DNA of 41,694 nucleotides. It comes from a virus. Of this stretch, positions 1-41,694 are shown one piece after another (the first letter of the stretch is position 1; each line of letters begins with the position of its first letter). Location: IMG/VR virus record IMGVR_UViG_3300006805_000055, positions 1 to 41,694 of that record. One strand, 5' to 3'. The notes beneath the pieces were generated by a model. The model was given only the letters and a program-made list of their open reading frames with translations, was not told where the DNA came from and did not search any database. Made by a program: the position numbers and the translations under genes.

Positions 1-86
1 GTACTGTAATCGTGCTTTTTTAGTGACGGGAGTTTGTCTGCTAACTCAGTAGCAGCGGATTCAAAGATAAATTCATTATAGCGCAT
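1..86 (-). CDS. Partial gene, N-terminus of a putative internal head protein
   Basis: Only the first 28 codons lie in the window; the gene runs off the left edge. The frame is open from the ATG at 86. The start reads MRYNEFIFE followed by S, closely resembling the T4 internal-protein targeting peptide (MKTYQEFIAE), with I-F-E matching the [I/L]-x-E site cut by prohead protease gp21. Its ATG overlaps the TAA of the upstream small gene (TAATG) and no Shine-Dalgarno is visible, so translation is either coupled or leaderless from the promoter element at 91-98. The function of the body is unknown. The start peptide is seen directly; packaging in the head is inferred. Confidence 0.6.
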   Translation of the reverse strand, partial: MRYNEFIFESAATELADKLPSLKKHDYS

Positions 87-241
87 TATATATTTATCAA
101 ATTAGTGCTCACTTTAGAGATATCAGGGCACGACTCCATATACTTCTCTGGCCAGCAGCCGGCCCACACGAAAACCACAAGGGTCCTAAGGTAGTGTGAT
201 CTATACAGGACTGTATGGATTACGAAATCTATCGTAACCAT
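86..241 (-). CDS. Small hydrophobic protein, 51 aa
   Basis: This short gene begins at an ATG preceded by a near-perfect Shine-Dalgarno (GGAGG, five bases upstream) and ends in a TAA that overlaps the next ATG. The product has a hydrophobic stretch around residues 18-31 (LRTLVVFVWAGCW) and two cysteines, so it may be a small membrane protein. No family is recognised. A competing 27-residue frame occupies 201-284 but has a poorer ribosome site. The strong ribosome site and the coupled stop/start argue that the gene is real; the function is unknown. Confidence 0.55.
   Translation of the reverse strand: MVTIDFVIHTVLYRSHYLRTLVVFVWAGCWPEKYMESCPDISKVSTNLINI
91..98 (-). promoter_or_regulatory. T4-type late promoter element GATAAATA
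   Basis: GATAAATA matches the T4 late -10 consensus TATAAATA in seven of eight positions. It lies inside the end of the 51-aa gene and exactly four bases before the ATG at 86, so a transcript starting here would be leaderless or nearly so. Confidence 0.6.
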
Positions 242-285
242 CGTCCTCCGGTATTACCGGGTATTCATTGTTTCGTTCGCTCATT

Positions 286-990
286 TCAGTGCCACTTTGA
301 TTGGTAGTAAAAATCTAAACCTTTAGTAGGTCTTACTAAAGATTTCATGTCTATCTCACTATATGATCCAGACAATCTATCTAAGAACATTTCAGCTACA
401 ATACGATTATTATCTTCTATCATATGACAATTTCTACTATCTCGCAGCTTTTTATTGTAAAATTCTTTTCGTACAACGTGATTCATTCCTAAAAACTCAT
501 CTTCGTATTTAGTCACTTCATATAATCCAGTATCATTCAGATATGGAACAGTGAAACATGGATAGACTATTGCATCTGGTCTTTTTTGCTGTACATCAGA
601 TACCATTAACTGATGTAGTGTCTCATCTTTGTCAATATCGTGAATGTATTCATAGTAATCAACTAGCAACTTATATTGTTTGTATTCTTCGTTAGTAGAA
701 TGCCCTAATTTAACTAGTGCTGCTTCATAGTTTTGATTAGGATAGATAGTGAACTTAAGATTAGTCAATGTCATACGATGCGGTGCGGTCACAAGAAAGA
801 TAACTTTATCAAAATTTTGATGATTCTTTAAGAACAACGCATAACTAAACCACAAGTTAGTACCAGTTTCTGCAAAATTAGTGATATCGTAAGTGTTAGT
901 ATCTTGGATGAAGTCTACCCAAGACCGTTCTTGGATATCAGGCGCGTCTTTTCTACCATAGCTATCGCCAAATATTGCTAATGTCTTCAT
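286..990 (-). CDS. SGNH/GDSL-like hydrolase family protein
   Basis: The 234-aa product starts with a beta strand running into FGDSYG (residues 7-12), the GDS nucleophile block of SGNH/GDSL esterases, followed by a NFAETGTN stretch that can serve as the Gly/Asn oxyanion blocks. Near the C-terminus, CHMIEDNNRIVAEMF resembles the block V histidine region. The substrate is unknown; SGNH proteins act on esters such as acetylated sugars or lipids. The gene sits in the late operon of putatively packaged proteins but has no capsid-targeting peptide. It starts directly after the upstream TAA (TAATATG). The fold is fairly likely; activity is an inference. Confidence 0.6.
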   Translation of the reverse strand: MKTLAIFGDSYGRKDAPDIQERSWVDFIQDTNTYDITNFAETGTNLWFSYALFLKNHQNFDKVIFLVTAPHRMTLTNLKFTIYPNQNYEAALVKLGHSTNEEYKQYKLLVDYYEYIHDIDKDETLHQLMVSDVQQKRPDAIVYPCFTVPYLNDTGLYEVTKYEDEFLGMNHVVRKEFYNKKLRDSRNCHMIEDNNRIVAEMFLDRLSGSYSEIDMKSLVRPTKGLDFYYQSKWH

Positions 991-991
991 A

Positions 992-1759
992 TTAGCTTTC
1001 TTCAGAGTCTTCTAAATCAGCTACGTCAACATAATTGATAGGTACACCTTTGATTGCAGCAGCTAATGCACGATGATTCCCATCAATGATTCTATCTCCT
1101 GAAAGCACAATGACTTTACTTGATAGTGCAGGATCATCTACATATGATTGTACTAGTTCTTTTCTGTCATCATCTAACATATCTACTACATCGTCAATAT
1201 GTTCTGCACGATACTGACCAAGCAATGTAATCATTACTTTATGCCTTGCCAATGTTTGAATAGTTAGTGGTGTATTAAATTCATGCGGACTAACATAGTC
1301 CCAGAATGTTTCGTCACGATCTGGATAGTTTCCGTTGTATAATTGCGCTAGAGTAGTAGAACTTGCGTCTTCTTTCATCAAGTGTTTAGCTTCACCTGAC
1401 TTCTTCCACGCTTTCCACATCTTCTTACCAGGTGGCAATTGTGAAGCACTAGGTTCTATCGTGTTGCCTAGCATTCTAGCATAAGCATACATTGTACTTG
1501 CGATACCTGATTGTTGATACTCTGGCTGTACTGTTGTTAGTGCGCTTACTAGTGAGTCACCGAATGTTGTGTAGAATTTAGCTTGTCCGATCATTTTAGT
1601 ACGGTTATAGCATCTAATAACAAACAAATCTGCTTTGTGGAATCTATCGGGTTCCAGTGCAGCGGTATATGTATATGCACCAATCTTTTGCTTGTGACTA
1701 AAGCGTGAATCAAGAATATCCGGGTTTATTTCCTCGTTGATAAATTCGGTTGCTCTCAT
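992..1759 (-). CDS. GNAT-like/ParB-like two-domain protein with capsid-targeting-like N-terminus
   Basis: The 255-aa protein has three parts. Residues 1-9 (MRATEFINE) match the T4 internal-protein targeting form ending in I-x-E. Residues about 30-125 look like a degenerate GNAT acetyltransferase, with a Q-x-x-G-I-A segment (QQSGIASTMYAYA) typical of the acetyl-CoA loop. Residues about 155-250 resemble the ParB/sulfiredoxin-like nuclease fold, with the hallmark DGNHRALAA. The gene overlaps its upstream neighbour by four bases (ATGA). Such a fusion could modify or cut host targets after ejection, but this is inference. The ParB-like signature is clear; the GNAT part is weaker. Confidence 0.65.
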   Translation of the reverse strand: MRATEFINEEINPDILDSRFSHKQKIGAYTYTAALEPDRFHKADLFVIRCYNRTKMIGQAKFYTTFGDSLVSALTTVQPEYQQSGIASTMYAYARMLGNTIEPSASQLPPGKKMWKAWKKSGEAKHLMKEDASSTTLAQLYNGNYPDRDETFWDYVSPHEFNTPLTIQTLARHKVMITLLGQYRAEHIDDVVDMLDDDRKELVQSYVDDPALSSKVIVLSGDRIIDGNHRALAAAIKGVPINYVDVADLEDSEES

Positions 1760-2376
1760 TTAGTTACCTCAGGTGCAGTTAGTGAAAACTCACTCTTAAA
1801 ATGTTCTAAATTCCAATTAGGCAATAGGCGTTTTGCCATTTTAGCATATAGTGCTTGTCGTGATGATTCCTTGGCAGAAAATATCAACTTAGATATCTGC
1901 CCTTTATGTTTCTCTAGGAAGGCTCGTAGGATATCAGTAACAGTAGACATAACTTGTGCAGCATTACCTGTACCAGTAACACCAAATCTATTACCTGGGT
2001 CACCACCTTCTACTATCTTAAACTCTACTTCCCAAGTTCCGGGTTGTGATGAATACGCATAGAATTTGTACTGTATATCACCTATTACAAATGTTGCTTC
2101 AGATTCAGTTGGACTGTTATAATCCCATTTCCAATCTTTGTCAGGGGCGAATAGTTCTGTTAGTTCTACCTCTTTCATCAACTTAGCAACACGAGGCTTG
2201 AACAACTGTACTTCACCTTTGTTAGTTTTTAACACAGGTTGATTGTGCTTGTCTTTAGTGAAGCCTTTAATCTCTGCTGGGCTATTCTTAAATTTACCTT
2301 TAAGTATCTTATCACCAACACTTAATTCAGGTGGTTGATATGATTCAGTTTCTGTGATGAATTCAATTGCTCTCAT
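1756..2376 (-). CDS. Uncharacterised protein with capsid-targeting-like N-terminus, 206 aa
   Basis: The protein opens with MRAIEFITE followed by T, almost identical to the start of the next gene downstream (MRATEFINE) and similar to T4 internal proteins. Residues about 17-70 form a small beta-rich segment (SVGDKILKGKFKNSPAEI) resembling a KOW/SH3-like barrel. The remainder (from about LTELFAPDKDWKWDYN) is an alpha/beta domain of unknown family with several further [I/L]-x-E sites. ATG overlaps the TAA of the Dps gene (TAATG), so translation is probably coupled. Function unknown; head packaging is inferred from the N-terminus. Confidence 0.6.
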   Translation of the reverse strand: MRAIEFITETESYQPPELSVGDKILKGKFKNSPAEIKGFTKDKHNQPVLKTNKGEVQLFKPRVAKLMKEVELTELFAPDKDWKWDYNSPTESEATFVIGDIQYKFYAYSSQPGTWEVEFKIVEGGDPGNRFGVTGTGNAAQVMSTVTDILRAFLEKHKGQISKLIFSAKESSRQALYAKMAKRLLPNWNLEHFKSEFSLTAPEVTK

Positions 2377-2816
2377 TACTCTCTATCTTTCTTTAAGATA
2401 GAGCGAATCATCCATGATTTCTTACCATAGAAGTCTTGTAGTTCTGCCATGAAGTTTGCAATGCCCTGCTGACGTTCAGCAGAGGCAACATCAAATATCT
2501 CTATTACTAATACGATCATTTTTTGACAGTCCACTAATGATTCAGCAAACATTAGTTCTGCACGTGGAATCTTTATTTGATCTTGAATGATTGACAACTC
2601 AGCATAGCGAGTTAAACTTGCAGGAGCATATGCATCTAACACCCTGATATACTCTGCAATTCTATCTATAGTCGCATATGAATCGTTGTACAGGTTGTCA
2701 TAGAATTCATGATATTGCGGGAAGTTACTACCTTCAATATTCCAATGAAAGTTACGAGACTTCAACGAGAACAATTCAGTTGAAGCCAGTAATGTCTTTA
2801 AGTTGTCAGATAACAT
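2376..2816 (-). CDS. dps: Dps-like ferritin (DNA-binding/iron-storage protein)
   Basis: The 146-aa product is a Dps-family ferritin. Ferroxidase residues H24, H36, D40, D51 and E55 are present, with the same spacing (12, 4, 11, 4) as in Escherichia coli Dps (H51, H63, D67, D78, E82), and the family signature NFHWNIEG-x-NF is intact. Dps oxidises Fe2+ with peroxide, stores iron and can coat DNA. The N-terminal lysine-rich tail used by some Dps proteins for DNA binding is very short here. It is encoded between two genes carrying capsid-targeting-like peptides but has none itself. A role in protecting phage or host DNA from oxidative damage is plausible. Confidence 0.9.
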   Translation of the reverse strand: MLSDNLKTLLASTELFSLKSRNFHWNIEGSNFPQYHEFYDNLYNDSYATIDRIAEYIRVLDAYAPASLTRYAELSIIQDQIKIPRAELMFAESLVDCQKMIVLVIEIFDVASAERQQGIANFMAELQDFYGKKSWMIRSILKKDRE

Positions 2817-2817
2817 T

Positions 2818-4221
2818 TTAATGCCTTAATAGTAATGTACTTAGTACATTAGGATCGTTGGCAGAAACATCTCCCTCACCCGGAGCAACGATAACATTAT
2901 ACTTCATGCCAGCAACTTTAGGCTTTGAAGTATATTCATTGTAGCTTAGAATACTTGATGGGCTGATACTGTACGCCTGACCAATACGTTGCTTCATTTG
3001 CTGTAGTGCTTCTGGGCTAGCAGGTTGCCATGCACCATCAGCGGTCTTAACTAAGTTACCCTTCTCATCTTTAGCTAACAAGTCATAGAATAACTTCTCT
3101 GGAACAATACGACTGTTCTTAGTTGTCTCTAAGTTAGGGTCTTGAGCTTTAACTTGTTTCTCTTGACCAGAACTTGCGCCTTCACTCCAGTTAATAATGA
3201 AGTTGTCAGGCTTTTGTGCCATTGCAGCACCTGCCATTTTGGTATAAGCGTAGAATTTAACATTAGGGTGAGCAGCAGCCATCTTCAATGCCATGTCTAA
3301 GTATTCTGGTGAGAAGAAGTCACCAGCATCGTGCCAACGAACTGTCACTCTCCATCCACCTTCAAATCCCTTTGATCCTTTTGCGCCATCTCGTTCTTCT
3401 TTAGCAATCTCTGCACTTAACTGTTTGAAGAAACCGGTTGGATCATTCAATAGATAAGTTAGAATACGACCATCGCTTAACCAAGCAGCTTTGAATTGTA
3501 CTTTGCCGCCCTTCATAGCGAAACAGTCAACTTTACATGAACCAGCACCTGGGCATGTGTTAACTACAATAAGTTTACCAGTAGATTCATCAACTGCTAT
3601 ACCAGTTAATGCTGCAAAACCAACGTTAAAGAATTGTTCAAACTCTCCGTTGCTATGTTTCATCTTTTCATTTTGCTTTAACAACTTCTTAGGACGTTGT
3701 TGCAATGCAGCAATAACAGCTTCTTCTTTGTATCTCTTTCCACCTTCATCATAATACTCAATAGCACTACTACGGTGAACATATGGCATCTTATACTTGT
3801 CTGTCTTAGTCTTACCAGTAGTATACTGCTGCACACCTTTTTTGTTTACTTTAATCTCGCCGGTCTTTTTATCAATATCATCGGTTCCTTTGATACGACC
3901 CATGTAGTCTTGAAATTCTTGAGAACCTAATTCACGTTGTTGTGCCGGTAGTGCAGTAGCTTCGTCTAAGTCTTCACCTTTTAGTTTTCGCAGTCTTTCT
4001 CTGAAGGCGTTAAAAACTCTATCGTCATCTTCACGGCTATCTTTTGGTGGTGTGCGCTTTTCAGCTTGACCCATGTCTACTTCTTCTGCAACTTCTTCTT
4101 CAGGTTGTTCTTGAGATTGTCCAGCTTGACCAACGAATTGATCCATAGACATAACTTTTACGCCTTGTGGGGCGCCGGGTAGTTTAGGCGTTGTGCCTTC
4201 GTATAATTCTTGAAAATTCAT
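2818..4221 (-). CDS. Gp88-like phage protein with capsid-targeting-like N-terminus
   Basis: This 467-aa protein starts MNFQELYE followed by G, giving an L-x-E cleavage-type site. After an acidic, low-complexity region (about residues 30-100) comes a globular domain resembling the mycobacteriophage gene-product-88 family. Its signs are a cysteine cluster C-x5-C-x3-C (TCPGAGSCKVDCFAMKGG) and the conserved VRWHDAGDFFSPEYLDMAL and KFYAYTKM segments. The biochemical role of that family is not established as far as I know; the cysteine cluster could bind a metal. It lies in the late operon read from the promoter at 5485. Family call moderately confident; function unknown. Confidence 0.6.
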   Translation of the reverse strand: MNFQELYEGTTPKLPGAPQGVKVMSMDQFVGQAGQSQEQPEEEVAEEVDMGQAEKRTPPKDSREDDDRVFNAFRERLRKLKGEDLDEATALPAQQRELGSQEFQDYMGRIKGTDDIDKKTGEIKVNKKGVQQYTTGKTKTDKYKMPYVHRSSAIEYYDEGGKRYKEEAVIAALQQRPKKLLKQNEKMKHSNGEFEQFFNVGFAALTGIAVDESTGKLIVVNTCPGAGSCKVDCFAMKGGKVQFKAAWLSDGRILTYLLNDPTGFFKQLSAEIAKEERDGAKGSKGFEGGWRVTVRWHDAGDFFSPEYLDMALKMAAAHPNVKFYAYTKMAGAAMAQKPDNFIINWSEGASSGQEKQVKAQDPNLETTKNSRIVPEKLFYDLLAKDEKGNLVKTADGAWQPASPEALQQMKQRIGQAYSISPSSILSYNEYTSKPKVAGMKYNVIVAPGEGDVSANDPNVLSTLLLRH

Positions 4222-4222
4222 A

Positions 4223-4531
4223 TTAACAGTTCCACTTCTTTAATGATAATGCTTTGCGAGTTGGTTCACCATGTTCATCCTTCATTGGACCTTCCATGCC
4301 ACTCATTCTAGCGCAGAAACTTTTTCTACGCTTTGCGTCTTTACTGCCTGCTTTTAATTTTGAAGGCTTAGTAGTAACTGCTGTTTGTAGTTTACTACCA
4401 GGATGTTCTCTACGATATGAGTCAACACCCTTTTGATTCAATCCACCGGTCTTATTCTTACCTGACTTCTTTTGCCAAGCAGCAACTTCTTTTACATCAA
4501 TGGATTCAGTGATTAATTCGTTGAGTTTCAT
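4223..4531 (-). CDS. Small basic conserved phage protein with capsid-targeting-like N-terminus, 102 aa
   Basis: The protein begins MKLNELITE followed by S, an I-x-E site like those of its neighbours. The rest is very basic and ends in a conserved block (RREHPGSKLQTAVTTKPSKL ... RRKSFCARMSG ... LSLKKWNC) that I recognise from many T4-like phage proteins of unknown function. It could bind DNA inside the head because of its charge, which is inference. It starts five bases after the TAA of the 309-aa gene, with AAGAAG as a possible ribosome site inside that gene. Confidence 0.65.
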   Translation of the reverse strand: MKLNELITESIDVKEVAAWQKKSGKNKTGGLNQKGVDSYRREHPGSKLQTAVTTKPSKLKAGSKDAKRRKSFCARMSGMEGPMKDEHGEPTRKALSLKKWNC

Positions 4532-4533
4532 AA

Positions 4534-5463
4534 TTACTTCTTTGGTACACAGTTAGGCACTGTCTTGCCACCTTTTTTCTTCATGCCGATTTGCTCGTAA
4601 CCATCCCAGCAATCTTCTTCTACTTTACCGGCATTATGTGCTTTCCATGTAGTGGCATAAGCAATTGATTTTTCTTTAGGAGTTAGTTTGCCGTCTTTAG
4701 CATAACCCTTTTTAATGTGCTTTACCATGCGTTCAGCTTTAGCTCCAGGAGGTGCTACTTCCGCCACACCTTGCTCAGGTGGATTAGGATTTGTAGTAAG
4801 CATAAATTGCTTTCCTGAATTGAACGGTTTAGCTTGCATAGTTAATGCTGCTTTGTTTGCTGCTGCTTTACCATAGAATGTGTAAGGTTGACCAGCTTTA
4901 TCTTTTACAACTTTACCGTTGATAGCAACATACCATGTGCCGGATTGTTCTTGTTTTTCACGGGCTCTGTCAATGTGATGATGCTCGTCATCTTCTCTTT
5001 CTCTACGCCCCCAATTGCGTGAACCACCATAATCACCTTCGTAGTCACTTGCGTTACTATCCCATGTTCCACGACCAGTTGCTTCTTTAGCAATAATATC
5101 TTTTGATTTAGGCTTGTTACCTAATTCTTTATCTTTTGCACGGTTGAATATATCTTCACGCTTTTGTTTAGCTTGTAGTTGTTCTTCGCTCAATTCGTCT
5201 TCATTAACTGTATCTTCTTTAATACCAGCCTTTGCACTGTTCGCAAACTTGCTGCTAGTCTTGATACCTTGAAACATGCTGCCTTGCCCACGTCTTTGCA
5301 TCTTGCCCATTGGTTTTGCACTAGGTGCCATACCGCCTGCAGTGCTAGTTCCTACACCTGATTCTAGCATTTCATCGCTACGACCAAACTTTGCGCCCGG
5401 TTGTCCCGGTGATGGCATTGACACTGGGGTAGCCATTGTTTCTGTTAAATTACTGATTTTCAT
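4534..5463 (-). CDS. Modular low-complexity protein with capsid-targeting-like N-terminus and GVAE repeat
   Basis: The first gene of the late operon from the promoter at 5485 encodes 309 aa. It starts MKISNLTE followed by T (L-x-E). The first 180 residues are polar and probably disordered. A small alpha/beta unit follows (GTWYVAINGKVVKDKAGQPY, residues about 175-225), like short DUF-type modules found in phage polyproteins. Then comes the QGVAE motif (around residue 232), and finally a helical module (AERMVKHIKKGYAKDGKLTP) and a Cys-containing tail (WDGYEQIGMKKKGGK...NC). The patchwork structure suggests module shuffling. Enzymatic function is not evident. Confidence 0.6.
   Translation of the reverse strand: MKISNLTETMATPVSMPSPGQPGAKFGRSDEMLESGVGTSTAGGMAPSAKPMGKMQRRGQGSMFQGIKTSSKFANSAKAGIKEDTVNEDELSEEQLQAKQKREDIFNRAKDKELGNKPKSKDIIAKEATGRGTWDSNASDYEGDYGGSRNWGRREREDDEHHHIDRAREKQEQSGTWYVAINGKVVKDKAGQPYTFYGKAAANKAALTMQAKPFNSGKQFMLTTNPNPPEQGVAEVAPPGAKAERMVKHIKKGYAKDGKLTPKEKSIAYATTWKAHNAGKVEEDCWDGYEQIGMKKKGGKTVPNCVPKK
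4758..4776 (-). repeat. GVAE coding repeat, copy A
   Basis: The plus-strand core TCCGCCACACCTT (4760-4772) recurs exactly at 9629-9641 and 10115-10127, each time in the same reading frame of the minus-strand gene, where it encodes GVAE. Copies A and B share 16 bases (TCCGCCACACCTTGCT). Copies A and C share 15. It uses GTG/GCG codons that are uncommon in this AT-rich genome. Confidence 0.7.
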
Positions 5464-5484
5464 AGATAAATTCCGTTTATAATA

Positions 5485-5492
5485 TATTTATC
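5485..5492 (-). promoter_or_regulatory. T4-type late promoter element GATAAATA
   Basis: The element lies 21 bases upstream of the ATG at 5463, with a GGAA ribosome site between. It heads the operon of putative internal head proteins that continues to the left edge. Confidence 0.75.
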
Positions 5493-5502
5493 AAAACATC
5501 TA

Positions 5503-7293
5503 TTACAGTGCAGCAATTCTTGTTTGGAAGTCAGCAAAGTCAGTGCTAGCTGCCACTAATGTTTTTAATGATGTTATACTAATAAACTGAGATATACCTG
5601 CGCTGTCAACAATGTCGCCGCCATTTGGTAGCATTAAATTACCTTCTTTGTTAAATTCCCAAGTCTGTAATGTTGTACCATCGAGGGTTCTTACAAATAC
5701 TCTACCTGCTTCTCCGTCAGCAATAACAGATGCAACATTACTTGATGCTGCTCCGCTACTGACTAATGTTAAACGGTCATTTCTAGTAATAGAATCAGGA
5801 ACAGTTAGTGTGCCATTATTGCCAAACGTCCATTCTGGTGCTGTTATTGCCGCGGCATAGTTAGCAGTCTTTAATATGATTGGAAATTCTGGACTGCTGG
5901 TGGTTGCGGCGCCGGAATATGAGATATCAAGGTATAAGCCAACATTACCCTGAGCAATACTTGTGATAGTTCTTACATCACCGTTAGCGAAAGTGATTGT
6001 ACTACCCGCTGGATAGGTGTTGATGATAGTGCCATCCCATGGTATATCTACTACTCCAGGAGTACCTGCCCCAGTACCACCTTCACTGTCAGTAGCAATA
6101 GTCTTCGTAGAACCAACCTGAGGTGTATCTATGCCAGAGGCAATCTTACCGTCGCTAGGGAGTGTTAATGCACCATCAGTACCAAACTTCCATGTATAGT
6201 TGTCAACGCCACCTAGTGTGCGGACAAACACAGATTTGTCTGACGAGCCTAACACAATACCAGGATCAGTATTGTCATTGCCAGTTATAACACCGTCTTG
6301 TAATACTATACTTCCAGGAACTGTTAGCGTACCGCTACTAGCAAAATTAAATTCTACTGCTGGGCTTGCGCTAGGAGTGAAGTGAATCTTTACATCACCG
6401 GTACCAGTCATGGTGTTGTCAGTAAAAGTGATATTTCCAGTAGACGAACCACTATTCACTGTAGTGAAATGATAAGTACCATTTCCGTATGCGGTCAGCA
6501 CTTGACCTACTGTCCCGTCGCTAATACCAAAGTCAGCGATAGAAGTGGGGATAGTTGGTTTGTTGCGCACGTCTTCATAGTTGCCAGTACGGCCAGCAGT
6601 AGATATAGTAGGTAAATTAGATAAATCGCTATACAGGCCACTAAATGCAACATCTGCTAAACTAGTGATGTTTGCTTTGTTAGCTAGTTGAGAAATAATA
6701 CTGAACTCCGGATTGTCAGTAGCACCGATCACATTGGCTATTTCAGCTAGTGTGTCTAGAATACCAGGGGCAGTACCAACTAAGGTATCTATAGCATTTG
6801 CTACATCAGTCTGGGTTGCGAGTGTACTGTAGCTTACTGTGCTCCAGGCGTCAGAAACACCATTTGTAACTAAGAACTTACCACTGTTACCAACTCTAGA
6901 GGGAAGAACATCAGCCCATGAAGTATTACCGTTACCGTCAGTTGTCAGAAAGTTTCTATTAACTCCACCACTTAATTTCAAACTATTATTGATTGTAATA
7001 GAGTTAGCGATAACAGTACCAGTAGTCAACGTATCCGTAGTGGGCTCAAACTGTAGACCGGTGTCTCCAACATAGCTACCGTTTTGATTAAACTGGATTG
7101 AACCGTTCGCACCTTGCGGAGCATTTATTTGGATAACTTGAGTTACCACCTGAGTTACTTGCTCTAATACTACATTTTTAGTGACATTTTCAATAGGTGT
7201 TAGTGCAACTTGAATTTCACGCTGCATTAAATATTCTAGTGCAGGGTCTTGCAGAGTGTTAACTGATGGTGGGGTCTTAATAGGTGCTGACAT
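5503..7293 (-). CDS. Tail fibre-like protein, 596 aa
   Basis: This is a beta-rich structural protein with a fibre character. The N-terminal 60 residues contain a coiled-coil-like segment (ENVTKNVVLEQVTQVVTQVI) followed by a GANGSIQFNQNG module typical of T4-like phage fibres. Further on there are at least four copies of a W-x-F-x3-G-x-L-x2-P unit (for example WKFGTDGALTLP and WTFGNNGTLTVP). The C-terminus ends FADFQTRIAAL, a known ending in such fibres. It probably forms a trimeric virion fibre involved in host contact; this is inferred. It follows the nucleotidyltransferase gene by 12 bases, with an AAGGA ribosome site. Confidence 0.75.
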   Translation of the reverse strand: MSAPIKTPPSVNTLQDPALEYLMQREIQVALTPIENVTKNVVLEQVTQVVTQVIQINAPQGANGSIQFNQNGSYVGDTGLQFEPTTDTLTTGTVIANSITINNSLKLSGGVNRNFLTTDGNGNTSWADVLPSRVGNSGKFLVTNGVSDAWSTVSYSTLATQTDVANAIDTLVGTAPGILDTLAEIANVIGATDNPEFSIISQLANKANITSLADVAFSGLYSDLSNLPTISTAGRTGNYEDVRNKPTIPTSIADFGISDGTVGQVLTAYGNGTYHFTTVNSGSSTGNITFTDNTMTGTGDVKIHFTPSASPAVEFNFASSGTLTVPGSIVLQDGVITGNDNTDPGIVLGSSDKSVFVRTLGGVDNYTWKFGTDGALTLPSDGKIASGIDTPQVGSTKTIATDSEGGTGAGTPGVVDIPWDGTIINTYPAGSTITFANGDVRTITSIAQGNVGLYLDISYSGAATTSSPEFPIILKTANYAAAITAPEWTFGNNGTLTVPDSITRNDRLTLVSSGAASSNVASVIADGEAGRVFVRTLDGTTLQTWEFNKEGNLMLPNGGDIVDSAGISQFISITSLKTLVAASTDFADFQTRIAAL

Positions 7294-7305
7294 TTATTTT
7301 CCTTA

Positions 7306-8382
7306 TTATGGTCGTAGCAACGGTGGTCGTCCGTCACGTTGTATATTGCTTCCTAATCTTCTAGCATTATCTTTGATTGAATTTGGAGTGATATCAACTG
7401 TTAGTGCTGTTTTAAATCTTGGATCATTTCTTTCGCTTTCACTAGGAATATAACCGCATTCTTCTAAGCTAGCTTTTTTAAGTAGCTCATAGTAGTTTGG
7501 ATTCTCACCTAAATGATCTAATGCAATCTCTGCTGCAATATCAAAATTACTAGTATGCTCGGACTCAATACCGATGCCCTTCATTAATTGATCTAATAGA
7601 TAATCTTTCGATACACGATGTTTTCTTGCCAGGTCATCAACATTTAGTGTACGCTTATCTAAGTTTTCACTCTCAGGAATACTCAATGTTTCGCTATGCA
7701 AGTCATTCAACTTGTCGTATAGTTTCTGAATAACACCCTTGCTACGTAATGCTTTGAATGCTAAATTTTCAGGACTGAATTCACCCAGTGAATCTAATCC
7801 TGCTTGTCTGTACTTCTTTAATGTCTTCAATACATTTTGAATCTTATCTGGTGTTTTCGCTTGTAGTGCGTACTTAGCTAATCTGTATAATTTACGGTAC
7901 TTTAGTTTAGTAGCCATTTGATCAAAGTCAGCTTTGCGCTTTCTAGGCAATTTGATCCACTTGTTGTTCATTACTGAGTATTCACCCAGACTAATTACAG
8001 GCTCATCACTATCCTGTACATATACTTCAACTTCATATCCGTTAATCTTAATGTCGTGTTGTTCGTTATATACCGTCTTTTTTGCGTCAAACAGTTCACG
8101 GTATACATCATCGTCTTCAAAACTCTTTATATCTACTAAAATGTGTAGGTCAATGTCGCTGTGCGCAGTGTATGTGTATGCTGCATTACTACCTGAAATA
8201 GTAATGTCCGCTATGTCTATGTCGTTGATTCCTAAATGTTCAACGAAATCTTCTGCAATAAGTAACAATTTTTTGCGTACATCATCTCTCAAATGATCAC
8301 CTTTGAACACTGCTGGGTTCAAGTGGTCATGGAAGTGGATGGCATCATCCAGCTTAAATTTATCTAATTCTTTAAATTGCAT
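7306..8382 (-). CDS. Nucleotidyltransferase-fold protein (Pol beta-like), 358 aa
   Basis: The product contains a minimal nucleotidyltransferase signature: a GS block and D-x-D acids in ISGSNAAYTYTAHSDIDLHI (about residues 65-84), as in Pol-beta-type transferases. A third carboxylate could lie in EVEVYVQD. The rest is helical with no recognised domain, and the C-terminus is basic and Pro/Arg-rich. I place the start at the ATG at 8382 rather than the TTG at 8397, because the late element at 8387-8394 covers the latter. There is no Shine-Dalgarno and the ATG lies four bases after the promoter element. The substrate is unknown: nucleotide transfer to RNA, protein or a small molecule are all possible. 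Confidence 0.75.
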   Translation of the reverse strand: MQFKELDKFKLDDAIHFHDHLNPAVFKGDHLRDDVRKKLLLIAEDFVEHLGINDIDIADITISGSNAAYTYTAHSDIDLHILVDIKSFEDDDVYRELFDAKKTVYNEQHDIKINGYEVEVYVQDSDEPVISLGEYSVMNNKWIKLPRKRKADFDQMATKLKYRKLYRLAKYALQAKTPDKIQNVLKTLKKYRQAGLDSLGEFSPENLAFKALRSKGVIQKLYDKLNDLHSETLSIPESENLDKRTLNVDDLARKHRVSKDYLLDQLMKGIGIESEHTSNFDIAAEIALDHLGENPNYYELLKKASLEECGYIPSESERNDPRFKTALTVDITPNSIKDNARRLGSNIQRDGRPPLLRP

Positions 8383-8386
8383 ATTG

Positions 8387-8394
8387 TATTTATA
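8387..8394 (-). promoter_or_regulatory. T4-type late promoter element, exact consensus TATAAATA
   Basis: This is an exact match to the T4 late -10 element, placed right after a strong terminator and four bases before the ATG at 8382. No Shine-Dalgarno lies between, so the mRNA is probably leaderless. Confidence 0.85.
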
Positions 8395-8428
8395 CAAAAA
8401 ATGGCTATCACGTTTCCATGATAGCCAT
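8395..8428 (-). terminator. Intrinsic terminator after the glycosyltransferase gene
   Basis: On the minus strand, a perfect 10-bp stem (ATGGCTATCA with TGATAGCCAT) and an 8-base loop are followed by six Ts. It separates the glycosyltransferase transcript from the next late promoter. Confidence 0.9.
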
Positions 8429-8449
8429 CGTATTAGCGTTAAATGCTAA

Positions 8450-9352
8450 TTATTGTTGCTTTTTAGCTTGTTCCTCAACGTACATAGGTCCGATTGTGTT
8501 CAACAAGTGATTCTGATTTTCCATACAGAATACATAACTGCCACTGTGACGCAATAATACACGCTTATCGACATACACTTTACCGCCTAGATCACGCCAG
8601 TTTTCACAGAATGTCCAGTCTTCACTGTAATAACGACCCTGACGAACTGCTGTGTCAAAGTATGTTTTCAAGTGTGCATCGTACTTTGGATCAAGTCCGA
8701 TATCGTTCTTGTATTGTTTGACAGCAGGGTGAACCTTTAGTTTTTCAAACACGTGACGTTTCATTAGCAAGAATCCAGTACCTGTTTTAGAGACTTCTTG
8801 GAAGCCATCTGGTCCTTCTTCTGCACCGTCAAATCCATTAACTACCCACTTGATTGGCATAGTCTTCATTGGGTATAGTCCACCGATAACGTCAACGTCA
8901 CGATTCAACAACACTAACAAGTGCCATGGCTCCCAACCAATGTCTGCGTCAACAAAGAACAAGTGAGTTGAGTCAGCTTGCTCTAAGAATTTAGCAGTTA
9001 GTGTATTACGTGCGCGGGAGATGAGTGATTCATTGACCATTGTTTCCAATGTCCAATCAATACCAAGTTGACGGGCTGTGTTAGCCCACTTGATAAAACT
9101 CATGAATGTAGATTCTGTTAGCATACCACCATAGCATGGCATTGCGATATGAACTTTAGTTGTCTTTAGAAAGTCAACGTTAACTTGAACTTGTCCTTCT
9201 TTTTTCTCAACTTGTTCAGCAGCAGCTTGTTCAGCAATTTCTTGAATCTTTTCTACAGGAACTGTCTTTGGTTCTTTCGTAGCTTTAGTTGCTTTTACAG
9301 GAGCTGCCTTTGTTACAGGTGCTACTAATTCGGTTTTTTTCTTCGTTGCCAT
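8450..9352 (-). CDS. GT-A-type glycosyltransferase-like protein, 300 aa
   Basis: Residues about 1-55 are a Lys/Ala-rich, probably disordered leader. Residues 64-280 resemble GT-A (family 2-like) glycosyltransferases as found in many T4-like marine phages. There is an initial strand (KVHIAMPCYGG), then LFFVDADIGW with a D-A-D metal motif at 135-137, a GTGFLLMKR segment, and YYSEDWTFCENWRDLGG with the acidic pair expected near the acceptor site. It probably transfers a sugar to phage DNA, virion protein or host surface glycan; which one cannot be told. It is a single-gene unit between the promoter-like element at 9376 and the terminator at 8395-8428. Confidence 0.75.
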   Translation of the reverse strand: MATKKKTELVAPVTKAAPVKATKATKEPKTVPVEKIQEIAEQAAAEQVEKKEGQVQVNVDFLKTTKVHIAMPCYGGMLTESTFMSFIKWANTARQLGIDWTLETMVNESLISRARNTLTAKFLEQADSTHLFFVDADIGWEPWHLLVLLNRDVDVIGGLYPMKTMPIKWVVNGFDGAEEGPDGFQEVSKTGTGFLLMKRHVFEKLKVHPAVKQYKNDIGLDPKYDAHLKTYFDTAVRQGRYYSEDWTFCENWRDLGGKVYVDKRVLLRHSGSYVFCMENQNHLLNTIGPMYVEEQAKKQQ

Positions 9353-9365
9353 AAGGTCCTCTTAA

Positions 9366-9387
9366 TTGATGTAATTATTTACATCAA
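9366..9387. promoter_or_regulatory. Inverted repeat overlapping a late-promoter-like element
   Basis: A perfect 9-bp inverted repeat (TTGATGTAA and TTACATCAA, loop TTAT) lies between the NMNAT-like gene and the glycosyltransferase gene. The late-like element TGTAAATA (minus, 9376-9383) lies inside it, and the ribosome site AGAGGA is downstream of the repeat. It could be an operator, a weak terminator for the upstream gene or a 5' mRNA hairpin. Confidence 0.5.
9376..9383 (-). promoter_or_regulatory. Variant late promoter element TGTAAATA
   Basis: It matches the late consensus at six of eight positions and sits 23 bases upstream of the glycosyltransferase start. It is weaker than the others. 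Confidence 0.4.
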
Positions 9388-9402
9388 ATCGAAGACCCCG
9401 AA

Positions 9403-11019
9403 TTATTTTTCTTCTAGATAATCAGTGGATTCGGAGATATTGCTTTCAGCTACATCTTCGTCATAAGTAGGCATTGGTCTTTGTCCCGGACGACCTTTGA
9501 CGCCACGCTTCTCTGTGCTTGGTGGTTTTGTTGGTGGAACAATGTCTCCCATGTATCTTTGTTTAGGTTGAGCCTTTTTAGGATTGCGAATATGAATAGG
9601 AGCTTGTGCTACTACAATTGGAGCGCCCTCCGCCACACCTTGCTGCTCAAATGTTGGCTCTTTACGATCTATTGTAGAATTCTTGTATGACTTGTCAAGT
9701 TTAACAACATACTCGTACAATTTTGACCCTACCTCTGAACTTAGTTGATACATTACATTGGATTTCACTATTCCGTAAGCAATTTCTTTACCGTATTTTT
9801 CAATTAACGAATCTTCTATTCTAGTTGTGATCTCTTGTTGTAGTACAGTACCTATATATGCCCCGATACCGACGTTAGCACTAAACATAGGAAAACCAAA
9901 TTTATCAGTTGGGCTAGACTTAATAATTTCAGAAGTTACCTTATTTATAACATCTATATTATCATTTACTAATTTGTTATCTTTACTAATAGATTTTCCA
10001 ATTTTACTAACAAATTCTCCTACTAAATGACCGAGAGTCGCACCTAACATTGCTGCATAGTGATTTCCAAAATGATATCCCAATGCTCCGCCGAGCGCCG
10101 CGCCCTTCCAGCCTTCCGCCACACCTTTTTCATCACGGTCACTAAAGTCTACATAGTACTTCTTAGTAACAGGATTCCAACGTGTCTGTGGTTCTTTACC
10201 TTTTGCTTTTAATGCTTGCGCTTGTTTAGCCTTTTGACCTACGCTAGCGACTTTCTCGTCCCATGCAGGATCTGAATAGTCAGTCTCTTTGTTTTCACTT
10301 AGCGCAGTTTTCATCAACTTCATGAACTTCAATTTCATTGCCGGACTAGCTTCTTTTAACAAAGGACGAATCTTTTGAATTTGTTCGGCTAGTGCCTTGT
10401 TCTTTAGTTTATTGATGGCGTTAGGTTTGACTGGCATAGCTGCAGGTTCCTGTGGACTTGTTAGATACTTGTCTAGCAATGATTTAATCATTTGTTGTTG
10501 TTTGCTCTTAGGATATAGTTGTTGAATGATCTTCATTCTACCAGCATCATCCGCTGAACCATACATACTACGAACTTGTGAGCCAGAGAATACTTCTTGA
10601 CCATCAACGGTGAAGTTGTGTTTCTTAGTAACAAATACATAACCATGCTTACTGAACGGAGCCATTGGTTGACCTTTAACATACGGTTGATAGTATGCAG
10701 GTGTTCCGTCTTTTCTAGTATATCCCACTGGATCACGCTCACTACGAACCATGATATAAACATCTTTCTCAGGATCATACTGAGCAAGAATTTCTTGTGG
10801 ATTGATTGGGTTCTTAGTTTCAACGAATGGATCAACTACACCGGCTTGCTGTGCTAAAAACTGTTTGTCTTTGAAAGGAATCGGACGCTGTTTAACATCG
10901 TTGCTTGCTGCTACGTAGAAAGTTGCACCAGGAAATGCCTTCTTAGCTTGTAAGTAGCTACTCAAATGACCTTCATGAAATGGCTGAAAGCCTCCGCCGT
11001 ATACAACAATAGTAGCCAT
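9403..11019 (-). CDS. NMN adenylyltransferase-like protein with an inserted hydrophobic module between GVAE repeats
   Basis: Residues 1-190 form a cytidylyltransferase-fold nucleotidyltransferase. GGGFQPFHEGH carries the HxGH motif (15-18) and SGSQVR (145-150) matches the second signature. The closest known role is NMN adenylyltransferase (NAD synthesis), though other nucleotidyl substrates are possible. Residues about 190-295 are a helical linker. Two GVAEG motifs, at about 299-303 and 460-464, bracket a module rich in Gly/Ala (GWKGAALGGALGYHFG) and then helical, AT-rich in DNA. The tail is proline-rich. At 538 aa it is far longer than a plain NMNAT, apparently through modular insertion. Confidence 0.75.
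   Translation of the reverse strand: MATIVVYGGGFQPFHEGHLSSYLQAKKAFPGATFYVAASNDVKQRPIPFKDKQFLAQQAGVVDPFVETKNPINPQEILAQYDPEKDVYIMVRSERDPVGYTRKDGTPAYYQPYVKGQPMAPFSKHGYVFVTKKHNFTVDGQEVFSGSQVRSMYGSADDAGRMKIIQQLYPKSKQQQMIKSLLDKYLTSPQEPAAMPVKPNAINKLKNKALAEQIQKIRPLLKEASPAMKLKFMKLMKTALSENKETDYSDPAWDEKVASVGQKAKQAQALKAKGKEPQTRWNPVTKKYYVDFSDRDEKGVAEGWKGAALGGALGYHFGNHYAAMLGATLGHLVGEFVSKIGKSISKDNKLVNDNIDVINKVTSEIIKSSPTDKFGFPMFSANVGIGAYIGTVLQQEITTRIEDSLIEKYGKEIAYGIVKSNVMYQLSSEVGSKLYEYVVKLDKSYKNSTIDRKEPTFEQQGVAEGAPIVVAQAPIHIRNPKKAQPKQRYMGDIVPPTKPPSTEKRGVKGRPGQRPMPTYDEDVAESNISESTDYLEEK
9627..9645 (-). repeat. GVAE coding repeat, copy B
   Basis: The core at 9629-9641 is identical to copies A and C. On the minus strand it encodes Q-Q-G-V-A-E-G near the C-terminal end of the inserted module of the NMNAT-like gene. 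Confidence 0.7.
10113..10129 (-). repeat. GVAE coding repeat, copy C
   Basis: The core at 10115-10127 is identical to copies A and B and encodes K-G-V-A-E-G at the N-terminal border of the inserted module. Together with copy B it flanks about 480 bases as a direct repeat in the same frame. Confidence 0.7.
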
Positions 11020-11020
11020 T

Positions 11021-11377
11021 TTAGTAACACACCTTCAAATAATCCACTGTGCCAGAGGTGTATGAAATGACATTAGCTCGTAGCCAAGCAAAGTTGCCAT
11101 TGATATTCATGTAACCAATTTTAGGGGATAATGACGTTCCACCATTGCCGTTGCCAACTGTACAAACTAAGTTGTATACTGCGAACCAATCACTGTCGTC
11201 GGTTGGATCATCAACTAATGTAGCTTGAACAACAACGGTACCTAAGAAAGCTGAAAGCCTCCAGGTAAGTGTTTGTAATGTTTTACCGGATACATAATAG
11301 CAAGCTGCAGGCAGCTTTGTACCAGTTGTTAACGCAAGAGTTTGCGGTAACAGTGTTAGTGCAGTTGCTTGGCTCAT
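11021..11377 (-). CDS. Small beta-rich probable structural protein, 118 aa
   Basis: The product is rich in Thr, Val, Gly and aromatic residues, with alternating hydrophobic strands (LGTVVVQATLVDD, FAWLRANVISYTSGTVDYL), which suggests a beta-sandwich like small phage virion proteins. I do not recognise the family. The ATG overlaps the TAA of the 55-aa gene (TAATG), so it is translationally coupled and belongs to the late unit from the promoter at 11569. A role as a capsid or tail decoration is only a guess. Confidence 0.6.
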   Translation of the reverse strand: MSQATALTLLPQTLALTTGTKLPAACYYVSGKTLQTLTWRLSAFLGTVVVQATLVDDPTDDSDWFAVYNLVCTVGNGNGGTSLSPKIGYMNINGNFAWLRANVISYTSGTVDYLKVCY

Positions 11378-11544
11378 TATGCTCTGTCCACTTCGACAAT
11401 AACATCACCTGCAACTAATTGCTGCACTACTTCCTCAATAGTCTTGGGAAGGTCGTCAAACCCAGTAGACTCTACATCTGTTGGGTTATCTCTTACTAAT
11501 TGACTTAGTTTAACTACGAATACGGTTTCGACAATCTTTGCCAT
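11377..11544 (-). CDS. Small conserved-type acidic protein, 55 aa
   Basis: It is the first gene of its late unit. The ATG at 11544 has a good ribosome site (GGAG, eight bases upstream) and lies 24 bases after the late promoter element at 11569-11576. The sequence begins MAKIVETVFVVKLSQLVRD and is acidic with a central helix (TIEEVVQQLVAG). The stop overlaps the start of the next gene. The position and signals make it convincing as a gene. The function is unknown. Confidence 0.75.
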   Translation of the reverse strand: MAKIVETVFVVKLSQLVRDNPTDVESTGFDDLPKTIEEVVQQLVAGDVIVEVDRA

Positions 11545-11568
11545 GGTAAATACTCCATTATTATAGAG

Positions 11569-11576
11569 TATTTATC
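11569..11576 (-). promoter_or_regulatory. T4-type late promoter element GATAAATA
   Basis: It lies directly after the stop of the 235-aa gene and heads the unit 55-aa protein, 118-aa protein and NMNAT-like protein. Confidence 0.8.
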
Positions 11577-11577
11577 A

Positions 11578-12285
11578 TTAGTCAGGGCGTTTCTCTAGTT
11601 TAAACCTACGCTTAATCATGTCTCCGAACATAATACCAATCAATGAGTGAGTACTTTCTTCATTGTATTCTATGTAATAATGACTGCTACAATAGCGGTA
11701 TGCCCAGTATTTTACTTGACCGTTAAGCCAACTATTTAGTGATGAACTAGCAACAATTATAGTTTGGGTGCCTTTGTATCTATCTACAAACCGTTTCAAA
11801 TCTTCAACAAATTTGTCTTTGACCGCTTTAGATTTTAGATACACCCTATACTTGTATTTAGGTTCCTTAACGAAATACTTGACCCCTGTCGGGATGCTTG
11901 TATCAATCTCAGTATAGTCAACTGCATCTTTTCCAGCAATAGATTCCAGTGTCTGTAATAGCTGCAAGTCATTGCTAAACACACCAGCAGTAATCGACTC
12001 AACACGAATGAGTACTTGTTTATCGGCTTTATCAATTGGAGTTGCATAGGTGTTTCTCCAATTGATAAACTTCTCTATACAGTCTAGATCAAGTAATGCT
12101 ATTTCTTTTTGCCTACCATACTTTTTTAAACGATATAGAACATCAAGCATTGTTTTAGCTTGATGTGTTCTATTCAACCCAGCTAGCTTCAACCTAGCTC
12201 GGTATTGATATTTGCCATAATACAACGACTCTCTGCGATCTATGCCGATCACTGCCGGCTTAACTAATGACGTTGATGAAACCAT
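11578..12285 (-). CDS. Uncharacterised phage protein, 235 aa
   Basis: The product is basic, with an N-terminal segment rich in Tyr/Arg (SLYYGKYQYRARLKLAG) and a C-terminal segment (SHYYIEYNEESTHSLIGIMF) ending in a basic tail (KRRFKLEKRPD). A parallel pair of strands (KVLIRVES-like and KYRVYLKS) suggests a duplicated alpha/beta element. It overlaps the end of clpA by 26 bases, so it is probably co-translated with it. I know similar proteins from T4-like phages only as hypothetical ones. No enzyme motif is evident. Confidence 0.65.
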   Translation of the reverse strand: MVSSTSLVKPAVIGIDRRESLYYGKYQYRARLKLAGLNRTHQAKTMLDVLYRLKKYGRQKEIALLDLDCIEKFINWRNTYATPIDKADKQVLIRVESITAGVFSNDLQLLQTLESIAGKDAVDYTEIDTSIPTGVKYFVKEPKYKYRVYLKSKAVKDKFVEDLKRFVDRYKGTQTIIVASSSLNSWLNGQVKYWAYRYCSSHYYIEYNEESTHSLIGIMFGDMIKRRFKLEKRPD

Positions 12286-14533
12286 TACTATCTACCCCTA
12301 CGTTTAGTTTCTGTGCTATGTCAAAACGTATTTCATCTCCATTCATATTAGCAGTAATTGTGGTGTTTTTAATACGTTCAAACAGAATCTTCTTACTTAA
12401 TGGGATGCGTACTAGTTCATCAATTTTACGAGCTAAAGGACGTGCGCCCATTTTAGGATCATATCCCTTGTCAGCTAGATAATCTACTACTGGCTCACTA
12501 AGATTCAATGTAATGTCATGCACTTCCTTAAGAGATTTCTTCAAGTCATCGGTAAACTTAATAACGATTTTTTTAATTGCTAGTATGTCTAGCTTACCAA
12601 ACTTAGTAATCAGGTCAATACGATTCCTGAATTCTGGCTTGAAGAATTCTTTCAATGCTTTGTCATCATCTCCGATACGTTCTTGACTACCGAAGCCAAT
12701 GTTGCTACGTTCGCTATCACTAGAACCTAAGTTGCTAGTCATAATAATGATACAGTTTTTAGCATTCACTTCTTTACCGTTTGTACCAGTAACACGACCT
12801 TCGTCTAACAATTGCAAGAATACGTTAAAGATATCAGGGTGAGCTTTTTCAACTTCATCAAACAACAAGATAGAGTGAGGGTGCTTACTCAAGTCATTGA
12901 TAAGTCTGCCGCCGCCTAAGTTTCCTTCACCGAAGCCTACATAACCAGGAGGTGCGCCTAGCAAGCCGCTGACGTTAAACTTTTCACTGTATTCACTCAT
13001 ATCGTACTTGAGCAATTTCATGTCCAAGTTCTTACTAAGTTGTTTAGCTAGTTCGGTCTTACCTGTACCAGTTGGTCCTAAGAACAAGAAACTTGCTAGA
13101 GGTTTAGTTTGATTACCGATACCCGCGAATGACACATAGATACGTTCAAGTACTTTATCAACCGTTTCCTCTTGTCCGTACAATTTATCTTTAACATTAG
13201 TTTCTAGATTTTGAATTCTATCAGAAGTATCATCTGTCAACTTGTCAGCAGGAACTCCAGTGTACTTTTCAATTTGCTCAAACACTAGTTCCTTAGTGAT
13301 GACAGCACCTTTGTTTTCCAACACACGTTGTTTAGCACAAGCTGCGTCTAGCAAGTCAATAGATTTGTCAGGGTTCTTACGATCTTGAATGTAACGAGTT
13401 GCACCTTCTACGCTTGCATTGATTGCTTCGTCGGTGATTTCAACACTGTGGAAATCGCTCAATCTTGCACTCAATCCTTTGAGAATTCGAACAGTAGACT
13501 CTGGACTTGGTTCATCAATACTAACACGATAGAATCGGCGCATCAATGCACGATCCTTCTCGAAACTTTCGTAGAATTCTTCCCATGTAGTACTAGCAAT
13601 AACTTTCAGTGTGCCTTTAGTAATCGCAGGCTTGATCATGTTAGCAAAGTCAACACTTCCATTGCTGGAGCCGCCTGCACTACGCATGGTATGTGCTTCG
13701 TCAATGAACAGAATAGCATTTTCTTTTGCAGCCAATGCTTCTAGTACGTCTTTGACCTTTTCTTCAAAGTCACCACGATACTTACTACCTGCAAGCAATG
13801 AACCGATTTCAAGACTATACAATTCGTGATCTAACAAAAAGTCAGGTACTTCTTTGTTGACAATCATCTGTGCGAGACCTTCTGCAATCGCAGTTTTTCC
13901 CACGCCAGGATCACCAACCATCAATACATTGCTTTTGAATCGTTTTGCCAGAACGTTAACGATATCATCAATTTCTTTAGTACGACCGATGACTGGCTCA
14001 AGTTTGTCTAGCTTAGCCAATTGAGTCATGTTGATAGTAAATTCTTCAAGAATCTCATCAGCTTGCTCATCTGTCATCTTGACTTCTTTGTGGTCACTCT
14101 TGTAGTTTTTCTGCCAGTAAGGAACAAATTCGTTCTTCACAAAGCCATACTTAAGCATAAAGTAATGCGCGTGACTATTTGTTTCTGCGCTAATACTCAG
14201 GTACAAGTCAATCGTAGTCACAACTTTGCGACCAGTGAACAATACTTGAGTTACGCTTCGATTCATCACACGTTCTAAGCTGTTGGTCTTACGAGGTTGA
14301 ACTTCTTGACCGGGCTCTACATCTACTGTAATAGCTGTTAAGCTATCCAAATATGCAGTTATGTCTTTGTTCATAGATTCAGTGTCAATACCGTGACCAA
14401 CTATACATTTCTTGAATGGTACATAATTAATTAATGCAAGCAACAAGTGCTCGACGGTGCAATACTGATGATTGCGAACTTTCGCCAAACCTACTGCTTG
14501 TTCGATGATTGATTCAATTTCGGGTGAATGCAC
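12260..14533 (-). CDS. clpA: ClpA-like AAA+ unfoldase
   Basis: The 757-aa protein has the full ClpA layout: a Clp N-domain (about 1-150), a first AAA module with Walker A GDPGVGKT (207-214) and Walker B ILFIDEA, and a second AAA module with Walker A GPTGTGKT (486-493). There is no ClpB/ClpC middle domain. An I-G-F tripeptide at 612-614, just before [10 protein letters not shown], matches the position of the ClpP-docking loop of E. coli ClpA (IGL). No clpP is in the window, so it may engage host ClpP. The start is GTG with AAGGAAA upstream, nine bases after dnaJ. Confidence 0.93.
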
Positions 14534-14542
14534 TATGTTTCC

Positions 14543-15340
14543 TTATGAAGTTTTGTGTTGTAAAATACTGTCAGTTATGCTTTTGTCTATTTTATCAGGA
14601 ATAAACGGTTTAATCAATATCAATTGGTCACCGTAGCCATTCTGAGTAGGTAAACCTTGTCCGGCGATGCGTAATGTACTATCAGGTTGTGTTCCTGGTT
14701 TAACACCAACTTCGAATGTTTTCCCAGATATAGTAGTGAATGAGAACTTGGTTCCGACAATCAAGTCTAACACACTAATGCGATGTTGGCACAACAAGTG
14801 GCTACCTTGACGTTCGTATACGGGATGCACATGCACTCTAAATTCAACCATAAGTATTCCATTTGGAATCAAGTTATCAAATCGTAGTTGCGCACCGTTT
14901 TCTACTCCTTTTGGAATCTCAATCTTCACTACTTGTATTCCATTTGGTCCTTGCATTTGTAGCATTTGTTCGCCACCAGTGAAAACTTGTTCTAGCGATA
15001 CCCAAATAGTTGTTTTATAAGTTTGTTGGAAATGTTGTTGAAATGGATTTTGTCTTCCACCACCAAACATCTGCCCGATGATATCATTAATATCAACTCC
15101 ACCGTGATGAAAGCTAAAGCCTCCGCCTGGAAAGCCGCCCGGGAAACCCTGCTGCGGTTGTTCGTATTCTTGTTTCTTTTGGGGGTCGCTTAGTGTTTCG
15201 TAAGCTGCTTGAATCTGTTGAAACATAGCAGTATCACCACCTTTGTCCGGGTGATGAATAGCTGCTAGTCTTCGATATGCTTTTTTGATTTCGTCAGGTG
15301 AAGCGTTTCTAGCTACACCAAGAGTATTATAATGGTCCAT
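14543..15340 (-). CDS. DnaJ/CbpA-like J-domain co-chaperone
   Basis: The 265-aa protein has an N-terminal J domain with the HPD motif at residues 30-32, a Gly/Phe-rich linker (about 65-105) and the two beta-barrel substrate-binding domains of Hsp40. The Cys-rich zinc module of classical DnaJ is absent, so it is of the CbpA/type II kind. It would stimulate the ATPase of host DnaK. It precedes clpA by nine bases and the two probably form one late unit from the element at 15377. A perfect hairpin lies in the leader and no Shine-Dalgarno is obvious. Confidence 0.92.
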   Translation of the reverse strand: MDHYNTLGVARNASPDEIKKAYRRLAAIHHPDKGGDTAMFQQIQAAYETLSDPQKKQEYEQPQQGFPGGFPGGGFSFHHGGVDINDIIGQMFGGGRQNPFQQHFQQTYKTTIWVSLEQVFTGGEQMLQMQGPNGIQVVKIEIPKGVENGAQLRFDNLIPNGILMVEFRVHVHPVYERQGSHLLCQHRISVLDLIVGTKFSFTTISGKTFEVGVKPGTQPDSTLRIAGQGLPTQNGYGDQLILIKPFIPDKIDKSITDSILQHKTS

Positions 15341-15349
15341 GATATTGAT

Positions 15350-15370
15350 TGTAGCACATTAGGTGCTACA
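15350..15370 (-). promoter_or_regulatory. Hairpin at the 5' end of the dnaJ-clpA transcript
   Basis: An 8-bp perfect stem (TGTAGCAC with GTGCTACA, 5-base loop) begins about where transcription from the late element at 15377-15384 should start, and ends ten bases before the dnaJ ATG. There is no T-tract, so it is more likely a 5' mRNA hairpin than a terminator. Confidence 0.6.
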
Positions 15371-15376
15371 TGTCAA

Positions 15377-15384
15377 TATTTATT
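15377..15384 (-). promoter_or_regulatory. T4-type late promoter element AATAAATA
   Basis: It is fused with the stop codon of the holin gene (TAATAAATA) and precedes dnaJ and clpA. Confidence 0.7.
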
Positions 15385-15997
15385 ATGCTACTCCGGCTAC
15401 CTTTTCTTTTGTTCTACCGTATGCTGCGATACCTAGAACTGCACCCATTGCAATGTGATACAAACCAGCACCTTGCAGTGTCAATGGTTGCCACTGACTT
15501 GTAACTTGACCTTTGCTCAATGCTTGAAGCAATGACCATAACACAGGGAAGATAACAAAGTCACACGTGCAAGTCAACATATAAATCCAACCCATCATAG
15601 GTCGCATTTTCTTGTTGATCCAATCTGTAGCACCTTGGTCTAGTGCTACAGTAGATTCACCGCCTTCTTGCATTGCACCACCTGTGCTAGCTAGCATGGC
15701 TGGGTTGGGGGCAACTGCTGTTGCGTTAGGGGTACTTGCTGTTGCTGCTGGGGTTGTTGCTGGAGAACCGAAGCCCCCAGGTGCTGCACCGAATCCTGTT
15801 GTCGGTGAGCTATATGCTGTAAACCCTGTCGTTGGTCCTGCTGTTGTTGTCGCTGTGTTGCCATTAGTTATTGCTCCGAATGTGCTTGCTGCCGGAAATG
15901 CTGATACAGTTGGATCAGCGGCTAATGCATCGTGATGATCGTCATCCAATGCAATCGGAGTCTCTGTTCCTGCTTTTTTTGCTAGTAGTGTTGCCAT
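15383..15997 (-). CDS. GTA-type holin-like membrane protein, 204 aa
   Basis: The start is the ATG at 15997, with AGGACT upstream and one base after the stop of the previous gene; a longer frame to 16078 is an overlap artefact. Residues about 1-105 are low-complexity Ala/Thr/Pro/Gly. The C-terminal 85 residues resemble the three-TM gene-transfer-agent holin family: RPMMGWIYMLTCTCDFVIF as the first hydrophobic segment, a TLQGAGLYHIAMGAVLG segment and a basic end. It would form lesions in the inner membrane that let the endolysin at 24879 reach peptidoglycan. The family call is moderate and the low-complexity extension is unusual. Confidence 0.7.
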   Translation of the reverse strand: MATLLAKKAGTETPIALDDDHHDALAADPTVSAFPAASTFGAITNGNTATTTAGPTTGFTAYSSPTTGFGAAPGGFGSPATTPAATASTPNATAVAPNPAMLASTGGAMQEGGESTVALDQGATDWINKKMRPMMGWIYMLTCTCDFVIFPVLWSLLQALSKGQVTSQWQPLTLQGAGLYHIAMGAVLGIAAYGRTKEKVAGVA

Positions 15998-15998
15998 A

Positions 15999-16532
15999 TT
16001 ATAGTCCTGCCTTTGATAGAAAATCTCTAAGAAGATTATCTTTTTTACCGTGCACGTTCTTGGCAGGAAGACCTGCAATTGCTCTCATCTCGTTCAAATC
16101 TTCTTCATGTTCAATACGATAATCATGTGGGCTCATAATGATAATTGATTTCAATTGTTCAACATCAGCATCATAATCCTCACCATTGAATTTAACGGTC
16201 CATTCAGTTAGTGGAATATCACTTAATGTTTCTAAGTCATCAATCAATTCAATAAGTCTAGCGGCTGCTGTACTTCTACGAGGAATTTCTACAAAAACTA
16301 GATTTCTACCTGGTGTATATTCGCCCTCACTTACTGCTGCGTCAAGAATCCAATCATAACCACGTTCAAACCAGTCACTTAAGTCTTGGCTTGCTTGCTC
16401 ACCTTTTACAATGAAAGCAAAAGTGACAATTTCATCATCACTACCAGCTTGTGCAGAAAATTCATCAACACTTACCGTAGGGATAATTTGTCCAACCATA
16501 TCATGGTGATCTAGATTCTCGTTTAATCTCAT
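15999..16532 (-). CDS. Conserved T4-like phage protein, 177 aa
   Basis: The product is acidic alpha/beta, beginning MRLNENLDHHDMVGQIIP and containing IVTFAFIVKGEQASQDLSDW and NLVFVEIPRRSTAAARLIEL. I recognise this pattern from T4-like marine phages, where it is annotated as hypothetical. It ends with a short helix (LRDFLSKAGL). Its ATG overlaps the stop of the upstream gene (TAATG), and the two appear to be a conserved pair. The function is unknown; position before the holin in a late unit suggests expression late in infection. Confidence 0.65.
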   Translation of the reverse strand: MRLNENLDHHDMVGQIIPTVSVDEFSAQAGSDDEIVTFAFIVKGEQASQDLSDWFERGYDWILDAAVSEGEYTPGRNLVFVEIPRRSTAAARLIELIDDLETLSDIPLTEWTVKFNGEDYDADVEQLKSIIIMSPHDYRIEHEEDLNEMRAIAGLPAKNVHGKKDNLLRDFLSKAGL

Positions 16533-17146
16533 TACATTGCTCCTGGCTGTTGTTGCGGTGCCGCCATCGGTGAATCTAATGCGCCACCTTGTTGAGTCGC
16601 GGTACTTTCTTCGGCTCCGCCCTCTGCACCTTCTTTATCCAAGTCATCATCGTATGCGTCATCCAACTCATCTAGATCCAAGGTCTGTCCTGCAAGGTCA
16701 ATAGAACCTTCACGGATATCGTTCATTAATTCTTTTGGTATTTCAATGCGTACTAACCATACTGATTTTTCAATCATTTTTGGATAGTGTGTGCCTGGCT
16801 TGAAGTCATCATTATCTTCTAGCTTAATAGGTACTTCCATTGTAGTCTTTTTAAAATGAATTCTGCATCCCAAGTGGGTAAGTCTTTTGCCACCTTTTGG
16901 GTTAGGCATTAGTTTCTCTGGGTACATGAAAATACATGCTACTGAGTATTTGTTAGTGATCGGACCATCCACTAACTCACCCAAAATCCAATTTTTGAAT
17001 GCATATAAATCTGATTCGTCTAGTACTCGTTCAAAATCAAGCAATGTGTTGATTGAACCGTCACTGGTGTAGATGCCCTTAATAGTATCAATAATACTAG
17101 GGTAGTCAATATCGTTGAAAAAATCGTCGGCGGAATGTTTGCTCAT
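16532..17146 (-). CDS. Conserved T4-like phage protein, 204 aa
   Basis: I choose the ATG at 17146 (MSKHSADDFFND) rather than 17167, because the late element at 17151-17158 would otherwise be inside the coding region and the transcript would start downstream of the longer start. No Shine-Dalgarno is present and the ATG is four bases after the element. The body is alpha/beta with a beta-rich middle (RLTHLGCRIHFKKTTMEVPI) and an acidic, Gln/Pro-rich C-terminal tail. It is paired with the next gene by a TAATG overlap. No function is known to me. Confidence 0.65.
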   Translation of the reverse strand: MSKHSADDFFNDIDYPSIIDTIKGIYTSDGSINTLLDFERVLDESDLYAFKNWILGELVDGPITNKYSVACIFMYPEKLMPNPKGGKRLTHLGCRIHFKKTTMEVPIKLEDNDDFKPGTHYPKMIEKSVWLVRIEIPKELMNDIREGSIDLAGQTLDLDELDDAYDDDLDKEGAEGGAEESTATQQGGALDSPMAAPQQQPGAM

Positions 17147-17150
17147 AGTG

Positions 17151-17158
17151 TATTTATC
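17151..17158 (-). promoter_or_regulatory. T4-type late promoter element GATAAATA
   Basis: It lies four bases before the ATG at 17146 with no ribosome site between, which suggests a leaderless transcript for the 204-aa, 177-aa and holin genes. Confidence 0.8.
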
Positions 17159-17214
17159 ATTGTGCAACTGATTATGCGCAAATCAAATCCAAGAGTGTGT
17201 TCCTGTTAGCCTAA

Positions 17215-17222
17215 TATTTATG
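17215..17222 (-). promoter_or_regulatory. Possible second late promoter element CATAAATA
   Basis: It matches the late consensus at seven of eight positions and lies 57 bases upstream of the element at 17151, in the phoH divergent region. It would give a longer leader for the same minus-strand unit. Confidence 0.4.
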
Positions 17223-17242
17223 CTAGGAAATTGTGTTAAAAG

Positions 17243-17254
17243 TATACTAGTATA
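17243..17254. promoter_or_regulatory. Palindrome and possible early promoter region of phoH
   Basis: A 12-base perfect palindrome (TATACTAGTATA) lies upstream of phoH, with TATAAC and TATACT as possible sigma70 -10 boxes. No convincing -35 box at 16-18 bases is visible, so the assignment is weak. It may also be an operator. Confidence 0.35.
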
Positions 17255-17269
17255 ACTCAATGAGATGCC

Positions 17270-17277
17270 TTTAAATA
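17270..17277 (+). promoter_or_regulatory. Possible late-type element TTTAAATA for phoH
   Basis: It matches the late consensus at six of eight positions. Transcription about six bases after it would begin at the start of the hairpin 17281-17298. Confidence 0.35.
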
Positions 17278-17280
17278 TCT

Positions 17281-17298
17281 GTGAGTGGAAACACTCAC
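17281..17298 (+). promoter_or_regulatory. Hairpin in the phoH leader
   Basis: A perfect 7-bp stem (GTGAGTG with CACTCAC) is capped by a GAAA tetraloop. It lies eight bases upstream of the AAAGGAG ribosome site and has no T-tract, so it is likely a stabilising or regulatory 5' hairpin. Confidence 0.6.
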
Positions 17299-17320
17299 GC
17301 TCTACCAAAGGAGACATACT

Positions 17321-18112
17321 TTGAGCAAAAGAAAAACAGGCGCTTTACGCAATCAGGAACAAGACACACGTTACCCATCACACGGTAGAAAACAGGACTC
17401 ACAAACTTACTACGCAAAGGAAACTAAAACTATTAAATTTGATCAAACTCGAACTAGTACTCGGGTAGACAAAAGACCTATTAATCTTATTCCAAAATCA
17501 GTCAACCAAGAGAAATACATTCTAGCACTACTTGACGATTCTACAGATATTGTAGTTGTCGGTGGACCAGCTGGAACAGGTAAGACTTACTTAGCTATGT
17601 TAGCTGCTATCAAAGCACTAAAAGCAGGTGAGACAGACCGTATTATTCTTAGCCGCCCTGCAATCGGTGTTGAAGACGAACAACATGGGTTCTTACCAGG
17701 TGATATCAATCAAAAGATGGAACCTTGGACTAGACCTTTGTTAGATGTGCTAAGAGAGTATTATACAGCCGCAGAAATCGCCCACATGCTAGAAGAACAA
17801 ATAGTGGAAATCGCACCCCTAGCATTCTGTCGAGGTCGAAACTTCAAGGACAGCTGGATTATATTAGATGAAGCTCAAAATGCAACCCCAGGGCAACTCA
17901 AAATGATTATGACCCGAATCGGCGTTAACAGTAAGATTGTAATTACTGGAGACATAGAGCAAGCCGATAGAAAAACAGCCGACAATGGGCTACTAGACCT
18001 ACAAAATCGATTGAGGAAGGGGGTGATTCCTGGATTGCAATTATGTAACTTTGAACTGAAAGACGTTCAACGTCATAGAATAATTGAACACGTACTTAGA
18101 TTGTACGGTTAA
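17321..18112 (+). CDS. phoH: PhoH-like ATPase, 263 aa
   Basis: The protein has a P-loop ATPase of the PhoH family: Walker A GPAGTGKT at residues 82-89, Walker B WIILDEAQNA around 179-188 and VITGDIEQAD downstream. PhoH-like genes are frequent in marine T4-like phages; the biochemical role is still debated (phosphate response or RNA metabolism). I choose the TTG start at 17321 because AAAGGAG lies seven bases upstream. The GTG at 17285 is inside a hairpin and has no ribosome site. It is transcribed against its neighbours and ends in a bidirectional terminator. Confidence 0.92.
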   Translation: MSKRKTGALRNQEQDTRYPSHGRKQDSQTYYAKETKTIKFDQTRTSTRVDKRPINLIPKSVNQEKYILALLDDSTDIVVVGGPAGTGKTYLAMLAAIKALKAGETDRIILSRPAIGVEDEQHGFLPGDINQKMEPWTRPLLDVLREYYTAAEIAHMLEEQIVEIAPLAFCRGRNFKDSWIILDEAQNATPGQLKMIMTRIGVNSKIVITGDIEQADRKTADNGLLDLQNRLRKGVIPGLQLCNFELKDVQRHRIIEHVLRLYG

Positions 18113-18114
18113 TA

Positions 18115-18138
18115 AAAAAGGGGCTTTCGCCCCTTTTT
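18115..18138. terminator. Bidirectional terminator between phoH and the 83-aa gene
   Basis: A stem of AAAAAGGGGC with GCCCCTTTTT and a TTTC loop has a T-tract in both directions. It stops the convergent phoH (plus) and gp44-83-aa (minus) transcripts. Confidence 0.9.
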
Positions 18139-18388
18139 ATTCGTCTTGCATTTTCTCTAGCTCATCAATATAGTCTGGATAGACTTGTTTATAATGTGCC
18201 GAGATAATGTCCCACTCAGTTGGTACAACCATACCCTGAATCACGCTCTTTACGACAGTTTTTTCCTTAAAGTCTAAGATGATATTAGCAGTAGTAATAT
18301 CACGCTCTTTCAAACTTTTTGCAATCTCAACTTGCTCGTCAACTTTGCCATCAGGCTTTCTCAGGTACGTAACTATAAAATATCTCAT
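18137..18388 (-). CDS. Conserved small T4-like phage protein, 83 aa
   Basis: The product starts MRYFIVTYLRKPDGKVDEQV and is a compact alpha/beta protein well known as hypothetical in T4-like marine phages. It follows the clamp loader gene by eight bases with an AAGGAA ribosome site, in the position where T4 has gene 62. It does not look like gp62, which is about twice as long. A link to replication is suggested by its position only. Confidence 0.7.
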   Translation of the reverse strand: MRYFIVTYLRKPDGKVDEQVEIAKSLKERDITTANIILDFKEKTVVKSVIQGMVVPTEWDIISAHYKQVYPDYIDELEKMQDE

Positions 18389-18396
18389 ATTGTTCC

Positions 18397-19320
18397 TTAA
18401 CTTGTTAATTCTACTAGAGTAGCTGCTAGACTGATTTCAGGAATTCCCACCAGACTTAGATTAGCTAATCCGTTGCGAATGAAGATGATACTAGCATCAC
18501 GCTTTTCATTCGTGTTCCCCCACAATGGGAGATTATTATACATCCAGCGATAGATATCTTCCAGTCTTGATGGATTCAGGCTGAGATACTGAAGCAATTG
18601 CTGACGACCTTCAGCTACCTTACCTGATTTGAACAACTGTGTTGCATCAAACAATAATTCGTCTTCCCCGCTACCAGTAGAGATAGGTGGCAACAATGTT
18701 CCTGTGCTACTGTTTACTTGCAATTGATTCAAACACTTGCGCAAGTCAGGATACGTGATTGTTACATAGCTATCAAGTACATCTAAATCAAAATTAATGT
18801 CTTCTGTGACTAATACTGTTGCAGCACGAGCCGTAAAGTCGTTTTTGTCTGTCTTCGTGATGCGAAACTCATGGCATCTGCTCTTAAGTGCAGGGATAAT
18901 ACGATGTTCGTAGTTACACGTAAGAATAAACCGTGCAGTCATGTGATATGCTTCCATATCATTACGCAATGCAGCTTGACCAGCTGGTGTCAAGTAGTCT
19001 GCTTCGTCTAGCAATACGACTTTGAACTTACCAAAGGGCATTGTTTGTACGAATCCAACAATCTTGTTACGTACAACGTCAACGGAGTTCTCACGACTTG
19101 CGTTAATTTCTAGCACGTCATACTCATTGACACCTAGCTCGTTAATCAAAACCTTAGCTAGTGTTGTCTTACCTGTGCCTGGATCACCACTCAATAGTAA
19201 GTGAGGGATTGATTCATTCTTGATCCAGCCCGCAACTTGTTCACGTTGACGGTCATCTACGAACACGTAGTCCTCAGTTGTTGTCGGTCTGTAGGCTTCA
19301 ACCCATAATTTACTTTTCAT
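18397..19320 (-). CDS. 44: Sliding clamp loader subunit, T4 gp44-like
   Basis: This 307-aa AAA+ ATPase has Walker A GDPGTGKT (45-52), a DEAD Walker B (105-108) and an S-R-C arginine-finger segment (LKSRCHEF). The C-terminal collar domain is helical. It matches T4 gp44 and archaeal/eukaryotic RFC small subunits. Together with gp62 it loads the gp45 clamp on DNA, which in T4 is also needed for late transcription, consistent with the many late promoters here. The homing endonuclease gene upstream overlaps its start by 11 bases. Confidence 0.93.
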   Translation of the reverse strand: MKSKLWVEAYRPTTTEDYVFVDDRQREQVAGWIKNESIPHLLLSGDPGTGKTTLAKVLINELGVNEYDVLEINASRENSVDVVRNKIVGFVQTMPFGKFKVVLLDEADYLTPAGQAALRNDMEAYHMTARFILTCNYEHRIIPALKSRCHEFRITKTDKNDFTARAATVLVTEDINFDLDVLDSYVTITYPDLRKCLNQLQVNSSTGTLLPPISTGSGEDELLFDATQLFKSGKVAEGRQQLLQYLSLNPSRLEDIYRWMYNNLPLWGNTNEKRDASIIFIRNGLANLSLVGIPEISLAATLVELTS

Positions 19321-19993
19321 ATATAATTTCTTTTCCGTTCAATACTAAAATAACACTAAATCCTTGCATAACGCATTCATTCAATTTAGCTTTGTTCTTA
19401 TTCTCAAGATCCATATCTTCTCCGTGTTTGTTCCAAGTCCATTCAGATTTTATCTCATAAATCGTATTATCTACTAAAAAATCACTAATGTAAAGTCGTT
19501 TGGTGCTATCAGTTGGATCAATATACCAAATTGACGGACCTCGTGAAACATTATATCTTATCCAATCAATACCATTCTTATCTTCAAGGTTCTCTAAAAA
19601 ATTATACTCATGCGTGCCTTGATAGTTTAAATTCGTGTCCTTATAAGGTAAAAGAGGGCACTGTACATTATTCTGCCAGGGGTGCTCGGCCCAATGTTCT
19701 TTCATTTTTTCTGCTAATCGTTGATAATGCCCTGACGCAACCCTAGTCGCACCTCCCTTAACCTGAGATGATTTAGTGATTCCTAATCTAGTCCGTGTAG
19801 CTAAAGACTTTGAAGCAGTTTCTTTGTGGTCAGTGCGGGCAGAGAACTGTTTTCTTTTACCTTGACATGAAATTTGATGGGCTGAACAACAATATCTACC
19901 GTTAGAGAACTTGAATTTAGCTACAGTGTTACATCCGTAGAAACAAAATTCAGTAGTGATTGTTGATTCAGCTTTTGGTCTGGGTGATTTCAT
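19310..19993 (-). CDS. Putative PD-(D/E)xK homing endonuclease with zinc finger, 227 aa
   Basis: Residues about 17-43 hold a Cys/His cluster (C17, C21, C35, C36, H39, C43) that could bind zinc. The middle is basic and probably DNA-binding. The C-terminal part has YISDFLVDNTIYEIKSEW, with D and E-x-K of a PD-(D/E)xK nuclease. This architecture resembles free-standing phage homing endonucleases. It lies directly before, and overlaps, the gp44 gene, the usual sort of essential neighbour for such genes. The ribosome site AGGAG is in the loop of a perfect hairpin overlapped by a late promoter element. Confidence 0.72.
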   Translation of the reverse strand: MKSPRPKAESTITTEFCFYGCNTVAKFKFSNGRYCCSAHQISCQGKRKQFSARTDHKETASKSLATRTRLGITKSSQVKGGATRVASGHYQRLAEKMKEHWAEHPWQNNVQCPLLPYKDTNLNYQGTHEYNFLENLEDKNGIDWIRYNVSRGPSIWYIDPTDSTKRLYISDFLVDNTIYEIKSEWTWNKHGEDMDLENKNKAKLNECVMQGFSVILVLNGKEIIYEK

Positions 19994-20013
19994 AAGTATA
20001 CTCCTGTATACTT
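19994..20013 (-). promoter_or_regulatory. Hairpin sequestering the ribosome site of the homing endonuclease
   Basis: On the minus strand, a perfect 8-bp stem (AAGTATAC with GTATACTT) has the loop AGGA. The Shine-Dalgarno AGGAG lies in the loop and first stem base, and the ATG follows immediately. Read-through mRNA would hide the ribosome site. Transcripts starting at the late element 20013-20020 would lack most of the 5' arm. Confidence 0.8.
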
Positions 20014-20020
20014 ATTTATG
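20013..20020 (-). promoter_or_regulatory. T4-type late promoter element CATAAATA
   Basis: It matches seven of eight consensus bases. The predicted start, about six bases downstream (near 20007), is inside the 5' arm of the hairpin 19994-20013. Confidence 0.7.
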
Positions 20021-20054
20021 CATAGAGATCACTTTTCTACCCAGAGACTATTTT

Positions 20055-20366
20055 TCATTTTTTCAACATTTCGTAAGTGATAACATGTGCAATGCTTTGA
20101 CCTAGGTCTTGATCGCTAGTGATAATATGCAGTGTTTTAGTGCTATGGTCAGTACGTTCATCGTAGCAACTATATTCCATAATATGTCCACCAACTGCAT
20201 TGTAGATTGTGAAGTTCATACCATTCTGCTCAAGCCTTCTACTGCGGGAGAGGCCGATAGTATTACTCAGCTTCATTGATTCTTCCTGCGGCGATGCTTG
20301 ATTACGTGCTTCATTCCACGCTTGCTCTACCTTCTTATTAAACCACTTGTTGATCCATTTAAACAT
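20055..20366 (-). CDS. Conserved T4-like phage protein, 103 aa
   Basis: It has an N-terminal amphipathic segment (MFKWINKWFNKKVEQAW), then NFTIYNAVGGHIMEYSCYD and a C-terminal SDQDLGQSIAHVITYEML, a pattern I know from T4-like marine phages as a hypothetical protein. The ATG directly follows the TAA of the GroES-like gene, with AGGCG as ribosome site. The function is unknown. The conserved pairing with GroES-like and gp44-type genes suggests an early or middle role. Confidence 0.65.
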   Translation of the reverse strand: MFKWINKWFNKKVEQAWNEARNQASPQEESMKLSNTIGLSRSRRLEQNGMNFTIYNAVGGHIMEYSCYDERTDHSTKTLHIITSDQDLGQSIAHVITYEMLKK

Positions 20367-20756
20367 TTAAACGCCTTTTTCACCTATTGTTAAATCATTG
20401 ACGGGTTCGTCTGATATCAGTAGTATATCATCAGGATCCACTCTGCGCAACGTGTGTTTACCCGTTTCGTCTTCAATATCAACACCGCGCGTCCATCTTC
20501 CGTGTGTAATGTAAATCCATTTGCCCACTTCAATGTCATTGATAGCGTTGAAGTCTGGTCCAAGTGCATAGACTTGTGCCCAACGAGGTCTGATACCATG
20601 ACTTTTCATGTCATCATTCAATAACACAATACCACTCTTAGTGAACCGTTCAGTGAATTCCATACCACTAACGATAACGTGCTGCCCAATTGGCTTGAAA
20701 GATGCTTTAGTAATTTTGTGCGGCTCAAAGGCTGCTTTCAATACAATGTCGCTCAC
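20367..20756 (-). CDS. GroES/gp31-like co-chaperonin
   Basis: The 129-aa protein has the Cpn10 fold features: KPIGQHVIVSGM as the first strand, a glycine-containing mobile loop with the I-V-L tripeptide at residues 43-45 that binds GroEL in E. coli GroES, and VGKWIYITHGRWTRG near the end. It is a little longer than GroES (97 aa) and close in size to T4 gp31. In T4, gp31 replaces GroES for folding the major capsid protein gp23; the same role is inferred here. It overlaps the upstream gene by four bases. Confidence 0.88.
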   Translation of the reverse strand: MSDIVLKAAFEPHKITKASFKPIGQHVIVSGMEFTERFTKSGIVLLNDDMKSHGIRPRWAQVYALGPDFNAINDIEVGKWIYITHGRWTRGVDIEDETGKHTLRRVDPDDILLISDEPVNDLTIGEKGV

Positions 20757-21094
20757 TTTTTTGGTGCTTTCTTTGTTACCATTTCAGCTTCTTCGTCATC
20801 TTGATTAAACATCTCTTGTTCTGCGGCAGATAGTTCAACTGGTTCATCAGCAACTAATGCATTCATTGCAGGAGCATGAACCGGAGCTGTTCCAGGAGTA
20901 AGGTGATCTGCTACTGAATTATTGTACGTAGCTTTAACTCGTTTGGTATTATCTTGAATGACTCGATTATTACTATCAACAATATCTCCACGAGCGTTGA
21001 CGTTCATGTTACCTACTGCTCTTGTTTTTTCGTGCTGTGATGATAATGAGGACATGTCTACTGACTTGCCCATTGCTGTTCTGTGAATTGCCAT
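20753..21094 (-). CDS. Conserved phage protein, 113 aa, disordered
   Basis: The protein begins MAIHRTAMGKSVDMSSLSSQ and has the conserved block RAVGNMNVNARGDIVDSNNR. The second half is polar and acidic with a Lys-rich end, so it is probably largely disordered. It is known to me only as a hypothetical protein of T4-like phages. It has a strong ribosome site (AGGAG) and overlaps the GroES-like gene by four bases (ATGA). Confidence 0.65.
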   Translation of the reverse strand: MAIHRTAMGKSVDMSSLSSQHEKTRAVGNMNVNARGDIVDSNNRVIQDNTKRVKATYNNSVADHLTPGTAPVHAPAMNALVADEPVELSAAEQEMFNQDDEEAEMVTKKAPKK

Positions 21095-21103
21095 ATGTTT
21101 CTC

Positions 21104-21610
21104 CTATTTTAAAAACTCATCTATCGATATATCGTAATGCAAGCTATTTATTCTGTGAATCCCGATCAAATACAGAACATAGCTAGCTACACTGCTTCCC
21201 CTACCTACTCCCCATATGACATTATGTTTGCGCATAGTGTCAACTAGGTACTTACAGTATCTAAGTAAAGGGAACATTTCTCTTTCTTGAAACTTGATTA
21301 ATTCTTCGCCAACTCGTTGTAACTCACTATCTGTCTTACAACAATCCAATACTAGTTTAGCAATGTCTAATGACTTGTATTCATCGGGCATGTACCAATT
21401 GTCTTGTGATAGATTATCGAATTCAGCTAGTGTCAGTGTTTCTTGCACATAGTTGACTAGATGCGGTAAGTTGGTTAGTTCTAATCCAGAAGCAAACTGT
21501 ATGTCGGCAGTAACCAATGCGTGGTTGATTACTTTATCAGGATCAGACAAGTAGATTTGGCATAAATCTGCCTCATCTAATAGTTGACGTCCGTACATAT
21601 CTGTTTTCAT
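21104..21610 (-). CDS. DnaE-derived fragment (DNA polymerase III alpha palm start)
   Basis: The last 65 residues of this 168-aa protein align well by eye with the region of bacterial DnaE just before its catalytic site. FPLLRYCKYLVDTMRKHNVI then GVGRGSSVASYVLYLIGI matches the GPGRGSAAGS palm block, and it ends at DEFLK, where DnaE continues into the catalytic aspartates. The catalytic acids themselves are missing. Residues 1-100 are unlike DnaE. It is complete with its own stop, so it is probably a domesticated fragment and not a recent deletion. No Shine-Dalgarno is evident. It may bind nucleotide, DNA or polymerase, but this is not known. Confidence 0.6.
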   Translation of the reverse strand: MKTDMYGRQLLDEADLCQIYLSDPDKVINHALVTADIQFASGLELTNLPHLVNYVQETLTLAEFDNLSQDNWYMPDEYKSLDIAKLVLDCCKTDSELQRVGEELIKFQEREMFPLLRYCKYLVDTMRKHNVIWGVGRGSSVASYVLYLIGIHRINSLHYDISIDEFLK

Positions 21611-21659
21611 ACGCTATGATAACACAGCGATAGCAAAAATGCAAGACTTATTTGCCCGT

Positions 21660-21896
21660 TTAGGGCTTGTTGTTATTGATTTGAATGTTGTTTTGGATGT
21701 TTTGTTTCTTATACATTTCATCCATACGCTTTGCGTACTCAGCTTTGTACCCTTCAAGAACCATGAATATTTGGTTAATCATAAAGGGCTGGTTCATGCG
21801 ATGGGCAAAGGTTAGTTTGCCGGTTAGATCATTCATTGCAGTTTGTAGTTCTTCTACTGATTTCTCAGAGATATCGGGCATGAAAGGATGTTCCAT
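21660..21896 (-). CDS. Conserved small helical phage protein, 78 aa
   Basis: I choose the ATG at 21896 (MEHPFMPDISEKSVEELQTA), two bases after the stop of the upstream gene; the longer frame to 21992 is inside that gene. The product is helical (LTGKLTFAHRMNQPFMINQI) with an Asn/Gln-rich tail. It resembles a small protein found near tail and neck genes of T4-like marine phages. No function is known. Confidence 0.7.
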   Translation of the reverse strand: MEHPFMPDISEKSVEELQTAMNDLTGKLTFAHRMNQPFMINQIFMVLEGYKAEYAKRMDEMYKKQNIQNNIQINNNKP

Positions 21897-21898
21897 AA

Positions 21899-22702
21899 TT
21901 AAGGCGCCGCGTAAAGTGCTACATAGCCCCAAATGTATGAACTGCCATCGTAGCTTCCGACACATACATACAGATTCGCGCCGTCTGTGCAAATACCACC
22001 GGCGCTGTCACCGGGGGCCCCACGGCCGGCTGGCTGACGTAAATCAATTCTACTAGCAACTTGATTTCTGTTCAATGGGTAGATATCAAGTGTTGTGCCA
22101 CAATTGATAGTAGCAAGTTTATACTGTAATTCACCTACTCCTGCAGGCGCGGTCACTTGATTAGAGTACGTGGTGTTGATATCTGGATAACCATTTGAAC
22201 CGTAATTTTCTAGGATTCGTGCAGTAGTAGTCATCCCTTGGGTTAGAATCCCACCTGCATTAAATGTACTATCAGGGAAGAATACAGTAGCACTAGCATT
22301 CGCTACAGTGAGTCTTAGTTCTAAATTACTCTGAGTACCGGTCTTACCCCAGCCACCGAAGCTGATAGTAGTATCTTTGTCAATAGTACCGTATTGTACA
22401 TCACCTTTACTTACATCAATGAACAATGAAGATGGAATACTAGTACCCAAATTATGAGTAGTAGCTGTAAAACTTCTGACTAGTGCATTACTAATCAATG
22501 TCCCGTTCATGTCATTATTGAGAGTGATACCAGTTAACCCAGACTTAACAATAACTTTGTTTTGTAAGTCAGTTATCTCTACTTTTGCAGTATCGATATT
22601 GGTTTTGATGTTAGTGAAGTTATTTCTAAAACCCTGAGTACTATTATTGACTCCAGGGGTAGGGTAGCTTACGTTAAGACTGTTTGTGTTGATTGCGCTC
22701 AT
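21899..22702 (-). CDS. Tail-associated structural protein, 267 aa
   Basis: The N-terminus (LNVSYPTPGVNNSTQGFRNN) resembles the attachment domain of T4-like phage fibres and is similar in kind to the start of the 1725-aa fibre (IRDAFGKVQNNFTDLY). The remainder is beta-rich with a Gly-rich end (GDSAGGICTDGANLYVCVGS) as in small virion proteins that carry a receptor-facing tip. It is expressed from the element at 22721, with a GGAA ribosome site. Baseplate or fibre assignment cannot be settled. Confidence 0.65.
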   Translation of the reverse strand: MSAINTNSLNVSYPTPGVNNSTQGFRNNFTNIKTNIDTAKVEITDLQNKVIVKSGLTGITLNNDMNGTLISNALVRSFTATTHNLGTSIPSSLFIDVSKGDVQYGTIDKDTTISFGGWGKTGTQSNLELRLTVANASATVFFPDSTFNAGGILTQGMTTTARILENYGSNGYPDINTTYSNQVTAPAGVGELQYKLATINCGTTLDIYPLNRNQVASRIDLRQPAGRGAPGDSAGGICTDGANLYVCVGSYDGSSYIWGYVALYAAP

Positions 22703-22720
22703 ATTTGTTATTCCGTATTG

Positions 22721-22728
22721 TATTTATT
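22721..22728 (-). promoter_or_regulatory. T4-type late promoter element AATAAATA
   Basis: It overlaps the stop codon of the 716-aa gene (TAATAAATA) and heads the 267-aa and 78-aa genes. Confidence 0.7.
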
Positions 22729-24877
22729 ACTGTATATCTTTAGGTAAAATAGTTTTTCTAGGAAAAATTACACTAAAATCATACTTGTCAATTGGGTCAG
22801 GTACCGGTGTAGAACTAGGTAATCCAGTCCAAGCGGGCACGGCTAAATTCGTGTTCCAATTATAAGTAGAGCTTTTGTCTACATGATATCTGTCAACGGT
22901 AAAGTCAATCTCGTTTAATTTATGTGGCCACTGAGTGTCAATCAAATCCTTTACTAACGCTGCTTTACCAGGCTTAGTATAACAAATAACCCAAGCCTGA
23001 ACAAATCCTAAGGTATTGCTATTTGCTTGTTGCGTAGTCATCCATTTTGGCAATAGTCTACTATCAGTGTTTTGAGTTAATACACTAGTGACTTCATTGC
23101 GCATATTCTCTAAACTAGCTGGATACAAATATTTAACTTTACCGGGACTACTATTAGATAGCAAGCTAGTATTGACTGTAATGTTTGAATTGTTAATCGT
23201 ATATGCATTTAGACGCAAGTTAATATCTCTATCCCATTCAATTTCCCCACTAATACTAACTCCATCGAGATTAGTCAACTCATCTACGATTCTACAATAT
23301 ACCACTTCATATAATACATGCCCGTTGTTATCTGTTGCTATTGCCGTTTCTATCTGACCTAATGTTATTCTTCTCCAATAGTGATTCTGCTGAACGGCTG
23401 CAATATATTCAGGTAACGTACTTACTTTTACTCCGTAAGCGTGTACGATTTTAATATCAGTCGCTTTACCATAGTACAAGTCATCCGGTCTGTATATGTA
23501 TTCTTCTGGTATCAGAGAGTCATCTGTTAGTAGATTTTTAATTAGTTTTTTACCAGCAATGCTGGGAGCAGCCTTCAAGTAAATAGATTCGAAGGGAGTT
23601 GCGTAATATTGCTCAACTTGCAATGTAAATTCTTTCTGCTTTTTAAACACAGGATAATTAGGACTATATGCTTCTACTATAAAATTATACTTAGTTACTT
23701 CACCCTCAGCTAGTACTCTATCTAATGGTTGTTCGGCTACTTTGCCGATTATCTCACCGATCGAATCTAGTTCTAAATTGTGTGGCAGCTCACCTGATAT
23801 AATTCGATATTGTAATGGTAAGGTGGAGGTTGCTTTGATACTCAATGCATTAGAAGTACCATTTAAGATAGTGCCCAAATCACTAGTAGTTATCCAGGTA
23901 ATGTCTTCGGTAATCTCATTCGCTACAGTTAGGTAGAATATCTCATGGCTTGATACAATCGATGTAGCTCTCTTTTTAGCAATGCTTACATTTATTTCGT
24001 ATCGGCTTATACCTTTACCAGTCATGATAGGTATACCGGTTATCCAACCGGTGGTCGAATTACCTACTAGTCCAGGAGGCATGCCGCCGAATTGATACAC
24101 AATGTCGTTCTTATCAAAATCATTACCTAAGATTTTAAAAGAGAAGTATTCATTGGCTCGAATTGTAGGTATAGTTCTACCATCTAATAGATAGTAATCG
24201 TAATATGGATCTGCATTCAGAATAGGTTCACTCAATGGTTTCCTATTCAACATAACAGGTATTCTAATGTTGGGTGGCTGATTCGTTTGTTGATTACGAA
24301 CTGTAATAGAATACATCTTCAAATCATTACCTAAATTACTTTTGAGTTGTACTGAAAAGCTATAAGTCCTACTAGTAGGACTATTGTCGGGTAACTTAGG
24401 CATATCAGGATACCCCTTAATTACTCCGCTAGTAGATAAGTACAAGCCAGGAGGTAATGATCCTGAAGACACTTTCATTTCAATCAAATTGTTGGATATT
24501 TTGTTAGTGAATCGCAGCGCATAATTTACATAAACGCTATCAGTGATGCTTAAAATTTGCCCACTAGGAGTAGTTAGTTTCGGGCCGTTTGTTCCTGCTA
24601 CTACTATTGAAAACGTTCTATCTCTTATATTATTCATGTTATCCGTTGCACGTACAGTGAACATGGTAACAGTTTCAGTTGACACGTTATTAGGAGTGCC
24701 AGTTAATAGTCCATTTTGGTCAAGCACCGTACCGGGCGGTAATATACCGGATAGGAGTTTATAGAAAACTTGATTTGAAGGGAACAATGGCACTGCTTGC
24801 ATCTGTATAGATAACAATTCGCCTGCAGGATATGTACCTAAATTTCCTGCACTAGTCTTCCATTCCGGCTGTGCCAT
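22727..24877 (-). CDS. Tail structural protein with putative-Ig repeats, 716 aa
   Basis: The protein carries at least four units of the He_PIG/cadherin-like type, each with LP-x-G-x2-L-x3-G-x-I-x-G. They are at about residues 43-62 (LLSGILPPGTVLDQNGLLTG), 137-157, 265-285 and 355-375. The C-terminal third is alpha/beta with a VQAWVICYTKPGKAALVKDL segment. It follows the endolysin by one base, with AAGGAC as ribosome site. Such proteins are known virion components in T4-like marine phages; a role at the baseplate or tail surface is likely. Confidence 0.7.
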   Translation of the reverse strand: MAQPEWKTSAGNLGTYPAGELLSIQMQAVPLFPSNQVFYKLLSGILPPGTVLDQNGLLTGTPNNVSTETVTMFTVRATDNMNNIRDRTFSIVVAGTNGPKLTTPSGQILSITDSVYVNYALRFTNKISNNLIEMKVSSGSLPPGLYLSTSGVIKGYPDMPKLPDNSPTSRTYSFSVQLKSNLGNDLKMYSITVRNQQTNQPPNIRIPVMLNRKPLSEPILNADPYYDYYLLDGRTIPTIRANEYFSFKILGNDFDKNDIVYQFGGMPPGLVGNSTTGWITGIPIMTGKGISRYEINVSIAKKRATSIVSSHEIFYLTVANEITEDITWITTSDLGTILNGTSNALSIKATSTLPLQYRIISGELPHNLELDSIGEIIGKVAEQPLDRVLAEGEVTKYNFIVEAYSPNYPVFKKQKEFTLQVEQYYATPFESIYLKAAPSIAGKKLIKNLLTDDSLIPEEYIYRPDDLYYGKATDIKIVHAYGVKVSTLPEYIAAVQQNHYWRRITLGQIETAIATDNNGHVLYEVVYCRIVDELTNLDGVSISGEIEWDRDINLRLNAYTINNSNITVNTSLLSNSSPGKVKYLYPASLENMRNEVTSVLTQNTDSRLLPKWMTTQQANSNTLGFVQAWVICYTKPGKAALVKDLIDTQWPHKLNEIDFTVDRYHVDKSSTYNWNTNLAVPAWTGLPSSTPVPDPIDKYDFSVIFPRKTILPKDIQ

Positions 24878-24878
24878 A

Positions 24879-25502
24879 TTAATGTCCTTGCAACAAATCT
24901 AGTGCGATATGATAGTGGTGCTTTCTGTCTTCTAAACCAATAGTGCCACCATTAATGCGTTTAGTTAGTGTAACAAAATCATCACTGTCACAATATTGAT
25001 TCAAGTTATTATTGTCCCAGAACCAGCCTGCACTACTAACTGCACCAGCCGGAGTTTCCAAGTACGCAACTGTTTCTTCTATACTGATACCAAGATCGGC
25101 TGCAAATTTTGTATAGTTTGCACGACCAGTTAATTGAATCAACCCGCGCCCACAGAAACGATATCCATCACCACTTGCTTCGTCACCATTAGCCATACGA
25201 TTAGCATACACTTTGTTTGCAATCTTTTCAGGTTTGCGTTCGTACTCTTTTGCTAGAGCTTCATTAGGAAAGTATTTTTTAAATGTTCCCATCAAACCTT
25301 TTGCACTATAATTTAAGTTCTCTTTTACAAAATTAAAACCACCCGATTCATGTGCAACTTGGGCTAAGAACCCAGCAGCACGATGCATATTGTCATACAT
25401 ATCATAATACTCTGCAACTTCGTGCAAAGGTTCTGCGTATGTCTGTAATACGTTTAATTTTGTCTTTGGGCATAGAGCCTGTAAAATTCCTACTGTAATC
25501 AT
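24879..25502 (-). CDS. GH19-type endolysin, 207 aa
   Basis: The protein matches family 19 glycoside hydrolases (chitinase/lysozyme type). AHESGGFNF carries the probable general acid E52, and YANRMANGDEASGDGYRFCG carries the second carboxylate near E108, followed by the diagnostic GRGLIQLTGRANY. It would cut peptidoglycan. No signal peptide or membrane segment is seen, so it needs a holin; the GTA-type holin at 15383 is the candidate. It lies between the large fibre and the putative-Ig protein, in the late unit from 30715. Confidence 0.92.
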   Translation of the reverse strand: MITVGILQALCPKTKLNVLQTYAEPLHEVAEYYDMYDNMHRAAGFLAQVAHESGGFNFVKENLNYSAKGLMGTFKKYFPNEALAKEYERKPEKIANKVYANRMANGDEASGDGYRFCGRGLIQLTGRANYTKFAADLGISIEETVAYLETPAGAVSSAGWFWDNNNLNQYCDSDDFVTLTKRINGGTIGLEDRKHHYHIALDLLQGH

Positions 25503-25514
25503 TATATTTCCTTT

Positions 25515-28500
25515 TTATCCGTATACCGCTGTTAGCGAGTACCATTGTGTTGCTGAAGTTGCAACAAATGTCAATTTTGCACCTGCGCCTAAACTGAATG
25601 CAACGTTCAATGCAAGACCGTCGATCTTTCCAGTATCGTTAGGGTAGACTTTAATTGTAGCAGCGGTAGTGTTGATAATAATACAATTAACACCCGCCGC
25701 TGTAGCTGGCAATTTTATACCATCGCTTGTATTAGCAGTTGCGCCGCTAATAACGTTTACTGTTTTAGTTAATATGACAGCGGTTGCTTGGGTTGTGCCT
25801 GTCGCTGCAATACCAGTACCAATACTATGCAGTAAGAAACCGCTTGTTGTTATGTTAGTGCCACTAATAGTTGACCCACTGATAGCTCCACCACTAAATG
25901 CGCCTGACACACTTAATGAAGTTAATGTACCTACTGAAGTTATGGCTGTTTGCGCTGCACCAGATACTGTGCCAGCAGATGTTGCTGTAGCTACAGTACC
26001 ACTTACATTAGCACCTGATACTGCATATGCGGTCAATGCTGCTCCTACATTACCTACTACATTACCGCCGCCGACACTATATGCTTCTAATGCAGCGTTT
26101 ACGTTGCCGGAAACGTTACCACCAGCTATTGCATATGCTAATGTCGCATAAGCTGCTAAGTTTGCGCTAGTTGAATAATTAGAGTTGGCAGAGTAGTTAG
26201 CGTTTGCAACAGTACCTGTAATGTTCGCACCGGTAATATTCGTAAGTGATGAACCATTACCACTGAAGTTACCCAACAATGTAGTTGCAGTTAGATTGAG
26301 CACTGACACGTTACCAGTGAATACACCAGCAACAGCACCAATGTTACCTACGTTAGCATTACCAACGACTGATAGTACTCCGCTAGCAACTAAATTAGCT
26401 CCAGATACGTTACCGGACACAGTAACTACATTACCTGATAGTGTTTTTGCAGTAATGTTACCTACACTTGCATTTCCTGCGACTGTTAGTAACCCGTTAG
26501 TTACTAAGTTTCCACCAGTCACGTTACCAGTAGCAAACATAAGACCAGAAGATTTCAATACACCTGCTTCAACATTACCACTAATGAATACGTGAGGTGC
26601 ACCCAAGTTACCAGAGAAGTTAGCTTCTGTGGCGTCAAGTCTTCCGCCAAAGTTAGCTGCGCCCACTGTAGTAATAGTGCCGTCTGCCAGTACAACGTTG
26701 GCTACGTTAGCACTAGTACCGGTAAACGTGAACAGTGTGTTTGCAGTAATGTTCTTTACATTTAATGTACCTTCTGCGTTAATATTACCAGACGCAAAAA
26801 TATGAGTAACACTATTCAAACTACCTAAAATATCAGTATTTCCGCCAACCTTCAATCTACCATCAAACAATCCAGAGCCTGCACTCGTAATCAATGGGCG
26901 TACTGTCATAGTGGCCGAAGCAAATCCAATAGTACCTGTCGGAGCTGCAGGAACAACAAACGTCAACGTAGTAGCTGAAGGTACTGTTGCAACTAAGAAT
27001 ACACCATTTGGTGCGTTTGCGGTTGCAGTCGATAATGCAATTACAATTTCATTACCTATTGCTAATTTATGAGCAGCAGTAGTTGTCACGGTAACAGTAA
27101 CTGATGCGTAAGTAATGCTAGTTATTGCAATAGTTGATGCAGCCGGGAATGATAAATTACCTACGTTAGCTATGCCATTAACTTTCATCGCACCGGATAT
27201 GTTAGCATTACCAGTAGCTACAATCGTTACCATGCCAATGTTACCTACGTTAGCATTACCTGTTACGTTCAGATTACCGAGTGAAGATAAATTACCGTGA
27301 GTAGACGTACCGACCACTTTTAAGTTAGCACCAATATTTGCAGTAGCAGCGTTTAATGTTCCAGTAACATTACTATTCAGTGACGAGATTAATCCTGTGC
27401 TGGTAACGATATTGCCACCGGCGGTAATGTGTGTTACACTATCAATATTACCACTTAGGTTAGCACTAATCATTGTAACCAATGATCCAGTAAATGCTGC
27501 ATCACCGCTAGCTGAGAAGTTTGCAGTTGCTAATCCACCTGTGATACTAGAATTCAATGCTTGTAATAAACCAGAATTAGCATATAAGCTACCTGTAGTT
27601 GCTAAATTACCTGTATTAACTGTGCTCAAGTTAGCTACAACAGCCGACAATGTACCAGAAGCACTAATATTACCAGAAGCAACTAAGTGAGTTGTGCCCA
27701 CATTACCTACACTTGCATTTCCTGTTACACTAAGACCTCCACCAAATGCACCTGATCCCGAACTAGATAAAATAGGTTTGATAACGATAGTAGTTGTCGA
27801 TCCTACTCCAACAGTTCCCGATGGGGTGTTAGTTGGTGCAGTAGCAGCGATATATTCAAACTTAACAGTATCAATAATAGCACTGACAGTGTAAGTACCA
27901 TTAGGTGCATTACTAGTAGCAGTTGTGCTAGTAATTGTTACTTGCGCACCTACAACCCCCATACCGTGAGGATTGACTGTAGTAACACGAATGCGAGTGC
28001 CTACATATGCAATTGATGTGATGTTTCCGGTACCGACTAATGTTATAGTAGGTAGCACTAAGTGTGCCATGTTACCAGTTCCGGCTACATTCAATGCGCC
28101 CGGTGTTGCTAAGTTACCACCACTTAATGTGCTTGTTGCATTTAAGTTTTCAGCAGAAACATTTCCACTAGAAGTGATATTACCTGATGAGACTTCACTC
28201 AATGTTGCAGCAGCAGTGACATTAAAAGAAGTACCACTAAAGCTAGCATTACCAGTTGCGTTAAGATGTAATGACGACAAAGTACCGGTGATGTTAGAAT
28301 TCAATGCTCGTATTAAACCGGCATTAGCATACAAGTTACCAGTGGTTGCTAGATTACCCGTGTTGATTGTGTTAGCGTTTGCAATGTTAGCAAACATTGT
28401 GCCTTCACTCGCATACAAGTTACCTGATGCAGTAACGTGCATTGTACCAATATTACCTGTTGTCGCATTTCCAGTAACACTCAATTCGCCACTAGCTGAT

Positions 28501-30692
28501 AAATTAGCACCAGAAACATTACCGGTAGCACTAAATGTAGTACCTGATAAAGTAGTCGCAGAGACATTGCCAACCGTAGCATTTCCAGTAACTGACAAGG
28601 TGCCAGATGTCGCTAAATTGCCACTAGTGATTGTGCTAGTAATTTTTAAGTTATTAGCATTGATAGTAGCTGCATTTGCATTAATATTTCCAGTTGCAGT
28701 AATAGTTCCCGCTGTTACTAAGCTACCTACGTTAGCAACACCAGCTATGTTAGCATTAGCACTAGCTCTAATTGTAGCAACGTTAGCACTTCCGGTAGTT
28801 ACGAAATTGCCACCAATAGTAATATTTGTACTAGCGTTACCGGTGATGTTACCCGTTGCAACAATTATGCCTGTACTTAGATTTCCTGAAGTAGCATTAC
28901 CCGTTACACGTAAGATGCCACCAGTAGTAATGTTTGCACCGGAGATGTTTCCAGTTGACACTAATGTTAGTGTAGTGAGCGTGTTTACGGTTATTGTATT
29001 ACTAGTAACATTGCCTGCAGCGTCAATGTCTCCCGCAGTTGATAAGTTACCTACATCAGCAGTACCAACGACACTTAATATTCCACTTGCAACTAAATTA
29101 GCTCCAGATACATTACCGGACACAGTAACTACATTACCATTAATAGAGTTTACTGCGGTAATATTACCAATGCTTGCGTTACCTGCAACAGACAACAAAC
29201 CATTAGTAGTTATATTTCCACCAGTAACAGTACCAGTAGCAGATACTACTCCAGCAGTTGTTAAGTTTCCACCAGCTACGTTACCGGTAGCGACCATAAT
29301 ACCAGTTGATGTTAAGTTACCGCTTGATACGTTACCAGTGATAGATAATAGACTAGTTGACCTGTTATATGCCAATCCTGAATGTGTGTTAGCGTTTCCG
29401 CCGTCGTTGAAAACAACATATGTGTTAGATCCAGGGATGCCAATATTACCAGTGATATTGCCTGAGATGTTACCAGACACATTACCTGATAGATTTCCAG
29501 ATACGTTACCGGTCATTGTTCCAGACAAGTTACCAGAGATATTGCCAGTTACATTTCCAGAGACATTACCTGTAATTGTAGTAGCACTAAAGATACCAAC
29601 TATCATATTAGCAGCAGTCAAATTACCGGTCAGTGAAATATTTCCACCAGTCATATTACCAGTGACAGCTAATCCAGCTAAAATACCAACTGATCTAATA
29701 TTAGGTTGACTGCTAGATACTAATGCACCAGTAATAGTAGTAGCATTGATGTTACCAATGTTAGCATTACCAGTAACGTTAAGTAATAATAGATTACCTA
29801 GACTAGTGATGTTAGGTTGTGAGCTAGCAGTGACAGTGACTGAGTTTGCAGCAGTTCCAACTAAGTTACCAGTCACAGTTCCAACTAAGTTACCAGTTAC
29901 GTTACCAGTTATACTTGGTGCACTTAAATTACCAGAAACTTGTAGGGCAGATAGTGTACCGACCGATGTAATGTTAGGCTGTGCGTTAGCTGACACTGTT
30001 GCTGAATTGGCAGCAGGTCCTAAGAAGGTACCGACGAAATAGTTAGCACTGACAGTATTACCACCGTCAACATTTCGTGCAGTAACATTACCAGCGACAG
30101 TAAAAGCACCAGTCAATGATAGTGTTGTACCAGTATAAGTTAAGTTTGTTGCTGCACCCAAGTTACCCCTGTTGTTAAAGATAAGTTGTGTGTTGGCGCC
30201 CGGACTAACAAAGGTTCCAGACAAGTTACCTGATATATTACCGATAAATGCAGCGGCAGTTATGTTACCTGTTACTGTCAAACTAGACAATGTACCAATT
30301 GTAGTAATGTTTGGTTGAGCACCAGTCTTTAATGTTCCTATAATATTCGTTGCAGAAACATTAGATACAGATATGTCTGTGCCTAAACCGATCACAAACG
30401 GAGTATTATAACTATTGATAGTTGCTGATGTTCCAGTTGCTGCCCCCACTCCGACTAATAGCCCCGAAGTAGTTTGAATGGTTACATTCGATATGTTAGC
30501 AGTCAGAATTACATTACCAGTAGTTCTATTTTGCGCAAGCCCTACACCAGCTGTTACAGTTTGTACACCTGTGTTAAGAGTCGCTGAGTATAAGTCAGTG
30601 AAGTTATTTTGTACCTTACCAAAGGCATCTCTAATACCGTCAGCTGCCGGGTCGTTGGGGAATGCCCCAAAATCAATAATTTGTTGTGTCAT
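25515..30692 (-). CDS. Very large repetitive tail fibre, 1725 aa
   Basis: The longest gene of the window encodes a fibre with an N-terminal attachment domain (FPNDPAADGIRDAFGKVQNN) and a long shaft of 10-25-residue repeats in which T-G-N and S-G-N-[IV]-[ST] recur (for example VTGNASVGNI, SGNLSGNVSG). Two related inserted beta domains with A-P-N-G are at about 27770-28040 and 26890-27140. The C-terminus is Gly/Ala-rich. It probably trimerises as a beta-helical receptor fibre. The low-complexity code leaves long antisense frames open by chance. The late element at 30715 and an AAGGTG ribosome site precede it. Confidence 0.85.
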   Translation of the reverse strand: MTQQIIDFGAFPNDPAADGIRDAFGKVQNNFTDLYSATLNTGVQTVTAGVGLAQNRTTGNVILTANISNVTIQTTSGLLVGVGAATGTSATINSYNTPFVIGLGTDISVSNVSATNIIGTLKTGAQPNITTIGTLSSLTVTGNITAAAFIGNISGNLSGTFVSPGANTQLIFNNRGNLGAATNLTYTGTTLSLTGAFTVAGNVTARNVDGGNTVSANYFVGTFLGPAANSATVSANAQPNITSVGTLSALQVSGNLSAPSITGNVTGNLVGTVTGNLVGTAANSVTVTASSQPNITSLGNLLLLNVTGNANIGNINATTITGALVSSSQPNIRSVGILAGLAVTGNMTGGNISLTGNLTAANMIVGIFSATTITGNVSGNVTGNISGNLSGTMTGNVSGNLSGNVSGNISGNITGNIGIPGSNTYVVFNDGGNANTHSGLAYNRSTSLLSITGNVSSGNLTSTGIMVATGNVAGGNLTTAGVVSATGTVTGGNITTNGLLSVAGNASIGNITAVNSINGNVVTVSGNVSGANLVASGILSVVGTADVGNLSTAGDIDAAGNVTSNTITVNTLTTLTLVSTGNISGANITTGGILRVTGNATSGNLSTGIIVATGNITGNASTNITIGGNFVTTGSANVATIRASANANIAGVANVGSLVTAGTITATGNINANAATINANNLKITSTITSGNLATSGTLSVTGNATVGNVSATTLSGTTFSATGNVSGANLSASGELSVTGNATTGNIGTMHVTASGNLYASEGTMFANIANANTINTGNLATTGNLYANAGLIRALNSNITGTLSSLHLNATGNASFSGTSFNVTAAATLSEVSSGNITSSGNVSAENLNATSTLSGGNLATPGALNVAGTGNMAHLVLPTITLVGTGNITSIAYVGTRIRVTTVNPHGMGVVGAQVTITSTTATSNAPNGTYTVSAIIDTVKFEYIAATAPTNTPSGTVGVGSTTTIVIKPILSSSGSGAFGGGLSVTGNASVGNVGTTHLVASGNISASGTLSAVVANLSTVNTGNLATTGSLYANSGLLQALNSSITGGLATANFSASGDAAFTGSLVTMISANLSGNIDSVTHITAGGNIVTSTGLISSLNSNVTGTLNAATANIGANLKVVGTSTHGNLSSLGNLNVTGNANVGNIGMVTIVATGNANISGAMKVNGIANVGNLSFPAASTIAITSITYASVTVTVTTTAAHKLAIGNEIVIALSTATANAPNGVFLVATVPSATTLTFVVPAAPTGTIGFASATMTVRPLITSAGSGLFDGRLKVGGNTDILGSLNSVTHIFASGNINAEGTLNVKNITANTLFTFTGTSANVANVVLADGTITTVGAANFGGRLDATEANFSGNLGAPHVFISGNVEAGVLKSSGLMFATGNVTGGNLVTNGLLTVAGNASVGNITAKTLSGNVVTVSGNVSGANLVASGVLSVVGNANVGNIGAVAGVFTGNVSVLNLTATTLLGNFSGNGSSLTNITGANITGTVANANYSANSNYSTSANLAAYATLAYAIAGGNVSGNVNAALEAYSVGGGNVVGNVGAALTAYAVSGANVSGTVATATSAGTVSGAAQTAITSVGTLTSLSVSGAFSGGAISGSTISGTNITTSGFLLHSIGTGIAATGTTQATAVILTKTVNVISGATANTSDGIKLPATAAGVNCIIINTTAATIKVYPNDTGKIDGLALNVAFSLGAGAKLTFVATSATQWYSLTAVYG

Positions 30693-30714
30693 GTTCTAAT
30701 TACACCTTGTTTAG

Positions 30715-30722
30715 TATTTATC
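30715..30722 (-). promoter_or_regulatory. T4-type late promoter element GATAAATA
   Basis: It lies 22 bases upstream of the fibre ATG, directly after the terminator at 30744-30773. Confidence 0.8.
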
Positions 30723-30743
30723 GTTTTCAGATAAACACTTGCC

Positions 30744-30773
30744 CAAAAAAATAGCCCAGCGAACCGGGCTATT
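30744..30773 (-). terminator. Intrinsic terminator after the 771-aa gene
   Basis: A 10-bp stem (AATAGCCCGG with CTGGGCTATT, one G-T pair) capped by a TTCG tetraloop is followed by a run of seven Ts on the minus strand. Confidence 0.92.
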
Positions 30774-30789
30774 AAAAATACGGATTTTA

Positions 30790-33105
30790 TTATTTTATTC
30801 CGCTTAACTTTTTCCAGTCTACTAGCAAGTTGCTAGAATCCTTTAACAACTTAGTTTCAAATGTAACTTTAGTTGGATTACCGACTGCTTGGCTATGTTT
30901 TTCACGGTGCAAATCATTACCTTGACCTAGCATATGCTTCAAGTGAGCCATTTGTTCGTTACCTGCATCATTTGCATATTCTTCTACTTGTTCTTTACCA
31001 TCAGTTGAACAAACGCAACGTGCTTCAAACATACCGCATTCGTTACATGAACCACCTTCTTCGTGCATGTGTTCTTCTTCGCCCATCTGAGGTACTTGAC
31101 CTTGTTCTTTAACTGGGTACTCTTGTCCACCGACTTTGATTTTCTGACCTGCGTCAGGGATGTTATCAGACTTAGCTTTAGCAACTGCACCACCAAAAGC
31201 ATTGCCTTCGTCAGTAGTTTCTTCTTCGCCTTCGCCTTGACCATCTGCAACACCGTCTTCTTCTTCGTAGTCAGGGGTCAATGTTCCTTCTGGACCATCT
31301 TGACCATGTTCTTCTTGCTCGCCACCTTGATCAGCAAAACCACCAGTAGGCGGAGCACTTTGGATTCCAGACATTTTCTTAATCAATGCCATCATATCAT
31401 CACCGTCGCCGACTACTGAAGGACTTGCTTGAGGATCATTACCACTGCCACCTTCATCGCCGCTCATTGGTGCACCGTATGCACTAGTTGCTTGCTCGCC
31501 CCCGCCACCAAAGATACCTAAACCAGCTTGTTTTACTAGAGCCATTAGTTCTGCTGCGTCAGAATCAGTAGCATTGATGCTAACTGAATCAGGTGTACCT
31601 TGTTGACCTTGGCTACTTGTTACAGTGAAACCCTCAGACAATAATGAATTTAATTCTTTTTCCCAGCTCTCTAGTTGTACGTCTTTCATATCTTTGCTTT
31701 CAAATGTTTTCTTTGGTGCGACTAAGTTTCTAAGGAAACTACCTGCTTTTGCCCCAGCGTCAATAGCTCGGTCAGTTGTTGCTTGAATTGGATCTACTTT
31801 CCATGATGTTGGCTTAGGATTAGCATCAACCATGTTGAATCTTGATGGCTTGCTGTCCATGCCGTGAGTAGTGAAGTCTTCTTTAGAACCTTCATCGGTA
31901 ATTGCATTACCTGCTAAACCGCCACCGATAGCTCCTAGTGGGCCGCCTAACGCACCACCTAATACTGCGCCGCCAATGCCACCGCCTAAACCTTCATCAG
32001 CCATTTTCTTTTTTGAATGACCATGAATTTTTAGAAATGCTTCTAACTTATCACTGCAATGTCCAGTCTTAGTATATGTGTCAATATCTTTTTGCAATTC
32101 TGACATCATATCATTCACGTCAGTACCAGCTTCTTGCATCATTTCAGTGAAACTTAAACTTTCTTTAACTTTCTTCTTAGCTAATGCTTTGAAATCTGCA
32201 CCAGTCAATTTACCTTTTGGTGGAGCAACATCTAATTTTTCTTGCTTACCTGGTAAATCTTTTGCTTCAGATACTGCTTCTTGATCTTGTACTTTACCAA
32301 ACTTACCTTTAGCACGAATAGCAAATGCTAGTTCTTTCATGTTGCTGTATGGCTTGCTGCCTTCTTGATGAGGGCCAGTAGACTTCAAGTGATTGTAAGC
32401 CTTAAGCAATTCGCTCTTGCTCTTACCAGCATACTTACCTTTTTCAGATGCAGGGGTATCCATTTTGGTATCCCACTTTTCATTCATCTGTTGACCTTGC
32501 TCGTCATCACCCGCTAAGTTCAACGTACCTTTTTCGGCTGCTTGTTTGATTGTGTTAGCAGTTGCTGCATCAGCAGTACCAATTGGTTTGTTGTCAGCAC
32601 CCATGATTTGTGATGCACCGGGCATTGGCTTGATAGTGATTCCACCTTCTTCAGACACAGGCTTCTTATCAGCTAAACCAGCACGTGCTTCAGCTTTAGT
32701 CATCTTGTAAGTAGCTTGAAATTCCTGGTCAGTCAATTCACGCAAATCCATCTGAAGTTGTTTTACACGACCCTCAGCTAGCATATCAACTCCGGCACTT
32801 TCAATCCAGTCTTTTAAGCTGTGCTTGATTGTTTTCTTTTTATCCCACTTAGGTAACTTAACATCTTTACCACTGGCGCCAAATGCAGACCAATCAGGTT
32901 TGCTATCAGCTGGGCCTGCTTTTGGAGGACGACCTTTACCACGCTTAACAGCAGGTGGTGCTTGCTTAACCGGGTTACCATCAGCATCTTCGTCGTCTTT
33001 ACGACCATAGCCACCTGGATCAGCAGTGTGAATCTTTCCTGTCGGAGTCTCTTTAGTAGCCTCGGAAAGAGTGTTCATTGATTGGAGTAGTTTTCTGAAA
33101 TCCAT
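30790..33105 (-). CDS. Large low-complexity putative internal or structural protein, 771 aa
   Basis: The protein starts MDFRKLLQSMNTLSE followed by A, with L-S-E as a gp21-type site at residue 15; many further L-x-E sites follow (for example LLSE, LTE). It is largely disordered and acidic, with Lys-rich modules and a glycine zipper (GGAVLGGALGGPLGAIGGG, about residue 385) that could insert in membranes. A C-terminal Cys cluster (CNECGMFEARCVC) may bind metal. It overlaps the small upstream gene (TAATG) and its transcript ends at the terminator 30744-30773. It may be a head-internal or ejected protein; a scaffold-like role is the alternative. Confidence 0.6.
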   Translation of the reverse strand: MDFRKLLQSMNTLSEATKETPTGKIHTADPGGYGRKDDEDADGNPVKQAPPAVKRGKGRPPKAGPADSKPDWSAFGASGKDVKLPKWDKKKTIKHSLKDWIESAGVDMLAEGRVKQLQMDLRELTDQEFQATYKMTKAEARAGLADKKPVSEEGGITIKPMPGASQIMGADNKPIGTADAATANTIKQAAEKGTLNLAGDDEQGQQMNEKWDTKMDTPASEKGKYAGKSKSELLKAYNHLKSTGPHQEGSKPYSNMKELAFAIRAKGKFGKVQDQEAVSEAKDLPGKQEKLDVAPPKGKLTGADFKALAKKKVKESLSFTEMMQEAGTDVNDMMSELQKDIDTYTKTGHCSDKLEAFLKIHGHSKKKMADEGLGGGIGGAVLGGALGGPLGAIGGGLAGNAITDEGSKEDFTTHGMDSKPSRFNMVDANPKPTSWKVDPIQATTDRAIDAGAKAGSFLRNLVAPKKTFESKDMKDVQLESWEKELNSLLSEGFTVTSSQGQQGTPDSVSINATDSDAAELMALVKQAGLGIFGGGGEQATSAYGAPMSGDEGGSGNDPQASPSVVGDGDDMMALIKKMSGIQSAPPTGGFADQGGEQEEHGQDGPEGTLTPDYEEEDGVADGQGEGEEETTDEGNAFGGAVAKAKSDNIPDAGQKIKVGGQEYPVKEQGQVPQMGEEEHMHEEGGSCNECGMFEARCVCSTDGKEQVEEYANDAGNEQMAHLKHMLGQGNDLHREKHSQAVGNPTKVTFETKLLKDSSNLLVDWKKLSGIK

Positions 33106-33326
33106 TATTTTAATCCTTGTTTCTTGTCTAATTTGTCTTCGATACGTACTAGTTGCTTGTGTAGTTCAGCAAGATCAACTTTAACGTTGTCCATCTTTAC
33201 ACTACTAATTTCAATTTTAGTATCTAATTCTTTCATCTTGCCGTCCATTGTAAGATATCCCGTGCCGCCCATTGAGCAAGCACCGATAACTATCCATGTT
33301 AATTGGCTAGCGTTGAAATCAATCAT
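33105..33326 (-). CDS. Small membrane-anchored coiled-coil protein, 73 aa
   Basis: The N-terminus has one hydrophobic segment (TWIVIGACSMGGTGYL, about residues 10-25), followed by a heptad-like helix to the C-terminus (VKVDLAELHKQLVRIEDKLD). This layout resembles spanin-like or small holin-like phage proteins, but neither can be claimed. It is coupled on both sides: ATGA overlap with the upstream gene and TAATG with the downstream one. Confidence 0.65.
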   Translation of the reverse strand: MIDFNASQLTWIVIGACSMGGTGYLTMDGKMKELDTKIEISSVKMDNVKVDLAELHKQLVRIEDKLDKKQGLK

Positions 33327-33925
33327 TTTCTGGCCCCAGTCTCTGGTCTAGGAGGCATCTTAACACTACTGAATGGGCTCTTAGTGTTAACACCTTCTTT
33401 ACTATTATTTGGGGCTGTTGGGGTTTTCTTTGCATCGTACTGCATATCAAGACTAGGCTTCTTAGGAAGAACCTTATCTAAGTATTGATTTGCATAGTCT
33501 TTGCTTGCTTCTTTACCATTGTCTGGTAATGTTTCTTGATCTAATAATGGCTTGTCAGAGTCATCTTCATTTGCATACTTGTCGTTCTCAGCATTGATAC
33601 TATCATTGTAATCAGTAGTCATTACTCTAACATTATTGATGTTGTACCCAAGTTGTTGAGCAATTTGCTGAATCATTGGTTCTGTTGCTGGATATTTGAA
33701 TTCAGCTTTGATAATTGTTACACTTTGATTTTCTTCCGCACCAGGGAAACCATATGGGTTTTTCTGAATTGGGGTAGTCTTCGGGTCTTCAATTTTAACA
33801 GGATCGAATTTGTTCAAGTTGTACGTGAACATGTCCAGAAAGTTTTTGTCAAGTTCGCCGACGATTTTAATCGTATAACGATACGTATGAACGCTTTCTG
33901 TTAAGTAATGTCTGAGGCTTTTCAT
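33323..33925 (-). CDS. Conserved phage protein with capsid-targeting-like N-terminus, 200 aa
   Basis: It begins MKSLRHYLTE followed by S, an L-x-E site at residue 10. Residues 12-105 form an alpha/beta domain (TYRYTIKIVGELD ... NNVRVMTTDYN) known in T4-like phages; residues 110-200 are polar, Pro/Lys-rich and probably disordered. A likely virion or core protein, with cleavage by a gp21-like protease as the prediction. It is the first gene of the unit from the promoter at 33944, with an AGGAAC ribosome site. Confidence 0.65.
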   Translation of the reverse strand: MKSLRHYLTESVHTYRYTIKIVGELDKNFLDMFTYNLNKFDPVKIEDPKTTPIQKNPYGFPGAEENQSVTIIKAEFKYPATEPMIQQIAQQLGYNINNVRVMTTDYNDSINAENDKYANEDDSDKPLLDQETLPDNGKEASKDYANQYLDKVLPKKPSLDMQYDAKKTPTAPNNSKEGVNTKSPFSSVKMPPRPETGARK

Positions 33926-33943
33926 TATGTTGTTCCTATTATA

Positions 33944-33951
33944 TATTTATC
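33944..33951 (-). promoter_or_regulatory. T4-type late promoter element GATAAATA
   Basis: It lies 18 bases upstream of the ATG at 33925 and heads the 200-aa, 73-aa and 771-aa genes. Confidence 0.8.
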
Positions 33952-33955
33952 TATA

Positions 33956-34438
33956 TTACGTTTTTTTGTTAGCCAGAATGGTTTTAAGCAGTTCGTTACG
34001 ATCTACTAAGCTACCTTCACCCAACGGTGTATTCTCAATTTCTTCTGTTTTGCCAGCAATCTTCTGATCTAATGCAGCTTTTTTAAGCTGTAAGTCTAGC
34101 ATCTTCAATTTCTTATTAATCTTAGCTGTCTTCGCCGTGATAGCATGGCCCAACATACTGCTAGCACTGTTAAATATCTCACTAGCAAAACGACTATCAA
34201 CTTGCATACCTAAATCCATCAAGTCTTTGTAGCTGTCAGTAGCTAGTTTAGCTAGATCATCCATCTCATTATCGCTTGATTCTAATCCGCGAACTTGCGG
34301 TAATGCATTTTCAATCTTTTCTAGTGTGTCGTATGCTTCCTGAGTAACTATGTCGGCTTCCGCTTTCTCAAGCATATGCTCATTCACATCAGTGTCATCA
34401 GTCGGGAGTTCAAACAACTCAGACAGTTTTTTCGTCAT
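33956..34438 (-). CDS. Helical protein, possibly gp16-like small terminase, 160 aa
   Basis: The product is almost wholly helical and charged, starting MTKKLSELFELP and containing YKDLMDLGMQVDSRFASEIF and MLGHAITAKTAKINKKLKML, which resembles T4-like gp16 (small terminase) in size, start and helical core. The large terminase gp17 normally follows gp16, but no gp17 is found downstream here. It could thus also be another late structural factor. It is a single-gene unit between late elements at 34459 and 33944, with an AGGAT ribosome site. Confidence 0.5.
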   Translation of the reverse strand: MTKKLSELFELPTDDTDVNEHMLEKAEADIVTQEAYDTLEKIENALPQVRGLESSDNEMDDLAKLATDSYKDLMDLGMQVDSRFASEIFNSASSMLGHAITAKTAKINKKLKMLDLQLKKAALDQKIAGKTEEIENTPLGEGSLVDRNELLKTILANKKT

Positions 34439-34458
34439 ACTATAATCCTATATAGTAG

Positions 34459-34466
34459 TATTTATT
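34459..34466 (-). promoter_or_regulatory. T4-type late promoter element AATAAATA
   Basis: It overlaps the stop of the gp4-like gene (TAATAAATA) and precedes the gp16-like gene. Confidence 0.7.
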
Positions 34467-34902
34467 ACTTGCGTCTTCCTTGATGAAAAAGGTCATCTTC
34501 AGTAATAACACGAAATGTAAAGTGATTTTGTATGCAATATGCTCTTGCTGCTGCCCATTTAGCATGGTTTACTGCTACAATTGCTCTGTCTCTTGCATTA
34601 GCTGTTCTACTTTCAATTAGACTTTGTTTCTTTGGTTTGATTTCTACCATTTCAGCAACTTGCTTGCCGAACTTGTTCTCGTATACAATGAAGAAATCAG
34701 GGATGTAGTTAGATCGTTTCCCTGTGATAGGATTCATATAGGGAATAGCAATTGATTCGCTGGCCCATTTAAGAATGCTTTTATTATTATCACAAAAGGT
34801 CATGAATGTGAATTCCCAACCACTACGATATCGTGGTTTATGATTACCCATATACTTATGGGGATTTTTAACTTCGTAAAGACCTTGTGCAAATCTAGAC
34901 AT
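34465..34902 (-). CDS. 4: Head completion protein, T4 gp4-like
   Basis: The 145-aa protein contains the gp4/gp50 signature YRSGWEFTFMTFCD, then SIAIPYMNPITGKRSNYIPD and an E-I-K-P segment, giving the D...E-x-K layout of a PD-(D/E)xK nuclease fold. In T4, gp4 acts after DNA packaging at the portal to make heads competent for tail joining. Its ATG overlaps the stop of the upstream 120-aa gene. The identification is good; nuclease activity is not needed for the known role. Confidence 0.88.
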   Translation of the reverse strand: MSRFAQGLYEVKNPHKYMGNHKPRYRSGWEFTFMTFCDNNKSILKWASESIAIPYMNPITGKRSNYIPDFFIVYENKFGKQVAEMVEIKPKKQSLIESRTANARDRAIVAVNHAKWAAARAYCIQNHFTFRVITEDDLFHQGRRK

Positions 34903-35264
34903 TATGTGACTATGTTGCGCTGAACATTTTCATTGGGGGATGGAACGACACTAACACCGTATAATGTAGTCTTACTTTTTAAACTGTTAAGATAGTATGC
35001 CATCATCGCAGTAGTCTCTAACTTAGTAGTACCCTGAATGTTGTCTAATAATGTCATTGCATCTTGACCAGTTAAACTAACAATTCTAAATAACATTGAT
35101 GTGAAATTATTTGCTATGCTAGTATTAGCGCACACTGATCTGAAATATGAATTTACAATTTCATATGCATCCGCATTGACTGCGGCTTCGTAGTTATAAA
35201 AACTATCAAAAACTCTTACTGTAGTGTCTAGTTGTGAACGTGGACCATCGATTATCTGTGCCAT
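34902..35264 (-). CDS. Conserved T4-like phage structural-type protein, 120 aa
   Basis: The protein starts MAQIIDGPRSQLDTTVRVFD and is mainly helical with a conserved block (YFRSVCANTSIANNFTSMLF) and the end TLYGVSVVPSPNENVQRNIV. I know it from T4-like marine phages without a firm function. It sits between the tail-tube-like gene and gp4, so a head-tail or baseplate role is plausible. It has a late element at 35281 and a GAGGT ribosome site. Confidence 0.65.
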   Translation of the reverse strand: MAQIIDGPRSQLDTTVRVFDSFYNYEAAVNADAYEIVNSYFRSVCANTSIANNFTSMLFRIVSLTGQDAMTLLDNIQGTTKLETTAMMAYYLNSLKSKTTLYGVSVVPSPNENVQRNIVT

Positions 35265-35280
35265 AAAATACCTCTTTGTG

Positions 35281-35288
35281 TATTTATT
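35281..35288 (-). promoter_or_regulatory. T4-type late promoter element AATAAATA
   Basis: It is fused with the stop codon of the 384-aa tail gene (TAATAAATA) and heads the 120-aa and gp4-like genes. Confidence 0.7.
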
Positions 35289-36441
35289 ACGAGTTAGGTG
35301 GTACTTGTGGGTTTTTAGCTACACCTTTGAACATGGTACCTATCGTACTATTAGTCGAGGTCATCACTGATGATGATGCGGCCGGAAAGTTGAACAATGT
35401 ATTCCTGTTTGGCGTACCTTTTACCGTATCCATTGCTAGTCCCAGTGCATCTGATTTTGCTGCTGCTAATATACTTTTTGGATTCTTAAAAGTATTCAAT
35501 AGGGTGCCACCTGCTTGTAACGCACCAAACAAGTTGATGTTTCCTGCTTCGTCAGGGGTTAGATCATTAATAATACCGCTCGCAGTAGATAACAATCCGT
35601 TTGGTCCCAAGATAGAAGCATTTGATCCTGGACGTGCAATAGGACTCATCGTATTATCATAATGTGTCACATCACCGAACTGCTGAACAATGTCACTTGG
35701 ACGTTGACCATTGATTGCACCTGAATAGTACTTGACCGTTTCATACTGAATAGTCATGTTGTGCTCCATCGTACCTGATTCAGCATAGCTATAAGTATCG
35801 TGACCAAAACTCTCAATTATAGGATTTACATAAGTGTACAAAGAAAAGTTATGTTGATTGAAACCATACACTCTAATCGTTTTGAAGAAGCATGGCTTAG
35901 TCGAGCCTACAACTGACCCGCTAGCTGGTGAAGTACCTTCGCCAATGTAGCCCCAATCATGTCCTGTAGTAGATATAGGATCATATATATCTCTACCGCT
36001 TGTTATCCCTGGATTCATGTCAGGAGTTGCTGCATCTTTATAATAATATGTATAGTAAGTATGCCATAATTTACGTATCAAATCAGCATTATCATCATGA
36101 AAGGTGATTTGAATAGGATCATACTTAATCTTAGTCTGTACAATTCGTTTTCGATTGTACTGATTTAAAGTATGAAGATCAAAACTATACTTAGGTAGTT
36201 GCACTGTCTTAACTGCTAGACCAAAGTTTCTATCAGCGGCTAATGTAGGCCAGCTGTTTGATGCAGGTATCAAATCAGTGTTAATGTCAAAATACACGTG
36301 AAATAAATGCTTGAACTTCGGCGCATAACCATATGAGCCGGTTCTAAAAGTTTTACTTGCGTGGGTGTAGTCACGCAAGTAATCATTACCGAAAAATCCA
36401 GTAGCTACATCAGTTAATAGATCCTGGATTAGTCCTGACAT
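35287..36441 (-). CDS. Tail-tube-like structural protein, 384 aa
   Basis: The middle of the protein has KTVQLPKYSFDLHTLNQYNR and KIKYDPIQITFHDDNADLIR followed by LWHTYYTYYYKD, features shared with gp19-fold tail tube proteins of T4-like marine phages. It is longer than gp19, with an N-terminal GFFGNDYLRDYTHASKTF segment and a C-terminal helical extension. It may be the tube initiator (gp54-like) or another baseplate-tube protein. Its ATG overlaps the stop of gp19. Confidence 0.72.
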   Translation of the reverse strand: MSGLIQDLLTDVATGFFGNDYLRDYTHASKTFRTGSYGYAPKFKHLFHVYFDINTDLIPASNSWPTLAADRNFGLAVKTVQLPKYSFDLHTLNQYNRKRIVQTKIKYDPIQITFHDDNADLIRKLWHTYYTYYYKDAATPDMNPGITSGRDIYDPISTTGHDWGYIGEGTSPASGSVVGSTKPCFFKTIRVYGFNQHNFSLYTYVNPIIESFGHDTYSYAESGTMEHNMTIQYETVKYYSGAINGQRPSDIVQQFGDVTHYDNTMSPIARPGSNASILGPNGLLSTASGIINDLTPDEAGNINLFGALQAGGTLLNTFKNPKSILAAAKSDALGLAMDTVKGTPNRNTLFNFPAASSSVMTSTNSTIGTMFKGVAKNPQVPPNS

Positions 36442-37073
36442 TAGATACGTCCAATACCAGTTACTGCTGTTCCACCAGAAGCACGACCAACTGAGGTACC
36501 AATACCAGAACTCAATGGACTTTGAACTGCGTTATCAAAGCGAATTGATAACTGAATTGTTGCAGGTTCATTTGATTTATAATCCATGTTATTGTAGTTA
36601 GCTGACTTGATAAAGCATCCATACAATTCCCAAGTTTCTAAAACGTTAGGAACCATAGTGCCGTTTCCGCCGTCTAGTACTTCGTAATTAATTTGGAACT
36701 TGTAATCTTGACCAGTTGCAGCACTTGCTTGTTCAACAAAATCGAATTGCTTCTGTAATTGTTGACCAACTAGTTTAGTAACATTACCGCCTGCATCATC
36801 ACGCAAGTTGATTTGTGTTTCTGCCCAAGTATGCTTACCAGCTAGATAAATCTTGCTGTTGTAAATGTCTAGTGCGATTTCTTCGAATGAAAGGCTTGGA
36901 CGTTGAATGTCCATAACTTGCTTCGTGATTTCCTGAGTAGAACCACCAACACCGAAGTTGATGAATAGTGCTCGGAAACGATATTGTAGTTTCGGCATCA
37001 ACAGACCTTGCGAACTCGGTGTGTTATCTGCTCCTACGGTCATGTTGAACAATGATTGTGAGGCTATTGCCAT
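36441..37073 (-). CDS. 19: Tail tube protein, T4 gp19-like
   Basis: The 210-aa protein has the typical gp19 layout: PKLQYRFRALFINFGVGG near the N-terminus, IQRPSLSFEEIALDIYNSKI, the W-A-E-T-Q-I-N-L-R-D-D segment, and a WELYGCFIKSANYNNMDY block. It polymerises as stacked hexamers to form the inner tail tube. It follows the sheath gene after a terminator and has its own late element (37093) and a strong AGGAG ribosome site, which fits high expression independent of gp18. Confidence 0.92.
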   Translation of the reverse strand: MAIASQSLFNMTVGADNTPSSQGLLMPKLQYRFRALFINFGVGGSTQEITKQVMDIQRPSLSFEEIALDIYNSKIYLAGKHTWAETQINLRDDAGGNVTKLVGQQLQKQFDFVEQASAATGQDYKFQINYEVLDGGNGTMVPNVLETWELYGCFIKSANYNNMDYKSNEPATIQLSIRFDNAVQSPLSSGIGTSVGRASGGTAVTGIGRI

Positions 37074-37092
37074 TTGTGTATCTCCTATATAT

Positions 37093-37100
37093 TATTTATC
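37093..37100 (-). promoter_or_regulatory. T4-type late promoter element GATAAATA
   Basis: It lies 19 bases upstream of the gp19 ATG, directly after the terminator of the sheath gene. Confidence 0.85.
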
Positions 37101-37102
37101 TT

Positions 37103-37126
37103 AAAAACCTCCCCGTTTCCAGGGAG
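37103..37126 (-). terminator. Intrinsic terminator after the sheath gene
   Basis: On the minus strand, CTCCCTG and CGGGGAG pair around a GAAA tetraloop, followed by a T-run. It separates gp18 from gp19. Confidence 0.85.
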
Positions 37127-37134
37127 CTTTTATA

Positions 37135-40100
37135 TTACGCTGCTCCGAGAGCTCCAGTGTTCAATAGACGAACAGGGATGTAGATGAATTCTGCTGCCTT
37201 TACAGGCTCAATTGCAATATCAATCCACAACTCGTTTCTATCAATACGAGAAGGAGTGTTGTTACTAGAATCACATACTACTAGATAGTCGTACAGACCA
37301 CGTTTAGCAACTAAGTCGATAAACAATGATTGAACTACACCTGCAATTTGCTGACGAGTTAACGAATCGTTTGGTTCGAATACGAACGGACGAGCCGCAA
37401 CTTGCAGACGTTCACGAATGTAAGCTACTAGACGAGAAACGTTGATACGATCCATAGCACTTTGTGAGTCAAAGCTGTTTTTGTTACCGTAGTTCAACAA
37501 GCCAACGCCAGTAAAGTAAGCCATTGGGTTGATTTGGTTCGTGTAAAGTACATCACGGATACTCATACGATTCTTAACTACTTGGAATTCACCAGTAGTT
37601 GAATCTAAGTATCCAATGTTCGTAGCATTGTCAATAGTACCACGGCGAACACCAGCTGGAGCTAACCAAGGATAAGCGATAGTATCATTGCGTAACAATG
37701 TACGTAACATCATGTGACTTGCAGGAACAACAGCAGGAGAACCTGATAAATCTGTTGTAATACCACTTGGATAGAACACACCTAAGTAACTGTCACGAGT
37801 AACCCAACCATCTTCGCCACTTGAAGTTGCGAATGCAGCATTAGTTGCCCAGTTCGTGATAGAAGTTGCTTGATCATTCAAACGCAATGGTGTATCACCA
37901 ACGATGTACGCTGTGTTGTGACGGTCATTGTTCAATGCTACCATGTCTGATTGTAGCTCTGGATAACCAGGGCATGAAATCAAGTTAAAGAAGTTGTCTT
38001 CTTCACGAATAGTTTGATTAGTACCGAATGCTGCTTTTAGAGCAGCTACGACCATAGCACGTTGAGATTTACGACCCATATATGCTGAACCATCTGCTTT
38101 CAATCCACTTGCACTTACCCATGCGTGAGTTACTAATGGTAAGTTAGTATTAGTTTGCGGAGCATTAGGATCATATGACCCTGCGTTAGGGAAGTCTTTA
38201 CCAGTGAAGTATTCTTTTACGAATCGCTTAACGTTATATCCTGAACGGCGTGTGTTGAATAGTAACATACCTTGTGGGTATAGTGCCGGATCCGGCGCAT
38301 CTAAATCTAAGTGATCACTAGTTAATAAACCAGTGATAGATGGAATAGGATCTTGAACTGGATCTACTGAGCCAGTACTTGCCCATCGTGCGTCTGCAAA
38401 TAACACACCGTTAGAACTAACTTGGTCAGTCTTGTCAATAGCTACCCACTGTGGTACACCGCGAACATCTTTCCAAAGATACATCATTGGATAGTTTTCT
38501 AGATCACCGGTATCAATCCAGATATCACCGTATACTAATGGAGTACCATCAGTTTGACCTGTAGTTGCTGCAGGAGTAGAAGGTGACAAGATAGGACCAG
38601 TTGGGTTCGTTAGTCCAGATCCAGTATTCGACCCAGTTGGATGTCCAGATGCATCGAACGCTACGTTATTGTAACCTTTCCAACTTGTACCACGTTTAAC
38701 CATGATATCAACTTGAGTAGGTGTACTGTAAAACCAATGCTTGCCATCTGCTGGCATCATAACTGGAGCACCTTCATTAGCGGTGTAATCTAATGGTACC
38801 CAGTTTGAAAGTGATACAACATTGAAAGTAGCTGGGATACCTGACTTAATTGCGACTGCTGTAATTTGTCCTGCATTTATTGCAGTTATTACTACAGCTA
38901 AGTCATTAAGTGGACTTGTTCCTGCTAGCTGATCTCCTGAAATAGTAACAACGTCACCGACTGAATAGCCACCGCCGCCTGAGCTAATACTATTGATAGT
39001 ATATGCATAAGTGGTTGAAGTAACACTAAACACTGCACCTGCACCACCACCTGATGAACTTGTTGCATTAGCACCAACATTAGTGAATGGCCAGTAGCCT
39101 ACACTTTTAACACCAGTAGTTGTACCGGCGATTAGTCCTAAGTCACTTAGTACAGTAGATGTTACACCAGTAGATGAATTTCTAGGATTGATATAAATCT
39201 GACCACCTAAAGTGTGTGCAATTTGCACAGTACCTGATGTTGTCTTAGTAATAGTAGTGTATGGAATACGAGCAGCGACCCAATCATTAATAAATGAATC
39301 TAATGTAGTACCAGTATTATTAAAATTATAAACAGTGCCCTGTGAACCCCAGACAGTAGGTGCTACACCAGGTGTTGTAACAATAACACTAATGCTATTA
39401 CCTGAAGTAATAGTCGGTGATGCGATTGATCCTGTTACTACTGTAGCTCCAGTTGCAAGTCTTGTCCATAATACAACAGCTTGGTCTGGATCAGTCACGT
39501 CAGGAAACTGAGCATATACTGTATCTTTTAGAATTGCTGCGCCGCCTGAACTATCTAATGTAGCAGTTGCTACGTCTTCAGTACGATATGTAGGTACATT
39601 AACTGTACCATATGCACCAGTTGCAATATTATAACGAGATAACACAATGTTCAATCCATTACCAGATGCTGATGTTTTTAACCACACAGAGCCTGACGGA
39701 TGAGGTTGAGTTTGACTAGCAGTCCATAATGGCATTTTAGCACTAGGAGCTGAAGTAAATGTTGGTGCATAATAAGTCTTAGCACTAATACCAAGATCAT
39801 TTAAAATAGTACCGCTTACTGAAGCAAGTGTGAACGCAGGACTGAAGGTCTGTTGTGTCGGTGGCATAGTACATGCCAATGACAACTTACCTGAAATAAC
39901 GCTTGCCTCGATATATTGCAAATTCTTGTTGTTGATTGCAGTTGCTAGTCCGTTAACATTGTTATTCGGAGAGCTAGGTACTGCTACAGTAACGCTTCCT
40001 TCTGGTAGAGGTAATGTGATAGTAAATGTATCACCTGCGCTCAATGTAGGATTAGAGATTGTTCCTGCTACTGCAGGAATAGATGCTTGCCATTCTCTTC

Positions 40101-40737
40101 CACCTATTGCAACCCATGTATTAAAACGTGACTTGAAGAAATAAGAAGATTTAGCTAAATTTTGAGGATATGCAATTACTGCATAGTCACCGATATTACC
40201 AATAATGTCTTTTGGCTTGTCTGCGACAACATAAGTTGCATCATTCAATATGAAAGGGATCTTGTTAGTAAAATCACCAGTAGAAGCATCAAATTCAAAG
40301 ATACCCCAATTAGTGTTAGTAGTATCTAACCAATATTGACCATTATTTGGTTCGCCTGATGGACGAGAAATTGCTCCAACAAAGTCAGCTAAATCTACGT
40401 CTGCACGTAAAATATAAGCACGATTAGTTGAACCCAACAATGAATACGCAGCTAGCAAGCCGTATTCGTTTAATTCATATCCATGAATTGGAGTGCCGTT
40501 AGTGGTTTTGTAGAAGAATGGATTCCCGTACAATGTAACTAAGTCACGTTGACTTGTTACTTGATACAACTTGTTAGCTGTTGATTTTGTTGTCGCCGCT
40601 GCGATTGCTGTACCTGCTGCATTTGCTTTACTTTGTGCAGTAGCTAAAACGATCAACGGAACTGAGCTTGAGGCAGACGGTAAATATTGACTTTGGTCAA
40701 TAACTGTTACTTCTACGCCAGGTGATACTAGTGCCAT
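37135..40737 (-). CDS. 18: Tail sheath protein, T4 gp18-like with a large insertion, 1200 aa
   Basis: The N-terminal 210 residues (SPGVEVTVIDQSQYLPSASS onward) and the C-terminal 330 (ending IAIEPVKAAEFIYIPVRLLN) match gp18-type contractile sheath proteins. At 1200 aa it is nearly twice T4 gp18 (659). The extra part, about residues 215-800, is beta-rich, with two copies of a P-T-x3-G-x3-x-I...L-G-[IL] module (about 240-330 and 440-545) and a Gly/Ser stretch near 570-600. Such domains would decorate the outside of the contracted tail. A variant late element at 40790 and AGGAAA precede it. Confidence 0.92.
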   Translation of the reverse strand: MALVSPGVEVTVIDQSQYLPSASSSVPLIVLATAQSKANAAGTAIAAATTKSTANKLYQVTSQRDLVTLYGNPFFYKTTNGTPIHGYELNEYGLLAAYSLLGSTNRAYILRADVDLADFVGAISRPSGEPNNGQYWLDTTNTNWGIFEFDASTGDFTNKIPFILNDATYVVADKPKDIIGNIGDYAVIAYPQNLAKSSYFFKSRFNTWVAIGGREWQASIPAVAGTISNPTLSAGDTFTITLPLPEGSVTVAVPSSPNNNVNGLATAINNKNLQYIEASVISGKLSLACTMPPTQQTFSPAFTLASVSGTILNDLGISAKTYYAPTFTSAPSAKMPLWTASQTQPHPSGSVWLKTSASGNGLNIVLSRYNIATGAYGTVNVPTYRTEDVATATLDSSGGAAILKDTVYAQFPDVTDPDQAVVLWTRLATGATVVTGSIASPTITSGNSISVIVTTPGVAPTVWGSQGTVYNFNNTGTTLDSFINDWVAARIPYTTITKTTSGTVQIAHTLGGQIYINPRNSSTGVTSTVLSDLGLIAGTTTGVKSVGYWPFTNVGANATSSSGGGAGAVFSVTSTTYAYTINSISSGGGGYSVGDVVTISGDQLAGTSPLNDLAVVITAINAGQITAVAIKSGIPATFNVVSLSNWVPLDYTANEGAPVMMPADGKHWFYSTPTQVDIMVKRGTSWKGYNNVAFDASGHPTGSNTGSGLTNPTGPILSPSTPAATTGQTDGTPLVYGDIWIDTGDLENYPMMYLWKDVRGVPQWVAIDKTDQVSSNGVLFADARWASTGSVDPVQDPIPSITGLLTSDHLDLDAPDPALYPQGMLLFNTRRSGYNVKRFVKEYFTGKDFPNAGSYDPNAPQTNTNLPLVTHAWVSASGLKADGSAYMGRKSQRAMVVAALKAAFGTNQTIREEDNFFNLISCPGYPELQSDMVALNNDRHNTAYIVGDTPLRLNDQATSITNWATNAAFATSSGEDGWVTRDSYLGVFYPSGITTDLSGSPAVVPASHMMLRTLLRNDTIAYPWLAPAGVRRGTIDNATNIGYLDSTTGEFQVVKNRMSIRDVLYTNQINPMAYFTGVGLLNYGNKNSFDSQSAMDRINVSRLVAYIRERLQVAARPFVFEPNDSLTRQQIAGVVQSLFIDLVAKRGLYDYLVVCDSSNNTPSRIDRNELWIDIAIEPVKAAEFIYIPVRLLNTGALGAA

Positions 40738-40789
40738 GTTTTATTTCCTTTAATGTTATACTTGATGTAAGGATTACCTTATCTGTTAA

Positions 40790-40797
40790 TATTTAGC
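40790..40797 (-). promoter_or_regulatory. Variant late promoter element GCTAAATA for the sheath gene
   Basis: It matches the consensus in six of eight positions and lies 52 bases upstream of the gp18 ATG, the only late-like element in this divergent region on the minus strand. Confidence 0.45.
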
Positions 40798-40827
40798 AGT
40801 AATGCCATAAAAAGCCCCAATAACCGT

Positions 40828-40844
40828 ACCTTCGAAGGTTTTTT
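40828..40844 (+). other. Palindrome with T-tract in the divergent region
   Basis: A 12-base perfect palindrome (ACCTTCGAAGGT) is followed by Ts on the plus strand. The hairpin stem would be only four or five base pairs. No plus-strand gene lies upstream that needs a terminator, so it may be an operator between gp18 and the plus-strand gene. Confidence 0.35.
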
Positions 40845-40846
40845 GG

Positions 40847-40854
40847 ACTAAATA
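40847..40854 (+). promoter_or_regulatory. Variant late-type element ACTAAATA
   Basis: It lies exactly four bases before the ATG at 40859, as in the minus-strand leaderless cases. It matches six of eight consensus bases. Confidence 0.4.
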
Positions 40855-40858
40855 AAGT

Positions 40859-41200
40859 ATGAGGCCCATCTGCTCCACTTGCAACAAGAATAATTGTGCA
40901 GTAAATTACAACCGTAACGGTATCACGCACTATCGCAGGATGTGTGATGAGTGTGGAAGGAAGAAAGCGAAGTTAGTGCCAAGAACACCTTCGTGGAAGA
41001 AGGCTGGCTACAAGAAAAAACCCACATGTGACTTATGTGGGTTTAAGAGTTTATTTACTACGCAAACAACAGTGTTTCACATAGACGGTAAGTTAGAGAA
41101 TGCTGACTTCACTAACCTCAGAACAATTTGTTTAAACTGTGTTGAAGTAGTGAAGAAAAAAGACGTTACTTGGAAACGTGGGGATTTAGAGGTTGATTAA
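40859..41200 (+). CDS. Zinc-ribbon / HNH-like protein, 113 aa
   Basis: The protein has an N-terminal CxxC (5, 8) and second CxxC (29, 32), then a basic linker, CDLCGF (57-62), and an HNH-like end FHIDGKLEN...NLRTICLNC with H74, N81, N86 and C91/C94. I know related proteins from T4-like marine phages as hypothetical. It may be an HNH nuclease or only a zinc-binding DNA protein. It is one of two plus-strand genes and overlaps the end of the dNMP kinase gene by 15 bases (convergent). Confidence 0.65.
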   Translation: MRPICSTCNKNNCAVNYNRNGITHYRRMCDECGRKKAKLVPRTPSWKKAGYKKKPTCDLCGFKSLFTTQTTVFHIDGKLENADFTNLRTICLNCVEVVKKKDVTWKRGDLEVD

Positions 41201-41694
41201 CTTCTCAACTTGACTATGCAAGTCATCAATCGTTTGGTTGTTGTCTAGCCAAGAATCATAATTCAGTCCTACACTAGAGTATTCGCTTGCATGAATGTGT
41301 AGACGATCTAGTGTTCCTTTACTGACTGCCCATTCAGCGTTGCCATTAGGTCCGCGATTAAAAGCAATAGCTGCATCATACCATTCTGGTCTAGGACCAC
41401 GTTCAACACGGGTAGTAACACCACCTACTTCTTTGATTGCTAGTACTTCATTAGCAAAACGGCAATCAGTGATTACAATATTATCGGTTGCTACTCGCAG
41501 TTTGTTCTGCACACTTGCTACCCAGATATCATTATGAAAGTGATTGCGACATACTTCAGTGCCCCAGTATTGTAGAATCCATCTAGGGGTAAGTTCAGGG
41601 ATATTTAAGCGATTACTCCACCATGGATCGACTTGTTCTCGCCATTCTCTGCTACTCTTTGTAGAACCCTCTAGTAGTTCTCTATCCCAACCAA
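41186..41694 (-). CDS. 1: Deoxynucleoside monophosphate kinase, T4 gp1-like (5' end missing)
   Basis: The frame is open to the right edge, so the gene is truncated at its 5' end; the GTG at 41512 is internal. The upstream residues (GWDRELLEGSTKSSREWREQ ... WGTEVCRNHF) and VITDCRFANEVLAIKEVGG, VERGPRPEWYD and IHASEYSS match T4-like dNMP kinases. The Walker A region would lie outside the window. The enzyme phosphorylates dNMPs for phage DNA synthesis, and in T4 also the modified dHMP. The end overlaps the plus-strand zinc protein gene. Confidence 0.85.
   Translation of the reverse strand, partial: GWDRELLEGSTKSSREWREQVDPWWSNRLNIPELTPRWILQYWGTEVCRNHFHNDIWVASVQNKLRVATDNIVITDCRFANEVLAIKEVGGVTTRVERGPRPEWYDAAIAFNRGPNGNAEWAVSKGTLDRLHIHASEYSSVGLNYDSWLDNNQTIDDLHSQVEKLINL

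What the first reader, a model, noticed from the sequence alone, without database searches (positions are those of the whole stretch)
1..5463. A late operon encoding an apparent arsenal of head-packaged proteins with T4-like capsid targeting peptides
Six genes of this operon, with unrelated bodies, begin with the same kind of peptide: MKISNLTE|T, MKLNELITE|S, MNFQELYE|G, MRAIEFITE|T, MRATEFINE|E and MRYNEFIFE|S. Two more at 33925 and 33105 have MKSLRHYLTE|S and an L-S-E at residue 15. Each ends in [I/L]-x-E within 8-15 residues. The T4 internal proteins and Alt carry such a targeting sequence (MKTYQEFIAE), cut by the gp21 protease. The cargo here includes a GNAT-ParB fusion and a gp88-like protein, with Dps and an SGNH hydrolase encoded between. 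This predicts a set of effectors injected with the DNA.
Basis: partly seen in the sequence, partly recalled or inferred. Interest (0 to 1): 0.9.

Follow-up and report, generated by a model that had tools for sequence, protein, structure and literature searches.

The report
Jumbo-phage arsenal of head-packaged proteins
A giant freshwater virus of bacteria tags many unrelated proteins with the short address label that phage T4 uses to load proteins into its head, which would make it possible to read from sequence alone which proteins such phages carry, and probably inject, with their DNA.

Summary
Eight window genes (six in 1-5463, two at 30.8-33.9 kb) start with an amphipathic peptide ending in [I/L]-x-E, as stated; Dps and the SGNH-like gene lack it. 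The strict form MR..[EQ][FL][ILVM].E occurs in 2/38 window genes and 4-5 per large relative, against about 0 expected. All seven longest of 14 relatives searched encode a gp21-type (S77) prohead protease; their capsid precursor has a conserved LLAE|S site. When tagged domains become internal by fusion, the Glu before the domain is kept (69/91 junctions versus 5.6% at control offsets), as expected of a protease site. In cyanophage S-CREM2, whose virion proteome is published, the virion SAM lyase, kinase and cytidylyltransferase begin MKDFDSFLEE, (V)KRFDAFLTE and MKNFSSFLTE, like T4 IPIII MKTYQEFIAE. Contigs >99.9% identical to the window add a tagged ADP-ribosyltransferase (the class of T4 Alt) and complete the truncated gene as a HExxH protein. 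Packaging and cleavage are strongly inferred; injection and effector action are untested, and some cargo may be structural core protein. A broad new variant of the known T4 capsid-targeting system, with apparent polyproteins.

The parts
1..86 (-). 5' part of a tagged gene, MRYNEFIFE|S; complete on the 99.94% identical contig L081:14136-14720 as a 194 aa protein with an HELVH (HExxH, zincin-like) motif
   Evidence: no Pfam match above cut-off
91..98 (-). T4-type late promoter box GATAAATA, 4 bases before the ATG of the MRYNEFIFE gene
286..990 (-). SGNH-hydrolase-like protein (GDSYG start), no targeting peptide
   Evidence: family by eye, no Pfam match above cut-off
992..1759 (-). MRATEFINE|E; GNAT-like fold (residues 20-121) plus a C-terminal region with a ParB-like DGNHRA motif
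   Evidence: GNAT weak, ParB by eye only
1756..2376 (-). MRAIEFITE|T; two-part protein whose second domain (from residue 75) is a separately tagged protein in relatives; the Glu of the internal site VELTE|LF (residue 74) is invariant in 20 sequences; both predicted cut sites lie in low-confidence, probably disordered stretches of the AlphaFold model
   Evidence: fold weakly GNAT-like
2376..2816 (-). Dps/ferritin-like protein, no targeting peptide
   Evidence: PF00210 58 bits; orthologues all start MLxDNLK or similar
2818..4221 (-). MNFQELYE|G; GP88-family protein
   Evidence: PF17338 87 bits; Glu kept in orthologues while the peptide varies
4223..4531 (-). MKLNELITE|S; DUF6321 module, homologous to the C-terminus of the MS-detected S-CREM2 virion protein ORF137
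   Evidence: PF19846 85 bits; 45% over 86 aa, 1e-17
4534..5463 (-). MKISNLTE|T; modular protein with internal GVAE and the SIAYATTWKAHN and CWDGYEQIGMKKKGGK modules shared with cyanophages; first gene of the operon
5485..5492 (-). T4-type late promoter box GATAAATA 21 bases before the operon's first ATG
7306..8382 (-). Nucleotidyltransferase-like protein without a targeting peptide; homologue of the MS-detected S-CREM2 virion protein ORF156
   Evidence: 32%, 1.5e-29; NTP_transf_2 on ORF156
9403..11019 (-). Cytidylyltransferase-like protein (GGFQPFHEGH), no targeting peptide, two internal GVAE|G sites
   Evidence: family by eye
30790..33105 (-). MDFRKLLQSMNTLSE|A; 771 aa modular protein; orthologues keep [I/L]-x-E at residues 13-15; candidate core/internal protein
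33323..33925 (-). MKSLRHYLTE|S; conserved 200 aa protein, peptide kept in orthologues
33944..33951 (-). T4-type late promoter box GATAAATA 18 bases before the start at 33925

Best explanation
The window is part of a T4-like jumbo phage that loads many proteins into its prohead with short N-terminal capsid-targeting sequences of the T4 IPIII/Alt type. Proposed mechanism: the proteins are made late from TATAAATA-type promoters (box shown as sequence); the amphipathic M-[R/K]-x-x-E-[F/L]-[I/L] part docks on the prohead core (inferred from T4); the phage's S77 protease cuts after the Glu of [I/L]-x-E during head maturation (inferred from the motif, the protease gene in relatives, the matching capsid-precursor site and the kept Glu at fusion junctions); the freed bodies stay in the head and probably enter the next host with the DNA (inferred from T4; not shown). 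Several cargoes are polyproteins whose domains are separated by the same kind of site, so one tag can bring in several domains. Cargo includes an ADP-ribosyltransferase, GNAT-like enzymes, a kinase-like domain, a HExxH protein, GP88 and DUF6321 proteins.
For: Enrichment and restriction to particular families. 146 pattern matches in IMG/VR, 138 with ORFs of 60 aa or more, 131 with no upstream in-frame ATG, 30 body clusters. Codons vary synonymously, so the peptide rather than the DNA is conserved. S77 protease in 7 of 14 related contigs, the seven longest; capsid precursor with LLAE|SSAG or LLAE|SSVG in three genomes. Fusion junctions: P1 Glu in 69/91 against mean 5.6%, max 13% at other offsets; hydrophobic-x-Glu in 38/91 against 1.4%. 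GVAE about 27-fold over shuffle inside tagged proteins. Positive control: F[ILMF].E within the first 13 residues finds only IPII and IPIII among 61 T4 genes. Independent proteomics: in S-CREM2 (PMC10665884) the motif is in 5/52 virion-detected and 1/167 other proteins, P = 0.003, including the SAM lyase, APH-like kinase and cytidylyltransferase. Two window proteins have virion-detected homologues there. Tagged ADP-ribosyltransferase PF18760 in the same phage population.
Against: No virion proteomics exists for this phage or its close relatives. The window holds no protease. The loose [I/L]-x-E pattern is common, so individual non-MR assignments could be chance (for example the DNA ligase start MSASWINKLNE in G001). 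The S-CREM2 regex was chosen after looking at T4 and S-CREM2 N-termini. Some S-CREM2 virion proteins (including NTase ORF156) lack the tag, and that paper's authors note possible carry-over through CsCl purification. Injection is not tested.
Confidence: 0.85

Rival explanations
1. The tagged proteins are mainly structural prohead-core or inner-body proteins (like T4 gp22, gp67, IPIII), targeted and cleaved in the same way but not effectors acting in the next host.
For: p771, p309 and the DUF6321/GP88 proteins are modular and partly low-complexity; T4 core proteins use the same sites; several S-CREM2 virion proteins with the same modules have no recognisable enzyme domain.
Against: Tagged ADP-ribosyltransferase, GNAT, superoxide dismutase and LysM/GH19 bodies, with high turnover between relatives, as in a host-interaction gene set.
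Confidence: 0.3
2. The common N-terminus is a translation-initiation or recombination cassette that helps gene swapping and expression and has no targeting role.
For: The same prefix sits on unrelated bodies and swaps between orthologues; Arg is mostly AGA, more than genome usage.
Against: Third positions vary freely for A, E, F and I; the Glu is kept at internal junctions where no start codon exists; the same peptide marks virion enzymes in S-CREM2 and the T4 internal proteins.
Confidence: 0.05
3. The peptide targets the proteins to another phage structure (tail, baseplate or an intracellular compartment) and not the head.
For: Virion proteomics does not say where in the particle the S-CREM2 enzymes sit; the window operon lies beside a tail-fibre gene.
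Against: [I/L]-x-E is the documented gp21 cleavage motif (PMC9026906) and matches this clade's capsid-precursor site; the core EFI-E is the T4 IPIII sequence.
Confidence: 0.05

Closest known systems
Phage T4 internal proteins IPI-III and Alt with capsid targeting sequences, and gp21 protease
   Same: N-terminal 8-15 residue peptide with an EFI-E core, [I/L]-x-E cleavage motif, S77 protease, unrelated bodies, late-type promoter; an ADP-ribosyltransferase among the cargo as with T4 Alt.
   Different: Many more cargo families (about 30 unrelated bodies on the strict prefix, roughly 10-18 candidate tagged genes in one 367 kb genome), and domain fusions with retained sites.
Virion-associated enzymes of T4-like cyanophages (S-CREM2, PMC10665884)
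   Same: Enzymes found by MS in particles carry the same kind of N-terminus; DUF6321 and nucleotidyltransferase homologues are shared with the window.
   Different: The S-CREM2 paper reports the virion enzymes without a targeting explanation in the parts read; hosts and cargo sets differ.
Polyvalent proteins of phages and plasmids (PMC5512222)
   Same: Multidomain conflict proteins; the ADP-ribosyltransferase matches ART-PolyVal (PF18760).
   Different: Those are large proteins, some predicted to be processed by their own peptidase domain; here short T4-type tags and prohead-protease sites are the common element.
phiKZ/SPN3US inner-body and ejection proteins
   Same: Head-packaged proteins cleaved after Glu by a gp21-related protease (PMC9026906).
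   Different: This clade is T4-like (Rak2/PA5oct/Atu_ph07-like tail tube), with short T4-type tags.

Membership tests
T4-type capsid targeting sequence | Short N-terminal propeptide (about 8-19 residues) shared by unrelated proteins | tested here: met
T4-type capsid targeting sequence | Ends in the [L/I]-x-E cleavage motif | tested here: met
   all eight window peptides; kept in orthologues
T4-type capsid targeting sequence | Phage encodes an S77 (gp21-type) prohead protease | tested here: met
   7 of 14 related contigs, 94-103 bits against cut-off 27; not in the window fragment, so shown for relatives only
T4-type capsid targeting sequence | Capsid precursor cleaved at the same motif | tested here: inconclusive
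   conserved LLAE|SS site at the expected place in three relatives; cleavage itself not observed
T4-type capsid targeting sequence | Late expression | tested here: inconclusive
   late-promoter-type box 21 bases before the operon; no expression data
T4-type capsid targeting sequence | Protein found in the virion | tested here: inconclusive
   only through S-CREM2 proteins with the same tag or homologous modules
T4-type capsid targeting sequence | Cleavage after the Glu, and injection into the host | not testable with these tools
   needs N-terminal proteomics and infection experiments
Polyvalent proteins | Several effector-like domains in one polypeptide, with polyvalent-type domains | tested here: inconclusive
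   fusions with two or more domains; ART-PolyVal matched by separate tagged proteins

The most novel reading that the evidence does not exclude
These jumbo phages carry a modular, fast-changing set of poly-effector cargo: one T4-type tag brings a polyprotein into the prohead, the S77 protease cuts it at the tag and at retained [I/L]-x-E or GVAE linkers into several separate enzymes, and all are delivered with the DNA. The same signal predicts virion cargo across the T4 superfamily, including cyanophages.
Probability: 0.5. Interest if true: 0.85.

Novelty: new variant of a known kind. Interest (0 to 1): 0.78.

Why it matters
If true, a nine-residue sequence signal identifies head-packaged and probably injected proteins in a very large group of uncultured phages and in cyanophages, giving function-directed leads for dozens of unknown genes. 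It offers an explanation for virion-associated enzymes in cyanophages that has been left open, and it suggests a simple route by which phages exchange injected cargo: swap the body, keep the tag.

Tried and rejected
Chance or paralogy of the peptides: rejected. A DNA cassette: disfavoured by codon variation. General enrichment of internal [I/L]-x-E|[AGS] sites in tagged proteins: not found (39 observed, 39.2 by shuffling); only GVAE stands out. Loose pattern alone as evidence: too common. DNA ligase start MSASWINKLNE in G001: judged a chance match. TATAAATA exact in the window: no more than chance (2 against 3.95 expected); only the degenerate box with fixed spacing to start codons is informative. 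AlphaFold of the GNAT/ParB protein had low confidence (52) and did not show a ParB fold. NCBIfam gave nothing. Exact P3-P1 motif at all junctions: not met (38/91), partly because DUF6321 junctions read xDE|GE|NWSK.

Full report
What the window is. The record is a 41,694-base virus fragment. Tail sheath, tail tube, gp4-like head closure and clamp loader place it among T4-like phages; the second tail tube protein is closest to Rak2/PA5oct/Atu_ph07-type jumbo phages at about 27% identity. Close relatives in IMG/VR reach 223-525 kb. Two contigs of the same sample overlap the window at 99.97% over 15.3 kb and 99.94% over 14.2 kb and extend it at both ends.

The observation. All eight N-termini exist as described. 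The five complete genes with the tag between 992 and 5463, with Dps and an SGNH-like gene, form one tightly packed run behind a late-promoter-type box at 5485-5492; the MRYNEFIFE gene has its own box at 91-98. Dps and SGNH lack the peptide and serve as internal negatives, as do 90 of 107 protein families in the relatives.

More than chance. The strict form MR..[EQ][FL][ILVM].E is absent from shuffles and internal methionines but present in 2 of 38 window genes and 4-5 genes of each large relative; a 117 kb fragment (G007) has none. In the loci then held, 72 distinct proteins carry it on 16 unrelated bodies. A back-translated pattern scanned over IMG/VR stopped at its limit with 120 stretches and 146 matches: 138 open frames of 60 residues or more, 131 without an upstream in-frame ATG, 30 body clusters. 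Third codon positions vary freely. The looser peptides (MNFQELYE, MKISNLTE, MDFRKLLQSMNTLSE) are not convincing by count alone, but their orthologues change the peptide while keeping [I/L]-x-E followed by a small or acidic residue.

The protease and its sites. The seven longest of the 14 relatives searched encode a peptidase S77. In G001, G005 and G006 it lies in a T4-like head module before scaffold and major capsid protein, and the capsid precursor reads ...LLAE|SS..., an L-x-E site where T4 gp23 has FLTE|AEIG. T4 gp21 is documented to cut after L/I-x-E, and T4 IPIII to need only its first 10 residues for packaging (PMC9026906).

Fusion junctions. Many tagged domains also occur inside longer proteins. 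Aligning only the body after the tag, so that the Glu itself could not bias the result, gave 91 internal junctions: Glu at P1 in 69 (76%) against 5.6% on average and 13% at most at other offsets, and hydrophobic-x-Glu in 38 (42%) against 1.4%. The window has one: in 1756-2376, VELTE|LFAPDKDWKW corresponds to MRANEFLSE|LFQPGKKNWE in a relative, with E74 invariant in 20 sequences. In the AlphaFold model residues 1-23 and 60-78, which hold both predicted cut sites, have pLDDT below 50 while the domain after them is mostly confident. The docking part is lost in fusions while the cleavage part stays, which fits a protease site better than a start-codon or recombination effect. GVAE, usually GVAE|G or |S, recurs about 27-fold over shuffle inside tagged proteins and may be a linker site.

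Independent experimental evidence. S-CREM2, a T4-like cyanophage, has a published virion proteome of 52 proteins (PMC10665884). Reading the deposited genome, the virion SAM lyase, APH-like kinase and cytidylyltransferase begin MKDFDSFLEE, (V)KRFDAFLTE and MKNFSSFLTE; small virion proteins begin MKDLHSFLTE and MQTFSMFFSE; the Cas9-annotated virion protein has FMAE at about residue 22-25. F[ILMF].E in the first 13 residues marks 5 of 52 virion proteins and 1 of 167 others (P = 0.003), and in T4 it marks only IPII and IPIII among 61 genes. The regex was set after seeing these sequences, so the P value is descriptive. The paper's authors considered both packaging and carry-over. Two window proteins have homologues detected in that virion: DUF6321 (ORF137, in which the module follows SSMNE|DWQK) and the nucleotidyltransferase 7306-8382 (ORF156).

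Cargo. In the same phage population, 0.2 kb beyond the window's right edge, lies MRSFEFIIE|S on an ADP-ribosyltransferase (ART-PolyVal, 51.9 bits against cut-off 31.2), the enzyme class of T4 Alt. The gene cut by the left edge is completed as a protein with HELVH (no Pfam family). Other tagged bodies in relatives: a second ART-PolyVal and GNAT, LysM with GH19, superoxide dismutase (MRDIISLLE|D), kinase-like and ART-like proteins seen by eye only. GP88 and DUF6321 are firm family matches.

What is shown and what is inferred. Shown: the peptides, their enrichment, their conservation, the protease in relatives, the matching capsid site, the junction pattern, and the presence of similarly tagged enzymes in purified cyanophage particles. 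Inferred: docking to the core, cleavage, retention in the head. Inferred more weakly: injection and action on the host. Some cargo may be structural core protein. In the held library no paper combined capsid targeting with cyanophages beyond one review, and none of the passages read describes such tags in this jumbo clade; subscription papers are not covered.

Noticed in passing
window 8387-8394, 17151-17158, 91-98; G001 and G005 relatives: Late-promoter boxes NATAAATA[C/T] lie at two preferred distances from start codons, 4-7 bases (leaderless mRNA expected) or about 16-24 bases with a GGA-type Shine-Dalgarno between, and almost never at 8-15.
   Followed up: partly
L180:891-1445 (G001) and G005a 34804-35358: Iron/manganese superoxide dismutase with a tag-like N-terminus MRDIISLLE|D or MRDLIQLLE|D (PF02777, 77.7 bits in the G001 copy).
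   Followed up: partly
L233:7704-10313 (S-CREM2 ORF12): A virion-detected protein annotated as Cas9 has a tag-like RFASFMAE|A about 18-25 residues in, possibly from a misplaced start codon.
   Followed up: no
L081:14734-19184: Three near-identical tandem genes starting MANYNSIKNAALIAPTTNPDLGSA, a likely fibre gene family just beyond the window's left edge.
   Followed up: no
window 37135-40737: Tail sheath protein of 1200 residues, far longer than T4 gp18; known sheath similarity covers mainly its second half.
   Followed up: no
window 12260-14533, 14543-15340, 17321-18112, 20367-20756: Phage-encoded ClpA/B-like ATPase (phrog_4871) and PhoH (phrog_170), with DnaJ-like and GroES-like proteins recognised by eye.
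   Followed up: no
proteins of cyanophages and of this clade, e.g. window 4534-5463: Small modules SIAYATAWKAHNKGK and CWxGYxxxGxKKKGGKxVxNCV recur at up to about 78% identity in otherwise unrelated T4-like phage proteins.
   Followed up: partly
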